NCBI RefSeq assembly: GCF_003258945.1 | Contig: NZ_QLIX01000019.1 | Coordinates: forward strand, 1 to 64,000 | Direction of reading: 5' to 3' | Origin: Roseicella frigidaeris | GTDB taxonomy: Bacteria > Pseudomonadota > Alphaproteobacteria > Acetobacterales > Acetobacteraceae | DNA: 64,000 nt | In this document: positions 1 to 64,000 of the stretch, one piece after another | How positions within the stretch are numbered: the stretch's first letter is position 1 | Layout: each line of letters begins with the position of its first letter | The notes under the pieces: generated by a model | Seen by the model: only the letters and a program-made list of their open reading frames with translations | Databases searched by the model: none | Told to the model about the DNA's origin: nothing | Translations under genes and position numbers: made by a program

Positions 1-102
1 AATCTCCTCGGGCGTGTGGGCCTTCTTCCTCGCCATCCCCGAACCTCCCCCCGCAGTCGCCAGGCTACATCACCGGCGGACCACTTCTACGGGGGCAGGC
101 CA
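1..102 (-). mobile_element. IS3-like insertion sequence, terminal part with start of orfA (partial)
   Basis: An ATG at 36 on the minus strand opens a frame that runs off the window edge and reads MARKKAHTPEEI. This is the usual N-terminus of IS3-family OrfA transposases, which carry a helix-turn-helix. A very strong ribosome site (GGGGGGAGG) lies just upstream. On the minus strand the bases from about 102 read TGGCCTGCCCCC, which looks like an IS3-type terminal repeat, so I place the element end near 102. Only one end is visible, so neither the inverted-repeat partner nor a target duplication can be checked. The element lies head-to-tail with the nuclease gene that it appears to interrupt. 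Confidence 0.6.
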
Positions 103-2804
103 ATCGCTAGGCGACAGATCGGGACACCGCCGACGTGAGCAAAGGTATCGAGGTCCACGGCCACGAGCCGGCGCGAGCGGTCTACCGCCGCGATGTTGAC
201 CTTCATGACCTCGAATAGACGCTTTCTCAGGTGCCGGGGATCAACGCCGGCAAGGTCAGCGACGAAGCCTGGAGGCAGCATGGCGTGGACGTTGCTGCCT
301 GGCCGCAGCATCGCGCTCACCGTCGCGTACTGGAGCGGAAGCATCGCTTCGGTCATGAGGGACCACCCCATGCCGAGCCTCAGCTTCGCGTCGCGCGACC
401 CCGCTGCCATCTCAAAGACCAGCCTGTCCCCGCCGACGTCGCTTAGCCCGAGGTCGTGGAGAGCGTTCGTACGCTCGGCTCCAAGGAGCAGGCGACGGAC
501 CCTGGCCGACTCGAACTTCGCCTCGCGCTGTTCTGACGTAAGGGCACGGAGCATGTCATTCTCGAACTGCTCCGACGCCGCCTGAAGCTTGCGGTGGGCG
601 AGCCAGACGAGGCCGTCGGCCGAGATCCCGGAAGTCGTCGAGCTGGCTGTTGTGATGTCCTGCAGTTCCGGCGCGCTGGCCTCCAGCGCACCACGAAGGT
701 CGGCCGTGAGCCGCTCGGTCACAGCGGAGAGGGCGCGCAGCTTCACCTCAGTCGTTCGTCGTAGCTGGTCCCGAACGTCCGAAGGGATCGGAAGGGGACG
801 CAAGCCGCGCGCGGTACGGCGGAGATTACGCGCATTGATCTCGGCAGGGTCCTGCCAGATTTCGTGTATGCGCTCGACCGGGACGTAGTCCGTGAGCGGA
901 TCCTCGTAGACCGGGGAAACGTTGAACCGGACGTATCCCGGAAGCGCGGCCAGTCGTGCCGGGTGGAAAAGCCTAGCGCAGCCTAGGAGCGAGTAGAAGT
1001 GCGGCGAGTCTGCCGCCGTCAGGGCGCGAAAGGCGTCCGAGACGATCGAGACCGGACTCCGGAGGGATAGGAGATCCGGATTCGGGATCACCTGCTCTGG
1101 TGGAAACAGCCACGCCAGTTCGCGGAGTTGCGGCGCGCCGACGAGGAAGGAGAGATGCCGGCCGATGACCCGCCGGAGGTGTTCGTATCCGATCCGGTCC
1201 CAGAAGTAGACCTGTGCTGTCGGTCGCTTCGGCGTACCGTTGGGCCACGTCCAGTTCTGCTGAAGCGCCAGAGTGAGGCTCTGCTGGATGGCGTTGAGCA
1301 TCGCGACAAGGGCGTTCCGCTCCGCATCCACCGATTTGTTCAGCACCTCAGCGACGCGGGCCTGGTTCCCCGCCAGGCCCCGATGCTCAACCATCCAGCC
1401 GAAACAGCCCGTGATGCCACTGGCCGGGTCGAACTCCACGTTGATGTGGATCCGCACATCAACGTATTTCGGCAGCACCGCCGTGCTCCCGGCCCCCGGC
1501 ACCACCGTCACAGTCCGGGTACCTAGTACCTGGGCCCGGGCACCGGCGAGCGCCCGAATACCCCTCAACGATCCGTGGCCATCAAAGATCGCATCTCCCG
1601 GCTGTCTCGCCGCGATGTCGGCAACCGTACGCACGTGCTGGCTCTCGAGCATCCGGCGCGCACCGTCCGTGATGCCCGGTATCCGGCTGATATGGCTTTC
1701 GGCCCGCGCCATGGGCTTGCAGTAGAGGAGCCGAGTCGGATCGGTTTCGAGGGCTTCGTTCTCGTGCTGATGGTTCCAGTGATGCCCGAGGAACTCACAT
1801 CCGACGCACCGGGAGTCCACGTGGTAGCTGATGTTTTTCCAGTCCTCCGGGGTCAGGGCGTCCCGTAGATCCGCCTCGAAGAACCGCCGGACCCGGGCCG
1901 AGAAGACTGAAGCGGGCAGGTAGTCCAGATCCACCTCGAAGGCCGCGAGATTCTGGGCCTCGGTCGGCTCGCGCCCGGCGGCCTGGGCCTCCCGGAGCAT
2001 GGTCTCCATGGTCGAACCGCCGTGCCGTCCCGGCCACACCGCGGCGTCAGCCCGGACGAAGAAGCGCTCGGATAGGGAGCGTCCGTCCTCGTCGACCGTG
2101 GTCCTGAGCCAGGCAGCGAGCGTCATGCAGTAGTAGGCTATCTCCGCGAAATGCGCCTCCGACGCCTCGGCGGCGAGCTTGCAGTCGATCACCCGAAGGC
2201 CGACGCGGGCATCCCCCTCCGGCAGCCCCACAATTTCCCCGGATGCAGTGATCTCCTGCACCGGTAGGTTAGCCTTGCCCATGGCGCCGAGCGGACTCGC
2301 TGCCATAGCCTGAATGACATCAGGGCGGGCGTTCCCGAGCGTGAGGGTCTGCGCGACCGCTCGGTTTGAGAGGGCAGATGCCACTATCTCGTCTAGGCCG
2401 ATCATCTCCTGGAAGGCCTGCGGCACCACATACTCGGTCTCGATCAGGAAGCGCGGGGTCTGCAGAAGGCGCGTCCAGACCGTCTCCAGCTTGAAGATCA
2501 GCCCATCGCCATGCGGCAGGGGTCTGGCATCGGGGTCTCCCTCGACGGGCCGCGCGGTGCTCGCCGGGAAGATCTCAGCCAGTTCCTCGTAGCGCTCTGC
2601 TTCGTTTCGCCGTCCTTCCTCTGCCAAAAGCGGTAAGCCTGGCCTTGCGGTGTCCCGTTCAGGCGGGGGGTTGGCAATAAAGTTGCCGGAGGCGTCACGG
2701 ACGATTTCATCACCGCGGGAACTGCTGTAGAGGTCAAACCGGAGGCGACGCTTGCAGGAGCGCCGGACGTACTGAGAGATATGGCGTTTCGCAAGGTGAG
2801 GCAC
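87..2804 (-). CDS. Fe-S PD-(D/E)XK (RecB/Cas4-type) nuclease, probably truncated at its C-terminus
   Basis: A 905-aa protein from a GTG at 2804, which has GAGGGG upstream and starts MPHLAKRHISQYV; an in-frame start at 2885 lacks such support. Residues about 1-370 show the layout of iron-sulphur RecB-family nucleases: Cys17 near the N-terminus, a D-x-K motif (IDCK, about 207-209), a following EIAYY helix (about 221-225), then Cys333, Cys336 and Cys362, giving four candidate cluster ligands. Around residue 450 a stretch reading DVRIHINVEFD resembles the RNase-H-like exonuclease domain that follows such nucleases in TM0106-like proteins. The family usually continues into a helicase, and none is present here. 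The last codons (GLPP, stop) fall inside the IS3-like end, so the 3' part was probably cut off by insertion. DNA repair or defence are both possible roles. Confidence 0.6.
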   Translation of the reverse strand: MPHLAKRHISQYVRRSCKRRLRFDLYSSSRGDEIVRDASGNFIANPPPERDTARPGLPLLAEEGRRNEAERYEELAEIFPASTARPVEGDPDARPLPHGDGLIFKLETVWTRLLQTPRFLIETEYVVPQAFQEMIGLDEIVASALSNRAVAQTLTLGNARPDVIQAMAASPLGAMGKANLPVQEITASGEIVGLPEGDARVGLRVIDCKLAAEASEAHFAEIAYYCMTLAAWLRTTVDEDGRSLSERFFVRADAAVWPGRHGGSTMETMLREAQAAGREPTEAQNLAAFEVDLDYLPASVFSARVRRFFEADLRDALTPEDWKNISYHVDSRCVGCEFLGHHWNHQHENEALETDPTRLLYCKPMARAESHISRIPGITDGARRMLESQHVRTVADIAARQPGDAIFDGHGSLRGIRALAGARAQVLGTRTVTVVPGAGSTAVLPKYVDVRIHINVEFDPASGITGCFGWMVEHRGLAGNQARVAEVLNKSVDAERNALVAMLNAIQQSLTLALQQNWTWPNGTPKRPTAQVYFWDRIGYEHLRRVIGRHLSFLVGAPQLRELAWLFPPEQVIPNPDLLSLRSPVSIVSDAFRALTAADSPHFYSLLGCARLFHPARLAALPGYVRFNVSPVYEDPLTDYVPVERIHEIWQDPAEINARNLRRTARGLRPLPIPSDVRDQLRRTTEVKLRALSAVTERLTADLRGALEASAPELQDITTASSTTSGISADGLVWLAHRKLQAASEQFENDMLRALTSEQREAKFESARVRRLLLGAERTNALHDLGLSDVGGDRLVFEMAAGSRDAKLRLGMGWSLMTEAMLPLQYATVSAMLRPGSNVHAMLPPGFVADLAGVDPRHLRKRLFEVMKVNIAAVDRSRRLVAVDLDTFAHVGGVPICRLAIGLPP

Positions 2805-2890
2805 CCGCACCCCTCGTGCAGAGCTGCTCGCGAAGCCTAGCAGTAGACGCCATTTGAGGTGAAGTGGTCGCGCTGGACTGCACATCGCGC

Positions 2891-3067
2891 ATAAGCCTGT
2901 TGGAGACCGTCACGACCTGCAATGGTGACGCCGCTCTTGCCCTAGTCGGCACAGGTCCGGGCGATCTTGATCCTACGCTGCCCGGCGTAGCGCCGAGTCG
3001 CGTCGCTCTGGTTCTCGATCGAGTACTGCTGGTGCTTGGTCGACGTCCGCACGTAGGCGACGGCCCG
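2891..3067 (-). pseudogene. Serine recombinase N-terminal remnant with an in-frame stop
   Basis: Minus-strand residues RAVAYVRTSTKHQQYS are the opening of the serine recombinase (resolvase/invertase) catalytic domain, with the nucleophile serine in the VRTS position. The frame continues to CAD and meets a TAG at 2944-2942, where relatives have a Glu or Ala codon. Reading through this stop in the same frame gives GKSGVTIAGRDGLQQAY, the expected continuation of the family. The match then ends near 2891, just outside the nuclease gene. So this is a recombinase that lost everything after about 60 residues and also acquired a nonsense codon. It marks the region as a former mobile island. Confidence 0.75.
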
Positions 3068-3613
3068 CGCAGGCGTCGATCTGCTGCGCCCAGCATCACC
3101 CCGCCTTGTGTGGCGTCGCTGCGCCACTCGGCTAGCCTCCCCGATCAGCGGCCGAGAAGCTGCGCTGGCCGATAGGCTCAGCACCCGAGCCCTCAGCTCC
3201 TCGATGTCAGGCGGGTCACACGCCATCAATGCACCCGGTGTAGCGGAAGCGATCGAGTTTGACGCCGTCGAGGGGAGCCGAGACGATGGGCTCTTTAAAG
3301 AGCCGGCTTGGGCCATCTTGAACTGTGCGCCGGGTCGGATGGCGCTGCTGCCGGCAAGATCGGCAAATCTGTCCAAGTGTACCCAAGCCAGCTCGATAAG
3401 TTTGCACAAGGGGGCCGGGGCGAAGCCGCCGCGCAGCAGGGCACGCGCCTCAGCGGCTCGCTCGGAGTCGGCCAAAGCCGCGGCCACTGCCCGGACCAAC
3501 GGGGCATCCTCGCCGCGCACCTGCACCTCGACCCGCTGCAGGCCACGGCTGCGCAGCCGACGGCGGTGCTCCGCGACGGCGGATTTGGGCTGAGGCTTGG
3601 ATTTGATCGGCAT
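2942..3613 (-). CDS. Hypothetical composite frame; N-terminal small accessory-element protein
   Basis: A 223-aa frame from ATG 3613 that probably is not one real protein. Residues 1 to about 95 (basic start, then RGLQRVEVQVRGED and a run of Ala/Leu-rich helix) look like the small proteins often encoded beside plasmid or island toxin and recombinase genes. I recognise the type but cannot name a function. The middle part (about 96-180) has no clear character. The end is the serine recombinase remnant annotated separately. No good ribosome site lies before the ATG. The likeliest reading is a small intact or nearly intact gene of about 90-100 codons that runs by decay into the recombinase fragment. 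Confidence 0.35.
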   Translation of the reverse strand: MPIKSKPQPKSAVAEHRRRLRSRGLQRVEVQVRGEDAPLVRAVAAALADSERAAEARALLRGGFAPAPLCKLIELAWVHLDRFADLAGSSAIRPGAQFKMAQAGSLKSPSSRLPSTASNSIASATPGALMACDPPDIEELRARVLSLSASAASRPLIGEASRVAQRRHTRRGDAGRSRSTPARAVAYVRTSTKHQQYSIENQSDATRRYAGQRRIKIARTCAD

Positions 3614-3724
3614 GGCAGGCACTCGCTGGCGATCTCCAGAAGTGTATTCGGAAACGCTTCCGACGATCAGTCCGACGCCCGGATGCCCATGGGGACCCGG
3701 AGAGGAGCCACCGCTCTGCCTGTC

Positions 3725-3890
3725 TCACGTCTCCGGATCCGGTGCTGCCGCAACGATGGCGAGGTCGAGCGCGTCACAGGCCCGACGAGCTCGACCGGGC
3801 TGTCCAGCAGGTGCCGGCGCGACACGACGCGGAGCGCGCCCGCGACTCGATCAGGGAATAGCGCCAAGCTGTCCCCGTGCGAAAGCGTGA
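3725..3890 (-). pseudogene. C-terminal remnant of RES-domain toxin, separated by IS630
   Basis: Minus strand, immediately left of the IS630 element. One frame reads GDSLALFPDRVAGALRVV followed by SRRHLLDSPVELV, which resembles the end of RES-domain proteins. Moving by one base then gives CDALDLAIVAAAPDPET and a stop at 3727-3725. The join to the RES part on the other side of the IS (ending GIAFPS) would read PSRFRTG before a second one-base shift in a run of four G. The piece therefore carries two small frameshifts as well as the insertion, as expected of a dead gene. Assignment rests on motif likeness and on position, not on alignment. Confidence 0.55.
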
Positions 3891-3916
3891 GAGCATGCTG
3901 TGTTTGATCGGAATCG
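3891..3916 (+). repeat. IS630 left inverted repeat
   Basis: Begins GAGCATGCTGTGTTT, pairs perfectly over 15 bases with 4918-4932, then shares CGGAA and CG after a short mismatch. It starts with the palindrome GCATGC, which makes the exact element border ambiguous by several bases. Confidence 0.85.
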
Positions 3917-3978
3917 GGATTCGGGCGCGGGCTGATTTCTGATTCAAACCCAGGGCTGGACGAAGGAGGCCAGCCTGG

Positions 3979-4918
3979 ATGCGGCCTTATTCTGAGGATC
4001 TGCGAGAGCGCGCGGTGCAGCGTGCTGAGGCGGGCGAGACGATCCGCGAGATTGCTGCCGCCCTGCGGATCAGCCCGTCCTGCGTATCGAAGTGGCGCAA
4101 GCGGCAACGCGAGACGGGTTCGCTGACGCCTGGTCAGATGGGTGGGTACAAGCCGCGCACCCTGGTGGGCGAGCATGCCGAGTGGTTGCGGGCGCGGGTC
4201 GCCGAAGGCCCGTTCACCACGCGCGGCCTGACGGCGGAGCTGGCGATGCGGGGCATCAAGACCGATCGGCGTGCGGTGTGGGTGTTCCTGCATGCCGAGG
4301 GGCTGAGCTTCAAAAAAAACTGTGCTGCCCGCCGAGCAGTCGCGCCCTGACATCGCCTTCAAGCGCACCCACTGGCAGGCCCACCAGGGCAGGATCGACC
4401 CGCACCGGCTGGTCTTCATCGACGAGACCTGGATCAAGACCAACATGGCGCCGCTGCGCGGCTGGGGCCTGCGCGGGCAACGGCTGAAGGCGCGCGTGCC
4501 GCATGGTCACTGGAAGACGCTGACCTTCATCGCCGCCCTGCGGCACGACCGCATCGATGCCCCCTGCGTGATCGACGGCCCAATCAACGGCGAGCTATTC
4601 ACCGCCTATGTCGAACAGGTGCTGGTCCCCACGCTGGCGCCAGGCGACATCGTCATCCTCGACAACCTCGGCAGCCACAAGGGACACCGCGCCCGCCGCG
4701 CCATCCGCCAGGCCGGCGCACACCTGCTGTTCCTGCCGCCCTACAGCCCGGACCTGAACCCCATCGAGCAGCTCTTCGCCAAGCTCAAGCACCTCATGCG
4801 GGCCGCCGAGCCAAGAACAGTCGAAACCACATGGCGCAAGGCCGGCGCCATCCTCGACCTGGTCAGCCCAGCCGAATGCGCCAACTACCTCGTCAACTCA
4901 GGCTACGCTTCCGTGTAA
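3979..4918 (+). pseudogene. IS630-family transposase, frame broken (or slipped) at A8
   Basis: The first frame (3979-4350) starts MRPYSEDLRERAVQ after GGAGG. It carries the paired helix-turn-helix region (IREIAAALRISPS, then a second winged part ending GLSFKK). The second frame (to 4918) carries the DDE catalytic core: [16 protein letters not shown] and [11 protein letters not shown]. The junction is a run of eight A at 4312-4319. With seven A the sequence would read straight through as [13 protein letters not shown], giving one transposase of about 313 aa, so the extra A is either an inactivating mutation or a transcriptional-slippage site. Both halves are otherwise intact. Confidence 0.85.
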
Positions 4919-4932
4919 ACACAGCATGCTCG
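4907..4932 (-). repeat. IS630 right inverted repeat
   Basis: Complement of the left repeat: AAACACAGCATGCTC at 4918-4932 is a perfect 15-base match. The inner part, which holds the transposase stop codon, shares CGGAA in the same register. Confidence 0.85.
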
Positions 4933-5422
4933 AGGGGAAGGCGATGCCGTCGAGGCCGGATGGATGCCAGTGGAAGGCTGCCGCCCAGGCGCGGGCAAGA
5001 CGGTGTTCAGCGGCGCCTACCACATCGGTCGGTACCCGGGAGCGGGCGAGGGCTGCCCCCCGGAGATCCACCAGCCTCAGCGGCCGCGTCACCTCGATCT
5101 CCGCCCAGTCCCAGAGCGCCAGCTCCGCCTCCGCGACCAGGAAGGGGCCGGGCGGCGCGGCAACGGCACGGTCGCGCAGCAGCGCCTCCTGCAGGCAGAG
5201 CGTGAAGGACTGGCCGAGGTAGAGCGGGAGCCACCGGGGTGGGCGCCCCCGGTCCAGCATCGGGTCGGAGAAGCGAGAGGGCCCCGGGCCGACACCGAGC
5301 ACATCGGGGTACGCGCTCCGCACCAACCGGGCCAAACGGGCGCCCACCGGGATGATGGTGGTGGCAGGCCGGAGATCGGCTGCGCGGCGGGGCGGACGGG
5401 CTCGCGCCCGTCGGTCGGTCAC
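4933..5422 (-). pseudogene. RES-domain toxin, N-terminal part interrupted by IS630
   Basis: A minus-strand frame from a GTG at 5422 shows the RES family order. An Arg-rich entry strand (GARLARLVRSAYPD) is followed by GPGPSRFSDP, the LYLGQSFTLCLQEALLRDR stretch with the conserved Glu, and the WHPSGLDGIAFPS stretch with the conserved Ser, which gives Arg-Glu-Ser. RES toxins degrade NAD+ and are paired with an antitoxin encoded just upstream. At 4933 the frame enters the IS630 repeat and stops after a few foreign residues at 4898. The displaced C-terminus lies at 3725-3890. The GTGA overlap with the upstream gene indicates translational coupling before disruption. The toxin is almost certainly inactive. 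Confidence 0.75.
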
Positions 5423-5952
5423 GCCCCGCCTGGGCTGAAACCGCCGCCGACGCGGCGGGCGAGCGCAACCGCCTCGGCCGCGCGGCGCGGATCGGCGGCG
5501 ACCTCAAGGCCGGTCTGCATGCCGAGCCGCTCCGCGATGGCATCGGAGGACAGCATGTCCGGTCCCGCCAGCAGTTCGGCCGCGGCCTGGGCGCCGCGGG
5601 CATAGGCACGCTGCAAGGCGGCGCGGGCCGCATCGGGTGGGAGTTCGGCCGTCTCGGCTCGGTCCTGCGGTGCTGCGGACGCGCGCTGCGGCAGCCTGAC
5701 GATGCGGAACCGGCTCGGGCTCCTGCCCGAGGTGGGTTCGACGCCGAGGATCAGGCCACGGCCGGTGCGCTGCACCGTGGCGGCGCCGCTAGCGAAGGCA
5801 GCAAGGGCACGCCGTGCTTCCTCAGCCGAGAGGCCGGGTGGCACCTCGACCCGGGTCGCCCGGGCGGTGCTTTGCCGCGCCGCACCGGATCTGGCTGGCT
5901 TACGAGGGGCGTGAGAATTGGCGCCGGACGGCATGCCGGAATTGCAGGGCAT
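5419..5952 (-). CDS. Putative antitoxin partner of the RES toxin
   Basis: Encodes up to about 177 aa from ATG 5952; a GTG at 6009 and an ATG at 5934 are alternatives, and none has a convincing ribosome site. The central part is Ala-rich. Residues near the C-terminus (AAAELLAGPDMLSSDAIAERLGM) resemble the entry to the DNA-binding segment seen in short antitoxins that precede RES toxins. The expected rest of that segment is missing and replaced by an unremarkable tail, VALARRVGGGFSPGGA. The stop overlaps the toxin GTG by four bases. I infer the function from this coupling; the missing segment suggests that it too may be decaying. Confidence 0.5.
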   Translation of the reverse strand: MPCNSGMPSGANSHAPRKPARSGAARQSTARATRVEVPPGLSAEEARRALAAFASGAATVQRTGRGLILGVEPTSGRSPSRFRIVRLPQRASAAPQDRAETAELPPDAARAALQRAYARGAQAAAELLAGPDMLSSDAIAERLGMQTGLEVAADPRRAAEAVALARRVGGGFSPGGA

Positions 5953-6009
5953 CGACGGGTTCTCGTCAAGTTCGTCAACCTGGCTTCGTTGCAACCTGCT
6001 ACTCGGCAC

Positions 6010-6425
6010 ACAAGGACGGGGGCACGTCGTCTCAGCGAAGCTCAGCCCTGGTCACCGTATGCGCTGCGGGCTCCGGACAGCTGTGGACTGGAGAACCACT
6101 GATTGTTCGATTAAGCGACGATAGATTCGCATCCAGTTGCACTCCCTCCGCCAGCACCGTTCGGATACGACCCGGATCCAAACAGCCTTCGGCCTTGCAC
6201 GCCTCCGCCCGGCGGCCGGCAGGGATTCCGCGCCCCACCCTCCTGCATCTCATGTGCGGTCACCTCGACCCTGCGCGCTGCCGCCGGCACCGTGCGGGCC
6301 ACGGCAGGCGCCCCTGCGCCGCGCCCAGCAACACTCATGTTGCGCCGATCGACGTTTCGGGATCGTATTGCCGGCCGGACGCGCCGCGCCTCGCCGGGCG
6401 GCGGACGAGACCGATCGAGGACGAC
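6010..6425. other. Intergenic region, no gene recognised
   Basis: 416 bases between the antitoxin-like gene (minus) and the hydrolase (plus). No frame with convincing codon use or similarity was seen on either strand. The stretch around 6080-6125 is poorer in GC than its surroundings (TGATTGTTCGATTAAGCGAC) and could hold promoters for the divergent genes, but no clear -35/-10 pair can be defended. Confidence 0.5.
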
Positions 6426-7676
6426 ATGGACCAGGCTCCCTTGCCGCGCCACCTGAACCGCCGGCAGATGGTCGGCGCGGCCGCCGGTCTCACCCTCGGG
6501 GCAGCCTCCCTGGCGTCCGCGCCCGCCACCGCCCAGCCGGAGGCGGCGCAGCAGGCGCCAGGCGGCGTCGACTACCGCCTCGTCGCGCGCTGGGATATCG
6601 AGCAGCTCAACCGCATCCTCTCGGTGGACACGCCCGCCTTCGCGGGCCTGTCCGTCGATTACAGCCCGGCGCGCAACGCGGTGCGGCTGTATCGCGTCAG
6701 CTACCCCTCGGTCGCGCCGGAGCGCGGCAACAGGCCCGTCCTCCTCACCGGCCTGCTCGCCCTGCCGGAGACCGGCCAGGCCACGCTGCCCCTCGTCTCG
6801 TATCAGCACGGCACGGTCTACGGGAAGCAGGAGGTGCCGTCCTTCCCCGCGCAATCGCCCGAGACGCGGCTGATGGTCGCCCAGTTCGCCGGGCAGGGCT
6901 ACGCCCTGATCGGCGCCGACTACATCGGCATGGGCGGCTCCACCGAGGCGCAGGGCTACATGGTGAAGGGGAGCCACCAGCAGGCGACCGCCGATCTCCT
7001 CACCGCCGCCCGGGCGGTGCTGCAGGCGAACCGGCTCTCCGACTCGCATCTGTTCCTCGCCGGCTGGTCGCAGGGCGGCTACGTCACGATGGCGCTGCTC
7101 GAACGCCTGGAGCGGATCGGCATGCCCGTGCACGCCGCCGCCACGGCCAGCGCGCCGGTCGACCCCTGGGCCGCGCTGAACGGCTTCCTCAACTTCCCGC
7201 GGCCGATCGACGCGCCCTGGATCGGCACGCTGTTCATCCTCTCGTCCTTCTCCTTCGAGCACTACTATGGCCTGCCGGGGCTCGCGCGCTCCCTCCTGAA
7301 GCCCGAGCACTACGACATCTGCCTGCGCGCCTATCAGGGCCAGGCGGTCGATCCGGCGAAGCTCCCGACCGAGCTGCGCAGCCTGCTGGCGGAGGCCTAT
7401 TTCGACCCGCGCTTCTTCGCCGCCTCCGCCTTCGGCCGCCTGCTGGCCGACAGCCAAGCCTATCGCTGGGTCATCCGCACCCCGCTGCGCAATTACTACG
7501 GCGAGCAGGACGAGGTGATCAGCATCGGCCTCGGCCGACTGGCAATGGATTTCCAGAAGGCGATCGGCAACGACAAGGTCGAGGCCCTCTCCACGGGCGC
7601 GACCTCCCATCGCGGCACCTTTGCCCGCGCCGTGCCCGGCTGGAAGGCCTGGTTCGACGCGCTGGCGGCGGGCTGA
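6426..7676 (+). CDS. Tat-exported alpha/beta hydrolase
   Basis: A 416-aa protein; the ATG at 6426 follows GAGG and opens directly onto a twin-arginine signal (NRRQMVGAAAG, residues 11-21, cleavage after ATAQ near 37), so it is expected in the periplasm or outside. The nucleophile elbow GWSQGG has Ser at about 215. A glycine-rich stretch earlier (YIGMGGS, about 166-172), an acidic EQDEV near 362 and TSHRG near 397 are plausible Asp and His of the triad. The overall layout resembles secretory lipase-like or cutinase-like fungal-type lipases of actinobacteria and proteobacteria. The substrate is unknown; an ester is likely. It stands alone, with a hairpin 40 bases downstream and no clear operon partner. 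Confidence 0.8.
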   Translation: MDQAPLPRHLNRRQMVGAAAGLTLGAASLASAPATAQPEAAQQAPGGVDYRLVARWDIEQLNRILSVDTPAFAGLSVDYSPARNAVRLYRVSYPSVAPERGNRPVLLTGLLALPETGQATLPLVSYQHGTVYGKQEVPSFPAQSPETRLMVAQFAGQGYALIGADYIGMGGSTEAQGYMVKGSHQQATADLLTAARAVLQANRLSDSHLFLAGWSQGGYVTMALLERLERIGMPVHAAATASAPVDPWAALNGFLNFPRPIDAPWIGTLFILSSFSFEHYYGLPGLARSLLKPEHYDICLRAYQGQAVDPAKLPTELRSLLAEAYFDPRFFAASAFGRLLADSQAYRWVIRTPLRNYYGEQDEVISIGLGRLAMDFQKAIGNDKVEALSTGATSHRGTFARAVPGWKAWFDALAAG

Positions 7677-7716
7677 AGCCGGCACGCCCGCGCATCCCGG
7701 GGCCGGGAGCCTCACG

Positions 7717-7743
7717 TCCTGCCGGACGCCGGGGCCGGCAGGA
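7717..7743 (+). terminator. Hairpin downstream of the hydrolase gene
   Basis: TCCTGCCGG and CCGGCAGGA form a perfect 9-bp stem around a nine-base loop, starting 40 bases after the hydrolase stop. There is no run of T after it, so intrinsic termination is uncertain; it may instead protect the 3' end of the message. Confidence 0.35.
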
Positions 7744-7893
7744 TGGCGCGGCGCCCCGAACCGATGGGTGGGCGACAGGCCCGGCCCCGGCCTCGGGGGC
7801 GCTTTTCCCGGGCCTCGATTGCGACAAGGATCATCCTGCTTGCCCCTCGTCGCGCCGGGCTGCGTGTCCCCGGCGCCCGGACAAGGGCATGAC

Positions 7894-7916
7894 GCATGAT
7901 CCATGCCGGATCATGC
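7894..7916. promoter_or_regulatory. Perfect 9-bp dyad just ahead of a ribosome site; candidate operator
   Basis: GCATGATCC (7894-7902) and GGATCATGC (7908-7916) are perfect inverted repeats separated by ATGCC. The dyad ends four bases before the GGAGGT ribosome site of the gene starting at 7930. It could be a repressor or autoregulatory site, or an RNA hairpin affecting translation start. The symmetric sequence is seen directly; the role is inferred from position. Confidence 0.5.
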
Positions 7917-7929
7917 TCCGGGAGGTCGG

Positions 7930-9338
7930 ATGCAACGGGTCGCGGCCTATCTCCTCGAGCGGGCGGAGATCTTCCCGTCGCCGGACGCCAGACGGGCCGA
8001 GGGCGAACGCCTCCGCGCGGTGATCGAGGCCTGGCTGCGGGGCAAGGGCGCGACCTCGGTCGATGGGCCGGGCACCTACGCGGCGATCGATGGCAGCGAT
8101 GCCCGGTGCCATGTGAGCACGGCCGTCAGCGGCGAGCGCTCCTCGGTCGCCTTCGAATTGTCGGAGGTGACGCAGGAGGGGCGCCGCTTCGTCACGACCG
8201 TCTCGGTGACGGTCGGCCACGGGAGAGTCTTCGTCTTCGCGGCCATGGACGTGGGGGCGGTGGCCACGCTGATCACCCGCCTCGAGGTGGATGCGAGATG
8301 CCCCAAGGTGGTGCGCGACCTGCTCGCCCAGCCCGGCCGCTGGACGCATGGAGCCTCCCTCCTGCGGGCCGCCTCCAAGATGGCCGGCTCCGAGGCGGGC
8401 CACGGCCTGGCCCTCGAGATACAGCGCCGGGAACGCACCATTCCCGTCGTCGTCCTGTCGCGGGTCCAGGGGCGGCTGGCCTTGCCCAGGCTGGACGAGA
8501 GGCTGGCGCACGACCTTGCCGGCCTCGCCAATGTCCACAGCGTCGATGAAGCGGCGTCCTGGGCCCTGACCGGCGGTTTGCGCAAGCCGCTTTCGACCTA
8601 TGCGGCGCTTTCCGGATCTACTGGCCCCGGCTCGCCCTCGACGAGGACCCGTCCCGGCACCCGCTCTGGACGGCCGCCAGGCTTCGGGCGATCGACCCCA
8701 ACCCGCGGATCGCGGTCGATCGCATCCGCCGTCAGGTCCGGACGATCATCATGCGGGCCTCGGCCGCCGGCGTGGTGCGCCCGGACGAGATCGACGACAT
8801 CAGGGGGGCGGCCGCGCGGTCGGACTACCGGGCGCTGCAGGCCAAGGCGGAGGCGCTCGAGGCGCTCAAGGCGAAGGCGAGCTCGCTCGAGGAATTCAGG
8901 GACATCGCGGACTCCTACGCGGCGGACAACGACAGGCTCCGGCACCAGCTGGCATCGCGGGACGCGGAGCTGGACCGCGCCCGCGCGGAGGTGCGGCAGC
9001 TCACCGCCGACAAGCGGACGCTGTTGTTCAAACTTGACCAGGTCAGGGCCCTCGCGGACGACCGCGCCGGGACCGAGCCCCTCGCGCCGGGGCGGGACGA
9101 AGCGGACCAGCCACCGCTCCCCGGTGAGATCCGCTACTACAAGAAGACGCATGCGGCGGCGGCCCACGACGTGCTGGTGCGCATCGGCGCTTGCGGCCAC
9201 AACGCCTGGCAGAACGCCACCAGGGCCGACAAGGCCAGGAAGGGGCTCGCACGCCTCCTCGGCCGGCATCAGAACTGGAAGAGCCTGCAACACTGCGGAT
9301 CGTGCACCGGCGGGGGCGTATGGAAGGTCCGCTGGTAG
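7930..9338 (+). pseudogene. Unrecognised protein with coiled coil, broken by a one-base frameshift
   Basis: ATG 7930 lies five bases after GGAGGT. The first frame gives a coherent protein of about 229 aa (MQRVAAYLLERAEIFPS to LSTYAALSG). At 8614-8616 one base appears to be missing. The next frame continues naturally as IYWPRLALDEDPSRHPLW, then a coiled coil (about residues 290-370: ALEALKAKASSLEEFRDIAD to VRQLTADKRTLLFKLDQ). It ends in a compact domain with a CGSCTGGGVWKVRW finish at 9338. Together they would make a protein of about 469 aa. The HPLW and YWP motifs are familiar from uncharacterised bacterial proteins of similar shape, but I cannot name the family. The frameshift may be a real mutation or a sequencing error. 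Confidence 0.55.
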
Positions 9339-9463
9339 CCCGGCCCCAACAGGCCAGCCCGCGGCAGGGGCGGCGCGGAGCAGCGGCGCCGGCCGCGCCG
9401 AGCCTTGAACGCAATCCGCCATAGGCGCGTTGCGCCATCGACGCAGAGGACGCAGCCCCCGGC

Positions 9464-10882
9464 ATGACCAGCCCGACCACCACGTTCGCCGCGACCGGGC
9501 TGACGCTGCTGCATGTCACCCTCTCCAGCCTGGTGACGGCGCATGTGCTGCTGCGCAAGCGCGAGATCGGCACGGCCATGGGCTGGATCGGGCTGGCCTG
9601 GCTCTCGCCCTTCCTCGGCAGCGCGCTCTACTACCTGCTCGGCATCAACCGCGTCCGGCGCCGCGCCCGGACCCTCGACCGGGGCGAGGACGCGCCGCAA
9701 TCCGCCGCCCCGGCGCCGCCGCCTCCCGGCCTCGATGCGACGCTGACGGCGATCGACCGCACCGCCTGGCAGATCAGCCGCCGCCCTGCCCTGCCCGGCA
9801 ACGACGTCACCCTGCTCCGCTGCGGCGACGAGGCCTATCCGCGCATGCTCGCCGCCATCGACGGCGCGGCTCGCAGCATCCGGCTCTCGAGCTACATCCT
9901 GCGCGACGACGCGGCCGGGGCGCCGATCCTCGATGCGGTGATCCGGGCGCAGCGCCGCGGCGTCGCGGCCCGGGTGCTGATCGACGGCATCGGCGGCGGC
10001 TATTTCCTCTCCCCGGCCTATCACCGGCTGCGGCGGAACGGCGTCGCGGCGGCGCGCTTCCTGCATTCGCCGCTGCCCTGGAACATGCCCTTCCTCAATC
10101 TCCGCTCGCACAAGAAGATCCTCGTCGTCGACGACGCCCTCGGCTTCGCCGGCGGCCTCAACATCGGCGCCGAGAACCTGCTGGCGACGGACCCGGCGCA
10201 TCCGGTGCGGGACACGCATTTCGCGCTGCGCGGGCCGGTGGTGGCGCAGCTCGCCTCGGCCTTCGACGCCGACTGGCATTTCGCCACCGGCGCGCCCATG
10301 CCCGCCCCGCCGCCCATGGCCGATGCGGTGCCGGACGGCGCCGCGACCGCCCGCGTCATCACCTCCGGCCCCGACCAGGACCTCGAGAAGATCGAGGTCG
10401 TGCTGCTGCAGGCCATCGCCTGCGCGCAGGATTCGATCCGCATCATGACGCCCTATTTCCTGCCCGACGAGCGGCTGATCACCGCCCTCGCCCTGGCGGC
10501 GATGCGCGGCGTCGAGGTCGATATCGTGGTGCCGGAGCGCAGCAACCACCGCGCGGTCGATTGGGCCATGCGCGCCCATGTCGGGCCGCTGCTCGATGCG
10601 GGCTGCCGCATCTGGCTCGACGCGCCGCCCTTCGACCACACCAAGCTCATGGTGGTGGACCATGCCTGGAGTCTGGTCGGCAGCTCGAACTGGGATTTGC
10701 GCAGCCTGCGGCTGAATTTCGAGCTCGATGTCGAGATCTACGATGCCGGGACGGCGCGGCTGATCGCCGGGCTGATCGAGGCGCGGCGCCGCCGGCGCCT
10801 GGTCGGCGGCATGCTCGCCGGACGCTCGCTGCCGGCCCGGCTCCGGGATGCCGCGATGCGCCTGGCACTGCCCTATATCTGA
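9464..10882 (+). CDS. cls: Cardiolipin synthase (phospholipase D family)
   Basis: A 472-aa protein. Two hydrophobic N-terminal helices (about 10-30 and 38-60) anchor it in the inner membrane. Two H-x-K-x4-D catalytic motifs follow: His216/Lys218/Asp223 in SHKKILVVD with GGLNIGAEN behind it, and His392/Lys394/Asp399 in DHTKLMVVD with GSSNWD behind it. This is the full arrangement of bacterial cardiolipin synthases, which join two phosphatidylglycerol molecules, or phosphatidylethanolamine and phosphatidylglycerol. The length is typical. The next gene, mlaA, also deals with envelope phospholipid and lies 95 bases downstream on the same strand. Confidence 0.93.
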   Translation: MTSPTTTFAATGLTLLHVTLSSLVTAHVLLRKREIGTAMGWIGLAWLSPFLGSALYYLLGINRVRRRARTLDRGEDAPQSAAPAPPPPGLDATLTAIDRTAWQISRRPALPGNDVTLLRCGDEAYPRMLAAIDGAARSIRLSSYILRDDAAGAPILDAVIRAQRRGVAARVLIDGIGGGYFLSPAYHRLRRNGVAAARFLHSPLPWNMPFLNLRSHKKILVVDDALGFAGGLNIGAENLLATDPAHPVRDTHFALRGPVVAQLASAFDADWHFATGAPMPAPPPMADAVPDGAATARVITSGPDQDLEKIEVVLLQAIACAQDSIRIMTPYFLPDERLITALALAAMRGVEVDIVVPERSNHRAVDWAMRAHVGPLLDAGCRIWLDAPPFDHTKLMVVDHAWSLVGSSNWDLRSLRLNFELDVEIYDAGTARLIAGLIEARRRRRLVGGMLAGRSLPARLRDAAMRLALPYI

Positions 10883-10977
10883 GGCCATGTTCGCCTCCGG
10901 CGCCGCGTTCGCGGATCGACCGGGCAGCCGCGGTTCGGCGGCCGCAGCCTGGCGGCCCGCCCGCAGGGAGAGACCTG

Positions 10978-11709
10978 ATGCCCCGCCCAGCCCTGCCCCA
11001 CCCAGCCCCGCCCCGTCTCGGCCTGCCCCTCCTCGCCGCCTGCGGGCTCGCGCTCGCATCGCCGGCCGGGCCCGCGCGGGCCGAGGCCGATCCCTTCGAG
11101 GGCGTGAACCGTCAGGTGCATGCCTTCAACGGCCTCGCCCGGCGCTGGGTGCTCGCCCCGCTCGCCGAGGCCTATCAGGCGACCACCACGCCGCGCGTTC
11201 GGCGCGGCATCGCGCAGGCCTTCGCCAACCTGAACGAGCCGCTCACCCTGGCGAGCAGCCTCGCCGCCGGCGAGCCGCGGCTCGCCTGGAACGCCGCGGC
11301 GCGCTTCAGCATCAACACCACCCTCGGCCTCGGCGGCCTGCGCGACCGGGCGGCGGGCCTTGGCTATCCGCGACAGCCGCTCACCCCCGGCGACGCGCTC
11401 TGCCGCTGGGGCGTGCCGAGCGGCCCCTATCTCGTGCTGCCGCTGCTCGGGCCCTCGACGCTGCGCGATGCCGGGGCGCTGGCCGCGACCAGCGCCACCC
11501 TGTCGCAGGCGCTCGGCTCCGACCTCTTCCTCGCCTGGAGCAGCGGCGATGCGCTGGTGAGCTATGCCGGGCTGCATGACAGCCTGACGCGGATCGAGGC
11601 CGAGGCGCTCGATCCCTATGCGGTCTATCGCAGCGCCTTCCAGCAGCGCCGCGCCGCCGCCTGCCCCACCGACCGGGCCGCGGCGGAGGCGGATCCGAGC
11701 GCCCCCTAG
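10978..11709 (+). CDS. mlaA: MlaA (VacJ) outer-membrane phospholipid-transport lipoprotein
   Basis: A 243-aa protein from ATG 10978 with GGGAGAG upstream; the same frame is open far upstream but overlaps cls and is not used. A short basic start and hydrophobic stretch end in the lipobox LAAC (Cys22). The mature part has the MlaA signatures DPFEGVNRQVHAFN, FANLNEPLTLASSLA, RFSINTTLGLGGLRD and LPLLGPSTLRD. MlaA removes phospholipid from the outer leaflet and hands it to MlaC/MlaFEDB for retrograde transport; no other mla gene is in the window. Compared with E. coli MlaA, the lipobox sits slightly further in. Confidence 0.92.
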   Translation: MPRPALPHPAPPRLGLPLLAACGLALASPAGPARAEADPFEGVNRQVHAFNGLARRWVLAPLAEAYQATTTPRVRRGIAQAFANLNEPLTLASSLAAGEPRLAWNAAARFSINTTLGLGGLRDRAAGLGYPRQPLTPGDALCRWGVPSGPYLVLPLLGPSTLRDAGALAATSATLSQALGSDLFLAWSSGDALVSYAGLHDSLTRIEAEALDPYAVYRSAFQQRRAAACPTDRAAAEADPSAP

Positions 11710-11812
11710 CCCCATCCCCCGCCCCAGCCCCTATCTGGCCGGGGCGGGTCGCATCCCGGCGGGGCGGGCCCCATATGCCGGGCCTCCGCCCCTCCGTCCG
11801 GGAGCGCCCCGC

Positions 11813-13291
11813 ATGGCCCCTCGTTTCGCCTTCGACAACAGCTATGCGCGCCTGCCGCCGCGCTTCTACGCGCGGCTCGACCCGATCCCGGTCGCGGCGC
11901 CGCGCCTGCTGCGGCTCAACCTGCCGCTGGCGGAGCAGCTCGGGCTCGATCCGGCCGCGCTGGCATCGGCCGAGGGGGTGGCGATCCTCGCCGGCAACCA
12001 CATCCCCGACGGCGCCGAGCCGATGGCGCTGGCCTATGCCGGACATCAATTCGGACATTTCGTGCCGCAGCTCGGCGATGGCCGCGCCATCCTGCTCGGC
12101 GAGGTGCGGGACCGCGACGGGCGGCGGCGCGACATCCAGCTCAAGGGCTCCGGCCGCACCCCCTTCTCGCGCGGCGGCGACGGCCGGGCCGCGCTGGGGC
12201 CGGTCCTGCGCGAATACATCGTCAGCGAGGCCATGGCGGCGCTCGGCGTGCCGACCACGCGGAGCCTCGCCGCGGTGGCGACCGGCGAGTCCGTCTTCCG
12301 CGAGACGGCGCTGCCGGGGGCAGTGCTGACCCGCGTCGCCGCCAGCCATATCCGCGTCGGCAGCTTCCAGTACTTCGCCGCGCGCGGCGATGCCGAGGCG
12401 GTGCGGCTGCTGGCCGACCACGCCATCGCCCGCCACGATCCCGCGGCGGCGACGGCCGACAACCCCTATCGGGCCTTCTTCGAGGGCGTGGTGCGCCGCC
12501 AGGCGACGCTGGTCGCCCATTGGCTGCGGATCGGCTTCATCCATGGCGTGATGAACACCGACAACTGCTCCATCTCCGGCGAGACCATCGATTACGGCCC
12601 CTGCGCCTTCATGGATGCCTACGACCCGGCGACGGTCTTCAGCTCGATCGACAGCTTCGGCCGCTACGCCTACGGCAACCAGCCGCGCATCGCGCAGTGG
12701 AACCTCGCCCGGCTGGCGGAGACGCTGCTGCCGCTGCTCGCCGAGACGGAGGAGGCGGCGGTGGAGGTGGCGCAGGCGGCGCTCAGCGGCTTCGCCACGC
12801 AATTCGAGGCCGAGCAGCGCCTCGGCCTCACCCAGAAGATCGGGCTGCCCGGCGGAGAGCCGGACGAGCTGGAGCTGGTCCAGGCGCTGCTGCACCGCAT
12901 GGCGCAGAACGGCGCCGACTTCACCTTGACCTTCCGCCGCCTCTGCGACGCCGCCGCGGGACCGGAGGGCGACGCGGCGCTGCGGGCGCTGTTCCGCGAC
13001 CCGGCCGCCATCGACTCCTGGATGCCGGCCTGGCGCGCCCGCCTGGCCCTCCGGCCCGATGCGCCGGAGGCGCGGGCCGCGTCCATGCGCGCGGCGAACC
13101 CGGCCGTCATCCCGCGCAATCACCAGGTCGAGGCGGCGATCGCCGCGGCGGTCGAGCGCGAGGATCTGGCGCCCTTCGAGGCGCTGCTGGCGGCCGTCGC
13201 GCATCCCTTCGAGGAGCGGCCGGAGATGCAGCGCTTCATGCAGCCGCCACGCGAGGAGGAGCGCGTGCTGCAGACCTTCTGCGGCACCTGA
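11813..13291 (+). CDS. selO: SelO/YdiU protein adenylyltransferase (pseudokinase)
   Basis: A 492-aa protein beginning MAPRFAFDNSYARLP. Family blocks are present in order: LAGNHIPDGAEPMALAYAGHQFG, GDGRAILLGEV, the QLKGSGRTPFSR loop, RALGP-type LREY, FIHGVMNTDNCSISG with the metal-binding Asn/Asp, DYGPCAFMD, and the C-terminal NPAVIPRNHQVE with HPFEERPE. SelO transfers AMP to Ser/Thr/Tyr of client proteins and is linked to redox stress. The tail ends QTFCGT, so the near-terminal redox Cys is kept, though with a shorter end than in E. coli. It appears to be a single transcription unit. Confidence 0.95.
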   Translation: MAPRFAFDNSYARLPPRFYARLDPIPVAAPRLLRLNLPLAEQLGLDPAALASAEGVAILAGNHIPDGAEPMALAYAGHQFGHFVPQLGDGRAILLGEVRDRDGRRRDIQLKGSGRTPFSRGGDGRAALGPVLREYIVSEAMAALGVPTTRSLAAVATGESVFRETALPGAVLTRVAASHIRVGSFQYFAARGDAEAVRLLADHAIARHDPAAATADNPYRAFFEGVVRRQATLVAHWLRIGFIHGVMNTDNCSISGETIDYGPCAFMDAYDPATVFSSIDSFGRYAYGNQPRIAQWNLARLAETLLPLLAETEEAAVEVAQAALSGFATQFEAEQRLGLTQKIGLPGGEPDELELVQALLHRMAQNGADFTLTFRRLCDAAAGPEGDAALRALFRDPAAIDSWMPAWRARLALRPDAPEARAASMRAANPAVIPRNHQVEAAIAAAVEREDLAPFEALLAAVAHPFEERPEMQRFMQPPREEERVLQTFCGT

Positions 13292-13651
13292 GGGCCGCGC
13301 GCGGCACCCCCCGAACGCGCGACGACCCCGGCATCGCGGGATGCCAGGGCCGTTTGCTCCTGTTGGATCAGGGCTGTTCTGCGATGGGACCGCACCCTCC
13401 CCGGGCTGCGATGCCCGCGTTATGTCACAAATCCGCAGCTCAACAAGAATTACTCCAGGATACAATTATCACGGAATAGAGAGCCTCACTCTCGACGGCC
13501 CGGTCGCCGCTCCCGTCATCACCGGCATCGCCCTTGGCCCGGAGCGGATCGGACCGGGCGGAGGGTGCCGCGCCCTGGGGCGCCGCCCCCGGGTTGCGCG
13601 ATCGCGCCGGCTTCCGCAGGCTGCGTCCGGGAGCCGGATCCGGGAACGTCC
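13292..13651. other. Intergenic region between selO and coxG with an AT-rich patch
   Basis: 360 bases with no convincing gene. The patch 13420-13480 is the least GC-rich stretch nearby and contains TACAAT at 13461-13466, a good -10 for the plus strand. The base run 17 upstream (CTCAAC) is a poor -35. A small hairpin GAGAG-CCTCA-CTCTC follows at about 13480. This is the best candidate for the coxG-TPP enzyme promoter. Confidence 0.35.
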
Positions 13652-14440
13652 ATGCCTGAGCTTGCGGAACAGACGCGCATTGCGGCGCCACTCGATACCG
13701 TCTGGCCGCTGCTGAGCGATCCCGCCGCGGTGGCAAGCTGCATCCCCGGGGCGAGCCTCGCGCCGGATCAGGGCGACGGGAGGTGGCGCGGCGCGGTGAA
13801 GGTGCGCTTCGGCCCGACCACCGCCACCTTCCGCGGCGAGGCGACGCTCACCTTCGACCACGCGGCGCATCGCTGCAGCATCGAGGGCCGCGGCATCGAC
13901 CAGCGCGGCGCCTCGCGCGCCCTCTCCTCCGGCACGGTCGCGGCGCGCGCCGATGGCGCGGACACGCTGCTCGATGTCGAGGGGCGCTTCACCGTGACCG
14001 GCCCACTCGAGACCTTCGCCAATGCCGGCGGCGTGCATGTCGCGCGCGCCCTGCTCGGCGAGTTCTCCGCCAATATGGCGAGGCTGGTGGCCGAGCGCGG
14101 CCAGGCATCGGCGATGCAGGCACCGGCGATGCAGGCCCCGGCGATGACGGAGGCGGCGCCGGCGCCCGAGCCTTCGGCGGTCGCTGCCGCCCCGGTCGGC
14201 CCCCCGGTCGCCCCCCTGGTCGCCGCGCCGTCGCCGGCCTCCTCCGGCACGGCCCCTGCGACCGGCGCGGCGGCGCCCGCCTCCGGTCAGGGCCACGCCC
14301 CTGCCCGCGCCCCTGCCCGCGCCCCTGCCCGCGCGCCCATCCCTCCCCCGGCGCCGGCCCGCGAGCTCAGCGCCCTCCGCCTCGCCTGGCTCGCCTTCCG
14401 CTCCTGGCTGCGCAGCCTCCTCGGCAAAGGAACCCCCTGA
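13652..14440 (+). CDS. coxG: CoxG-type SRPBCC protein (CO dehydrogenase subunit G family)
   Basis: A 262-aa protein. Residues 1 to about 150 form an SRPBCC/CoxG lipid-binding-like domain: IAAPLDTVWPLLSDP, VASCIPGASL, KVRFGPTTATFRGEA and ANAGGVHVARALLGEFSANM. A long Ala/Pro-rich linker with tandem repeats (about 155-240) follows. The final 20 residues (LRLAWLAFRSWLRSLLGKG) form an amphipathic helix suited to membrane contact. In CO-oxidising bacteria CoxG tethers or couples the CODH to the membrane and quinone pool. Here the gene is about 23 kb from the CODH-like subunits and next to a thiamine-diphosphate enzyme, so another client is possible. The gene starts at ATG 13652 and ends two bases before the next ATG. 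Confidence 0.85.
   Translation: MPELAEQTRIAAPLDTVWPLLSDPAAVASCIPGASLAPDQGDGRWRGAVKVRFGPTTATFRGEATLTFDHAAHRCSIEGRGIDQRGASRALSSGTVAARADGADTLLDVEGRFTVTGPLETFANAGGVHVARALLGEFSANMARLVAERGQASAMQAPAMQAPAMTEAAPAPEPSAVAAAPVGPPVAPLVAAPSPASSGTAPATGAAAPASGQGHAPARAPARAPARAPIPPPAPARELSALRLAWLAFRSWLRSLLGKGTP
14114..14143 (+). repeat. 15-bp tandem repeat (2 copies) in coxG linker
   Basis: ATGCAGGCACCGGCG followed by ATGCAGGCCCCGGCG, one base different, encoding MQAPA twice. It lies in the unstructured linker and so should change linker length only. Confidence 0.8.
14297..14332 (+). repeat. 12-bp tandem repeat (3 copies) in coxG linker
   Basis: GCCCCTGCCCGC occurs three times head-to-tail without change, encoding repeated APAR. 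Such perfect short repeats are prone to copy-number change, always in frame because the unit is 12 bp. Confidence 0.85.
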
Positions 14441-14442
14441 CC

Positions 14443-16107
14443 ATGGCCGACCCCAAGCTCTCCGACGTCCTCGCCCAGGCCTTCGCCGCCGAGGGCTGCG
14501 AGGTGCTCTTCACCCTGATGGGCGACGCCAACATGTACTGGTCGGAGGCCATGTCGCGGCAGCCGGGGGTGCGGGTGGTGAATGCCCGGCACGAGCACTG
14601 CGCCGTCGCCATGGCCGATGCCTATGCGCGGGCCACCGGCAAGGTCGGCGTCGCCTCCACCACCTGCGGCCCCGGCTTCACCCAGATCATGACGGCGCTC
14701 ACCATCGCCGCGCGGGCGGGCGTGCCGCTCGTCGTCTTCGCCGGCGATTCGCCGCTGCTCGCCTCCTTCTACCTGCAGCAGATCGACATGGCGCCGCTCG
14801 CCCAGGCGACCGGCGCGCACTACATCCCGATCCGCTCGCTCGACCGCGCCCTCGACAATGTCCGCGAGGCCTTCCACACCGCGGCGCTGGAGCGCCGCCC
14901 GGTGGTGCTCTCGGTGCCGATGGACCTGCAGAAGCAGGCCTATCCCTACATGGCCGACTACATCCCCTCGGCCGACTACCTGCCGATGCCGCAGCGCCCC
15001 ATGCCCGACCCGGCCATGGTGGAGCGCGTGGTCGAGATGATCGCCGAGGCGGAGAAGCCGGTGATCATCGCCGGCCGCGGCGCCCGGCTGGCCCGCGCCC
15101 GGGCGGAGATCGAGGCGCTGGCCGAGGCGAGCGGCGCGCTGCTCGCCACCTCGCTGCAGGCCAAGGGGCTGTTCGACGGCAACCCCTTCGCCCTCGACAT
15201 CGCCGGCGCCTTCGCCTCCGACTTCGCGCGCGAATGCTTCGCCGAGGCGGATCTCGTCATCGGCCTCGGCGTCGGGCTCGGCGCCTATACGACCGAGAGC
15301 GGCTATCTCTATCCCAATGCCCGCGTGGTGCAGATCGACACCCGGCCGCGCGGGCTGTGGCAGGGGCTGCGCACCGCCGACCTGCATGTCGTCGCCGATG
15401 CCGCGGGCGGCGCCGCGGCGATCGCCGATGCCCTGGCGCGGCGCGGCCTGCGCAAGGCGGGCTTCCGCAGCGCCGCCATGGCCGCGCAAATCGCGGAGGA
15501 CCTGCCCGACCGCAAGGAATTCGCCATCGCGCCCGGGCTGGTCGATCCGCGCAAGGCGATGCTCGAACTCGACGCCATCGTGCCGAAGGACTGGGACGTG
15601 GTGATCGGCGGTGGGCATTTCCTCGGCATCGCCATGACGCATCTGCGCGGCCGGGCGCCGGAGCGGATCAACGTGGTCTGCGACTTCGGCGCCATCGGCA
15701 ACGGGCTGCCGGGGGCGATCGGCGTCGCCGCCGCGCGCCGCGACGGCAAGGTGCTGCTGATCGAGGGCGATGGCAGCCTGCTGATGCATGCGCAGGAGCT
15801 GGAGACGATCCGGCGCGAGGGGCACCGGATGCTGATCGCCGCCATCAACGACGGCGGCTACGGCGCCGAGATCCACAAATTCCGCGCCACGGGGCTCGAC
15901 CCGGCGCTGGTCATTCATGGCCGCGGCGACCTCGCGGCGGTGGCGGGCGGCTTCGGCATCCGCGGCGACACCGTCACCGGGCTCGGCGGCATGGGGCGGC
16001 TGTTCGAGGCGCACCAGGCGGCGAACGGCACCACGCTGTGGGACATCCACACCGACGACACGGTGGTCTCCCGCCCCTATCGCCGGGTGCATTACGGCGA
16101 GGCGTGA
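14443..16107 (+). CDS. Thiamine-diphosphate-dependent enzyme, acetolactate synthase-like
   Basis: A 554-aa protein with the three domains of the acetolactate synthase/benzoylformate decarboxylase class. The N-terminal PYR domain has the catalytic Glu in NARHEHCAVAMADAYAR. A central FAD/nucleotide-like domain follows (about 190-330). The C-terminal PP domain has the diphosphate motif GDGS ending in NDGGYG (about 441-470). The length matches the class. No regulatory subunit gene is present and the usual valine-pathway neighbours are absent, so a catabolic decarboxylase or lyase of a 2-oxo or 2-hydroxyacyl substrate is as likely as acetolactate formation. It is read from the same unit as coxG, two bases apart, which is unusual. 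Confidence 0.82.
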   Translation: MADPKLSDVLAQAFAAEGCEVLFTLMGDANMYWSEAMSRQPGVRVVNARHEHCAVAMADAYARATGKVGVASTTCGPGFTQIMTALTIAARAGVPLVVFAGDSPLLASFYLQQIDMAPLAQATGAHYIPIRSLDRALDNVREAFHTAALERRPVVLSVPMDLQKQAYPYMADYIPSADYLPMPQRPMPDPAMVERVVEMIAEAEKPVIIAGRGARLARARAEIEALAEASGALLATSLQAKGLFDGNPFALDIAGAFASDFARECFAEADLVIGLGVGLGAYTTESGYLYPNARVVQIDTRPRGLWQGLRTADLHVVADAAGGAAAIADALARRGLRKAGFRSAAMAAQIAEDLPDRKEFAIAPGLVDPRKAMLELDAIVPKDWDVVIGGGHFLGIAMTHLRGRAPERINVVCDFGAIGNGLPGAIGVAAARRDGKVLLIEGDGSLLMHAQELETIRREGHRMLIAAINDGGYGAEIHKFRATGLDPALVIHGRGDLAAVAGGFGIRGDTVTGLGGMGRLFEAHQAANGTTLWDIHTDDTVVSRPYRRVHYGEA

Positions 16108-16151
16108 CGGGGTCCCCACGGCGGCGCGTAGCGACGTCCTGGGGGTATGCC

Positions 16152-17135
16152 CTATTCCAGCCGGATCTGCGTCTCGCGCAGCAGCCGGGCGAGCGACTCC
16201 GCGGCCGGCCGCATCTCGGCGGTGAAGGCCTCGGGCGGGCCGGGCTGCGGCGTGACGCCGTTCGTCTCCAGCCAGCCATGCATCGCCGGCGCGGCGAGGA
16301 TGGCGCGCAGCGCCGCGTTCAGCCGGGCGATCACCGGCGCCGGCGTGCCGGCGGGCGCGAAGAGGCCGAGCCCCTCGGCGATCGCCGCCCCCGGCACCGC
16401 CTCGGCCACGGTCGGCAGCTCCGGCGCGACCGGGGCGCGCGCGGCATTGGCGACGGCGATGGGCCGGGCGCTGCCATCGGTCATGTAGGGCCTGGCGAAG
16501 AGCCAGGTGGCGAGCGTCGCCTGCACCCGGCCGCCGAGGAAATCCGTCATCGCCGCCGCGCCGCCGCGATAGGGCACGTGGTTCATGCTCAGCCGGCCAT
16601 GGGCCATCATCTGCTCGATCAGCAGGTGGTAGGAGCTGCCGAAGCCGACGCTGGCGAAATTGAGCTGGCCGGGATGCGCCGCGACATGGCGGACGAACTC
16701 CGCGAGGTTTCGCACCGGCAGGTCGGGCCGCACCAGCAGCACCACGGTCATCGGCCCGACCATCCCGACCGGCGCCAGGTCCTTGAAGGGATCGAAGCCG
16801 ACCGGCAGCTTCGCCGCCGCGGCGATGATGAGGTTGCCATAGGAGGTGAAGAGCAGCGTGTGCCCATCCGGGGCGGCGCGCGCCACATAAGCCCCCGCGA
16901 CATTGCCGCCAGCGCCGCCGCGATTCTCGACGACGATGGCGGCGCCGAGCGCCGTGCCGAGCTGCTCGGCGACGCGGCGGCCCACCGTGTCGGTGATCGC
17001 GCCGGGCGGATAGGCGACCACCAGGCTCACCGGCCGCGCCGGCCAGGGCGGACCGGCGGGCGGATCGGCGGCGACCGCCGCCGCCGGCATCAGGCCGAGC
17101 CAGAGCAGCGCGGCGGCGCGCCGGCGTCGCCTCAT
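16152..17135 (-). CDS. Bug/TctC-family periplasmic substrate-binding protein
   Basis: A 327-aa protein with a basic start and hydrophobic signal (cleavage after AVAA near residue 22). Family blocks are WPARPVSLVVAYPPGAITD, VVENRGGAGGNVAGAYVARAAPDGHTLLF, NHVPYRGGAAAMTDFLGG and LFAPAGTPAPVIARLN. Such receptors capture small carboxylates and related compounds in the periplasm for tripartite tricarboxylate transporters. No TctA/TctB membrane genes are nearby, as is common for this expanded family. The ATG overlaps the stop of the upstream acyl-CoA dehydrogenase by four bases, so it is the last gene of the catabolic operon and may bind the substrate or an intermediate of that pathway. Confidence 0.9.
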   Translation of the reverse strand: MRRRRRAAALLWLGLMPAAAVAADPPAGPPWPARPVSLVVAYPPGAITDTVGRRVAEQLGTALGAAIVVENRGGAGGNVAGAYVARAAPDGHTLLFTSYGNLIIAAAAKLPVGFDPFKDLAPVGMVGPMTVVLLVRPDLPVRNLAEFVRHVAAHPGQLNFASVGFGSSYHLLIEQMMAHGRLSMNHVPYRGGAAAMTDFLGGRVQATLATWLFARPYMTDGSARPIAVANAARAPVAPELPTVAEAVPGAAIAEGLGLFAPAGTPAPVIARLNAALRAILAAPAMHGWLETNGVTPQPGPPEAFTAEMRPAAESLARLLRETQIRLE

Positions 17136-18247
17136 GCCGCGAGGCCCTGGGCCATCGCCGCCTCCTCGCGGCAGCGCTCCGGCCCGCCGAGGAGCTGGCG
17201 GTTGCCGGCGATGCGCTTGAACCAGAAGGGCAGGCCCAGCAGCTCGGTGAAGCCCATGCCGCCATGCACCTCGGTCGCGTGCCGGGCGACGTCGCGCCCG
17301 ACCTCGTCGGCATGCGCCTTGATCTGGCAGGCGAGCATCCGCGCCTCGGCATCACGCGTGTCCGGGGCCGTGTCCGGGGCCGCGTCCGGGGCCGCGTCCT
17401 GGGCCGCCGCGGCATGCCGGAGAAAGGCCTGGCAGGGCTCCAGCCAGGCCGCCATCTCGGCGCAGACATGCTTCACGCCCTGGAAGCTGGCGATGACGCG
17501 GCCGAATTGCCGGCGCTGCCCGGCATAGGCGACGGCCTGGTCGAGCATCGCCCGCGCCGCGCCCAGCGTCTCGGCGGCCAGCACCACCCGGCCGGCATCG
17601 AGCACCGGCCGCGCATCGCCGGGCAGCCGCCGCGCCGGCGCCTCGCTGAGCGTGAGCGCGGCGAGCGGCCGCAGCCGGTCGAGACCCGGGCGCGGGCGCA
17701 GCGCGACGCCGGGCGCATCGAGCGCCAGCAGCGCCATCCCGCCCGCCGGCAGGGCGAGCAGCGCATGCGTCGCCCCCGCCGCCTCGACCAGCGGCGCCAC
17801 CTCGCCGGAGAGGCGCTCGCCGTCCCAGCGCAGGGTGCAGGGCCCGGTGCCACCGGCGATGGCGCCGAGGGCGAAGGCGACGCGCATCCGCCCGGCGGCA
17901 AGGGCCGGCAGCCACTCGGCCCGCGCCGCCGGATCGCCGAGACGGAGCAGCGCCAGCGGCGCCAGCACGGCGCTGCCGAGGAAGGGGGTGGGCGCGGCAT
18001 GGTAGCCCAGCGCCTCGGCGGCGAGCGCGGCATCGGCCAGGCCGAGCCCGGCGCCGCCCGCCGCCTCCGGCAGCAGCAGCCCGGGCAGGCCGAGCTCCGT
18101 CAGCGCCGCCCAGAGCGCCGCATCGCCTGCCCCCTCCCTGCCCGCCTCCGCCGCCGCCTGCCGCGCGGCCTGCGTCACCCGCGCCGCCAGCAGACCGCGC
18201 AGGGAGGTGTCGAAGAGGCGCTGCTCCTCGCTCAGCCCGAATGCCAT
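17132..18247 (-). CDS. Acyl-CoA dehydrogenase family protein
   Basis: A 371-aa protein starting MAFGLSEEQRLFDTSLRG, typical of the short acyl-CoA dehydrogenases. An N-terminal helical domain leads into GAGLGLADAALAAEALGYH; a mid barrel and C-terminal helical bundle follow, with RRQFGRVIASFQGVKH and a DVARHATEVHGGMGFTE block near the FAD. Compared with the paired gene upstream, the middle domain is Ala/Leu-rich and less conserved, as in one partner of heteromeric sets such as the ChsE-type pairs of steroid side-chain degradation. It lies one base after the other acyl-CoA dehydrogenase, so the two probably form a heterotetramer. Confidence 0.85.
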   Translation of the reverse strand: MAFGLSEEQRLFDTSLRGLLAARVTQAARQAAAEAGREGAGDAALWAALTELGLPGLLLPEAAGGAGLGLADAALAAEALGYHAAPTPFLGSAVLAPLALLRLGDPAARAEWLPALAAGRMRVAFALGAIAGGTGPCTLRWDGERLSGEVAPLVEAAGATHALLALPAGGMALLALDAPGVALRPRPGLDRLRPLAALTLSEAPARRLPGDARPVLDAGRVVLAAETLGAARAMLDQAVAYAGQRRQFGRVIASFQGVKHVCAEMAAWLEPCQAFLRHAAAAQDAAPDAAPDTAPDTRDAEARMLACQIKAHADEVGRDVARHATEVHGGMGFTELLGLPFWFKRIAGNRQLLGGPERCREEAAMAQGLAA

Positions 18248-18248
18248 C

Positions 18249-19463
18249 TCACGCCCCGCCCTGGAGTTTCGGCTCGCGCGGCATGCCGAGGCCGCGCTCC
18301 GCGATGATGTTCTTCTGGATGTTCGAGCTGCCGCCGCCGATGATCAGGCCCAGGTCGTACATCCAGTCGGCGTACCAGGCGGTGGCGGCATCGTCCTCGG
18401 CCAGGTCGTCATGCGGGTCGTAGACCAGCCCGGCCTCGCCCAGCGCATCGACGGCGAGCGCGGCCAGCCGCCAGGCCAGCGTGGAGCCGTAATACTTCAC
18501 CACCAGCAGGCCGAGCCCGCTCTCCTCGCCGCGCGCCGCCTCGCCGAGCAGCCGCATCTGGTGGTACTTCGCCGCGAGCACCTCGCCCTGCAGCCGCATC
18601 AGCCGGTCGCGCCAGACGGGGCTGGCGAGCAGCGGCCGGCCTTCCACCCGCGTCTCCGCCAGCAGCGCCTGCAGCCGGTGCAGGCGGTGCATCAGCTTGC
18701 TGGCATCGCCGAGCAGCATGCGCTCATGCTTCAGGGTGACGTTGGCCACCCGCCAGCCCTCGCCGCGGCCGAGCACGATCTGGTCCGCCGGCACGCGGAC
18801 ATCGGTGAAGAAGACCTCGTTGAAGGTGGCGTGGCCGGTCATGGTCGGCAGCGGCCGCACCTCGATCCCCGGGCTGTCCATCGACAGCAGCAGGTAGGAG
18901 ATGCCGAGATGCTTCGGCCTGTCCGGCTCGGTGCGGCAGAGCAGGAACATCATGTCGGCGAAATGCGCCGAGCTGGTCCAGATCTTCTGGCCGTTGACGA
19001 TGAACTGCCCGTCCTCCAGCCGCGCCTGGGTGCGCAGCGCGGCGAGGTCGCTGCCGGCCTCGGGCTCGGAATAGCCCTGGGCCCAGATCACCTCGCCGCG
19101 GATGGTCGGGCCGATCCAGCGCTCGCGCTGCGCCTCGGTGCCGACCTCGAGCAGCGTCGGCACCAGCATGCGGATGCCCTGGCCCTGGATGCCGAGGCTG
19201 ATGCCGGCGCGGTTGAACTCCTCGGTGATGATCGCCGCCTCGAACACGTCCGGCTCGGCGCCGTAGCCGCCATAGCGGCGCGGCACGGCGCGGGCGGCGA
19301 AGCCATGCTCGATCAGCAGCGCCTGCCAGTCGAGCGCCTTGCGATCAGGCCGCTTGCGGCCGCCGCCGCCGCCGACCGGGGGCGAGAGATGGCCGAAGCG
19401 GGCGATGAAGTCGCGCGCCGCCGCCTGCAGCGCGCGGTGCCGCTCCGAAAGGCCCAGATCCAT
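18249..19463 (-). CDS. Acyl-CoA dehydrogenase family protein
   Basis: A 404-aa protein with clear family blocks: VPRRYGGYGAEPDVFEAAIITEEFNRAG, a YSEPEAGSDLAALRTQA flavin loop, IVNGQKIWTSSAHFADMMFLLCRT and the C-terminal DDAATAWYADWMYDLG region, ending in GGGSSNIQKNIIAERGLGMPR. It uses FAD to introduce a trans-2,3 double bond into an acyl-CoA. It follows the nitronate monooxygenase-like gene after three bases and precedes the second dehydrogenase after one base. The pair, with a Baeyer-Villiger enzyme upstream, points to breakdown of a cyclic or branched ketone or acid. Confidence 0.9.
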   Translation of the reverse strand: MDLGLSERHRALQAAARDFIARFGHLSPPVGGGGGRKRPDRKALDWQALLIEHGFAARAVPRRYGGYGAEPDVFEAAIITEEFNRAGISLGIQGQGIRMLVPTLLEVGTEAQRERWIGPTIRGEVIWAQGYSEPEAGSDLAALRTQARLEDGQFIVNGQKIWTSSAHFADMMFLLCRTEPDRPKHLGISYLLLSMDSPGIEVRPLPTMTGHATFNEVFFTDVRVPADQIVLGRGEGWRVANVTLKHERMLLGDASKLMHRLHRLQALLAETRVEGRPLLASPVWRDRLMRLQGEVLAAKYHQMRLLGEAARGEESGLGLLVVKYYGSTLAWRLAALAVDALGEAGLVYDPHDDLAEDDAATAWYADWMYDLGLIIGGGSSNIQKNIIAERGLGMPREPKLQGGA

Positions 19464-19466
19464 GGC

Positions 19467-20621
19467 TCAGCCCCCGGCGGCCGGGCCGGTGAAGCGCCCG
19501 GCGCCGGCCAGCACCCGCTCCGCCCCCGTGGCGAGGTCGCGCAGCACCTCGGCCGCCGGCCGCACCGCCCGCACCATGCCGAGCCCCTGGCCGGCGAAGC
19601 CGCCCCAGATCTCGGCGCGGTCGGCGGCGAGCGCGGCGGCGGTGACGGGCGCGGAGACCAGGCCCTGATAGGGCATGGGCAGCGGCTCCAGCCCCGCCTC
19701 GGCATAGGCGGCGGCCCAGCGGTTCTTCACCATGCGCGCCGGCTTGCCGGTGACCGAGCGGGAGACGGTGGTGCCCTCGTCATTGCCGGCGACGAGGGCC
19801 TGCTTCTGCCCCGGGCCGATGCCCGCCTCCTCGGTCGCCAGGAAGGCGGTGCCGATCCAGACGCCCTCGGCCCCCAGCATCAGCGCCGCGGCGATGCCGC
19901 GGCCATCGCCGATGCCGCCGGCGCCGAGCACCGGCACGCGGCCGCCGACCGCATCCACCACCTGCGGGATCAGCGCCATGGTGCCGATCGGCGAGTTGTG
20001 GCCGCCGCCGTCATGGCCCTGCGCCACGATGAGGTCGATGCCGGACTCGACCACCTGCCGCGCATGCCGGGTGGTGCCGACCACCGCCATCACCTTGGTG
20101 CCGTTGGCGTGCAGCCGCTCCAGCCAGGGTGCCGGGTTGCCGAGGCCGGCGGCGTAGACCGGCACCCGCTCCTCGATCACCACCTCCATCTGCGCCTCGA
20201 AGAAGGCGCGGGAGAGCGGCACTGGGCCGTCGCGGTCGGCCGGGTCGCGGCCGAGCGCCGCGGCGAGCCCGGCCTCGTCCAGCGGATCGAGCCCCTCGCG
20301 GGCCATGAACTCCTGCGCGAAGCCGCGATGCTGCGGCAGCAGGCTCTCGGCCGGGGGGCCGCCGGCATTGCCGCCGCCACCGCGCCGCACCGAGGCGGGC
20401 AGCAGCGTATCGACGCCGAAGGGCCGGTCGGTGAGCTCGCGCATGCGGCGGATCCAGGCGCGGAGCTGGTTCGGCCCGCAGCTCGCGGCGCCGAGCACGC
20501 CGAGGCCGCCGGCATTGGAGACGGCGGCGGCAAGCTCGGGCGTGCTGGCGCGCCCCATGCCGGCGAGCAGGATCGGCGTCTCGATGCCGAGCAGCGCGCA
20601 GACGCGCGTGTGAAGGGCCAT
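19467..20621 (-). CDS. Nitronate monooxygenase-family FMN protein
   Basis: A 384-aa protein. The ATG at 20621 is chosen over the one two codons upstream because GGAGGAG sits about seven bases before it and would touch the earlier one. It is a TIM barrel of the 2-nitropropane dioxygenase family: PILLAGMGRASTPELAAAVSNAGGLGVLGA, then KVMAVVGTTRHARQV, IVAQGHDGGGHNS with the active-site His, PVLGAGGIGDGRG and GAEGVWIGTAFL. Such enzymes oxidise nitronates, but several in acyl-CoA operons act as FMN enoyl or dehydrogenase helpers. The operon context favours an acyl-CoA related reaction over nitronate defence. Confidence 0.85.
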   Translation of the reverse strand: MALHTRVCALLGIETPILLAGMGRASTPELAAAVSNAGGLGVLGAASCGPNQLRAWIRRMRELTDRPFGVDTLLPASVRRGGGGNAGGPPAESLLPQHRGFAQEFMAREGLDPLDEAGLAAALGRDPADRDGPVPLSRAFFEAQMEVVIEERVPVYAAGLGNPAPWLERLHANGTKVMAVVGTTRHARQVVESGIDLIVAQGHDGGGHNSPIGTMALIPQVVDAVGGRVPVLGAGGIGDGRGIAAALMLGAEGVWIGTAFLATEEAGIGPGQKQALVAGNDEGTTVSRSVTGKPARMVKNRWAAAYAEAGLEPLPMPYQGLVSAPVTAAALAADRAEIWGGFAGQGLGMVRAVRPAAEVLRDLATGAERVLAGAGRFTGPAAGG

Positions 20622-20695
20622 GGTCATCTCCTCCCGGGCCGCCTCTTGCGGGCGGCCTGCCTGGTCGTGGCCCGCGCGGCCGCGCGGGCGGGTTC

Positions 20696-22708
20696 TCAGC
20701 TCACGGTCAGCCGCTCGGCGCTGTCCACCGCCGCGCGCGCCTGGCCGGGCACCTGCATCGGCTCGCCGGGCCGGGCGGCGCGGAATTCCGCCGGCACGAA
20801 ATGCTGCGTCAGCTTCCAGTAGTCGAGCAGCCGCCAGGGCGAGGTCACCGTCACCCGGTTGGCCTTGTTCTTGTACCAGCTCGTCACGCCGGGATGCGTC
20901 CAGACCATGCGGCGGCAGGTCTCGTCGAGGAGGTGGTTGTAGGCGTCGTGCACCTCCGGCCGCACCTCGAGCGAGGCATAGCCCTCCTCGACCATCTCGC
21001 GCAGCGCCTGGCAGATGTAGCGGACCTGGCATTCGTGGTGGAAGATGATGCTGCCGCCATGCGCCAGGTTGGTGTTGGGCCCGTAGATCATGAAGAAATT
21101 CGGGAAGCCGGGCGCGGTGATGCCGAGATAGGCGCGCGGGTCGTCCTCGCCCCAGGCGGCGCGGATGGTGCGGCCGCCGCGCCCGGCGATCTCCATCGGC
21201 GCCAGCATCTTCGAGGCCTGGAAGCCGGTGGCGAGGATGATGACATCGACCTCGTGCACCCGGCCGTCGCGCATGACGATGGCGTTCTCGGTGATGCGCT
21301 CGATCTGCGCCGTCTCCAGCGTGACGTTCGGGCGCTTCAGCATGCGGTACCAGTGATTGTCCCGCAGCATGCGCTTGCCATAGGGCGGATAGCCCGGGAT
21401 CACCTTGGCGAGGAGGTCCTCGTCGCCCGCGAGCTCCTTGCGGACATGCTCGGTGAGCATCTCGCGCATCCGGTGGTTGGCCTCGTTCAGCGAGAGATCG
21501 GGCTGCGTCCAGTCGGGATCGACCTGCAGCGAGGCATGGAAGCCGTCCGAGCCGGCCCAGAAGAGCTGGAAGCGGAGCCACTGGCCGAAATAGGGGATGT
21601 GCTCCAGGCACCAGAGATTCCCGGCGCTGACCGTCTTGTGGTAGTTCGGGTTGTGCACCGCCCAATGCGGCGTGCGCTGGAACACCACCAGCTCCGCCAC
21701 CTCCGGCGCGATGGCGGGCGCCGCCTGCATGGCGCTCGCCCCAGTGCCGATCATCGCCACCCGCTTGCCGGCGAGCGGCACCGCCTCGTCCCAGCGCGCG
21801 GTGTGGAAGAGCGGGCCCTTGAAGTCGTCGAGCCCCGGGATGGACGGGATGGCGGGCCTGTTGAGCTGGCCGACCGCGGTGACGAGGGCGCGGCAGGAGA
21901 GGCTCTCCTCGGCGCCGCCCGCGCTGGGGCGGATCGTCACCGCCCAGCGCGCCGTCGCCTCGTCAAAGGCGGCGCGCGTCACCTCCACGCCGAAGCGGAC
22001 GTAGCGGCGGATGTCGAAGCGCTCGAAGCAGTCCTCGATGTAGCGGTGGATCTCCGGCCGCTGCGAGAAATGCCGGGTCCAGGCATGGTTCGGCGCGAAG
22101 GAGTAGGAGAAGAAGTGGTTCGGCGTATCGACCGCGCAGCCGGGATAGCGGTTCTCCAGCCAGGTGCCGCCGACGGTCGGGTTCTTCTCCAGGATGGTGA
22201 AGGGGATGCCCATCTGCTTCAGGCGGATGCCCATGCAGAGCCCGGCGAAGCCGGCGCCGACGATGACGACCTGCATCGCCCCGACCGGCAGCCCGGCCGG
22301 GTCGCGCCGCCAGTGCACGGCGCGGGGATCCTCCTCCGCCAGCCGCGTCTCCTCGACCAGCACCGGGATGTACTCCTCCGGCACGGTCTGGCCGACGCCG
22401 CCGCTCATCATGCGCTGCAGCGTCTCGGCCGGCGGCAGGGGCGGCGGCGCCCGGTCCGCCACCGCGTAATCCTGCAGCGCCTCCACCAGCCGGTCCCGCA
22501 CCCGCTGCTTCAGCGGCTCCGGCACGGATTCGAGGAAGCTCCAGGCGCCATGGATATGCGGCGCGACCTCGTCGAGGATCGCCAGGTCGCCGGTGAGCTG
22601 CACCAGCACCATGAGCATCGGGGCGATATCGGCATCCGCGAGGGCCTGGCGCAGCGCCGCCTCGTCGCGCACCGCGCGCCGCACCTGCTCCTGGAATGAA
22701 TTGCGCAT
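20696..22708 (-). CDS. Baeyer-Villiger monooxygenase, HAPMO-like with N-terminal extension
   Basis: A 670-aa protein from ATG 22708 (GGAGAAGCAGG upstream). Residues 1 to about 135 form a helical extension with ALADADIAPMLMVLVQLTGDL, similar to the N-terminal domain of 4-hydroxyacetophenone monooxygenase. The flavin Rossmann motif is GAGFAG (151-156), followed by GGTWLENRYPG. The Baeyer-Villiger fingerprint F-x-G-x3-H-x3-W-D is at 296-307 (FKGPLFHTARWD). The NADPH Rossmann motif is GTGASA (about 321-326). The enzyme inserts oxygen next to a carbonyl to give an ester or lactone. As one of the first genes of the operon it likely starts the pathway; the substrate is probably an aryl or alicyclic ketone. 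Confidence 0.9.
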   Translation of the reverse strand: MRNSFQEQVRRAVRDEAALRQALADADIAPMLMVLVQLTGDLAILDEVAPHIHGAWSFLESVPEPLKQRVRDRLVEALQDYAVADRAPPPLPPAETLQRMMSGGVGQTVPEEYIPVLVEETRLAEEDPRAVHWRRDPAGLPVGAMQVVIVGAGFAGLCMGIRLKQMGIPFTILEKNPTVGGTWLENRYPGCAVDTPNHFFSYSFAPNHAWTRHFSQRPEIHRYIEDCFERFDIRRYVRFGVEVTRAAFDEATARWAVTIRPSAGGAEESLSCRALVTAVGQLNRPAIPSIPGLDDFKGPLFHTARWDEAVPLAGKRVAMIGTGASAMQAAPAIAPEVAELVVFQRTPHWAVHNPNYHKTVSAGNLWCLEHIPYFGQWLRFQLFWAGSDGFHASLQVDPDWTQPDLSLNEANHRMREMLTEHVRKELAGDEDLLAKVIPGYPPYGKRMLRDNHWYRMLKRPNVTLETAQIERITENAIVMRDGRVHEVDVIILATGFQASKMLAPMEIAGRGGRTIRAAWGEDDPRAYLGITAPGFPNFFMIYGPNTNLAHGGSIIFHHECQVRYICQALREMVEEGYASLEVRPEVHDAYNHLLDETCRRMVWTHPGVTSWYKNKANRVTVTSPWRLLDYWKLTQHFVPAEFRAARPGEPMQVPGQARAAVDSAERLTVS

Positions 22709-22810
22709 CGCCTGCTTCTCCCGGCCGTCCCGATCCCCTGGCCGAGTGTACCCCATGCCGTGGCGAAGGGTAGGCGCCCCGGGCCTGCGCCCCCGGGGCG
22801 GCCGCGGCGG

Positions 22811-23431
22811 TCAGGCGACCGCGGCGACGATGACCTCGCCGGCCGCCAGCACCTGCGGCGATTGCGGCCAGAGGTCGCGGCGCTGCGCCATGGCGGCCGC
22901 CACCTGGGCATGCGCCGCTGTCGCCGTGCTGCGGTTGGTGAAGATGGAGACGGCGAAGCCACGCCCCGCCTGGTCCCGGTCGCGGCCGATATAGAGGTGG
23001 CGGAAGCCGGGCTGCTCGGCCGAGATCGGCACCAGCCGCTCCTGCACCACCGGCAGGTTGCCGTTCGCCGGGCCCAGCCCCTCGGTCATCCGCACCAGCA
23101 TGTAGCTGTCGAGGCCGGGGCGCTCGGCATCGAAATGCAGGTGCAGGGTGGCCCGGGTGACGACCGGCGCGCCGGTCACCAGATCCGCCAGGTTGGCCGC
23201 GGTCCAGGCGAGGACCTGCTCGGTCGCCCGGTCGGCCGCCGCCTCGTCCTCGAAGATGGTGGCCGAGACGATGCCGCCGCCGCCATCGACGCGGGCCACG
23301 TAATAGGCCCGGAAGCCAGGCGCCTGCCGCAGCGAGGGCAGCAGCCCCTGCCGGATGCGCTGGGCGATCTCCTCCGGCGCGCCGGTGCTGCTGAACCGGC
23401 GGATCGTCAGGGTCCACAGGGCGTCGCTCAT
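22811..23431 (-). CDS. Tandem ferredoxin-like (ABM/dimeric barrel) protein of unknown substrate
   Basis: A 206-aa protein from ATG 23431 with GGGAGGCGGG upstream. Two similar halves of about 95 residues each carry the pattern of antibiotic-monooxygenase-like dimeric alpha/beta barrels: LPSLRQAPGFRAYYVARVD with SATIFEDEAAADRATEQVL, and ISAEQPGFRHLYIGRD with AVSIFTNRSTATAAHAQV. Between them lies a segment ending in THATLHLHF-like beta strand. The fold is used in small oxygenases, heme and ring-cleavage helpers and stress sensors. It lies 102 bases upstream of the Baeyer-Villiger gene on the same strand, so it may be the first gene of that operon. Activity cannot be told from the sequence. Confidence 0.7.
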   Translation of the reverse strand: MSDALWTLTIRRFSSTGAPEEIAQRIRQGLLPSLRQAPGFRAYYVARVDGGGGIVSATIFEDEAAADRATEQVLAWTAANLADLVTGAPVVTRATLHLHFDAERPGLDSYMLVRMTEGLGPANGNLPVVQERLVPISAEQPGFRHLYIGRDRDQAGRGFAVSIFTNRSTATAAHAQVAAAMAQRRDLWPQSPQVLAAGEVIVAAVA

Positions 23432-23578
23432 CCCGCCTCCCAGTCCTGCTGCAATGCGCCCTTCCCCCTGGGCGCGGTGGCTTCCACCGCGCCAGCCTAG
23501 CACAGCTTTGGAGGCGCGGCGCGCCACCCTCCCCGGCTCCGGCCTGTCGGAGCCGGCGATCCGGGATAAGCTCGGCCC

Positions 23579-24259
23579 ATGCATTCGCTGTCGCTGCTCG
23601 ACTGGGCCGCCCTCCTCGTCTTCACCTGCTGCTGGATGGGCTATGCCGCGCTCGTCGACCACCATCCGGCGCTGCGGGCGCGCAGCGTCATCGCCGCCAT
23701 GGACGCGCACCGCCATCGCTGGCTGCAGGTCACCGTGACGCGGGACAACCGCATCATGGATACGAACATCATCGGCAACCTGATGAACAGCACCAGCTTC
23801 CTCGCCAACACCGCCATCTTCATCCTCGGCGGGCTGGTGGCGATGATGGGCTCGCCGGAGATCGGCGCGCGGGTGTTCGGCGCCCTGCCCTTCGCCGCGC
23901 CCTCCGACCCGGCGGCCTGGGAGATGAAGATCGCCCTGCTGCTCTTCATCTTCGTCCGCGCCTTCTTCGAGCTGACCTGGGCGCTGCGGCAGTTCAATTA
24001 CTGCTCCATCGTCATCGGCGGCATTTCGCACGACCCGCAGGACCCGACCTGCGAGAGCCATGCGACGATGGCGGCCAAGGTCGCCAACCGCGCCGCGCGG
24101 CACTTCAACACCGGGCTGCGGGCCTATTATTTCGGCCTCGCCGCGCTGGCCTGGATCCTGCATCCCCTGGCGCTGATCGTCGCCAGCCTGGTGGTGCTGC
24201 GCGAGCTCTACCGGCGCGAGTTCCGCAGCGTGGTGCGCGAGGCGCTGCGGGAGAGCTGA
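23579..24259 (+). CDS. DUF599 family inner-membrane protein
   Basis: A 226-aa protein with four hydrophobic helices (about 7-24, 70-90, 118-136, 190-212). The family features are MGYAALVDHHPALRARSV near the start, VTRDNRIMDTNIIGNLMNSTSFLANT, LRQFNYCSIVIGG and RAARHFNTGLRAYYFGLAALAW. DUF599 proteins are widespread in proteobacteria and have no established function. It is divergent from the catabolic operon, with about 147 bases between, and is followed at once by a long palindrome. Confidence 0.85.
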   Translation: MHSLSLLDWAALLVFTCCWMGYAALVDHHPALRARSVIAAMDAHRHRWLQVTVTRDNRIMDTNIIGNLMNSTSFLANTAIFILGGLVAMMGSPEIGARVFGALPFAAPSDPAAWEMKIALLLFIFVRAFFELTWALRQFNYCSIVIGGISHDPQDPTCESHATMAAKVANRAARHFNTGLRAYYFGLAALAWILHPLALIVASLVVLRELYRREFRSVVREALRES

Positions 24260-24262
24260 GGC

Positions 24263-24313
24263 CAGAGCCGATCCCGATCAGGTGGATTCACCTGATCGGG
24301 TGACGATGCTCTG
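24263..24313. repeat. REP-like palindromic element (double stem)
   Basis: A perfect 12-bp stem, CCCGATCAGGTG (24273-24284) with CACCTGATCGGG (24289-24300), closes a GATT loop. Outside it CAGAGC (24263) pairs with GCTCTG (ending 24313), making a cruciform-like 51-base unit. It starts three bases after the DUF599 stop, between convergent genes. The motif looks like the interspersed palindromes seen many times in some alphaproteobacterial genomes. It could also act as a bidirectional transcription barrier, although there is no T run. Confidence 0.75.
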
Positions 24314-24448
24314 ACAACAGGAGCCTAGGGCGCTTCGGCCTGCGGCCCGCAGGGCCGAGCGCCCGGATGGGCGCCGCCGGTCGCGCCGTCAGGCGCGCCC
24401 GTCAGCGCGACGCGAAGGCCCAGGCAAACCGGAGGCAGCGCCCGGCGC

Positions 24449-24880
24449 TCACTCCCGCTCGATCCGCCGCAGCTCCTGCCAGAATTGCCGAAAGATGGCG
24501 CCGCGGATGCCGCGCTCCGGCTCGGCGCAGCGCAACCGGTCGGGGTGGAATTGCCGGGCGAAGGCGCGTTTCGCCCGGAGGAAGCGCGGCTCCGGCGGGC
24601 CGGGCCGGGCCATCGCCACCCGGGCGAGGCGCAGGGCCCGGCGGCTCGCCTCCAGCTCGGCCGTCAGGGCAGCGATGCGGGCCGCCTGGGCGCGGGCCTG
24701 GGCGCGCGCGACGCGCAGCCGCCGGCCGCGACGCCAGGCGCGGCGCCGCTCCGCGACGGCCGGGCGCGCCGGCGCGGCAAGGCGACGCAACAGCGCCGCC
24801 CCGCGCCGGAGCAGCCGCCAGGCCGACAGGCCGAGGCCGAGCAGCACGAGCGCGAGCAGGAGACCGAGAAGCTCGACCAT
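24449..24880 (-). CDS. Small membrane-anchored protein with a J-domain-like HPD motif
   Basis: A 143-aa protein. Residues 3-22 form one hydrophobic helix (VELLGLLLALVLLGLGLSAW). An Arg/Ala-rich, probably helical and coiled stretch follows (about 25-90). The last 45 residues read KRAFARQFHPDRLRCAEPE and IRGAIFRQFWQELRRIE. The HPD after a basic helix and the closing FWQELRRIE helix resemble helices II and III of a J-domain, so it could stimulate a DnaK-type chaperone at the membrane. The J-like part is shorter than a full J-domain (about 65-70 residues). It follows alaS on the same strand, 83 bases downstream. Confidence 0.55.
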   Translation of the reverse strand: MVELLGLLLALVLLGLGLSAWRLLRRGAALLRRLAAPARPAVAERRRAWRRGRRLRVARAQARAQAARIAALTAELEASRRALRLARVAMARPGPPEPRFLRAKRAFARQFHPDRLRCAEPERGIRGAIFRQFWQELRRIERE

Positions 24881-24921
24881 GCGCCGGCAGTCTGCCGCAG
24901 GCGGCTGGCCAGGCGGTTAAA

Positions 24922-24934
24922 GGGGCCCGGCCCC
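24922..24934 (-). terminator. Weak candidate terminator after alaS
   Basis: On the minus strand GGGGC-CGG-GCCCC is followed by TTTAACC, 30 bases past the alaS stop. The stem is only 5 bp and the T run is three, so the call is weak. Confidence 0.3.
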
Positions 24935-24963
24935 GGCGTCATGGCGCAACCCTGCCGCGGCGG

Positions 24964-27612
24964 TCAGCCGGCGAGCAGCCCCCGCACCGCCGCCAGGGCC
25001 TCCTCCGCCTTGCCGCCCTCGGGGCCGCCGGCCTGGGCCATCTCCGGCCGGCCGCCGCCGCCCTTGCCGCCCACCGCGGCCGCCGCGGCGCGCACCAGGG
25101 CCACGGCATCCGCCTTGCCCTTTGCCGCCTCGCCAAGCCCGGCGACGATGCTGGCCTTGCCCTCGGCGGTCGAGACCAGGGCGACGACATCCGCCGTGCC
25201 GCCCTTCAGGATGGCCTCGGCCAGCCCCTTCAGGTCGCGCGCCGGAACCTCGCCCAGGTGGCGCAGCGCGACGCGCAGCCCGCCCAGCGTCTCGACCTCG
25301 GCGCCGCCGCCGCCGGTCGCAAGCTGCTTGCGCAGCTCGGCCACGTCGCGCTCCAGCTTGCGCCGCTCCTCGAGCAGCGCCGCGATGCGGGCCGGCACCT
25401 CGGCGGGCGCGACGCGGAGCGCCGCCGCCGCCTCGCGCAGCCGGGCATCGGCCTGCTCGACCAGCCGCTCGGCGAAGGGGCCGGTCACCGCCTCGATGCG
25501 GCGCACCCCGGCCGAGACGGCGCCCTCGGAGACGATCCGGAACAGGCCGATATCGCCGGTGCGGCGCACATGCGTGCCGCCGCAGAGCTCGAGCGAGTAG
25601 ATGCCGCCCTTGTTGGCCGAGTCCGGGTCGTGGCCCATGCCGACCACCCGCACCTCGTCGCCGTATTTCTCGCCGAACAGCGCCATGGCGCCTTCCGCCA
25701 CCGCCTGCTCGGGCGACATCAGCCGGGTGGTGACCTCAGTGTTCTGGCGGATGCGGGCATTCACCTCCTCCTCCACCCAGGCGAGGTCGTCATCGCTCAT
25801 CGGGGTGGGCTGGGAGACGTCGAAGCGCAGCCGGTCGGGCGCGTTCAGCGAGCCCTTCTGCGCCACATGCGGGCCGAGGCGGCGGCGCAGCGCCTCGTGC
25901 AGCAGATGGGTGGCGCTGTGATGCGCCCGGACATGGGAGCGCCGGGCGTGGTCGACCTCGGCCTGCACCGCCAGCCCGACCCGCGCCTCGCCATGCGCCA
26001 CGGTGCCGAGATGCACGACGAGGTCGCCGAGCTTCTTCTGGGTGTCGCGCACCACGATGCGACAGGCCTCGCCGGCCGAGATCAGGCCGGCATCGCCCAC
26101 CTGGCCGCCGCTCTCGCCATAGAAGGGCGTCTGGTTCAGCACCACCGCCACCTCGGCGCCGACCGGGGCGCTCTCGACCGGGGCGCCGTCGCGGGTGATG
26201 GCGAGGATCTCGCCCTCGGCCGTCTCGGTCGAATAGCCGAGGAACTCGCTCGCCCCGACCTTCTCCTTGATGTCGAACCAGACGGCATCCGTCGCCGCCT
26301 CGCCCGAACCCGCCCAGGCGGCGCGGGCGCGGCGGCGCTGCTCGGTCATCGCCGCCTCGAAGCCGGCGACATCCACCGTCTTGCCCTCGGCGCGCAGCGC
26401 GTCCTGGGTCAGGTCGAGCGGGAAGCCGTAGGTGTCGTACAGGCGGAAGGCGACCTCGCCCGGCAGGGTGCCGCGATCGCCGAGCCGGCCGCTTTCCTCG
26501 GCGAGCAGGCCGAGGCCGCGTTCGAGCAGGTTGCGGAACTTCGTCTCCTCGAGCTTCAGCGTCTCCGTCACCAGCGCCTCGGCGCGCTGGATCTCGGGAT
26601 AGGCGGCGCCCATCTGGCGGACCAGGGTCGGCACCAGCCGGTGCAGCAGCGGCTCGCGCGAGCCCATCATATGGGCGTGGCGCATGGCGCGGCGGAGGAT
26701 GCGGCGCAGCACATAGCCGCGGCCCTCGTTGGAGGGCATCACGCCATCGGCGATGAGGAAGGTGCCGGCGCGGAGATGGTCGGCGACGACGCGGTGGCTG
26801 ACCTTGAAGCGGCCATCCGGGTCCTGCCCCGTCACCTCGGCCGAGGCGAGGATCAGCGCCCGCAGCGTGTCCGTGTCGTAATTGTCGTGCTTGCCCTGCA
26901 GGATGGCGGCGAAGCGCTCCAGCCCCATGCCGGTGTCGATCGAGGGCCGCGGCAGCGGCACGCGGGTGCCGGGCGGCCCCTCCTCGAACTGCATGAAGAC
27001 GAGGTTCCAGATCTCGATGAAGCGGTCGCCATCCTCGTCCGGGCTGCCGGGCGGGCCGCCGGGGATGGCGGGGCCATGGTCGAAGAAGATCTCGGAGCAG
27101 GGGCCGCAGGGGCCGGTATCGCCCATGCGCCAGAAATTATCCGCGGTCGGGATGCGGATGATGCGGCTGTCCGGCAGGCCAGCGACCTTCTTCCAGAAGA
27201 GCGGCGCCTCCTCGTCCTCGGAATAGACCGTGACCAACAGCCGGTCCTTCGGCAGGGCGAAATCCTTGGTCAGCAGGCTCCAGGCGTGGTGGATCGCCTG
27301 TTCCTTGAAGTAGTCGCCGAAGGAGAAATTGCCCAGCATCTCGAAGAAGGTGTGGTGCCGGGCGGTGTAGCCGACATTGTCGAGGTCGTTGTGCTTGCCG
27401 CCGGCGCGGACGCATTTCTGGGCGGTGGTGGCGCGGCTGTAGGCGTGCTTCTCCTGGCCGGTGAAGACGTTCTTGAACTGCACCATGCCGCTGTTGGCGA
27501 ACATGAGGGTGGGGTCGTTGCGCGGGACCAGCGGCGAGCTCTCGACCACCTGGTGCCCGTTGCGGGCGAAGTAGTCGAGGAAGGTGGCGCGGATATCGTT
27601 GCTGCTGGTCAT
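24964..27612 (-). CDS. alaS: Alanyl-tRNA synthetase
   Basis: An 882-aa protein, full length for the family. The N-terminal class II catalytic core has [55 protein letters not shown] and the [18 protein letters not shown] block (about 60-105). The editing domain has the metal-binding [13 protein letters not shown] (about 565) and [13 protein letters not shown] (about 670). The C-terminal oligomerisation/C-Ala domain ends in [16 protein letters not shown]. It charges tRNA-Ala in the cytoplasm and edits Ser/Gly mischarging. recA lies upstream on the same strand at 464 bases, an order shared with many proteobacteria. Confidence 0.98.
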
Positions 27613-28076
27613 CTCTGTCCCTGATGCCCTGCGGGAGGGTCCGTCTCCAGCCCCGGCCCAAGGGGCGCGACAAGGGCGTTGCCATGGGACGGGGTTCGCC
27701 GGCGCCGCGAGCCGGCCCCGCGGCGAACGCCCTGCGACGGCCCGCGCCCGCGATCGGGCGCCATGCCGCCAGGGGCCGTTGTCGGCAGGGCGGAGCCTGG
27801 CTCCCGGGCGGTCACGCCCATCCGCGACCCGCTCTAGCGCGCCGCAGGAAATGCGTCGAGGGGCGGCAGCGGCCAGGGGGCACCAGGGGGCAGACCAGGG
27901 GGCGGCGCCGGCATCGGGCCGGCAGGAGCCGGCCAGGGCGGCTCGGGGCGGCGGCTCGGGGCGGGCAACTCAGGCCGGGCGGGTCACCCCGCCCCGCCCG
28001 TCGCCCTGCCGCCGGCGGCGCGGCGCCCGGCCCGCCGCCCGCACCCGGCAGGGCGGCCGGGCCACGCGCCGGGCGG
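27613..28076. other. Intergenic region between recA and alaS
   Basis: 464 bases, extremely GC-rich. No gene with believable codon use was seen. Three imperfect direct copies of a ccagggggca-like unit occur at about 27876-27905. Several GC-only hairpins follow the recA stop, but none has a T run, so no terminator is called. The alaS promoter should lie near 27613-27700; no clear boxes are visible. Confidence 0.5.
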
Positions 28077-29126
<1,050 letters not shown>

Positions 29127-29293
29127 ACTGGCTGCCCCTGTCCTCGATCCGCCGAATACAACCGGGGCGATGTATGCCCACCGTTGTTTCGCTCGAAACC
29201 TAACACGCCGTGCCGGGTCGCGGGACCATGGCCGTTCCGCTCCGCCCCCGGCGGCGTTCCCAGGACTATGGCCCGGGCGACGCCCGAAAACAA

Positions 29294-29308
29294 GAACATT
29301 TAGTAAAC
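29294..29308 (-). promoter_or_regulatory. Candidate LexA (SOS) box upstream of recA
   Basis: On the minus strand GTTTACTAAATGTTC fits the alphaproteobacterial LexA pattern GTTC-N7-GTTC with one mismatch. It sits in the only AT-rich patch between the kinase gene and recA, 168 bases ahead of the recA start. That is farther than usual and implies a long leader or a second start. Confidence 0.45.
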
Positions 29309-29332
29309 ATCGGCCACGGCGCCCCGCTCGCG

Positions 29333-30844
29333 TCATGCCGCCGGCGCCGGCACGCGCCGCAGCGCCAGCGCCACCGCGCGCAGCAGCGCCGCGGGCTCGA
29401 AGGGCTTGGCCAGAATGGGGAAATCCTCGTCGGGCCGGGTCTCCACGCCGCTCGCGCCATAGCCCGACAGCAGCAGCACCGGCAGGCCGGGCCAGCGCTG
29501 GCGGAGGCCGCGCGCCAGGGCCAGCCCATCCATCCCCGGCAAGGCGAGATCGCTGACGAGCAGCGCCGGCCTTCGCTGCCCCTCCAGCAGCGCGAGCGCC
29601 GATTCGCCGCTCTCCGCCGCCAGGACGGCATGCCCGGCCCGCTCGAGCAGCCGAGTGCCGAGCCGGCGTAGCGCGGCCTCGTCCTCGACCAGCAGCACCA
29701 GACCATCCGCCGCCTGGGGCAGTGCCGCGGGCGGCAGGCCGGGCGCCGCCTGCGGCGGGGGCGGCGCCGGCGGCAGCAGGATGCGGAAGCGGCTGCCCTC
29801 GCCCACCCGGCTCTCGACGGAAACATGGCCGCCCAGCCCCGCCACGATCCGCTGCACGGTGGCGAGGCCGAGGCCGGTCCCGCCCGCCGCCGCCCGCGTG
29901 GTGAAGAAGGGCTCGAAGAGGCGCGGCAGACGCTCGGCCGGGATGCCGATGCCGGTATCGCTCACCTCCAGCGCCAGCCAGTCGCCCGGCGGCAGGCCTG
30001 CCCGCCCCGCCGGATGGAACCGCGTCGCGATGCGCAACCGCCCGCCCCCCGGCATGGCGTCCCGGGCATTGGCCGCGAGATTGAGAAGCAGCTGGTCGAG
30101 CTGCGCCGGCACCAAGCGGAGCCAGCCTTCCGGGGCCGCGAGCGCCAGCTCCAGCCGCACCGCGCGCCCGAGGAGATGGCGCAACATCGGCGCCATGCCG
30201 CGCAGCGCCGCATCCAGCGCCACGGGCTGTGGCGCCGGCGTCTCCCGCCGCAGCCCGGCCAGCACCTGCCGGAGCATCCCGCCGCCGCGTCGGGCAGCCT
30301 CCTCGACCGGTTCGAGCGCCCGCGCGGCGGCGGGCGGCAGGCCGGCCTCGCGCACCCCCGCGGCGCCCGCGAGGATGACCGCCAGCAGGTTGTTGACGTC
30401 ATGCGCGACGCCGCCGGCCAGCCATCCGAGCTGCGCCAGCCGGTCGAGCTCGTCGGGCCGCGGCGCCGCCGCGCCGTCCGCCGCGACCACCCGCAGCAGC
30501 AGCCAGCGCCGCGGCGCCAGCCCGGCCGGCAGGGGATGCAGCGTGAGCCGCCAGGCCACCGCCCCCGCCGCGGCCGGGGCGAGACGAAGCGCCGGCGGCG
30601 CGCCCCCGGCCCGGGCCGCCGCGAGGGCCGCGGCCAGGTCCGGGCCCGCCGCGGGCGCGAAGAGCGCGTCGAGCGGCAGGCCCGGCCTCGGCGCGCTGCC
30701 GGCCAGGCGCGCGAGGGCGGCATTGGCCGTGACGAGGCGGGCCGCGTCGTCGAGCAGCGCAAGGCCCTCCTCCACCGCATCGGCGAGGATGCGAAACCCC
30801 GCCAGGAGACCGACGGCCGGGCCCTCCGGCCCGGCTTCAGCCAC
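29333..30844 (-). CDS. cckA: CckA-like hybrid histidine kinase without membrane segments
   Basis: A 503-aa protein from GTG 30844, which overlaps the flhB stop by eight bases (GTGGCTGA). Residues about 15-115 form a degenerate PAS-like domain. The phosphoacceptor helix is [15 protein letters not shown] with His148, close to the CckA form (AHDFNNLL). The ATPase part has [10 protein letters not shown] (about 255), DTGIGIP (296-302) and [10 protein letters not shown] (about 321). The receiver domain has Asp432 in [11 protein letters not shown] and a Lys in ILAKPF. CckA phosphorylates ChpT and through it CtrA, which controls flagellar and cell-cycle genes in alphaproteobacteria. The usual two N-terminal membrane helices are absent, and the gene belongs to the flagellar operon. 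Confidence 0.65.
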
Positions 30845-31886
30845 GCGCCGCGCGGCCCTGCAGCCGCCAGACATAGGAGATGATCTCGGCCACCGCCTGC
30901 CAGTGCTCGGCCGGGATCTCGGCATCGACCTCCAGCCGGTAGAGGGCACGGGCGAGCGGCGGGTTGGCGACCAGCGGCACGCCATGCTCCTCGGCCACCG
31001 CCCGGATGCGCGCCGCCATCGCGTCGACCCCCTTCGCCACCAGCCGCGGTGCCGCGGACTGCCCCTGCTGGTAGAACAAGGCCACAGCGTAATGTGTTGG
31101 GTTCGTTATGACAACGGTTGCCTTCGGCACCGCGGCCAGCATGCGCTGCCGGGCCCGGCTTTCCCGCAGCCGGCGCAGCCGGGCCTTCACCTGCGGATCG
31201 CCCTCGGCGTCCCGCATCTCCTCCTTCAGATCCTCCCGGCTCATGCGCAGCTGCCGCAGATGCCGCCAGCGGACCAGCAGCAGGTCGAGGGCGGCGAGCA
31301 CGGCGAAGGCGCCGAGCGCGACCAGCAGCAGATGCAGCACCTCGCGGCCGATGCGCTCCGGCAGCGCCCCGATCGGCTGGTGCAGCGCCGCCGGCAGCAG
31401 CCGCAGGTCGATCGCCAGCCAGAGCGCGCCGCCGACCACGGCCAGCTTGAGCAGGGTGCGCGGCAGCTCGAACCACGCCTCCTTGCCGATCAGCCGCTGC
31501 AGGCCCTTGGCGGGGTTGAGCCGGGCGAGGTCGGGCAGCACCGCCTCGGGCCGCAGCAGCAGCCCCGATTGCGCGAGATGCCCGAGGATGACGGCGAGGG
31601 CGGCGACGCCGATCACCGGCAGGGCCAGCCGCGCCCCGGCCCGCAGCAGGGCGATCGCCGCCGCGCCGTCCGGCACCGGCGCCTCGAGCAGGACCTGCAG
31701 GGCCTGCAGCCAGGCCAGGCCGGCGGCCGGCAGGGTCAGGATGCCGGCGAGCGTTGCGGCCAGCAGGGTCGCGCAGGCGACGGCCTCGCGCGAAACCGGC
31801 ACCTGCCCCTGTTCGCGCGCCTTGTCGAGCCGGCGCTGTGTCGGGGCTTCCGTGCGGTCCTCGGCATCCTGCCCGCCGCCGGCCAT
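30837..31886 (-). CDS. flhB: Flagellar export apparatus protein FlhB
   Basis: A 349-aa protein that starts DRTEAPTQRRLDKAREQGQVP, the standard FlhB opening. Four membrane helices lie between about 35 and 205. A cytoplasmic linker is followed by the autocleavage site NPTH at 262-265 (cut between Asn and Pro) and the C-terminal domain VPLVANPPLARALYRL. FlhB switches the export apparatus from rod/hook to filament substrates. It follows fliR after three bases and overlaps the kinase gene by eight. Confidence 0.95.
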   Translation of the reverse strand: MAGGGQDAEDRTEAPTQRRLDKAREQGQVPVSREAVACATLLAATLAGILTLPAAGLAWLQALQVLLEAPVPDGAAAIALLRAGARLALPVIGVAALAVILGHLAQSGLLLRPEAVLPDLARLNPAKGLQRLIGKEAWFELPRTLLKLAVVGGALWLAIDLRLLPAALHQPIGALPERIGREVLHLLLVALGAFAVLAALDLLLVRWRHLRQLRMSREDLKEEMRDAEGDPQVKARLRRLRESRARQRMLAAVPKATVVITNPTHYAVALFYQQGQSAAPRLVAKGVDAMAARIRAVAEEHGVPLVANPPLARALYRLEVDAEIPAEHWQAVAEIISYVWRLQGRAARG

Positions 31887-31889
31887 GGC

Positions 31890-32651
31890 TCAGGGCAGCC
31901 CCGGCAGCGAGGCCAGCCCGTCCCGGATGGCGGCCAGCCAGGCCGCGAGCAGGGCCGGCAGCAGCATCGCCAGCAGCAGCAGGCCGCCGAGGATCTGGCC
32001 GGGCGCGGCCAGGGCGAAGACCTGGATCTGCGGCGCCAGCCGCGCCAGCAGGCCGAGCGCGAACTGCCCGAGGATGTTCGCCAGGACCAGGGGCGCCGCC
32101 AGGCGCAACGCCAGGGAGAGGCTGTCCGCCACCGCCTGCGCCAGGCTCGCGGCCTGGGCCGGCACCGGCAGGCCGCCGCCCGCCGGCAGCACCGCGTAGC
32201 TCTCGGCCAGCGCCCGCAGCGGCAGGGCGTAGAGGCCGGTCGAGAGGACGAGGACCGTCGCGGCGAGGCCGAAGAAGCGGGAGAGCACGGTGCCCTGCGC
32301 GCCGAAGGCGATGTCGCCCTGCAAGGGACTGGCCAGCCCGACCATCAGCGCCATCACCTGCCCGGCCTGGGAGAGCGCCAGCTCCAGCAGCCGCGCCAGC
32401 AGGCCGAGCCAGAGGCCGATCACCGTCTCGATCGCCAGCAGGCGCAGCAGCGCCGGCACCGCCTCGGTCATCGGCGGCAGCGCCGGCTGCGCCAGCGGCA
32501 GGACCAGCGCGGTCAGGCCGAGGACGAGGGCGAGACGGATCGTCGCCGGCACCTCGGCGGCGCCGAGGCCCGGCAGCAGCATCACTGCCCCGCCGATGCG
32601 CGCGAGCACCAGCATGGCCTGGAAGGCGAGAAGCGGCAGCGCCTCGCTCAC
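31890..32651 (-). CDS. fliR: Flagellar export apparatus protein FliR
   Basis: A 253-aa protein from a GTG at 32651 that overlaps the fliQ stop (GTGA); a longer in-frame reading would run back through fliQ and is not used. Six hydrophobic helices are spread along the protein. Family-like blocks are FQAMLVLARIGGAVMLLPGLGA, PATIRLALVLGLTALVLP and GQVMALMVGLASPLQGD. FliR combines with FliP and FliQ in the export gate inside the basal body. Order and overlap with fliQ are as in most flagellar operons. Confidence 0.93.
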   Translation of the reverse strand: MSEALPLLAFQAMLVLARIGGAVMLLPGLGAAEVPATIRLALVLGLTALVLPLAQPALPPMTEAVPALLRLLAIETVIGLWLGLLARLLELALSQAGQVMALMVGLASPLQGDIAFGAQGTVLSRFFGLAATVLVLSTGLYALPLRALAESYAVLPAGGGLPVPAQAASLAQAVADSLSLALRLAAPLVLANILGQFALGLLARLAPQIQVFALAAPGQILGGLLLLAMLLPALLAAWLAAIRDGLASLPGLP

Positions 32652-32923
32652 CGCATCGTCCCGAGCTCGACCATCCGCTCGAAGAGCTGGCCGGCATAGC
32701 CCTGCACCGCCAGCGTCATGCGCGGCGCGAGCAGCATCAGCACCACCGCCATGGCGGCGAGCTTCGGCAGGAAGGCGAGGGTCTGCTCCTGGATCTGCGT
32801 CATCGCCTGCAGCACCGAGACCACGAGGCCAATGCCGAGCATCGCCAGCAGGGGCGGCCAGGCCAGGTGCAGCGCCAGCCACAGCGCCTCGCGCAGCGCC
32901 AGCGCGGTCGGGTCGCTCTCCAT
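32648..32923 (-). CDS. fliQ: Flagellar export apparatus protein FliQ
   Basis: A 91-aa protein with two hydrophobic helices (about 16-38 and 55-75). The family motif is VSVLQAMTQIQEQTLAFLPK. FliQ subunits pack around the FliP-FliR core in the export gate. The start at 32923 lies three bases after the fliE stop and the stop overlaps fliR. Confidence 0.93.
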   Translation of the reverse strand: MESDPTALALREALWLALHLAWPPLLAMLGIGLVVSVLQAMTQIQEQTLAFLPKLAAMAVVLMLLAPRMTLAVQGYAGQLFERMVELGTMR

Positions 32924-32926
32924 CGG

Positions 32927-33223
32927 CTAGATCGGCATCCGCATGACGTCCTGGTAGGCGGAGACCACCTTGTCGCGCAGCGTCGTCGCGGTCTGCAGCG
33001 CCAGCTCGGCCCGCGACACGGCGAGGACGACCTCGGTGACGCTGCCCTGGCCGAGCAGCGCCTGGGTGCTGGCGGCATCAGCGGCGTGGCCGACCTCGAC
33101 GGCCCCCTCGGCGGCGCGGCGCAACGTCTCGCCGAAGCTGCCCGCCCCCTCCCCGCCGCCGGCCTGCGCCTGCACGCTGCGATAGGCGGCGGCCGCCTGC
33201 GCCGGCGCGAGCGCGGCCGGCAT
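32927..33223 (-). CDS. fliE: Flagellar hook-basal body protein FliE
   Basis: A 98-aa protein, usual length. The C-terminal part carries the family pattern SVTEVVLAVSRAELALQTATTLRDKVVSAYQDVMRMPI. FliE joins the MS ring to the rod and is the first rod protein exported. Its start shares one base with the flgC stop. Confidence 0.94.
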   Translation of the reverse strand: MPAALAPAQAAAAYRSVQAQAGGGEGAGSFGETLRRAAEGAVEVGHAADAASTQALLGQGSVTEVVLAVSRAELALQTATTLRDKVVSAYQDVMRMPI

Positions 33224-33630
33224 CAGCGCAGCGCCTCGATGGTGCGGGTCAGCATGCCGCGCGTGACCTCGAGCACCGAGAGGTTGGCGCTGTAGCTGCG
33301 CTGCGCCTCCCGCATGTCCATCATCTCGACCATGCTGTCGACATTCGGCCGCTTGACGTAGCCGCGTGCGTCGGCGGCGGGATGCCCCGGATCGTGCACC
33401 TCCGGGAAATCGCCGGGCGCGGTGCCGATGCGCCGCACCTCCACCGTCTCGGCGCCGAGGGCGCGGTCGAGATGGCTGCCGAAGGTGACCGTCCGGCGCC
33501 GGTAGGGATCGGCCCCCGGCGCCTCGCCGGTGCTGTCCTGGTTGGCGAGGTTCTCCGCCACCACCCGCAGCCGGGTGGATTGCGCCGCCATGCCGGCAGC
33601 GGAGATGCGCAACGCCCGTTCGAGATCCAT
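33223..33630 (-). CDS. flgC: Flagellar proximal rod protein FlgC
   Basis: A 135-aa protein. The rod-protein N-terminus ALRISAAGMAAQSTRLRVVAENLANQDS and the FlgC-type block DARGYVKRPNVDSMVEMMDMREAQRSYSANLSVLEV are both clear. The end TRTIEALR is typical. It assembles with FlgB and FlgF as the proximal rod. It lies 13 bases after flgB. Confidence 0.96.
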   Translation of the reverse strand: MDLERALRISAAGMAAQSTRLRVVAENLANQDSTGEAPGADPYRRRTVTFGSHLDRALGAETVEVRRIGTAPGDFPEVHDPGHPAADARGYVKRPNVDSMVEMMDMREAQRSYSANLSVLEVTRGMLTRTIEALR

Positions 33631-33643
33631 GCCGGGTCAGCTC

Positions 33644-34036
33644 CTATTGCCCGCGGCCGAGGGCGGTGCGGAACAGGCCGAGCCAGCGCCGGTGCAGGCC
33701 GATGGCCAGCGCATGGGCATTGTCGGTATCGGCGACCCGCATCGCCTCGACATCGAGCGAGACGGCGTTGCCGTTCGGCGCCACCTCGGCCAGGTGCCGG
33801 TCCGCCACTGCCCGGTCCGTTCCCGCCTTGCCGAGATGGCGGGCATCGGTGCGGGCCATGTCCACCCCGGCGCCGCCCTGGCGGGCCAGCAGCCGCGCGA
33901 AATCCGGCAGGTCGCGCGGGCGGTAGCCCGGCGTGTCGGCATTGGCGATGTTCTGCGCCAGCACGCGCTGCCGGGCATCGAGCCAGGCGAGCCGGCGTTC
34001 GGCGAGGTCGAGGGTCGGGCTCTGCGACGGGTCCAT
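33644..34036 (-). CDS. flgB: Flagellar proximal rod protein FlgB
   Basis: A 130-aa protein from ATG 34036 (MDPSQSPTLDLAERRLAWLDARQ); upstream in-frame codons lack a ribosome site and similarity. The rod motif is VLAQNIANADTPGYRPRDLPDF (about 27-48). First gene of the minus-strand flagellar unit. The divergent spacer to the next plus gene is 181 bases. Confidence 0.94.
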   Translation of the reverse strand: MDPSQSPTLDLAERRLAWLDARQRVLAQNIANADTPGYRPRDLPDFARLLARQGGAGVDMARTDARHLGKAGTDRAVADRHLAEVAPNGNAVSLDVEAMRVADTDNAHALAIGLHRRWLGLFRTALGRGQ

Positions 34037-34189
34037 GCCGCGATCCTCGCCGGCGCCAGGCGAAGATTCGGTAAACCCGGGCGCGGCGCTGGCCATGGCC
34101 CCGCCGCGGCTGGCGGTGATGCTCCCTGCGCAGGAGGGGATTCCATGGGGTCCCCGCAAAGCCGCGCAGCGGGTGTGTGGGGGGAGTTC

Positions 34190-34215
34190 TTAACCCTTCC
34201 CGGCAAAAGCTGCCG
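34190..34215. promoter_or_regulatory. CtrA-like half-site and hairpin in the divergent flagellar spacer
   Basis: TTAACCCTT at 34190-34198 resembles the CtrA half-site TTAACCAT with two mismatches in the last bases. Directly after it CCGGCA-AAAGC-TGCCGG (34199-34215) forms a 6-bp hairpin ending two bases before the start codon at 34218, where a ribosome site would be expected. Regulation by CtrA fits the nearby CckA-like kinase, but the evidence is a single short match. Confidence 0.3.
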
Positions 34216-34217
34216 GC

Positions 34218-34463
34218 ATGAGCATGCCCGAAGCCGTCCCCACCCTCACCGCCATCGAGTCGATGCGCGGCACCCTCGCCATGGCCCGCGCCCTGGTCGA
34301 TTCCGGCCGTCAGGTCGATCTCGTCGGGCTCGATGGCGGCGCGGCCGCGCTCTGCGCCGCCATCAGCCTGCTGCCGCGCGAGCAGGGCCGGACGATGCTG
34401 CCCGCCCTGCTCTCCCTGGTCGCCGAGATCGACGGGCTGCGCTGCGCCCTGCAGCCGGGCTGA
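34218..34463 (+). CDS. Hypothetical 81-aa protein preceding fliO
   Basis: A small protein: MSMPEAVPTLTAIESMRG, then two predicted helices (AMARALVDSGRQVDL and LPALLSLVAEIDGLRCALQPG). It has no signal peptide, no membrane helix and no motif I recognise. Codon use is like its neighbours. It is 33 bases ahead of fliO on the same strand, so it is probably translated in the flagellar unit. Position suggests an export chaperone or assembly factor; nothing in the sequence proves it. No normal ribosome site is visible, because a hairpin occupies that position. Confidence 0.6.
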   Translation: MSMPEAVPTLTAIESMRGTLAMARALVDSGRQVDLVGLDGGAAALCAAISLLPREQGRTMLPALLSLVAEIDGLRCALQPG

Positions 34464-34496
34464 GCATCCACCCCCACCGCGGCAGGAGGCCACGGC

Positions 34497-34757
34497 GTGA
34501 TCCCCGATACCGACCTGATGCTGCGTGCGGGCGGCGCCCTCGCCGTGCTGGTCGTCCCGCTCTGGCTGGCGACGCGGGCGCTGCGCGGCCGCCGGCGGAG
34601 CCGCCCCGGCCATCGCCTCGCCCTCGCGGAGTCGCTGGCCCTCGACCCCCGTCGCCGCCTCCTGCTGGTGCGCTGCGACGGGCGGGAGCTGCTGCTGCTG
34701 ACCGGCGGCAGCCAGGATGCCGTCATCGGCTGGCTGCCGGGGCCCGGCGCCCGATGA
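34497..34757 (+). CDS. fliO: Flagellar biosynthesis protein FliO
   Basis: An 86-aa protein from GTG 34497 (CAGGAGG upstream). One membrane helix (about 9-26), an Arg-rich turn, then a compact beta-rich domain SLALDPRRRLLLVRCDGRELLLLTGG, the signature of FliO. FliO is a chaperone for FliP ring assembly. The stop overlaps fliP (ATGA). Confidence 0.85.
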   Translation: MIPDTDLMLRAGGALAVLVVPLWLATRALRGRRRSRPGHRLALAESLALDPRRRLLLVRCDGRELLLLTGGSQDAVIGWLPGPGAR

Positions 34758-35494
34758 GGCGGCTCGGCTGGATCGCGCTGCCGCTCTGCGCCCTGGCATT
34801 GCCCGCGGCGGCCCAGAGCGTCGCCATCGACCTCGGCGCCGCTGGGCAGCCGGGCGCCACCTCGCGCCTGGTGCAGCTCACGGCGCTGGTCGGCCTGCTC
34901 TCCCTCGCCCCCTCCCTGCTGGTGATGGCGACGGCCTTCACCCGCATCGTCATCGTGCTCTCGCTGCTGCGCAGCGCCATCGGCGCGCAGGGCGTGCCGC
35001 CCAACCCGGTGCTGATCGGGCTCGCCCTGTTCCTCACCCTCTTCGTCATGCAGCCGGTGCTGGACCAGAGCTGGACCGGCGGCCTCCAGCCGCTGATGGA
35101 AGGCCGCATCGGCGAGCTCGACGGCCTCGCCGCCGCGGCCGAGCCCTTCCGCCGCTTCATGGCCGGGCAGGTGACGGAGCCCGATCTCTCGCTCTTCCTC
35201 GACCTCGCCAGGCTGCCGCCGGTGCCCGAGGGCGCGGCGGCGGATCAGATCCCCTGGCGGGCGCTGCTGCCGGCCTTCCTGGTGAGCGAGCTGAAGCGCG
35301 CCTTCGAGATCGGCTTCCTGCTCTTCCTGCCCTTCCTCGTGCTCGACATGGTGGTGGCCAGCCTGCTGATGTCGCTCGGCATGATGATGCTGCCACCGAA
35401 CGTCGTGGCGCTGCCCTTCAAGCTGATCTTCTTCGTGCTGATCGATGGCTGGCGGCTGGTGGCGGGCAGCCTGGTGCAGGGCTTCGGCCCCTGA
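34754..35494 (+). CDS. fliP: Flagellar export apparatus protein FliP
   Basis: A 246-aa protein. A cleavable signal (RRLGWIALPLCALALPAAAQ) is followed by four membrane helices. Family blocks are TAFTRIVIVLSLLRSAIGAQGVPPNPVLIGLALFLTLFVM, PAFLVSELKRAFEIGFLLFLPFLVLDMVVASLLMSLGMMMLPP and LPFKLIFFVLIDGWRLV. FliP forms the five-fold core of the export gate. Last gene of the plus unit; it converges with a Bug-receptor gene 16 bases further on. Confidence 0.96.
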   Translation: MRRLGWIALPLCALALPAAAQSVAIDLGAAGQPGATSRLVQLTALVGLLSLAPSLLVMATAFTRIVIVLSLLRSAIGAQGVPPNPVLIGLALFLTLFVMQPVLDQSWTGGLQPLMEGRIGELDGLAAAAEPFRRFMAGQVTEPDLSLFLDLARLPPVPEGAAADQIPWRALLPAFLVSELKRAFEIGFLLFLPFLVLDMVVASLLMSLGMMMLPPNVVALPFKLIFFVLIDGWRLVAGSLVQGFGP

Positions 35495-35510
35495 CGGCGA
35501 CGGCCGCCGC

Positions 35511-36497
35511 TCAGTCCGGCGTCAGGCCCATCCGCTGCACCACGCCGGTCCATTTGGTGATCTCGGCCGCCAGATAGGCCCCGAAGGCGGCCGGCGAGCC
35601 GCTCTGCGGCTGGATGCCCTGGCGTGCCAGGGCGCCGCCGACCTCGGGGCGCGCCATGGCGAGCTGCAGCGCGGCATTCAGCCGGGCGATGATCGGCGCC
35701 GGCGTGCCGGCCGGGGCCAGGACGCCGCCCCAGCTCACGGTCTCGAAGCCCGGCACGGTCTCGGCGATGGCGGCGAGCTCCGGCGCCTCGGGCACCCGCT
35801 GGAGCGAGGAGACGGCGATGCCGCGCACCCGGCCGGCCCGCACATGCGGCAGCAGGACCGGGACGGTGTCGAAATTCACCGGGATCACCCCGGCGATGAG
35901 ATCCGCCGTCGAGGGCGCGCTGCCGCGATAGGGCACATGCGTGAGCTGGATGTCGGTGAGGCTCTTCAGCAGCTCCATCGCCATGTGGCCGGCCGAGCCG
36001 ACGCCGGCCGAGCCGTAGCTCATCCGCCCATCCTGCGCCCGGGCATAAGCAAGGAAGCCCGGCATGTCCCGCACCGGCACCGAGGGATGCACCGCCATGA
36101 TCTGCGGCACGATGGAGACCGCCATGACCGGGGCGAAGTCGTGCATCGCGTCGAAGGGGGTGCGGCTGCCATAGAGCGCCGGCCCCATGCCGTTCGGCCC
36201 GGCATTGCCCATCAGCAGGGTGTAGCCATCGGGCGCGCTGCGGGCGACCAGCTCGGCGGCGATGAAGCCGTTGGCGCCCGGCCGGTTCTCCACCACCAGG
36301 GTCTGGCCGAGGGATTCGGTCAGCTGCGGGGCGAGGAGGCGGGCGATGATGTCGCTCGCCCCGCCCGGCGGATAGGGGATGACCATGCGGACCGGCCGCT
36401 GCGGCCAGTCCGCCTGATTGCCTGATTGGGCGCGCGCGAGCGCCGGCAGGGCGAGCGCGGCCCCGCCGAGCAGCATCGGGCGCCGGCGCATCGCCAC
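35511..36497 (-). CDS. Bug/TctC-family periplasmic substrate-binding protein
   Basis: A 328-aa protein with a possible Tat or Sec signal (RRRPMLLGGAALALPALARA, cleavage near 23). Family blocks are WPQRPVRMVIPYPPGGASDIIARLL, LVVENRPGANGFIAAELVARSAPDGYTLLMGNAG, THVPYRGSAPSTADLIAG and LAPAGTPAPIIARLN. It is 32 bases after the molybdenum hydroxylase FAD subunit gene on the same strand and is likely the last gene of that operon, hinting that it binds the substrate of the hydroxylase. No TctA/B genes are nearby. Confidence 0.9.
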   Translation of the reverse strand: MAMRRRPMLLGGAALALPALARAQSGNQADWPQRPVRMVIPYPPGGASDIIARLLAPQLTESLGQTLVVENRPGANGFIAAELVARSAPDGYTLLMGNAGPNGMGPALYGSRTPFDAMHDFAPVMAVSIVPQIMAVHPSVPVRDMPGFLAYARAQDGRMSYGSAGVGSAGHMAMELLKSLTDIQLTHVPYRGSAPSTADLIAGVIPVNFDTVPVLLPHVRAGRVRGIAVSSLQRVPEAPELAAIAETVPGFETVSWGGVLAPAGTPAPIIARLNAALQLAMARPEVGGALARQGIQPQSGSPAAFGAYLAAEITKWTGVVQRMGLTPD

Positions 36498-36529
36498 CGG
36501 GCCGCCCCCCGCCCTGCCTCCGGCCCGCC

Positions 36530-37324
36530 TCAGCCCGCGTTCGCCACCGCCCGCTTCGCCATGACGGTGACCAGATGCGCGCGGTATTCGGCGCTGCCGT
36601 GGATGTCGCCGTTCAGCCCGTCGGGCGACTGCTTGACGCCGGCCACCGCATCCGCCGACCAGTTGGCCGCGAGCGCCGTCTCCATCTCCGCCTGGCGGAA
36701 GACGCCCGGGCCGGCGCCGTTGACGACGACGCGCGTGCCGGATTTGGTCCTGGCGACGAAGACGCCGGCCATGACGTAGCGGCTGGCCGGGTTGCGCATC
36801 TTGGCGTAGCCGGCCTTCTCGGGGATCGGGAACTCGATCGCCACCAGCAGCTCGCCCGGCTCCAGCGCCGTGGTGAACATGCCCTGGAAGAAGTCGTCGG
36901 CCGCGATGCGGCGCTTGTCGGTGACGACCGTCGCATCGAGGCCGAGCACCGCCGCCGGGTAGTCGGCGGCCGGGTCGTTGTTCGAGACGCTGCCGCCGAT
37001 GGTGCCGCGGTTGCGCACCTGGGTGTCGCCGATGGTGGAGGCCATCTGGGCCAGCGCCGGGATCGCCGCCTTGACCTCGGGGCTGTTCGCCACCTCGCCA
37101 TGCTTGGCGAGCGCGCCGATGACGAGCCTGTCGCCCTCGCGCCGGATGCCCTTCAGCTCGGCGATGCCGGAGAGGTCGACCACCGCGGTCGGCTTGTTGA
37201 GCCGGTGCTTGAGCGCCGGCAGCAGGGTCTGGCCGCCGGAGATCGGCCGCGCCTCCGGATCGGCCGAGAGGATCTTGACGGCATCCGCGACGGTGGTGGG
37301 CTTGTGATAGGCGAAATCATACAT
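36530..37324 (-). CDS. Molybdenum hydroxylase FAD-binding subunit (CoxM-like)
   Basis: A 264-aa protein from ATG 37324. The N-terminal FAD-binding pocket is RPISGGQTLLPALKHRLNKP (about 26-45). The second FAD site is TIGDTQVRNRGTIGGSVSNNDPAADYPAAV (about 95-125). The C-terminal CO-dehydrogenase flavoprotein domain includes YAKMRNPASRYVMAGVFVA. It passes electrons from the iron-sulphur subunit to FAD and then to an acceptor. It follows the large subunit by 95 bases. Confidence 0.92.
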   Translation of the reverse strand: MYDFAYHKPTTVADAVKILSADPEARPISGGQTLLPALKHRLNKPTAVVDLSGIAELKGIRREGDRLVIGALAKHGEVANSPEVKAAIPALAQMASTIGDTQVRNRGTIGGSVSNNDPAADYPAAVLGLDATVVTDKRRIAADDFFQGMFTTALEPGELLVAIEFPIPEKAGYAKMRNPASRYVMAGVFVARTKSGTRVVVNGAGPGVFRQAEMETALAANWSADAVAGVKQSPDGLNGDIHGSAEYRAHLVTVMAKRAVANAG

Positions 37325-37419
37325 GGGAAAGGCTCCTCCTCGCACGGGCCGCCCGGTCCGCACCTCCGGGAGGCCGGCGCGCCGCCGCGCCTCCCTCCGG
37401 CGACCGGGCGGGTGATCTC

Positions 37420-39804
37420 CTACTCCGCCGCCAGCCTCTGGCCGGCATGGATGATGCCCCAGATCTTGGCCGGCGTCGCCGGCATCTCGATATGGCGGAC
37501 ATCGTAGTCGCGCAGCGCATCGACCACGGCGTTGATGACCGCGGGCGGCGAGCCGATGGCCCCCACCTCGCCGCAGCCCTTCACCCCGAGCGGGTTGTGG
37601 GTGCAGAGCGTGGTGTGGGTGGCGACGCTGACCGGCGGCAGGTCGTTCGCCCGCGGCATCTGGTAGTCCATGAAGCTGGCCGAGAGCAGCTGGCCGTTCT
37701 CGTCATAGACCGCGGTCTCGAGCAGCGCCTGGCCGATGCCCTGGGCGACGCCGCCCTGCACCTGGCCCTCGACGATCATCGGGTTGATGACCCGTCCGAC
37801 ATCGTCGACGGCGGTGAAGTTCACCACCGCCACCTGGCAGGTATCGGGATCGATCTCGATCTCGCAGATATGGCAGCCGCCGGGATAGGTGAAGTTCTTC
37901 GGGTCGTAGAAGGCGGTCTCGTCGAGGCCGGGCTCGATCTCCTCGATCGGGTAGTTGTGCGGCACATAGGCGGTCAGGCAGATCTCGCCCCAGCTTTTCG
38001 TCTTGTCGGTGCCGGCGACGCGGAAGGTGCCGCGGTCGAACTCGACGTCCTCGACCGAGGCCTCCATCAGGTGCGCCGCGATCCGCCGCGCCTTGGCGAC
38101 GATCTTGTCCATCGCCTTCACCATGGCGCTGCCGCCGACGGCGAGGCTGCGCGAGCCATAGGTGCCCATGCCGAAGGGGATCTTCGCCGTGTCGCCATGG
38201 ACGATGTCGACCTGCGCCAGCGGCACGCCGAGCCGGTCCGTCACCAGCTGGGCCAGCGTCGTCTCATGCCCCTGGCCGTGGCTGTGGGTGCCGGTCAGCA
38301 CCGTGACGCTGCCGGTCGGGTGCACCCGGATCGTGCCCACCTCGTAGAGCCCGGCGCGGGCGCCGAGCGCACCGACCACCGCCGAGGGGGCGATGCCGCA
38401 GGCCTCGAGATAGGTGGAGATGCCGATGCCGCGCAGCTTCCCGGCTGCCTTCGCCGCCTGCCGGCGCTGCTCGAACCCGGCCCAGTCCGCGACCTTCAGC
38501 GCCTCCTCCAGCGTCGCCACGTAGTCGCCGCTGTCGTATTGCAGCGCGACCGGCGTCTGGTAGGGGAAGGCGTCGTTCGGGATGAAGTTGCGCCGGCGGA
38601 TCTCGATGCGGTCCATGCCCATCTCGCGCGCCGCGACATCGACCAGCCGCTCGAGCAGGAAGGTCGCCTCCGGCCGCCCGGCGCCACGATAGGCATCGAC
38701 CGGCACGGTGTTGGTGAAGACCGCCTTCACCTCGGCATAGACGGTCGGCGTGGTGTACACGCCGGCCAGCAGCGTCGCGTAGAGATAGGTCGGCACGCTG
38801 GTCGAGAAGGTGGAGAGATAGGCGCCCATATTGGCCAGCGTCTGCACGTGCAGCGCCAGGAACCGCCCCTCGGCATCGAGGGCGAGCCGCGCCTTCGTCA
38901 CGTGGTCGCGGCCATGCGCGTCGGTGATGAAGCTCTCGCTGCGGTCGGCGGTCCATTTCACCGGCCGGGCGATCTTGCCGGCCGCCCAGGTGACGATCGC
39001 CTCCTCGGCATAATGGAAGATCTTGCTGCCGAAGCCGCCGCCGACATCGGGCGCCACCACCCGCAGCTTGTGCTCGGGCAGCTGCAGGACGAAGGCGCCC
39101 ATCAGCAGCCGGATGACATGCGGGTTCTGGCTGGTGGTGTAGAGGGTGTAGTCACCGGTCGTCGGGTCGAAATCGCCGATCGCCGCGCGCGGCTCCATGG
39201 CGTTCGGCACCAGCCGGTTGTTGACCAGCTCGAACTCGACGACCTTGTGCGCGCCCTGGAAGGCCGCGGCGTTCACCGCCGGGTCGCCGATATGCCAGTC
39301 GTAGCAGAGATTGCCGGCGACGCCGTCATGCACCGCGGGCGCGCCGGGGGCGAGCGCCGCCTCCATGGTGGCGACCGCGGGCAGGACCTCGTACTCGACC
39401 TCGATCGCCTCCGCCGCGTCGCGCGCCGCCGCCCGGGTCGAGGCGATCACCACCGCGACGGCATCGCCGACGAAGCGCACCTTGCCCTGGGCGAGCACCG
39501 GATGCGGCGGCTCGGCCATGGGCGAGCCGTCCTTGTTGTGGATCTGCCAGCCGCAGGGCAGGCCGCCTAGGCCCACCATGTCGGCGCCGGTGAAGACCGC
39601 CACCACCCCGGGCATGGCCCGCGCCGCCGCGAGGTCGATCCCCCGGATCGCGGCATGCGCATGCGGGCTGCGCAGGATATGGGCATAGGCCTGCCCCGGA
39701 CGGTTGATGTCGTCCGTGTACCGGCCGCGGCCGGAGAGGAAGCGCAGATCCTCCTTGCGCTTCACGCTTGCCCCGATGCCCTCGAAGGGCGTCACCACCG
39801 TCAT
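37420..39804 (-). CDS. Molybdenum hydroxylase large subunit, form II CODH-like
   Basis: A 794-aa protein; the start at 39804 follows GGGAGGCG and gives the standard opening [32 protein letters not shown] (254-261) is the first molybdopterin block. The active-site loop is AYRGAGR (371-377), the form II signature; true aerobic CO oxidisers have AYRCSFR. The C-terminus has [17 protein letters not shown] with the catalytic Glu. The fold is that of xanthine-dehydrogenase-type hydroxylases, so the substrate is probably an aldehyde or N-heterocycle and not CO. The subunit order is small, large, medium, unlike the usual medium-small-large of coxMSL. Confidence 0.92.
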
Positions 39805-39919
39805 CGCCACGCCTCCCAACGCAGCAGGACTGCCTCGCCGGCGGTGCCAGCCCGCGCGGTCGGACACTCCCGTCAGTCACTCCGCGGACGGGCCCGGCGC
39901 GCCGGGCGCGCCGCGAGGC

Positions 39920-40423
<504 letters not shown>

Positions 40424-40547
40424 CCCGCACCTCCCCGATTCCAGCGGCCGACCGGCCGCGTATCGTCTCAAAGGTTGCCCCGGCCCGGGCTTCCGTCAAG
40501 CGCTGGCACCGTGAAGACCGGCCCGGGACGCCCGCCCGGCGGGGGGA

Positions 40548-40865
40548 TCAGGGCCGCGGCCCGGCGGCGCCCGGCGGCGGCGCCTCGATCAGCCGCTTGC
40601 GGCCGCGGGTGAGAAGCAGCAGCACGCCCAGCACCAGGGTGCCGAGCGGCCACAGCAGCCAGATCGTGCCGAGCGCCATGGCGCCGAACATGCCGGCGCC
40701 CAGGGCGACCTCCGGGTCCGGCCGCGACAGGAAGGGACCGACCGCGGCGCAGGTGCCGAGGCTGCCCAGCAGCATCAGCGCCTGGAAGGTCCAGAAGGTC
40801 CCCCGCACCACCCGGCCCACCCGGCCGCGGCGCTCCCTGACCTCCAGCAGCACCGGCCCTGGCAT
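40548..40865 (-). CDS. Small two-helix membrane protein, unknown
   Basis: A 105-aa protein from ATG 40865. A basic N-terminus (LLEVRERRGRVGRVVRG) is followed by two hydrophobic helices (about 22-45 and 53-85) and a short RGRKRLIEAPPP tail facing the cytoplasm. It resembles many small proteobacterial membrane proteins without assigned role. It lies 13 bases after the ABC ATPase gene on the same strand, so it may be co-transcribed with the transporter. Confidence 0.6.
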   Translation of the reverse strand: MPGPVLLEVRERRGRVGRVVRGTFWTFQALMLLGSLGTCAAVGPFLSRPDPEVALGAGMFGAMALGTIWLLWPLGTLVLGVLLLLTRGRKRLIEAPPPGAAGPRP

Positions 40866-40878
40866 GGCAGGACCCGCC

Positions 40879-41919
40879 TCAGGCGGCAACCAGCGCCGCG
40901 CCCTTGGCCACCGCCAGCGGGTTCTCCGCGGCCGGGAGGTCGTGCAGGTGGCAGGCGGCGACATGGCCGGGATCGAGCGCCGTCGCCACATGGTTGAGCC
41001 GCGGCTCCTCGGCCCGGCAGCGGTCGAAGGCGTAGGGGCAGCGGGTGTGGAAGCGGCAGCCCTTGGGCGGGTTGATGGGGCTCGGCACGTCGCCCTTGAG
41101 CAGGATCCGCTCCCGCGCCTTGCCGGGCATCGGCACCGGCACGGCGGAGAGCAGCGCCTCGGTATAGGGATGCTTCGGCGCCGCGAAGAGGCTCCGCTTC
41201 GGCGCCACCTCGACGATCTTGCCGAGATACATGACGGCGACCCGGTGCGTCATGTGCTCGACGATGGCGAGGTCGTGCGAGATGAAGAGCAGCGCCAGGC
41301 CGAGCTCCTGCTGCAGGTCCTGCAGCAGGTTGACGATCTGCGCCTTGACCGAGACGTCGAGGGCCGAGACCGCCTCGTCGCAGACGATGAGGTCGGGCTC
41401 CGCCGCCAGGGCCCGGGCGATGCCGATGCGCTGGCGCTGGCCGCCGCTGAACTCGTGCGGCCAGCGGTTCACCGCGTCGCGCGGCAGGCGCACCTTGTCC
41501 ATCAGCGCCGCGACCCGCGCCTCGAGATCCCGGCCGTCCTTCGCCAGGCCGAAATTGCGGATCGGCTCGGCCAGGATGTCGCGCACCCGCATCCGCGGGT
41601 TGAGCGAGGAGAAGGGGTCCTGGAACACCACCTGCACGCGCCGGCGCACCGCCCGCAGCGCGCCGGTCGAGAGGTCGTCGATCCGCTTGCCGTCCAGCAC
41701 CACCTGGCCCGAGGTGATGTCGAAGAGGCGCAGCACCGCCTTGCCGACCGTGGACTTGCCGCAGCCGCTTTCGCCGACCAGCGAGAGGGTCTCGGCGCGG
41801 GCGATCTGGAAGGAGACGCCATCCACCGCGTAGACATAGCCCGTGGTGCCGCCGAGCAGCCCGCCCTTCAGCGGGTAGTGCTTCTTGAGGTCGGTGACGT
41901 CGAGAAGGGCTGCGCTCAT
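40879..41919 (-). CDS. Peptide-type ABC transporter ATPase (DppF/OppF class)
   Basis: A 346-aa protein. Walker A is GESGCGKST (about 49-57), the Q-loop is in [16 protein letters not shown], the signature [16 protein letters not shown] is at about 154-170, and Walker B is [14 protein letters not shown]. The C-terminal oligopeptide-transporter extension has [19 protein letters not shown] with a cysteine cluster, which binds a [4Fe-4S] in some relatives. One of the two ATPases driving the locus. Four-base overlap with the other ATPase gene. Confidence 0.95.
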
Positions 41920-42908
41920 GCCGCGAGGGCCTCGTCTTTCAGGGCGTAGTGGCAGGCGGCGACATGGCCGGGCGCCTTCTCCTCGAGGGCCGGCGCCACC
42001 TTGTGGCAGAGATCGGTGACCTGCGGGCAGCGGCCGGCGAAGACGCAGCCCGGGATCTTCTGCTTCAGGCTCGGCACCAGGCCGGGGATCTCGGCCAGCC
42101 GCCCCTCGTCGCCATGCAGCGAGGAGCCGAGCTTCGGCATGGAGCCGAGCAGCCCCTGGGTGTAGGGGTGCTTCGGGTGGTTGAAGAGCGGGCCGACCGC
42201 CGCCTCCTCCACCTTCCGCCCGGCATACATGACGATGACGCGCTCGGCGACCTCGGCGACCACGCCGAGGTCATGGGTGATGAGCACGATCGCCGCGCCG
42301 ACGCGCCGCTTCAGGTCGCGCATCAGCTCGAGGATCTGCGCCTGGATGGTGACGTCGAGCGCGGTGGTCGGCTCGTCGGCGATCAGCAGCTTCGGGTTGC
42401 AGGCCAGCGCGATGGCGATCATCACCCGCTGCCGCATGCCGCCCGAGAGCTGGTGCGGGTATTCCCGCACCCGCCGCCGCGGCTCCGGGATGCCGACGAG
42501 CGTCAGCATCTCCACCGCCTTCTCCTCCGCCTGCCGGGCCGAGAGGCCCTGGTGCAGGCGCAGCGTCTCGCCGATCTGCCGCCCCACGGTCAGCACCGGG
42601 TTCAGGCTGGTCATCGGCTCCTGGAAGATCATGCTGATCTCGTTGCCGCGGATGGCGCGCATCTCGCGGTCGGAGAGGGTCAGCAGGTCGCGGCCCTGGA
42701 AGCGGATGGCGCCGGCGATCTTGCCCGGCGGCTCGGGGATGAGCCGCAGGATCGACATGGAGGTGACCGACTTGCCGCAGCCGCTCTCGCCGACGATCGC
42801 CACCGTCTCGCCGGCATTGACGTGGAAGGTGACGCCGTCGACGGCGCGGTTGATCCCGTCCGGCGTGCGGAAATGGGTCTGCAGGTTCTCGACTTCGAGG
42901 AGCGCCAT
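41916..42908 (-). CDS. Peptide-type ABC transporter ATPase (DppD/OppD class)
   Basis: A 330-aa protein. Walker A is GESGCGKSV (about 39-47), Q-loop in [16 protein letters not shown], signature [16 protein letters not shown], Walker [15 protein letters not shown]. The C-terminal region [19 protein letters not shown] carries the cysteine pattern typical of this class. It pairs with the DppF-class ATPase. It lies three bases after the permease gene. Confidence 0.95.
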
Positions 42909-42911
42909 GGA

Positions 42912-43844
42912 TCAGAGCCTCTTGGCCATGCGCGGATCGAGCGCATCGCGCAGGCCATCGCCGAGGAGGTTCACGGCGAGGACGGTGATGGAGAGGAAGA
43001 CGGCGGGGAAGAAGACGATGTAGGGCTTGACCTGCCAGAGCGCCCGCCCCTCGGCCATGATGTTGCCCCAGGAGGGGATGATCGGCGGCGTGCCGGCGCC
43101 GATGAAGGAGAGGATGGCCTCGGTGATCATCGCCGCGGCGCAGATATAGGTGGCCTGCACGGTGATCGGCGCCAGGGTGTTGGGCAGGATGTGGCGCAGG
43201 ATGATCGCCGGCGTCCGGGTGCCGGCGGCGACCGCCGCCTCGACATAGGGCTGCTCGCGCAGCGACAGCACCACGCCGCGCACCAGGCGCGAGACGCGCG
43301 GGATCTCGGCGATGGTGATGGCAATGATGACGTTCTGCACCGAGCCGCGGGTCAGCGCCATCAGGGCGATGGCCAGCAGGATCGGCGGGATCGACATCAG
43401 CCCGTCCATCACCCGCATGATGACGCTGTCGAGCAGGCGGACATAACCCGAGACCATGCCGATCGCCATGCCGGCGACGGAGGCGAGGATGGCGACCGAG
43501 AAGCCGACGATCAGCGAGACCCGGGCGCCGTAGAGCACGCGGGAATAGACGTCCCGGCCCAGCATGTCGGTGCCGAACCAGTAGAGCGCCGAGGGCTCGC
43601 GCGTCCGCTTCGCCGGCGCCAGCGCCGTCGGGTCGACGGTCCCGAGCAGCGGCGCGAAGATGGCGACCAGCACCATCAGCAGCAGCAGCGCGGCGCCGAA
43701 GGCCATGGTCGGGTTGCGTCGGACGAAGCCGATGAAGCCCTTCTTCGGCTTCACCGGCGGCAGCACGTCCGGCAGCGGCGCGGCGGCGGCGACGCCCGAG
43801 GGCGGCGCGGCCTCGATGGGGGAGAGGACGCTCGCGGAGGCCAT
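42912..43844 (-). CDS. Peptide-type ABC transporter permease (DppC class)
   Basis: A 310-aa protein. A Pro/Ala-rich cytoplasmic N-terminus (about 1-40) leads into the first helix [19 protein letters not shown], then [26 protein letters not shown], the OppC-type block. Six membrane helices in all. The EAA loop with [21 protein letters not shown] contacts the ATPases. Its start overlaps the DppB stop by one base. Confidence 0.95.
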
Positions 43845-44785
43845 CAGTAGCGGATCCTCGGATCGAAGAGGGTATAGGCGAGGTCGATCAGCAGATTGAC
43901 CAGCACATAGACGAAGCTGAAGAGCAGCACGACGCCCTGGATCACCGGATAGTCGCGCCGCAGGATGGCATCCACCGTGAGGCGGCCGAGGCCGGGGATG
44001 GCGAAGACGCTCTCGGTCACCACCGCGCCGCCGATCAGCAGCGCGATGCCGATGCCGATGACGGTGACGATGGGCACCGCGGCGTTCTTCAGCGCATGCA
44101 CGAACAGGATGCTGCCCTGCCCTGCCCCTTTGGCGCGCGCGGTGCGGATGTAGTCCTGCTGCAGCACCTCGAGCATGGTGGCGCGGGTGATGCGGGCGAT
44201 CAGCGCGATGTAGACGCCGCCGAGCGCGATCGCCGGCAGCACCAGGTTCTCGAGCCAGGGCAGGACGCCGTTGCTGAGCGAGGTGTAGCCCTGCACCGGC
44301 AGCCAGTCGAGCTCGAGCGCGAAGACATAGGCGAGCAGGTAGCCGACGACGAAGACCGGCACCGAGAAGCCGAGCACCGCGAAGCCCATCACCGCGCGGT
44401 CGATCAGCGTGCCCTGCTTCCAGGCCGCGACCACGCCCATCGGCACGGCGATGCAGATGGCGAGCACCAGCGTCAGCGCCATCAGCGACAGGGTCGGCTC
44501 GATCCGCTGCGCGATCATGGTGGTGACCGGCAGGTTGGTGAAGATCGAGGTCCCCATGTCGCCATGCAGGATGGCCCAGAGCCAGGTGCCGAAGCGCACG
44601 AGGTAGGGCCGGTCGAGGCCGAGCGAGGCGCGGATGCGCTCCACGTCCTGCGGAGTCGCCTGGTCGCCGGCGATCACCGCCGCCGGGTCGCCGGGCGAGA
44701 TGTAGAGGAGGGAGAAGACGAAGAGGGCGACCAGCGCCATCACCGGGATGGTCTGCAGGACGCGGCGGATCACATAGGCGAACAT
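43844..44785 (-). CDS. Peptide-type ABC transporter permease (DppB class)
   Basis: A 313-aa protein, starts FAYVIRRVLQTIPVMALVALFVFSLLYISPGDPA, the DppB/OppB opening. Six membrane helices. The EAA loop VLQQDYIRTARAKGAGQGSILFVHALKNA couples to the ATPases. It ends LIDLAYTLFDPRIRY as usual. It lies 19 bases after a binding-protein gene, which is probably the main receptor. Confidence 0.95.
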   Translation of the reverse strand: MFAYVIRRVLQTIPVMALVALFVFSLLYISPGDPAAVIAGDQATPQDVERIRASLGLDRPYLVRFGTWLWAILHGDMGTSIFTNLPVTTMIAQRIEPTLSLMALTLVLAICIAVPMGVVAAWKQGTLIDRAVMGFAVLGFSVPVFVVGYLLAYVFALELDWLPVQGYTSLSNGVLPWLENLVLPAIALGGVYIALIARITRATMLEVLQQDYIRTARAKGAGQGSILFVHALKNAAVPIVTVIGIGIALLIGGAVVTESVFAIPGLGRLTVDAILRRDYPVIQGVVLLFSFVYVLVNLLIDLAYTLFDPRIRY

Positions 44786-44804
44786 GCTGCGGTGTACCGA
44801 TCCG

Positions 44805-46406
44805 TCAGGATTTCGTCACGCCCCAGAAGATGGGCAACGGCCCCTTCTGGATGCCGGAGAGATTGGAGCGCCAGGCCTGGTAGGACAGGAAGAAGCCGGT
44901 CGGTGCGTAGACGACGTTCTCGATCGCCGCCTTGTTCAGGCGCCGGATCGCCGCCTTCTCGCCATCGAGGTCGGTGGCGTCGAACCAGTTCGTCACCTCC
45001 GCCTCCACCTCCGGCACCTTCGGCCAGCCGAACCAGGCGCCGTCGCCGCTGGCGCGGATGGCGGTGTAGACGGCCGGGTTGATGCAGTCGGCGCCGGCAT
45101 GCCAGGAGTGGAACATGCTCCAGCCGCCCTGGCCCACCGGGTTCTTCATGGCGCGGCGCTGGCCGGTGGTGCCCCAGTCCGTGGCGACGAAATCGACGTT
45201 GAAGCCGATGCGCTTCAGCAGGTCGGCCGTCACGTCGCCCTGCGACTTGGTGATCGGCTGGTCCTGCGCGACGATGCAGGGCACCGGCTCGCCCTTGTAG
45301 CCGCTCTCGGCCAGCAGGCGCTTGGCGAGGTCGAAATTGCGCGGTCCCTTCAGGACCTCGCCGCCCTCCTCGGTGTAGAGCGGAGTGCCGGGCGTGAAAT
45401 AGCCGGGCAGCGGCTTCCACAGCTTGTCGTCATCGCCCACCAGGGCGCGCATGTAGTCTTCCTGCGACAGGGCCACCATCACCGCCTGCCGCGCCTTCAG
45501 CGAATTGAAGGGCGTGGTCAGGTGGTTCATGCGGAAGGTGCCGATATTGCCGAGCGGGTCGGCGATGTCGGCGCGGATGTTGCGGTTGCGCTTGAGCGTC
45601 GGCACCAGATCGGTGATCGGGTTCTCCCACCAGTCGATCTCGCCGTTCTGCAAGGCCGCGGCGGCGGTCGCGGGATCCGGCATGATGACCCATTCGACGC
45701 GCTCGATCTGCACCGCCTTGCCGCCGGCGAGCCAGCTCGCCTTCTCCTGCCGCGGCTGGTAGTCGGCGAATCGCTCGAACACCGCCTTGGCGCCCGGCAC
45801 CCACTCGTTGCGCAGGAAGCGCATGGGGCCGGAGCCGACATACTCGTTGATCTGCTGGAAGGGATCGGTCCGGGCGATGCGCTCCGGCATGATGAAGGCC
45901 ATCGGCGTGGAGTTCTTGCCGAGCGCCATCAGCATCTTCGGATAGGGCTTCTTCAGCACCCAGCGGAAGCTGCGGTCGTCGACCGCGACCAACTCTTGCT
46001 GCAGCGCCTTCAGCATCAGCCCCATCGGGTCGCGCGCCGACCAGCGGGTGAGGCTCGCCACCGCGTCCTTCGCCAGGACCGGGCTGCCATCGTGGAATTT
46101 CAGCCCCTCGCGCAGCCGGAAGGTCCAGGTCAGGCCATCGGCCGAGACCGCCTCGGATTCCACCATCTGCCGCTGCGGTCGCAGCTCCTCGTCGAAGCCG
46201 TAGAGCGTGTCCCAGACCATCGCCGCGGCGTTGCGGACGACATATTGCGTGCCCCAGATCGGGTCGAAATTCGCCAGGTTGGCCTGCGGCACGAAGCGCA
46301 GGGTCCGGGACGCCGCGCCCTGGGACAGCGCCGGCGCCGGCAGACCACCGAGCAGGCCGGCGCCGCCGGCCGCAACGCCGGTCTTCAGGAAGGTCCTGCG
46401 GTCCAT
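44805..46406 (-). CDS. ABC transporter family 5 substrate-binding protein (receptor 1, nearest permease)
   Basis: A 533-aa protein with a Tat signal DRRTFLKTGVAAGGAG (cleavage after ALSQ near 29). SBP_bac_5 blocks are RFVPQANLANFDPIWGTQYV, VWDTLYGFDEELRPQPQM-like RQMVE, LREGLKFHDGSPVLAKDAVASLTRW, YVGSGPMRFL and GGWSMFHSWHAGADCINPA. The fold binds extended or hydrophobic compounds such as peptides in the periplasm. It is the only receptor gene placed directly before the permease (19 bases), while 181 bases separate it from the next receptor upstream. Confidence 0.93.
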   Translation of the reverse strand: MDRRTFLKTGVAAGGAGLLGGLPAPALSQGAASRTLRFVPQANLANFDPIWGTQYVVRNAAAMVWDTLYGFDEELRPQRQMVESEAVSADGLTWTFRLREGLKFHDGSPVLAKDAVASLTRWSARDPMGLMLKALQQELVAVDDRSFRWVLKKPYPKMLMALGKNSTPMAFIMPERIARTDPFQQINEYVGSGPMRFLRNEWVPGAKAVFERFADYQPRQEKASWLAGGKAVQIERVEWVIMPDPATAAAALQNGEIDWWENPITDLVPTLKRNRNIRADIADPLGNIGTFRMNHLTTPFNSLKARQAVMVALSQEDYMRALVGDDDKLWKPLPGYFTPGTPLYTEEGGEVLKGPRNFDLAKRLLAESGYKGEPVPCIVAQDQPITKSQGDVTADLLKRIGFNVDFVATDWGTTGQRRAMKNPVGQGGWSMFHSWHAGADCINPAVYTAIRASGDGAWFGWPKVPEVEAEVTNWFDATDLDGEKAAIRRLNKAAIENVVYAPTGFFLSYQAWRSNLSGIQKGPLPIFWGVTKS

Positions 46407-46587
46407 TGTCGTCTCCCAGTTCCGGCCCGGGCACTCCCGCTGCGCCCGGTTTCGAACCAGCCTGCCTCAGGCTTAGGCAGGGCGCCAGCATCCATCGCCC
46501 GCCGCCCCGGCCCGGCGACAGCCGGCTCGCTCTCGGGAGGGCAGACTTGCACGCGCCATGCCAGCAATCGTGGCAGGCCCGCTGCCA

Positions 46588-47533
46588 TCAGTCCTTGCGC
46601 ATGCCCCAGAAGACCGTCACGGGCGCGCGGAAGGCACCGGTGACCCGGCGATTCCAGGCGGAAGGCTGCCAGTAGAAACCGAGCGGGATATAGGGCAGCA
46701 TCTCCATCGCCCGACGGTTCAGCGCCTCCGCCACCTGGCGTTGCACCGCCAGATCCGGCGCCTCCACCCAGGCGGCCCGCAGCCGCTCGATCTCGGCATC
46801 CTTCGGCCAGCCGAACCAGGCGGCATCGCCATTCGTCCGCAGGAACAGGTGGAACACCGGCAGGCTGAGGGACTGGCCGGAGGCGGTGGTGTGAATCAGG
46901 CTCCAGCCGCCCCGCTCCACCGGCTCGCGGCTCGTCCGGCGCTGCACCAGCGTGCCCCAATCGGTCGAGACGAGCTCGAAATTCATCCCCATGCGCTGCA
47001 ACAGGTCGGCGGTGACGAGCGAGAGGGCGTTGATTTGCGGATAGTCGCCGGGCGCGACGAGCACGACCTTCTCATTGGCATAGCCGGCCGCGCGCAGCGC
47101 CGCCCGGGCCCGGTCGAGGCTGTGCGTCTTCAGCACCTCGCTGCCGGCCTCGTTCGCCAGCGGGCCGTGGCAGGCGAACGCGCCGCGCCCAGCGCCGGAT
47201 GCTCGCGGCGCAGTCCCGCGCCCGCACCGGCTCGCCGTCATGGAAGCGCAAGCCCTCGCGCAGGGTGAAGGTCCAGGCGAGGCCATCCGCCTCCACCACC
47301 CAGCCCTCGGCCATCTGCGGCCGGATCGTGCCTTGCGCGTCCTGGGCGCAGATCTGGTCGTAGACCATGAAGGCGTGGTTGCGGGTGACGACGGCGGTGG
47401 TCCAGACCGGGTCGAGGCTGGTGAGGTTGGCCTGCGGCACGACGCGCAGCCGGCCTGCTCCCGGCGTCGCGGCGAGCGCGGGCGCCGTCAGGCCCAAGGC
47501 GAAAGGCGCCTGCAACAGGCCGCGACGGCGCAT
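46588..47533 (-). pseudogene. Family 5 substrate-binding protein with internal deletion (receptor 2)
   Basis: The first part (from ATG 47533) gives a normal N-terminus: RRRGLLQAPFALG signal, LRVVPQANLTSLDPVWTTAVVTRNHAFMVYD, LREGLRFHDGEPVRARDCAASIRRWARR. At about 47175-47180 the sequence jumps in another frame to GPLANEAGSEVLKTHSLDRARAALRAAGY, which in the paralogues lies about 205 residues later. From there to 46588 the rest is normal (VSTDWGTLVQRRTSREPVERGGWSL to VFWGMRKD). So roughly 615 bases are missing, and the two halves are out of frame. The flanks are intact, so this is a recent-looking deletion in a tandem paralogue array. Confidence 0.85.
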
Positions 47534-47536
47534 GGC

Positions 47537-49114
47537 TCAGGCCCTCCGGATGCCCCAGAAGATGGCGAAGCCCTTCACCCGGTCGACCAGCGTGCGGCGA
47601 TGGGCGGTGATCGAATAATAGGCGCCCGTCGGGATGTAGGGCAGCCCCTGCATCGCCGCGACCTGGATCCGCCGCGCCAGTTCCCGGCGCGCCGGCAGGT
47701 CCGGCGCATCCAGCCAGGCGGCGCGCAGCCGCTCCACCTCCGGCAGGTCGGGCCAGCCCGGCGCCGCCTTGTCGCCATCGGCGCGGAGCTGCGCATGGGT
47801 GACGGGATTGATGAAATCCATGCCGGAGGAGGCGAAGCAGGCGATGGACCAGCCGCCCTGATCGAGCGGTCCGCGATTCATCCGCCGCTGCGCCAGCGTG
47901 CCCCAGTCGGTCAGCACCACCTCGAGATTGATGTCGAGCTGCCGCAGCAGATCGGCCGCCACCTGCGCCTGGGCGGTGGTGGAGACGATGTCGGTGGTGC
48001 CGAGCAGACGCACCCTCTCGCCGCGATAGCCCGCCTCCTTCAGCGCCTGTCGCGCCGCGGCGATGCTGCGTGGCCCGGTCAGCGGCGCCAGCCCGGCATC
48101 GTTGGCGAAGGGGCCGCCGGGGGTGAAGAAGCCGACGCCCGTCTCGTATTTCGTCGGCTCGGGGCCGACGATCGCGGTCATGAAATCCTCCTGGCTGATC
48201 GCCGGCAGGAGGGCGCGGCGGATCGCCGGGTTGTCGAAGGGCGGCTGGCGGTGGTTGAAGCGGAACTGCCCGGGCAGCGGCAGCGGGTCGATCGGCTCGA
48301 GCAGCAGGCCGCGGTTGCGGCCGAGCAGGGTCTGGATCTCGGCCGGCATCTGCTCCAGCCAGTCCACCTCGCCCGCGCTCAGCGCCGCGGCGGCGGTGCC
48401 GGCATCGGGGATGATCGACCATTCGACGCGGTCGAAATGCACCAGCTTCGGCCCGGCGGTGAGGCCGCTGCCGCCGGCGGGCGTCGGCACGTAGTCGGCG
48501 TTGCGGTCCCAGACCGCGCGGCTGCCCTGGCGGAACTCGTCCATGCGGAAGCGGAAGGGGCCGCTGCCGGTCGGGTCGCGGATCTGCTGGAAGGGATCGG
48601 TCGCGGCGATGCGCGCCGGCATGATGAAGGGCTGCGGATTGGCCGGCATCGCCAGCGCCTCGATCAGCAGCGGGAAGCGCGCGCGCAGTCGGAAGCGGAA
48701 GCGCCTGTCGTCGAGCGCGGCGAGTTCCTCGGTGCGCGCCGCCAGCGCCTGGCCCATGGCGCTGCGCGCCATCCAGCGGCGCAGCGAGACGACGCAGTCC
48801 TCGGCCCGCACCGGCGCGCCGTCATGGAAGCGCAGCCCCTCGCGCAGGGTGATGGTGACGCTGCGGCCCTCCTCCTCCTCGAGATGGCCGGCTGCCATTT
48901 GCGGATGCACCCGGAAGGCCAGGTCCACGCCGTAGAGCGTGTCGTAGACCATGTAGCCGTGGTTGCGGATGACGTTGGAGGTGACCGCGACAGGATCCAG
49001 CCCACCGAGATCGGCCTGCGGCACGAAGCGCAGCACGCGGGCAGAGCTTTGCGAGAAGGCCGGCGCCGCCGGCAGCGCGGCGCCGGCGGCGAGCAGCGTG
49101 CGGCGCGCGATCAT
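47537..49114 (-). CDS. ABC transporter family 5 substrate-binding protein (receptor 3)
   Basis: A 525-aa protein with signal IARRTLLAAGAALPAAPAFSQ. Blocks are RFVPQADLGGLDPVAVTSNVIRNHGYMVYDTLYGVD, LREGLRFHDGAPVRAEDCVVSLRRWMAR, DPTGSGPFRFR, the PPFDNPAIRRALLPAISQEDFMTAIVG segment and VLTDWGTLAQRRMNRGPLDQGGWSI. The middle differs clearly from its neighbours around residues 180-250 (REYN region in the next receptor, EFRQGSR here), which is part of the binding cleft. The start overlaps the upstream receptor gene by four bases and the stop is three bases before the pseudogene. Confidence 0.93.
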   Translation of the reverse strand: MIARRTLLAAGAALPAAPAFSQSSARVLRFVPQADLGGLDPVAVTSNVIRNHGYMVYDTLYGVDLAFRVHPQMAAGHLEEEEGRSVTITLREGLRFHDGAPVRAEDCVVSLRRWMARSAMGQALAARTEELAALDDRRFRFRLRARFPLLIEALAMPANPQPFIMPARIAATDPFQQIRDPTGSGPFRFRMDEFRQGSRAVWDRNADYVPTPAGGSGLTAGPKLVHFDRVEWSIIPDAGTAAAALSAGEVDWLEQMPAEIQTLLGRNRGLLLEPIDPLPLPGQFRFNHRQPPFDNPAIRRALLPAISQEDFMTAIVGPEPTKYETGVGFFTPGGPFANDAGLAPLTGPRSIAAARQALKEAGYRGERVRLLGTTDIVSTTAQAQVAADLLRQLDINLEVVLTDWGTLAQRRMNRGPLDQGGWSIACFASSGMDFINPVTHAQLRADGDKAAPGWPDLPEVERLRAAWLDAPDLPARRELARRIQVAAMQGLPYIPTGAYYSITAHRRTLVDRVKGFAIFWGIRRA

Positions 49115-50691
49115 GCCCGCCGCAGGTTCCAGAACAGGGCGAAGCCTGGCACCCGCCCTGTCAGGTCGCGCCGCAGCGAGGTGAGCGAGGTGTAGGAGCC
49201 GACCGGGATATAGGGCAGCTCGTCCAGCGCGGTGCGCTGGATGTCGCGGGCGATGCGCTGCTGCGCCTCAAGGTCGGGCGCCTCGAACCAGGCATCGCGC
49301 AATTCCTCCAGCCGCGGCATGGTCGGCCAGCCGAACCAGGCGCCGGTGCCGTTGCCGCGCAGCGGGAAATTGCCGGCGGGATCGGCGAATTCGAAGGAGG
49401 CGAAGGCGGTGAGGAAGACGCTCCAGCCGCCCTTCTCCACCGGCTCGCGGCTGGCCCGGCGCTGGATGACGCTGCCCCAGTCGGTCAGCACGAAATCGAG
49501 GTTGACGCCAAGCCGGCGGAACATGTCGCCCGCCACCTGGGTCATCGCCGCCGGCGCCAGGATGTCGGTCGGGCCGATCAGGCGGATGAGCTGATCGGTG
49601 TAGCCCGCCTCCTTCAGCAGCGCCTTGGCGCGGTCGATGCTGCGCGGCCCGGTCAGCGCCCCCATCCCGGCATCGTTGGCCAGCGGCGTATCCGGGGTGA
49701 AGACGCCCATGGGGGCGAAGAGCGCCGGATCGGGCCCGACGATCGCCGTCATGTAGTCCGCCTGGTCGATCGCCGGCAGCAGGGCCTGGCGCATCTTCTT
49801 GTCGTTGAAGGGCGGGTGCAGGTGGTTGAAGCGCAGGATCGCCGGGTTGCGCAGCCGGTCGATCGGCTCGACGGTGATCTGCCGGTTGCGGCGGAAGAGC
49901 TGCTGGATCTCCGGCGGCGGTTGCTCGTACCAGTCGATCTCGCCGGCCTGCAGCGCCGCCGAGGCGGTCGCTGCATCGACGATGATGTGCCACTCGATGC
50001 GGTCGAAATGCGCCCGCTTCGGCCCGGCCGTCAGGCTCGGCTCGCCGCTGCTGACCGGCACGTAGTCCGGGTTGCGCTGATAGGCGACGAAGCTGCCGGA
50101 ATTGTATTCCCGCGCCAGGAAGCGGAAGGGCCCGCTGCCCACCGTCTCCTGGATCTGCTGATAGGGATCGGTGCGGGCGATGCGCTCCGGCATGATGAAG
50201 GCGGCCGGGTTGGAGGGCGTCGCCAGCGCCTGCAGCAGCATCGGGAAGCGCCGCTTCAGCCGGAACCGGAGGCGCCGGTCGTCGAGCGCCGAGAGCTCCT
50301 CGATCGCCGGTTCCAGCTTCTGGCCGATGCTGCTGCGCTTCATCCAGCGCCGGAGCGAGGCGACGCAATCCGCCGCCCGCACCGGCGCGCCGTCATGGAA
50401 GCGCAGCCCCTCGCGCAGCGTGATGGTGCAGAGCCGGTCGTCATCCTCGAAGACCTGGCCGGCCGCCATCTGCGGTTGCGGCCGGAACTGCGCATCCATG
50501 CCGTAGAGCACGTCGTAGACGAGCCAGGCATGGTTGCGGGTGACATTGGCCGTGGTCCAGATCGGGTCCAGGCTGGTCAGGTTGGCCTGTGGCACGAATT
50601 TCAGCACGCTGCTGCCCGCGGGCTGGCCAATGGCCAGGCGTGGCAGGGCAGCGGCCGCAGCCGCGCCGGCCAGGAAATCGCGTCGTTGCAT
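49111..50691 (-). CDS. ABC transporter family 5 substrate-binding protein (receptor 4)
   Basis: A 526-aa protein from ATG 50691. Tat-like signal QRRDFLAGAAAAAALPRLAIGQ. Blocks are KFVPQANLTSLDPIWTTANVTRNHAWLVYDVLYGMD, LREGLRFHDGAPVRAADCVASLRRWMKR, TVGSGPFRFLAREYNSGS, LRFNHLHPPFNDKKMRQALLPAIDQADYMTAIVG and VLTDWGSVIQRRASREPVEKGGWSV. It is the closest relative of the pseudogene copy (shared QANLTSLDP-WTTA start). It lies 23 bases after the upstream receptor gene. Confidence 0.93.
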   Translation of the reverse strand: MQRRDFLAGAAAAAALPRLAIGQPAGSSVLKFVPQANLTSLDPIWTTANVTRNHAWLVYDVLYGMDAQFRPQPQMAAGQVFEDDDRLCTITLREGLRFHDGAPVRAADCVASLRRWMKRSSIGQKLEPAIEELSALDDRRLRFRLKRRFPMLLQALATPSNPAAFIMPERIARTDPYQQIQETVGSGPFRFLAREYNSGSFVAYQRNPDYVPVSSGEPSLTAGPKRAHFDRIEWHIIVDAATASAALQAGEIDWYEQPPPEIQQLFRRNRQITVEPIDRLRNPAILRFNHLHPPFNDKKMRQALLPAIDQADYMTAIVGPDPALFAPMGVFTPDTPLANDAGMGALTGPRSIDRAKALLKEAGYTDQLIRLIGPTDILAPAAMTQVAGDMFRRLGVNLDFVLTDWGSVIQRRASREPVEKGGWSVFLTAFASFEFADPAGNFPLRGNGTGAWFGWPTMPRLEELRDAWFEAPDLEAQQRIARDIQRTALDELPYIPVGSYTSLTSLRRDLTGRVPGFALFWNLRRA

Positions 50692-50714
50692 CGCCCACTC
50701 CGCCCCGCCCGGCT

Positions 50715-52310
50715 TCAGGCGGCTTTCTTCACGCTCCAGAAGAGCGGCATGCCCTTCGGCACGTCGCTGAGGCTGCGCCGATAGGCCGTGGCCTGGAAAT
50801 ACTGGCCGAGCGGCAGGGTCGGCGCTTCCTCGAAGGCCGCGAGTTGCATCTCGCGTGCCAGGGCTTTCTGGGCGGCGAGGTCGGGCGCGTCGAACCAGCG
50901 CTGCCGCAGCGCCTCCAGCCGCTCCGAGCTCGACCAGCCCCACCAGCCATCCTTGCCATTGCCGCGGATCGGCTGGTTGACGCCGGGATTGATGACGTCG
51001 AGCCCGGTCCAGAAGGTGAAGAACATGCTCCAGCCACCCTTCTCCGGCGGCTCGCGGCTGGCGCGGCGGGCGACGACGCTGGCCCAGTCCATGGCGACGA
51101 ACTCGACATTCATGCCGCAGCGGCGGAGCATGTCGTTGCCCACCTGGCCGAGCGCGTTCAGCGTCGGGAAATCGGTCGCGGCGAGCAGCACCACCTTCTC
51201 GCCCTTGTAGCCGGCGGCGGCGATCTCGCGCTTCACCTTGTCGAAGTCGCGCGGGCCCTTCAGCACCTCCAGCCCGGCATCGCTCGCCAGCGGCGTCTCC
51301 GGCGGGAAGAAGCCGACGCCCTCGCGCCAGAGGCTGCGATCGGTGCCGGTCACCGCCACCATGTAGTCCTCCTGGCTCACCGCCCCCATCAGCGCCCGGC
51401 GGATGCCCGGATTGTCGAAGGGCGGATGCAAGTGGTTGAAGCGGCCCCAGCCGACCAGCCCGGTCGGGTTCGGGTTGTCGATGCGGATGTTGCGGTTGGC
51501 CTGCAGCACGGGCAGCAGGTCCGAGGTCGGCACCTCCCACCAATCCGTCTCGCCGCTCTGCAGCGCCGCGCCAGCGGTTGCCGCATCCGGCGTCACGATC
51601 CACTCGACCCGGTCGAGGTTCACCCGCTTCGGCCCGGCGGTCCAGCTCGGCGTGCCCTGCTCGCGCGGGCGGTACTCGGCGAAGCGCTCATAGACGAAGC
51701 GGCTGCCCTGGATCCGCTCATCCGCCTTGAAGCGGAAGGGGCCGCTCCCGATCATCTCGGAGACCGGCTTCGTGGCATCGGTCTTCGCCAGCCGCTCGGG
51801 CATGATGAAGCAGCAGGGCGTCACCAGGCTGCCCAGCGCCTCGGCCAGCATGGCGTAGGGGCGCTTGAGGCGGAAGACGATGCGGCGGTCGTCGGCCGCG
51901 GTCATCTCGGCCAGCCGCGCGTTCAGCTCCTGCCCGAGCGGATGCCGCCCCGCCCAGCGGCGGATCGAGGCGACGCAATCCTGCGCCCGCACCGGCGAGC
52001 CGTCGTGGAATTGCAGCCCGGGCCGCAGCGTGATCGTCCAGCGCAGCCCGTCCTCCTCGACCACATGGCCCTCGGCCATCTGCGGCGTGACGCGGAACTC
52101 CGCATCCATGCCGTAGAGCGTGTCGAAGACCATGAAGCCGTGGTGGCGGGTGACATAGGCGGTGGTGATGTGCGGGTCGAGGATGCCGAGATCCGATTGC
52201 GGGATGAATTTCAGCAGCCTGGCCGCCGCCGGCTGCGCCAGGGCCGGCGCCGCGAGGACGCCGCCCAGCGCCAGCCCGGCGCCGCCGATGAAAAGATCGC
52301 GTCGCTGCAT
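50715..52310 (-). CDS. ABC transporter family 5 substrate-binding protein (receptor 5)
   Basis: A 531-aa protein with signal QRRDLFIGGAGLALGGVLAAPALAQ. Blocks are KFIPQSDLGILDPHITTAYVTRHHGFMVFDTLYGMD, LRPGLQFHDGSPVRAQDCVASIRRWAGR, MIGSGPFRFKADERIQGSRFVYERFAEYRPREQG, PPFDNPGIRRALMGAVSQEDYMVAVTG and VAMDWASVVARRASREPPEKGGWSM. With receptor 6 it forms a subgroup (shared KFIPQ, PGxxFHDG, YKGEKVVLL). It ends in SVKKAA. Confidence 0.93.
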   Translation of the reverse strand: MQRRDLFIGGAGLALGGVLAAPALAQPAAARLLKFIPQSDLGILDPHITTAYVTRHHGFMVFDTLYGMDAEFRVTPQMAEGHVVEEDGLRWTITLRPGLQFHDGSPVRAQDCVASIRRWAGRHPLGQELNARLAEMTAADDRRIVFRLKRPYAMLAEALGSLVTPCCFIMPERLAKTDATKPVSEMIGSGPFRFKADERIQGSRFVYERFAEYRPREQGTPSWTAGPKRVNLDRVEWIVTPDAATAGAALQSGETDWWEVPTSDLLPVLQANRNIRIDNPNPTGLVGWGRFNHLHPPFDNPGIRRALMGAVSQEDYMVAVTGTDRSLWREGVGFFPPETPLASDAGLEVLKGPRDFDKVKREIAAAGYKGEKVVLLAATDFPTLNALGQVGNDMLRRCGMNVEFVAMDWASVVARRASREPPEKGGWSMFFTFWTGLDVINPGVNQPIRGNGKDGWWGWSSSERLEALRQRWFDAPDLAAQKALAREMQLAAFEEAPTLPLGQYFQATAYRRSLSDVPKGMPLFWSVKKAA

Positions 52311-52359
52311 TGCCCGGCCTCCGCCTTCGTCACCTGGTCCGTGCGGCGCACTAGACCAT

Positions 52360-52391
52360 GCGGCGCGCCGCCGTTCCAGGCGGCGCGCCGC
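52360..52391 (-). promoter_or_regulatory. Perfect 13-bp hairpin between receptor genes 6 and 5
   Basis: GCGGCGCGCCGCC (52360-52372) and GGCGGCGCGCCGC (52379-52391) close a GTTCCA loop: a perfect, all-GC 13-bp stem between two receptor genes, 63 bases after the first stop and 50 before the next start. No T run follows in the direction of transcription. It may be a partial terminator or an RNA-stability element that sets relative receptor levels. Confidence 0.6.
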
Positions 52392-52453
52392 GCCTTTCCC
52401 CTATCCGGATCATTGCCGGGCGACGCGCCGCCCTGGCGCGCCGCCCCGCCGGC

Positions 52454-54043
52454 TCAGCCCTTCTTCACGTTCCAGAACATCGGCAGGCCGTTCAGCACGC
52501 CGCTGATGTTGGTCCGGTAGCTCCAGGGCTGGAAATACTGGCCGGTCGGGATGTAGGGCACCTCGCGCATGCCCTCCTCCTGGATCGCGCGGGCGAGCCG
52601 CTGCTGCTCGCCGAGGTTCGGGGCGTCGAGCCATTCGCCCCGCAGCGCCTCGACCTTCGGCATGGTCGGCCAGCCGAACCAGGCATTCTGCCCGTTGCCG
52701 CGCAGGCCGAGATGCCCGGCCGGGGTGAAGAAGTCGAGCCCGGTGAAGAAGGTGAGGAAGATGCTCCAGCCGCCCTGGTCGGGCGGGTTGCGGTTGGCGC
52801 GACGGGTGACGACGCTGCCCCAGTCGGTGGCGACGAAGTCGACATTCATGCCCGACTTCTGCAGCATGTCGAGGCAGACCTGCCCGAGCGCGTTGAGCGA
52901 GGGGAAGTCGGAGGCGCAGAGCAGCACCACCTTCTCGCCCTTGTAGCCGGCGGCGGCGAGGTCGCGCTTGACCTGCTCGTAGTCGCGCTTCCCCTGCAGC
53001 GGCGCCATCCCGGCATCGGAGGCGAAGGGCGTGCCGGGCGGGAAGAAGCCGACATTGTCGCGCCACATGCTGGGATCGGTGCCGATCACCGCCGTCATGT
53101 AGTCCGCCTGGTTGGTGGCGCCGAGCAGGGCGCGGCGGATGCCGGGGTTGTTGAAGGGCGGATGCAGGTGGTTGAAGCGGCAGAGCGCCATCAGCCCAGT
53201 CGGGTCATAGGCCTCGACCTTGATGTTGCGGTTGCGCTTGAGCAGCGGCAGCAGGTCGGCGGTCGGCTGCTCCCACCAGTCCATCTCGCCGGATTGCAGC
53301 GCGCCGGCGGCGGTCGAGGCGTCCGGGATCACATGCCATTCGACGCGGTCGAAATTCGCCCGCTTCGGCCCGGCGGTCCATTCGACGCTGCCGCCCTCGC
53401 GCGGCAGGTAGTCCGGGTTGCGCTCATAAACCACGAGGCTGCCGGGCACGCGCTCATCGCCTTTGAAGCGGAAGGGGCCGGAGCCGATATTCTCCTTGAT
53501 CGGCGTGTTGGCGTCGGTCTGCGCGATGCGCTCGGGCATGATGAAGCAGACCGGGCTGCCGGGCTTGGCCAGCGCATCGAAGAGCAGCGCGAAGGGCTTC
53601 TTCAGGCGGAAGGTCAGCCGGCGGTCGTCGGCCGCCACGAGCTCCTCGGTCGCCGCGGCGAGGGCCTGTCCCATGGCGTCGCGCTGCCACCAGCGCTTGA
53701 TGCTGGCCACCGCATCCTTCGCCAGCACCGGCGCGCCGTCATGGAATTTGAGCCCCGGCCGCAGGGTGATGGTGACGCGGCGGCCCTCCTCCTCGACCGT
53801 ATGGCCCTCGGCCATCTGCGGTTGCGGCTTGTAGGCCGCATCCATGCCGTAGAGCGTGTCGTAGATGACGAAGCCGTGGTTGCGCGTGACATAGGCGGTG
53901 GTGACGATGGGGTCGATCACCGCGACATCGCCCTGCGGGATGAATTTCATCACCCGCGCCCCGGCGGGCTGGGCCAGCGCCGGCGCGGCGAGCGGCAGGG
54001 CGGCCGCCCCGGCCGTGCCGAGGAGGAAGCTGCGACGATCCAT
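52454..54043 (-). CDS. ABC transporter family 5 substrate-binding protein (receptor 6, first in array)
   Basis: A 529-aa protein from ATG 54043; longer in-frame readings overlap the divergent gtrA and lack a ribosome site. Tat signal DRRSFLLGTAGAAALPLAAPALAQ. Blocks are KFIPQGDVAVIDPIVTTAYVTRNHGFVIYDTLYGMD, LRPGLKFHDGAPVLAKDAVASIKRWWQRD, NIGSGPFRFKGDERVPGS, PPFNNPGIRRALLGATNQADYMTAVIG and VATDWGSVVTRRANRNPPDQGGWSI. First gene of the array; the promoter should lie in the 168 bases between it and gtrA. Confidence 0.93.
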   Translation of the reverse strand: MDRRSFLLGTAGAAALPLAAPALAQPAGARVMKFIPQGDVAVIDPIVTTAYVTRNHGFVIYDTLYGMDAAYKPQPQMAEGHTVEEEGRRVTITLRPGLKFHDGAPVLAKDAVASIKRWWQRDAMGQALAAATEELVAADDRRLTFRLKKPFALLFDALAKPGSPVCFIMPERIAQTDANTPIKENIGSGPFRFKGDERVPGSLVVYERNPDYLPREGGSVEWTAGPKRANFDRVEWHVIPDASTAAGALQSGEMDWWEQPTADLLPLLKRNRNIKVEAYDPTGLMALCRFNHLHPPFNNPGIRRALLGATNQADYMTAVIGTDPSMWRDNVGFFPPGTPFASDAGMAPLQGKRDYEQVKRDLAAAGYKGEKVVLLCASDFPSLNALGQVCLDMLQKSGMNVDFVATDWGSVVTRRANRNPPDQGGWSIFLTFFTGLDFFTPAGHLGLRGNGQNAWFGWPTMPKVEALRGEWLDAPNLGEQQRLARAIQEEGMREVPYIPTGQYFQPWSYRTNISGVLNGLPMFWNVKKG

Positions 54044-54211
54044 GATCCCATTCCCGTCAGGTGAAGCCGCGGTAAGGCAAGCCCGATCGTCGCGCCGGTG
54101 CAAGGGGGTCCGCGGGCCGGGCCAGCCGGGCGGCGCTGGCAGGGCTTTGTCTGGACCTCGGGCAGGCGGCGGACTATCGCCCCCCGGCATGCCTGGATCG
54201 AGTCCCGCGCC

Positions 54212-54685
54212 ATGACCCTCGGGCGCCACCACCTCGCCCGCCTCGCGGCCGCCGGCCGGGCGCATCTGTCGCTGCTCCGGGCGCTGCTGCGCTTCGGCAT
54301 CGTCGGGGTGGTCGGTTTCCTCGTCGATGCCACGGTGCTGTATGGCGGGCTGTGGCTCGGCCTCGGGCCCTGGCTTGGGCGGGTGCTGTCCTACCTCGCC
54401 GCCGCCACCACCACCTTCGCCCTCAACCGCGCCTGGACCTTCCGCGCCGCGCCGCGCGCCGCGCCCCTGCGGCAATGGGCGCTGTTCCTGCTGGTCAACC
54501 TGGTCGGCTTCGCGGCGAATTACGGCACCTATGCCGCGCTGCTCGCCAGCCTCCCCCTGGTTGCGGCGCATCCGGTGCTCGGCGTCGCCGCGGGATCGCT
54601 GGCCGGGATGGCCGGCAATTTCGTGCTCTCGCGGCGGCTCGTCTTCCGCGCGGCCCCGGCATCGCTCGCCCCGGCCCGGAGCTGA
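54212..54685 (+). CDS. GtrA family membrane protein
   Basis: A 157-aa protein from ATG 54212. Four membrane helices; family blocks LLRFGIVGVVGFLVDATVLYGGLW, YLAAATTTFALNRAWTFR, LFLLVNLVGFAANYGTYAAL and LAGMAGNFVLSRRLVFR. GtrA-type proteins move undecaprenyl-phosphate-linked sugars across the inner membrane, or belong to arabinogalactan and O-antigen modification. The partner is likely the GT2 glycosyltransferase that follows 113 bases downstream. Confidence 0.9.
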   Translation: MTLGRHHLARLAAAGRAHLSLLRALLRFGIVGVVGFLVDATVLYGGLWLGLGPWLGRVLSYLAAATTTFALNRAWTFRAAPRAAPLRQWALFLLVNLVGFAANYGTYAALLASLPLVAAHPVLGVAAGSLAGMAGNFVLSRRLVFRAAPASLAPARS

Positions 54686-54798
54686 GCCGCGGCACCGCGC
54701 CGGGTCGCCCCGCTTCCGCCATGGTGATGCCCTAGCACCATGGCCGAACCGCCGCCCCGCCCGGGCGACCAAGCCTTCCGTGCCGCTGGAGCCGATCC

Positions 54799-55806
54799 GT
54801 GCCCGACCTGCCTGCCCCCGCCCTGCCGGGCCTCGCGCCAGCACCGGATGCGCCGCGCATCGCCGTCCTCATCCCCTGCTACAACGAGGAGGTCGCGATC
54901 GGCCGGGTGGTCGCCAGCTTCCGGGCCGCGCTGCCGGGGGCCAGCGTCTTCGTCTACGACAACAACTCGCAGGACCGGACGCGGGAGATGGCGCGCGCCG
55001 CGGGCGCCCTGGTGCGCACCGAGACGCTGCAGGGCAAGGGCCATGTCGTCCGCCGGATGTTCGCCGATATCGAGGCGGACATCTATGTGCTGGTCGATGG
55101 CGACGACACCTATGAGGCCGCCGCGGCGCCGCGCATGGTGGCGAAGCTGGTCGAGGAGCGGCTCGACATGGTGACGGGCACCCGCCTCAGCGAGATCGAG
55201 GCGGCCTACCGGCCGGGGCACCGGCTCGGCAACCGGCTGCTTACCGGCATGGTCCGCGCCATCTTCGGCAACCGCATCACCGACATGCTGTCGGGCTACC
55301 GCGTCTTCTCGCGGCGCTTCGTCAAGAGCTTCCCGGCGCTCGCCGCGGGGTTCGAGACGGAGACCGAGTTCACCGTGCATGCGCTCGAGCTGATGCTGCC
55401 GGTCGGCGAGGTGCCGACCGCCTACAAGGAGCGGCCGGCCGGCTCGGCGAGCAAGCTGCGCACCATCCAGGATGGCTGGCGGATCCTGCAGGCCATCCTC
55501 GGCCTGGTGAAGCGGGAGAAGCCCCTGCCCTTCTTCTCCTGGATCGGCGCCGGGCTGCTGCTGCTCGGGCTTGGCCTCGGCCTGCCGGTGGTCTGGACCT
55601 TCCTCGAGACCGGGCTGGTGCCACGGCTGCCGACCGCGGTGCTGGCGATGGGGCTGGTCCTGCTGTCCTTCCTCGCCTTCGCCTGCGGGTTGATCCTCGA
55701 CACGGTGACGCGGGGGCGGATGGAGGCGAAGCGGACTGCCTACCTCGCCATCCCGGGTCCCGATTTCGCCGTGGCGGCGCCAGCCGAGGCCAGGCGGGCG
55801 GGCTGA
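54799..55806 (+). CDS. GT2 glycosyltransferase with C-terminal membrane helices
   Basis: A 335-aa protein from GTG 54799. GT-A fold: IAVLIPCYNEEVAIGRVV (about 21-38), FVYDNNSQDRT, KGHVVRRMFADIEADIYVLVDGDDTY with the metal-binding D-x-D (about 99-104), and DMLSGYRVFSRRFVKSFP. Two membrane helices near the C-terminus (about 250-275 and 280-310). This is the dolichol-phosphate/undecaprenyl-phosphate mannose or glucose synthase type. With gtrA it could glycosylate a surface polymer or lipid. Confidence 0.9.
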   Translation: MPDLPAPALPGLAPAPDAPRIAVLIPCYNEEVAIGRVVASFRAALPGASVFVYDNNSQDRTREMARAAGALVRTETLQGKGHVVRRMFADIEADIYVLVDGDDTYEAAAAPRMVAKLVEERLDMVTGTRLSEIEAAYRPGHRLGNRLLTGMVRAIFGNRITDMLSGYRVFSRRFVKSFPALAAGFETETEFTVHALELMLPVGEVPTAYKERPAGSASKLRTIQDGWRILQAILGLVKREKPLPFFSWIGAGLLLLGLGLGLPVVWTFLETGLVPRLPTAVLAMGLVLLSFLAFACGLILDTVTRGRMEAKRTAYLAIPGPDFAVAAPAEARRAG

Positions 55807-55842
55807 GCCGCGCCGGCGCCCGCCGACCCGCGGCCCGCGCCG

Positions 55843-57120
55843 TCAGAGAGCGATGCGGAGCCGCAGCTGGATCAGGTTGCGGTCGAACTCCTCGAATCCG
55901 CCAGTCGCCTGGAAGCGCTGGATATAGGAGTAGGTGCCGAGCAGCGACATGCTGCGATTGAGGAGATAGCGCGCCGAGGCGATGAAGACGCCGTCGAGCG
56001 CGGTTTCGTTCGGGCTCGGATACTCTCGGTAGTCGATGCGGAACTGGCCGCCGAAGATGAGGTTGCGGCGGAACTCGTGATCGACCGAGATGCCGCCATA
56101 GGTGCGGGTGTAGCTGACGGCATTCTGCCGGATCGATTCCTCGATCGTCCGCGCCACGTTGAAGCGGACCGTGGTGAGCAGGGTCGGCGCCCAGGTGACC
56201 TGGGCATCGACCGCGGGGCCGCTCAGCGGCTTGATCCCGGGCCCCTTAAAGGTCCGCTCCTGGTAGCCGATATTGACGTTGGCCTGCCAGACGCCGTCGA
56301 AATCGTAGCGGAAGCCGGTCAGGACGGCCCAGGTGAAGCTGTCGCGCGGATGCGAGATGGTCTGGGTGTAGCTGACATCCTGCACGCGGAACTGCAGCGT
56401 GGCGAAGCGGCCCTCGTCGAAGGCGTAATTGGTGCCGATGACCCCGGCCACGGTGTCGAAATCGTTCTGCGAGACCGTGTTGCGGATGCCGTTGACGGTG
56501 AAGTCGTCATAGCGGAAGGTGCGGTAGTATCCATTGCCGAACAATCCGACCCGGTTGAAGCGGGTATTGCCGTTCAACTGGAACTCGTCCGAACTGTAGG
56601 GCACCGGCCGGGTCACGCCGGCGGTCTGCACATCCGGGCTGAAGACGTCGAGGTGGTCCCGGATGTGGCGATAGCGGCCCTCCAGGCTCGAGAACGCATT
56701 GAAGTCGTAACGGCCGTAGCCGCCGAGTTCCCAGTCCGTCCAATCGAAGCCACTGTTGCTGAAATATTGCCTGGCATCCATGTTGGCGAAGGCGCCGAGG
56801 GCATGCGTCGTCCAGTCGCTGTCGAGCTTCAGCGTCACGGCCTCGTCGACGAAGCCGTCGGACTTGCGGTTGTTCTTAGTGCCCTGGAGGTTGCTGTCGA
56901 AGCCCGGGCCGATATCGACCGCGCCATTCAGCACGAAGCCGCCCAGCCGGACGCCGAGCGGGTCGTAATCCCGCCGCTGCCGCGAATCGACCGTCACGCC
57001 GCGCTCCACGTCCTGGCGCGTGATGCCGACGGCCGCCGGCTGCTGGGCCAGGGCCCCCGTGACAGGCACTGCGCCAAGGAGCAGCGCCCCCGCAAGCCGG
57101 GCTGGAATCCTGCTCACCAT
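55843..57120 (-). CDS. Outer-membrane beta-barrel protein (BBP2-like)
   Basis: A 425-aa protein with signal RIPARLAGALLLGAVPVTGALAQ (cleavage near 26). The mature part is rich in alternating beta strands with aromatic girdles (GRYDFNAFSSLEGRYRHIRD, NGYYRTFRYDDFTVNG, RNLIFGGQFRIDYREY) and ends with LIQLRLRIAL, a typical barrel closing strand. It resembles the beta-barrel proteins found in exopolysaccharide loci of Rhodospirillales. It faces away from gtrA-GT2 and the secretion genes but sits between polymer-related loci, so a role in polysaccharide export or surface structure is likely. Confidence 0.75.
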   Translation of the reverse strand: MVSRIPARLAGALLLGAVPVTGALAQQPAAVGITRQDVERGVTVDSRQRRDYDPLGVRLGGFVLNGAVDIGPGFDSNLQGTKNNRKSDGFVDEAVTLKLDSDWTTHALGAFANMDARQYFSNSGFDWTDWELGGYGRYDFNAFSSLEGRYRHIRDHLDVFSPDVQTAGVTRPVPYSSDEFQLNGNTRFNRVGLFGNGYYRTFRYDDFTVNGIRNTVSQNDFDTVAGVIGTNYAFDEGRFATLQFRVQDVSYTQTISHPRDSFTWAVLTGFRYDFDGVWQANVNIGYQERTFKGPGIKPLSGPAVDAQVTWAPTLLTTVRFNVARTIEESIRQNAVSYTRTYGGISVDHEFRRNLIFGGQFRIDYREYPSPNETALDGVFIASARYLLNRSMSLLGTYSYIQRFQATGGFEEFDRNLIQLRLRIAL

Positions 57121-57492
57121 AATCCCCCCAATCCCACTAACCGTCTGCTACCATGACGTCGCCGCGATTGCGACAAATCGCAACGGTCACGTTGGGTCGT
57201 GTCGAAAACTGCGTCCCGACTGTGTTCTGGCGCAACGCCCCCGCCCGCACCAGGGCCTGCCGGACCCGCCGCGGATCCTGATACGGCCCGTTACCAAACT
57301 TTAAAATCGTCCAGAAAAAGCCCGATTGGACTTGCACAAACCTGTGTCTGCGTGCGTATTCGCCCCGTCGCCAACCCACGCACAAGTCGTACGGTCTGGC
57401 CCCTGTTCGCGCCCCGCGGCAAGTTTTCACATGCCAGGCGGTAGCGAAGCCTGGCGTCGCTTCTCCGGGGCGGCCCATTTCGGAGCCTAGGA
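57121..57492. promoter_or_regulatory. Divergent control region between barrel protein and secretion operon
   Basis: 372 bases without a gene, less GC-rich than the window. Two perfect dyads are seen: TTGCGA-CAAA-TCGCAA at 57168-57183, near the barrel gene, and GCCAGGC-9 bases-GCCTGGC at 57433-57455, 38 bases before the first secretion gene. An AT-rich run TTTAAAATC at about 57300-57308 lies between. I cannot define -35/-10 boxes with confidence. The first dyad looks like a repressor site, the second like a leader hairpin. Confidence 0.45.
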
Positions 57493-57921
57493 ATGGCCAA
57501 TACCACTGCCCTCAGGCCGGACTCCTCCGGTCCGCCCGAGGCCCCCGTCCCGGCGCCGACCACCGCCGATATCGCCGCTTTCCGCTCGGGCCGGGGTCCG
57601 GAGGACCACGTGGTGGACCTCCTCGCCTTCGCCCTCGGCGCCGAGGCCGGGGGGCCGGTGACGCCCGAGGAGGTGGGGCGCCTGCGGCAGCGGGCCGAGG
57701 CGGTGCTCAGCGAGCATTCGTTCCGTTACCTGCACAATTCGATCGAGGAGATCCGGCGCGAGGCAGCGGCCGAGCAGCTCGCCAGGCTGCCGCGGCCGCC
57801 GGGCTTCCGGACGATGGTCCTGGCCAATCTCCTGGCGCTGTTCCTCTTTGGCATCGTCGCCGCCTGGCTGGCGCTGCACCCCGCAACCCTGGCCGGCCTC
57901 GCCGGCCTCCAAGCAGGCTGA
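57493..57921 (+). CDS. Small membrane protein, first gene of the type I secretion cassette, unknown
   Basis: A 142-aa protein. An unstructured Pro/Ala-rich start (1-30) is followed by a charged helical domain (about 35-100: PEDHVVDLLAFALGAEAGG, RLRQRAEAVLSEHSFRYLHNSIEEIRREA) and one C-terminal membrane helix (MVLANLLALFLFGIVAAWLALHP). The bulk is cytoplasmic with a tail anchor. I recognise no family. It is three bases from the ABC transporter gene, so it is translated with the secretion machinery and may be an accessory factor or a substrate chaperone. Confidence 0.7.
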   Translation: MANTTALRPDSSGPPEAPVPAPTTADIAAFRSGRGPEDHVVDLLAFALGAEAGGPVTPEEVGRLRQRAEAVLSEHSFRYLHNSIEEIRREAAAEQLARLPRPPGFRTMVLANLLALFLFGIVAAWLALHPATLAGLAGLQAG

Positions 57922-57924
57922 CGC

Positions 57925-59691
57925 ATGTCTTACGCGAGGCTCGCTGGCCCTACGGCCGGCTTCGAATCCCAGGTCCAGACCCCGCTCCAGAAGGCGCTGC
58001 GCGCCTGCCGCAAGCAGTTCCTCCTGGTCGGCCTGTTCAGCGGCGTGGTGAACCTGCTGCAGCTGACCACCTCCATCTACATGATGCAGGTCTTCGACCG
58101 GGTCCTGGCCAGCCGCATCCTCGACACGCTGTACTACCTGTCCTTCATCGCCATCTTCGCCACCCTGGTCCTCGCCCTGCTCGAGGCGGTCCGCGGCCAG
58201 CTCATGCAGCGGCTGGCCACCTGGGTGGAGCACCGGGTGGCGCCCGAGGGCTTCGTCCGCGCCATCGAGAGCACGCTGCGCGGCCGCCCCTACCGGATGG
58301 AGGCGCTGCGCGACCTCGCGGTCTGCCGCGGCTTCCTCGGCTCGCAGGGCGCCCTCTCCCTCTATGACGTGCCCTGGGTGCCGATCTACCTCGCCTTCAT
58401 CTTCTCGCTGCACTGGGTGATGGGCTGCATCGCGCTGGCCGGCGCGGTGATCCTCTTCGCCCTCACCCTGCTCAGCGAGGTCTCGACCTCGAAGCTGCTG
58501 AAGGAGGCGAATGTCGCCGGCATGGCCTCGCAGCGCCGGGCCGAGAGCATCACCCGCAATGCCGAGGTGATCGACAGCATGGGCATGCTGCCCGCGGTCA
58601 TCGGCCAGTGGCGGGAATCGGTCGCCGCCATGGCCGAGCCGCAGCAGCGCGCCGCCGACCGGGCCGCCATGCTGGTCGCCGCGACCAAATTCTTCCGCCT
58701 CGCGGTGCAGATCGGCATCCTCGGCGTCGGCGCCTATCTGGTGCTGCAGCAGGAGCTGACCTCCGGCGCCTCGATCGCCGGCTCGATCATCATGGGCCGC
58801 GCCCTCGCCCCGGTCGAGCAGATGATCGGCGGCTGGAAGCAGCTCGTCTCCGCCCGGCAGTCCTTCCGCCGCCTGCAGACCTTCCTGACCCAGCCGCGGC
58901 TGCGCCCGGCCGGCATGCCGCTGCCGGAGCCGACCGGCCGCCTCGCGGTCGAGCGCGTCTCCTACGCCTTCCCGGGCCAGGGCGTGGCGCTGATCAAGGG
59001 CGTGAATTTCAGCCTGCAGCCGGGCGAGAGCCTGGCCATCATCGGCCCGTCGGCGGCCGGCAAGACCACGCTGATCCGGCTGCTGATCGGCACGCTGCCG
59101 CCCTCGGCCGGCACCGTCCGCCTCGATGGCGCCGATGTCTATCAGTGGATGCGAGAGGATTTCGGCCGCCATGTGGGCTACCTGCCTCAGGATGTCGAGC
59201 TCTTCGACGGCACCGTGTTCAGCAACATCGCCCGCATGGCCGAGGCCGATCCCGACGCGGTCTACGAGGCGGCCAAGCTCGCCGGCTGCCATGAGATGAT
59301 CCTGCGCCTGCCGCAGGGCTACGAGACGCAGATCGGCGATGGCGGCCAGCACCTCTCGGGCGGCCAGCGGCAGCTCGTCGGCCTGGCGCGGGCCATGTTC
59401 GGCCGGCCGAAGCTGATCGTGCTCGACGAGCCGAACAGCAACCTCGACGGCGATTCCGAGGCGGGGCTCACCGCCGCGCTGGAGCGGCTGAAGGCGCAGG
59501 GCACCACCGTCGTCCTCGTCTCGCACCGCCCGACCCTGGTGCAGGGCGTCGACAAGGTCCTGCTGCTGAAGGATGGTGCGCTCGAGATGTTCGGGCCGCG
59601 CACCGAGGTGCTGAAGCGCCTGATGACCACCCGCCCGGCGGAGGTGCCGCCGCCGCCCGCCCCGCAGCGCCTCGAGGGGAGTGCCGCCTGA
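57925..59691 (+). CDS. Type I secretion ABC transporter (PrtD/HasD class)
   Basis: A 588-aa protein. The membrane domain has FSGVVNLLQLTTSIYMMQVFDRVLASRILDTL, the hallmark of the PrtD/HasD class, with about six helices up to 310. The ATPase domain has Walker A GPSAAGKTT (about 374-382), signature LSGGQRQLVGLARAM (about 477) and Walker B LIVLDEPNSNLDGDSE (about 497). There is no C39 peptidase or CLD domain at the N-terminus, so substrates should carry uncleaved C-terminal signals. The start is three bases after the previous gene; the stop overlaps the adaptor gene by one base. Confidence 0.94.
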   Translation: MSYARLAGPTAGFESQVQTPLQKALRACRKQFLLVGLFSGVVNLLQLTTSIYMMQVFDRVLASRILDTLYYLSFIAIFATLVLALLEAVRGQLMQRLATWVEHRVAPEGFVRAIESTLRGRPYRMEALRDLAVCRGFLGSQGALSLYDVPWVPIYLAFIFSLHWVMGCIALAGAVILFALTLLSEVSTSKLLKEANVAGMASQRRAESITRNAEVIDSMGMLPAVIGQWRESVAAMAEPQQRAADRAAMLVAATKFFRLAVQIGILGVGAYLVLQQELTSGASIAGSIIMGRALAPVEQMIGGWKQLVSARQSFRRLQTFLTQPRLRPAGMPLPEPTGRLAVERVSYAFPGQGVALIKGVNFSLQPGESLAIIGPSAAGKTTLIRLLIGTLPPSAGTVRLDGADVYQWMREDFGRHVGYLPQDVELFDGTVFSNIARMAEADPDAVYEAAKLAGCHEMILRLPQGYETQIGDGGQHLSGGQRQLVGLARAMFGRPKLIVLDEPNSNLDGDSEAGLTAALERLKAQGTTVVLVSHRPTLVQGVDKVLLLKDGALEMFGPRTEVLKRLMTTRPAEVPPPPAPQRLEGSAA

Positions 59692-61100
59692 TGAGCGCGA
59701 CCGCCGACAACGCCACTGCCCTGACGCCGGCCGCGCCCCGCAGCCTCGCCCCGGTGCCGAAGAACCCCTTCGGCGGCAACCTTCCGGCCTTCCCCTTCAA
59801 CCCCCTGCTCGACGCCCCGGCGCCGCGCACCCGGGTGCCGGTGCTCATCGGGCTCACGGTCTTCCTGGTCTTCGTCGGCGGCTTCGGCATCTGGGCCGGC
59901 TTCGCGCCGCTCGCCGAGGCCTCGGTGGCCTCCGGCGTCATCAAGGTCGAGGGCACCCGCCGCACCATCCAGCATCTCGAGGGCGGCATCGTCCGCGAGA
60001 TCCTCGTCCATGACGGCTCCAAGGTGAAGAAGGGCGACGTCATCATGCGGCTGGACGCGATCCAGTCCGACAGTCAGGTGGAGACGCAGCGGGCGCAGCG
60101 TTGGGCCCTGCTCGCGCAGGATGCGCGGCTCGAGGCCGAGATCCAGCAGGCCAGGCAGATCAGCTTCCCCGCCGAGCTGCTGGCCAGCCCCGACCCCCGC
60201 GCCGCCGAGGCCGTCATCGGCCAGCGCTCCCTCTTCGAGGCGCGCCAGGCCAATCTGACCAGCCAGATCCAGGTCTTGCAGGCCCGCATCGAGCAGCAGC
60301 AGGCGGTGATCAGCGGCGCCAAGGGCCAGCTCGTCTCCGCCCGCCTCCAGCTCGGCCTCGCCAAGCAGGAGGAGCAGATGAAGCGCGGCCTCGTCCAGCA
60401 GGGCCTCGGCCGCATGCCGGAACTGCTGGCGCTGCAGCGGGCGGTCGCCCAGCTCGAAGGCTCGCTCGAGGACATCAACGGCCAGATCGACCGGGCCAAC
60501 GCCTCGATCATCGAGAACCGCAGGCAGATCCAGACCACCCTCGACCAGCGCCTCTCGGAGGCGGCGGGCGACCGCCGCGACGTCCGCGCCAAGCTGGCCG
60601 AGGCGGAGGAGAAGCTTCGCGCCGCGGTCGACGTCGCGCAGCGCCGCGAGATCGTCGCCCCGGAGAACGGCACGCTGGTGAACCAGAAGATCTTCACCCT
60701 CGGCGCCGTGGTGAAGCCGGGCGACCCGGTCTTCGACCTGATCCCGGAGCGGGACCGCATGGTCGCCGAGGTGAACGTCCAGCCCAACGACATCGACGTG
60801 GTCTATCCGGGCCTCAAATCCGAGGTGCGGCTGCCGGCCTTCAAGCAGCGCCTGGTGCCCTATCTGCATGGCCACGTGACCTGGGTCGCCGCCGATGTCA
60901 CCGTCAACGAGCAGTCGCGGCAGCAATACTACCGGGCGCATGTGCTGATCGAGCCGGACCAGTTGTCGCACCTGCCGAACGTGACGCTGGTGCCCGGCAT
61001 GCCGGTCGAGGCGCATATCCAGATCGGCGAGCGCACCTTCTGGCGCTACCTCACCCAGCCGCTCCGCGACAGCTTCGCCCGCGCCTTCCGCGAGCAATAG
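59691..61100 (+). CDS. Type I secretion membrane-fusion protein (HlyD/PrtE class)
   Basis: A 469-aa protein. A cytoplasmic Pro-rich N-terminus (about 1-45), one membrane helix (VPVLIGLTVFLVFVGGFGIWAGF), the lipoyl/barrel half-motif VASGVIKVEGTRRTIQHLEGGIVREILVHDGSKVKKGD, a long coiled coil (about 120-310), then the second half-motif RREIVAPENGTLVNQKIFTLGAVVKPGDPVFDLIP and a barrel. It bridges the ABC transporter to a TolC-like outer-membrane channel, which is not encoded in the window. Full length for the family. Confidence 0.94.
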   Translation: MSATADNATALTPAAPRSLAPVPKNPFGGNLPAFPFNPLLDAPAPRTRVPVLIGLTVFLVFVGGFGIWAGFAPLAEASVASGVIKVEGTRRTIQHLEGGIVREILVHDGSKVKKGDVIMRLDAIQSDSQVETQRAQRWALLAQDARLEAEIQQARQISFPAELLASPDPRAAEAVIGQRSLFEARQANLTSQIQVLQARIEQQQAVISGAKGQLVSARLQLGLAKQEEQMKRGLVQQGLGRMPELLALQRAVAQLEGSLEDINGQIDRANASIIENRRQIQTTLDQRLSEAAGDRRDVRAKLAEAEEKLRAAVDVAQRREIVAPENGTLVNQKIFTLGAVVKPGDPVFDLIPERDRMVAEVNVQPNDIDVVYPGLKSEVRLPAFKQRLVPYLHGHVTWVAADVTVNEQSRQQYYRAHVLIEPDQLSHLPNVTLVPGMPVEAHIQIGERTFWRYLTQPLRDSFARAFREQ

Positions 61101-61174
61101 CGACGCGGGCGGCACGCACCACCAGCGCGGCGCCGGTCCGTCCGGTCGCCGCGCCCAACGCCGGAGAACACGCC

Positions 61175-61444
61175 ATGACCATCACCCCGACGATCTTCGC
61201 CGACGGCATCCTGGATGCCAATGTCAGCTACGGCGTGGCGCGCCTGACGCTGGCCCAGACGGGGCCGGAGGGCAAGCCGCTGGCGGCCGGCCAGCTCGTC
61301 GTGCCGCTCATCCAGCTTCCCGGCATCGTCAACGGCCTGACCGGCCTGCTGAAGCAGGTCGAGACCAAGATCCGCGAGCAGCAGGCGCAGCAGCAGGCCG
61401 GCACCCCGGCCGAGCCGACCAGCAGCGCCTTCCGCTTCGGCTGA
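61175..61444 (+). CDS. Small 89-aa protein at end of the type I secretion cassette, unknown
   Basis: A small protein: MTITPTIFADGILDANVSYGVARLTLAQTG, PLAAGQLVVPLIQLPGIVNGLTGLLKQVETKIREQQ, then a Gln/Pro/Ser tail ending TSSAFRFG. The strand-loop-strand followed by a long helix faintly resembles DUF3467-type small domains. There is no signal peptide and no RTX repeats. It follows the adaptor gene after 74 bases with a GGAGAA ribosome site and precedes a strong terminator, so it is the last gene of the operon. It could be a secreted substrate, since the free C-terminus has the small-residue and hydrophobic end of some type I signals, or a helper. Confidence 0.65.
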   Translation: MTITPTIFADGILDANVSYGVARLTLAQTGPEGKPLAAGQLVVPLIQLPGIVNGLTGLLKQVETKIREQQAQQQAGTPAEPTSSAFRFG

Positions 61445-61475
61445 CACGACCGGCAGGCCGACTGGCCCGCTGCCG

Positions 61476-61511
61476 ACGGCCCCGATGCGACACCGCATCG
61501 GGGCCGTTTTC
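61476..61511. terminator. Strong rho-independent terminator, bidirectional
   Basis: ACGGCCCCGATGCG (61476-61489) and CGCATCGGGGCCGT (61494-61507) make a perfect 14-bp stem with an ACAC loop, followed on the plus strand by TTTCC. It ends the secretion operon (stop at 61444). On the minus strand it lies just past the galE stop (61522) but has a shorter T run there. The best terminator in the window. Confidence 0.88.
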
Positions 61512-61521
61512 CGTTCCGGCC

Positions 61522-62520
61522 TCAGCCGCGGTCGTCGTAGCCCCTGGGATGCGCCGAGTGCCAGTTCCAGGCGGTGCGGACGATGTCGTCGAGCGCGCCG
61601 AAGCGCGGCGTCCAGCCCGTCTCCTGCCGCAGCCGGGCGGAGGAGGCGACCAGCACCGCCGGGTCGCCGGCCCGGCGCGGCCCGAGGGAATGCGGCACCT
61701 TGCGGCCGCCGATCCGCTCCACCGCCTCGATCACCTGCCGCACGGAATAGCCGGTGCCGTTGCCGATGTTGTAGCGGCAGCTCGCCTCGCGCAGCCGCTC
61801 CAGCACCCGGATATGCGCGTCGGCGAGGTCGAGGACATGCACGTAGTCGCGGATGCAGGTGCCGTCCGGCGTCGGGTAGTCGGTGCCGAAGACGGTCAGC
61901 GGCGGCCGGGTGCCGAGCGCGGCGCCGATGGCGAGCGGCACCAGATGCGATTCCGGCTCGTGGTCCTCGCCGATGCGCCCCTCCGGGTCCGCCCCGGCGG
62001 CATTGAAGTAGCGAAGGCAGGCGGAGCGCAGCCCATGCACCTGGTCGGCCCAGGCGAGCGCCTTCTCGACCATGAGCTTGCTCTCGCCATAGGCATTGGT
62101 CGGGGCGAGCTCCGCCTCCTCGGGGATGGGCACCTGCCGCGGGTTGCCGAAGAGCGCGGCGGTCGAGGAGAGGACGAAGCGCAGGCAGCCGGCCTTCACC
62201 GCCGCATCGGCCACGGCGAGGCTGTTCGAGAGGTTCTCGCTGCAATAGCGGAGCGGGTCGCGCATGCTCTCGCCCACCAGGGAGAGCGCGGCGAAGTGGA
62301 AGACGGCGTCGAATTTCCAGGCGGCGAACACCTCGGCCAGCCGGCGGCGGTCGGCGATGTTCGCCTCGACCAGCTCGACGCCCTGCGGAACCGCGCCGCG
62401 ATGCCCCTGCCGGAGATCGTCGATGACGACCACCTCCGCCCCGCGCTGCACCAAGGTGAGCACCAGATGGCTGCCGACATAGCCGGCGCCGCCGGTGACC
62501 AGGAATCGCTGTCCCTGCAT
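61522..62520 (-). CDS. galE: UDP-glucose 4-epimerase
   Basis: A 332-aa protein from ATG 62520. NAD-binding GGAGYVGSH (about 9-17), FDAVFHFAALSLVGES, LSSTAALFGNP with the catalytic Ser/Thr, YGESK (Tyr and Lys of the extended SDR family, about 143-147), YFNAAGADPEGRIGE and GTDYPTPDGTCIRDYVHVLDLADAH. Interconverts UDP-glucose and UDP-galactose (or the N-acetyl forms) to supply surface polymers. It is the next gene after the polysaccharide co-polymerase on the same strand, 10 bases downstream. Confidence 0.95.
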   Translation of the reverse strand: MQGQRFLVTGGAGYVGSHLVLTLVQRGAEVVVIDDLRQGHRGAVPQGVELVEANIADRRRLAEVFAAWKFDAVFHFAALSLVGESMRDPLRYCSENLSNSLAVADAAVKAGCLRFVLSSTAALFGNPRQVPIPEEAELAPTNAYGESKLMVEKALAWADQVHGLRSACLRYFNAAGADPEGRIGEDHEPESHLVPLAIGAALGTRPPLTVFGTDYPTPDGTCIRDYVHVLDLADAHIRVLERLREASCRYNIGNGTGYSVRQVIEAVERIGGRKVPHSLGPRRAGDPAVLVASSARLRQETGWTPRFGALDDIVRTAWNWHSAHPRGYDDRG

Positions 62521-62530
62521 GCGCAATCCC

Positions 62531-64000
62531 CTATTCCCTGAAATAGCCGCTGTAGCGGGGGTGGTGCAATTCCGCGTCGGCCGATCCCGATCGGCCATGT
62601 GCCCTGGCGTCCACCTGGGTCAGCGTCGCGCCGATGATCCGGGCATGCGCCTCCTCGAGCAGATCGAGCGAGCGGCTGACGACCGATCGTGGAGTGTCCC
62701 GCCACCGGATGCAAATCAAGGTTGCATCAGCAAGGCGCGCGACAACGCGAGCATCGGCCATCGCCAGGACGGGCGGCGCATCCAGCACGACGAGGTCGTA
62801 GTCGCGCCGGATGCGGTCGAGCATGCCGACCATGGCCTCGGACATGAAGAGGCCGAGGGAGTGGATCTCCGCCGCCCCGGCGGGGATGTAGTCGAGGCTC
62901 GAGAGGTGGTCGCGGCGGATGATGCGCTCCAGCACCGCCTGGCCCAGCAGCAGGTCGGTCACCCCGGGCGCCCCCTCGCAGCGGAAGACCCGGCCGAGGG
63001 AAGGCTGGCGCACGTCGCAATCGACCAGCAGCACCCGCTCGCCATTCATCGCCGCGGAGCGGGCCAGGGCGACGGCCGTGGTGGTCTTGCCCTCGGCGGG
63101 CCGCGCCGCCGTCACCACCACCACCCGCGGCGGCTCGGCGCCCAGCCAGAGCGCGGCGCGCAGCGTCCGCATGCTCTCGGCGAAGGGGCTGAGCGGCTTG
63201 CGGACCACGTAGTCCTCGACGAGCTGCCGGCCGAGCAGGTGCCGCCGCAGCATCGGCACCAGGGCGAGGCAGGGCAGGCCGAGGCCGGCGCGGACATCCT
63301 CGCCGGAATGCAGCGTGCCGTCGGTCGTCTCGAGCAGCCAGATGAGCAGCAGGCCGCAGCCGATGCCGAGCGCCGCCGCGCCGAGGGCGAGCAGCGGGGT
63401 GCGGGGCGAGCTCGGCGCGCCGGGCAATGCGGCCGGCGAGAGCAGCCGGGCATCCGGCCGCTCGATCGCCACCTCCGACAGCGTCTTCTGCGCCCGCTCG
63501 GTGACCGCCCGCAGCAGGCTCCGGCTGGCCTCGGCCTCGCGCTCCAGCGCCGCCAGCCGGATCTCGGCGGCGGGGCCCTGCCCGGCCCGCTCGGGCGGCC
63601 GCAGCAGGTCCTCGAGGCCGCGGATGCGCGCGCGCAGGGCCCGCGCCTCCGTCTCCAGCGCCTCGGCCGCGCGGCTCGTCTCGGCGCCGACGGCGCGGTC
63701 GAGCTCCTGCAGCCGGGACCGCGCGGCGCGCAGGTCGGGATGACCGGCGCCGAGCGCCTCGGCCAGGCGGTCGAGCTCCTGCTGCGCCTGGTCGCGCTGT
63801 GCCCGCTGCTGCGCGAGGGCGGGCGGCGGGGGCGCCGCCGGCTCGCCGCCGCGCAGCGCCGCCAGACGCGCCTCGACCTGGCCGAGGGCGGCGCGGGCCT
63901 CGGCCAGCTCGGCGGTGGCGCGGCCCAGTTGATCGGCGGTGGGCGCGGGCGCGCCGCGGCCGCCGAGGGCGGCCCGCAGCTCGGCGATGCGTGCCTCGGT
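62531..64000 (-). CDS. Polysaccharide co-polymerase / BY-kinase (Wzc/ExoP class), C-terminal part
   Basis: 490 codons in the window; the start lies beyond the right edge. A long coiled coil (Ala/Arg/Glu-rich, residues 1 to about 175 of the part) leads to a membrane helix (LLALGAAALGIGCGLLLIWLLE). The cytoplasmic tyrosine kinase has Walker A AARPAEGKTTTAVALARS, Walker A' VLLVDCDVRQPSLGRVF and Walker B DLVVLDAPPVLAMADA. The end GSADAELHHPRYSGYFRE has two tyrosines only, fewer than the usual tyrosine cluster. It controls chain length and export of an exopolysaccharide. It is read with galE. Confidence 0.9.
   Translation of the reverse strand, partial: TEARIAELRAALGGRGAPAPTADQLGRATAELAEARAALGQVEARLAALRGGEPAAPPPPALAQQRAQRDQAQQELDRLAEALGAGHPDLRAARSRLQELDRAVGAETSRAAEALETEARALRARIRGLEDLLRPPERAGQGPAAEIRLAALEREAEASRSLLRAVTERAQKTLSEVAIERPDARLLSPAALPGAPSSPRTPLLALGAAALGIGCGLLLIWLLETTDGTLHSGEDVRAGLGLPCLALVPMLRRHLLGRQLVEDYVVRKPLSPFAESMRTLRAALWLGAEPPRVVVVTAARPAEGKTTTAVALARSAAMNGERVLLVDCDVRQPSLGRVFRCEGAPGVTDLLLGQAVLERIIRRDHLSSLDYIPAGAAEIHSLGLFMSEAMVGMLDRIRRDYDLVVLDAPPVLAMADARVVARLADATLICIRWRDTPRSVVSRSLDLLEEAHARIIGATLTQVDARAHGRSGSADAELHHPRYSGYFRE

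Follow-up and report, generated by a model that had tools for sequence, protein, structure and literature searches.

The DNA analysed here, a 64,000-nucleotide stretch of a Roseicella frigidaeris contig (the window), carries on its minus strand a row of tandem family 5 binding-protein genes directly upstream of a single DppB-DppC-DppD-DppF set. We propose that the locus encodes a DppBCDF-class importer with a row of receptors that would each have a ligand of their own, that receptors dispersed elsewhere in the genome are probably served as well, and that the substrates are likelier to be amide, ureido or carboxylic compounds. We give this joint reading a probability of roughly 60%.

The receptor array and its translocator

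Six receptor positions, S1 to S6, precede the translocator genes, all on the minus strand. S1 (52454 to 54043, with its ATG at 54043; dN/dS 0.158 against the sister genome G004) is the first and is followed by S2 (50715 to 52310; 62% identical to S1; dN/dS 0.104), S3 (49111 to 50691; dN/dS 0.100, taken up to the stop codon of the G004 copy), S4 (47537 to 49114; 57% identical to S3; dN/dS 0.148), the broken remnant S5 (46588 to 47533) and the core receptor S6 (44805 to 46406). All five intact receptors pass the cut-off for PF00496 (SBP_bac_5). Their pairwise identities are 45-62%, and because paralogs this far apart recur in order across genera, the array is not a chance finding.

The translocator comprises two permeases, of DppB class (43844 to 44785; PF00528 and PF19300; dN/dS 0.037) and DppC class (42912 to 43844; PF00528 and OppC_N), and two ATPases, of DppD class (41916 to 42908; dN/dS 0.030) and DppF class (40879 to 41919), each with PF00005 and PF08352. 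Two BPD_transp_1 permeases and two oligo_HPY-tailed ATPases in one cluster place the set in the DppBCDF/Opp class, and several paralogous receptors adjoining one such set give the locus the gene content of a multi-receptor importer of the Pseudomonas aeruginosa Dpp type. A preliminary description, made from the sequence, had correctly put the receptors ahead of one DppBCDF-class set; its interval of 44805 to 54043 covers the receptors and leaves out the translocator genes, which run down to 40879, and its term "exporter set" is wrong for a locus that encodes an importer.

Successive genes from S1 to DppB are spaced by 143, 23, -4, 3, 181 and 19 bases, and those of the translocator by -1, 3 and -4 bases. 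The six receptor spacings had been given correctly before, under the name of overlaps, which fits only the one of -4. We infer that S1 to S6 and the translocator form a single transcript. Internal promoters could fit into the 143-bp and the 181-bp gap. A sigma-70 scan returned no promoter-like site anywhere, a result that says little in such a genome, and six terminator-like sites, all on the opposite strand, were no more numerous than in shuffled sequence. An RR motif of the Tat type, judged by eye, is present in all six receptor N-termini, in agreement with the Tat-like signals described earlier; the start pattern ascribed to all six holds in five, S1 having V for L.

The broken fifth receptor

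S5 consists of about 118 N-terminal codons (about 47179 to 47533) followed by about 194 C-terminal codons in another frame (about 46588 to 47178), and, compared at the DNA level with the intact ortholog of G004, it lacks the middle 629 bp, out of frame. An assembly error that hides a sixth intact receptor is improbable. The assembly is a draft of 87 contigs, and both halves of S5 still appear constrained (dN/dS 0.09 and 0.18); against this, both flanks match the G004 ortholog, 95% and 89% identical in DNA, and meet at a clean junction, and the other receptors, at only 40-63% protein identity, are too distant from the S5 pieces for a mis-join between copies to be likely. As assembled, the array of this genome is five intact receptors and one broken, so that of the six tandem receptors first described the tandem row stands and the count of six intact genes does not.

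Array size and origin in the family

The preliminary description had suggested a survey of the family, here taken as Acetobacteraceae, and in 42 loci we find from 0 to 9 full-length receptors adjoining the translocator. The 37 loci from outside the genus were a non-random sample, drawn by contig room from 81 positive genomes outside the genus. A contig or region edge is reached, or cuts a receptor, in at least seven of them (L037, L040, L058, L067, L070, L073 and L074), so that array sizes in these edge loci are lower bounds. An S6-like receptor adjoins DppB in 40 of the 42, receptor order is largely conserved, and orthologous clades recur in order across genera. The tree leaves out five partial pieces, two of them those of S5. 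In G004 the S3 copy is interrupted by a stop codon; it was kept in the tree up to that stop and is counted among the six receptors of the G004 array. At one locus (L051), a second, distant Dpp set adjoins.

Since 41 of 44 Hyphomicrobiales loci hold a single full-length receptor, we regard the array as a derived expansion. This figure belongs to a count over 80 loci, each assigned to its class by hand and 16 of them shorter than 15 kb, that takes in only full-length receptors on the strand of the translocator; two further pieces of an apparently broken receptor in L091 and one opposite-strand receptor each in L143 and L152 thus fall outside it. Purifying selection acts on the ortholog pairs, with dN/dS of 0.10-0.30 across 23 pairs of receptors.

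Divergence among the receptors

Group-fixed differences, placed by residue number only, concentrate at residues 431-455, where 8 of 41 fall (2 expected); this segment probably lines the cleft. Residues 180-250, where divergence had first been placed, hold 3 of the 41, against 5.6 expected. The earlier expectation of divergence within the cleft is thus met in one segment that probably lines it, at another place in the chain.

The structural model of S6 (pLDDT 91) has a fold that matches DppA, OppA, NikA and AgaA, among others. Its alignment was thinned from 165 receptors to 66, of which L158 was then omitted, and L124 was removed because it has a stop or an unread base; a model built on an alignment of the five window receptors alone reached a pLDDT of 51 and was discarded. 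An acidic residue, D440 of S6, is kept in most receptor groups. By motif position and recall, we take it to be the position of the ligand aspartate of DppA and OppA. According to its title, the 8z1z entry concerns DppA mutated at R383 and D436.

The common fold and common conserved core are also what one would see if the copies were redundant, served only dosage and had a single specificity in common. We consider such redundancy very improbable, given identities of 45-62% between copies, old and separate ortholog clades, and the concentration of group-fixed differences in one segment.

Neighbouring genes and likely substrates

Downstream of the array, also on the minus strand, lie genes for a CoxS-like 2Fe-2S subunit (39920 to 40423, start set by eye; PF01799 and PF00111 on the longer ORF), a CoxL-like molybdenum hydroxylase large subunit (37420 to 39867 as the ORF is listed, the true start possibly further in; PF02738, PF20256 and PF01315) and a CoxM-like FAD subunit (36530 to 37363; PF00941). 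The active-site loop of form I CO dehydrogenase CoxL is AYxCSFR. We rejected an aerobic CO dehydrogenase for these neighbours, as the loop here is AYRGAGR and the CoxL model scores 673.4 of 991.15. Nickel transport was likewise set aside, NikA-type models being below cut-off.

Among 30 Acetobacteraceae loci, CoxS is a neighbour family in 25, CoxL in 20 and CoxM in 24. Genes of hydantoinase, carbamoylase or amidohydrolase type, one or more per locus, occur in 30 of 44 Hyphomicrobiales loci, and carbamoyl-type enzymes in both Burkholderiales loci and two of four unplaced loci; "carbamoylase" for the CN hydrolase is our own reading, NCBIfam offering only N-carbamoylputrescine amidase, far below its cut-off. 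None of the 30 named Acetobacteraceae loci and none of the 42 family loci has a hydantoin-type gene, and the substrate may therefore have shifted in the expanded arrays. The available text of one report on Aminobacter describes ABC transporter genes adjoining a hydantoinase gene (PMC3546935); we do not take this dihydropyrimidinase locus as support, because its ATPase, at 273 aa, is unlike DppD and DppF in size.

From these neighbours, small amide, ureido or carboxylic compounds, such as N-carbamoyl amino acids and hydantoins, are more likely substrates than ordinary peptides, a judgement drawn mostly from single-receptor relatives. We think it rather unlikely that the locus is simply a di/tripeptide permease that, like the one of P. 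aeruginosa, has several DppA paralogs. Such a permease would agree with components of DppBCDF class, with DppA bound to Gly-Leu among the best folds for the S6 model, and with the acid at the D440 position. That acid, however, is replaced by S in 13 of 16 members of the S5 group and missing in 4 of 11 dispersed receptors, and a scan of seven locus proteins (the four translocator proteins and three receptors, S1 and S3 being outside the scan) gave no score up to an NCBIfam dipeptide or oligopeptide cut-off (for example, 350.6 of 660 with the DppF equivalog model and 247.4 of 590 with DppB). The neighbour families, either of hydantoinase, carbamoylase and amidohydrolase type or a CoxL-type hydroxylase, further disfavour a plain peptide permease.

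Dispersed receptors and a probably shared translocator

In seven genomes we count 87 dispersed receptors that belong to the subfamily of the array, some close to a contig end, and for 81 of these the surrounding 8 kb contain no DppB-like gene. Dispersed receptors number 10-23 in each of five genomes and outnumber array receptors in six of the seven. This genome has 11, for 16 intact receptors in all; a relative has up to 30, and the range, from searches separate from the co-occurrence survey, is two to thirty receptors per genome beside one close translocator. That survey, scored as presence or absence from at most 15 or at most 9 candidates per genome (DppB at E 1e-100, receptor at E 1e-80), found both subfamily and translocator in 84 of 150 family genomes, the receptor only in 5, the translocator only in none and neither in 61.

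The array receptors would share the adjoining translocator, and the same translocator probably also serves same-subfamily receptors lying alone elsewhere, as co-occurrence suggests, together with the tree, in which 7 of the 11 dispersed receptors found in this genome sit inside the array's part. The other four form a more distant clade, which argues against sharing. Dispersed receptors might instead use other translocators or only sense, leaving the array alone to feed this DppBCDF; we find this somewhat unlikely in view of the co-occurrence and the tree, and it does have points in its favour. This genome carries three DppB-like genes that are not close to any family 5 receptor, one in a BCDF set (C12:243.9 kb) and two in BC pairs (C34 and C23:367 kb); these, with a separate DF pair at C12:270 kb, could serve dispersed receptors. 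A DppB-like gene lies near both dispersed receptors of G048 and 2 of 11 in G018, and the available text of PMC12728205 has P. aeruginosa DppA receptors acting in chemotaxis as well. ABC ATPase genes of another class lie near 3 of the 11 dispersed receptors of this genome (L076, L079 and L082), with an ORF resembling a polyamine-type permease, by eye, near L076 and L082.

Proposed model and implications

In the model that we favour, the core unit is S6-DppB-C-D-F, to which further receptors would have been added upstream by duplication within the family and then quickly gained, diverged and lost. In its cleft, each exported receptor would bind a ligand, or a group of ligands, particular to it, and all array receptors would dock on the same translocator, which would probably also serve the lone receptors of the subfamily; with own ligands and a common translocator, the receptor set would therefore decide what enters. 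Comparison of the genomes suggests one pump fed by a large, fast-changing receptor set. More tentatively, and at less than even odds, one DppBCDF per genome may be the hub for a large evolving repertoire, array-borne and mostly dispersed, for amide, ureido and organic-acid compounds.

Annotation of receptor-dependent importers commonly pairs a single receptor with a single translocator and gives orphan receptors no partner. Tripartite tricarboxylate transporters have expanded sets of orphan receptors, and the hub, if real, would be their ABC counterpart, in which a newly gained receptor, together with an enzyme, could open up a new substrate while the pump stays the same. Many orphan receptors could then be assigned to a translocator. 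Receptor order recurs in this family, genes have been lost recently and orthologs are numerous, so that it can be tested how specificity changes while docking is kept; the family also warns that component names alone are insufficient for calling such systems peptide transporters.

Comparison with known multi-receptor systems

The preliminary description knew of multi-receptor systems in principle and of no array like this one. Characterised examples do exist, and relatives reach nine receptors; among the matches listed, open-access titles and abstracts described no array of this kind. The closest solved structure to S6 is 8vdx, a solute-binding protein of Bordetella bronchiseptica RB50 of the same subfamily (638 bits, 41% identity), which is a structure only. 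E. coli DppA is 19% identical to the subfamily in the fold alignment.

The nearest parallel is P. aeruginosa Dpp, which likewise has several paralogous family 5 receptors beside one DppBCDF. In the available text of PMC4206461 and PMC12728205, DppA1-A5 share that translocator, four lying beside its genes and one elsewhere; the paralogs have distinct ligand profiles, with none seen for DppA5, and the system handles di/tripeptides, with genes for a dipeptidase and a porin close by. The locus described here differs in its neighbour enzymes and in its receptors, five intact and one broken, with up to nine in relatives and 10-23 dispersed in five genomes.

As far as the available text of PMC5736914 goes, Borrelia burgdorferi Opp has three tandem receptors and two elsewhere (OppA1-A5) with one ATPase pair in common, but its receptors, five in all, are lipid-modified, bind peptides and are served by two permease pairs. 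In Streptococcus pneumoniae, a single AmiCDEF has five PF00496 receptors assigned to it (AmiA and AliA-AliD), of which four lie outside the ami gene set and two, AliC and AliD, occur in non-encapsulated strains only; unlike the receptors here, they are lipoproteins for oligopeptides, with no tandem array this large in the available text of PMC11192437. Several receptors per translocator are therefore already known, and what is new here is the number of receptors, their turnover, their dispersal and their likely substrates.

Organization of the Receptor Array and Its Broken Copies

On the minus strand of the window, the family 5 (PF00496) receptor genes S1, S2, S3, S4, an S5 remnant and S6 are followed by DppB, DppC, DppD and DppF class genes (54043 down to 40879), with intergenic spacings, in array order, of 143, 23, -4, 3, 181, 19, -1, 3 and -4 bases. 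These spacings fit, without proving, a single transcript across the receptor and translocator genes. GtrA-like and family 2 glycosyltransferase genes (54098-55806) point away from the array, and their relatives, matched by eye, recur upstream of the locus elsewhere (27 and 13 loci, respectively). A short ORF between dppF and coxS (40548-40865) looks membrane-protein-like from its translation.

The preliminary description counted six receptors. The tandem row stands, but only five members, sharing 45-62% pairwise identity, are intact, while S5 is broken into an N-terminal and a C-terminal piece whose profile matches lie in different frames. In the sister genome G004, whose DppB is 99% identical to that of the window, S5 is intact; by DNA comparison, the window copy is missing 629 bp, not a multiple of three, between flanks of 95% and 89% DNA identity, and about residues 119 to 328 are gone. 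Because dN/dS is low in both S5 pieces (0.09 and 0.18), the loss would be either recent or an assembly error. The reverse is seen in G004, where an in-frame stop codon interrupts S3 (contig C12, locus L031, 15833-17410), so the two sister genomes each carry five intact receptors, with a different one broken. Receptor loss apparently happens outside Acetobacteraceae too: in a Bradyrhizobium locus (L091, 5788-7268), a second receptor, apparently broken, is represented by two pieces upstream of an intact S6.

Array Size and Selection across Relatives

Receptor number varies in Acetobacteraceae, as a survey proposed in the preliminary description brings out, from 0 to 9 in 42 loci and from 1 to 7 in 30 named ones. 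The 42 loci, a non-random sample, come from the window, from four further genomes of its genus and from the wider family (37). Full-length receptors on the translocator's strand were counted, G004 being included with its interrupted S3 and some rows being cut by contig ends. On this count, one locus has no receptor, 6 have one, 13 two, 3 three, 2 four, 5 five, 4 six, 5 seven, 2 eight and 1 nine, the largest array being that of G066. An S6-like receptor adjoins DppB in 40 of the 42. A tree of 169 receptors contains clades S1, S2, S3, S4, S5 (X), Y and S6, which recur in the same order; the seven-receptor array of G048, G127 and G100 is largely separate in it.

In the named genomes, where some loci are short, the 30 Acetobacteraceae loci hold their 1 to 7 full-length receptors within the 10 kb read upstream (six in Belnapia arida, seven in Siccirubricoccus deserti). 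Among 44 loci of named Hyphomicrobiales genomes (Bradyrhizobium, Bosea, Methylobacterium and others), 41 have one full-length receptor and three have two. The ancestral state looks to have been a single receptor. A single-receptor locus is also present in a metagenome bin titled Bordetella parapertussis (L158), probably a mislabel.

Values of dN/dS span 0.10-0.30 in 23 receptor pairs and 0.03-0.14 in the four translocator proteins. The top receptor value, 0.30, comes from S3 of G039 and G123, which at 75% identity are probably not true orthologs.

Dispersed Receptors and Their Co-occurrence with the Translocator

The window's genome holds 32 PF00496 matches, the N-terminal piece of S5 among them. 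With membership of the array subfamily set at E <=1e-80 to S6, 16 intact receptors belong to it, five in the array and eleven elsewhere. No DppB-, DppC- or DppD-like genes were found near these eleven in the stretches read (mostly ~7 kb either side; for one receptor only 2.5 kb to the contig start), and three have ABC ATPases of another class nearby. Other genomes hold 18 (G001), 21 (G123), 24 (G066), 30 (G039), 12 (G018) and 9 (G048) subfamily members, and G086, G065, G139 and G068 hold 2 each. Across seven genomes, 81 of 87 dispersed receptors, a few of them close to a contig end, have no DppB-like gene within 8 kb: 11/11 in the window's genome, 10/10 in G001, 14/15 in G123, 15/15 in G066, 22/23 in G039, 9/11 in G018 and 0/2 in G048. 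Judged by eye from ORF beginnings, their neighbors look like varied catabolic genes. On contig C9 of the window's genome (L083), two dispersed receptors lie ~5 kb apart (7835-9367 and 14733-16220), and a nearby ORF begins, by eye, like a sugar-acid dehydratase.

With DppB at E 1e-100 marking the translocator and E 1e-80 as the cut-off for the receptor subfamily, both occur in 84 of 150 family genomes, the receptor only in 5 (G071, G072, G079, G096 and G113), the translocator only in none and neither in 61. This co-occurrence ties the subfamily to the array's translocator, though shared descent contributes too; counting against the tie, no family 5 receptor lies near three other DppB-like genes of the window's genome. 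One full second DppBCDF-like set (L085, 7908-11814, contig C12 of the window's genome), which has no gene for a family 5 receptor close by, shares the genome with the eleven receptors that lack a nearby translocator.

Where the Receptor Groups Differ

We define a group-fixed difference as a position conserved in at least five of the seven groups, with at least four different consensus residues between groups; 41 of 524 aligned positions qualify. The preliminary description placed the differences around residues 180-250, a region that falls within the S5 gap, but group-fixed positions do not concentrate there: three were counted against 5.6 expected. Residues 431-455 of S6 instead hold 8 of the 41, with 2 expected (the hypergeometric P is 0.0003 for this single stretch among 21, or about 0.006 corrected), and further ones lie at 46-57, 383-393 and 507-512.

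Segment 431-443 aligns by motif with the part of OppA and DppA that carries the ligand aspartate. The position of S6 D440 is D in every S1, S2, S4, S6 and Y member, acidic (D or E) in all S3 members but the truncated copy (18 of 19), S in 13 of 16 S5 members and non-acidic in 4 of the 11 dispersed receptors. A structure model of S6 (pLDDT 91, from an alignment of 70 sequences) matches family 5 receptors, the nearest structure being 8vdx of Bordetella bronchiseptica.

Neighboring Genes and Likely Substrates

Of the 44 Hyphomicrobiales loci, 30 lie beside one or more members of four enzyme families of hydantoin or N-carbamoyl type (CN hydrolase in 18, amidohydrolase/deacetylase in 18, dihydropyrimidinase/hydantoinase in 10, M20 hydantoinase/carbamoylase in 8); none of the 30 Acetobacteraceae loci does. 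CN hydrolase is rare: four genomes have 1 to 3 copies, and both copies of one genome fall inside the stretch read around the locus. In 14 other stretches of the window's genome, these enzyme families had a single match, to M20. None of the seven locus proteins scanned reached the Dpp or Opp cut-offs. Together with the neighboring families, this leads us to favor, with moderate confidence, the view that the substrates are amide, ureido or related acids rather than plain peptides, less confidently for the expanded arrays than for their single-receptor relatives.

Acetobacteraceae neighbors are CoxS (25 of 30 loci), CoxL (20) and CoxM (24); in the set of 42 family loci, where the downstream sequence is mostly limited to a few kb, CoxS occurs in 19. 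In the window, the transporter is followed by a hydroxylase of CoxS-CoxL-CoxM type with an AYRGAGR loop (36530-40423), as it is in most of the named Acetobacteraceae loci; the substrate of this hydroxylase could be the transported compound. A TctC-type receptor of the tripartite tricarboxylate transporter family (35511-36497) comes after the hydroxylase genes of the window, on the same strand. In 11 of the 30 Acetobacteraceae loci, a D-amino acid dehydrogenase-like oxidoreductase comes after them (as in L119, 16872-18155).

Comparison with Known Systems

We found no description of the present array in the open-access papers covered. That several receptors can serve one DppBCDF is already known: Pseudomonas aeruginosa is described with one DppBCDF and five receptors that differ in ligand profile, four beside it and a fifth at another place (PMC4206461, PMC12728205), and five receptors are given for Borrelia (PMC5736914) and for pneumococcus (PMC11192437). 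The present array goes beyond these cases in how many receptors there are, in how they turn over from one sister genome to the other, in its large dispersed set and in its likely substrates.
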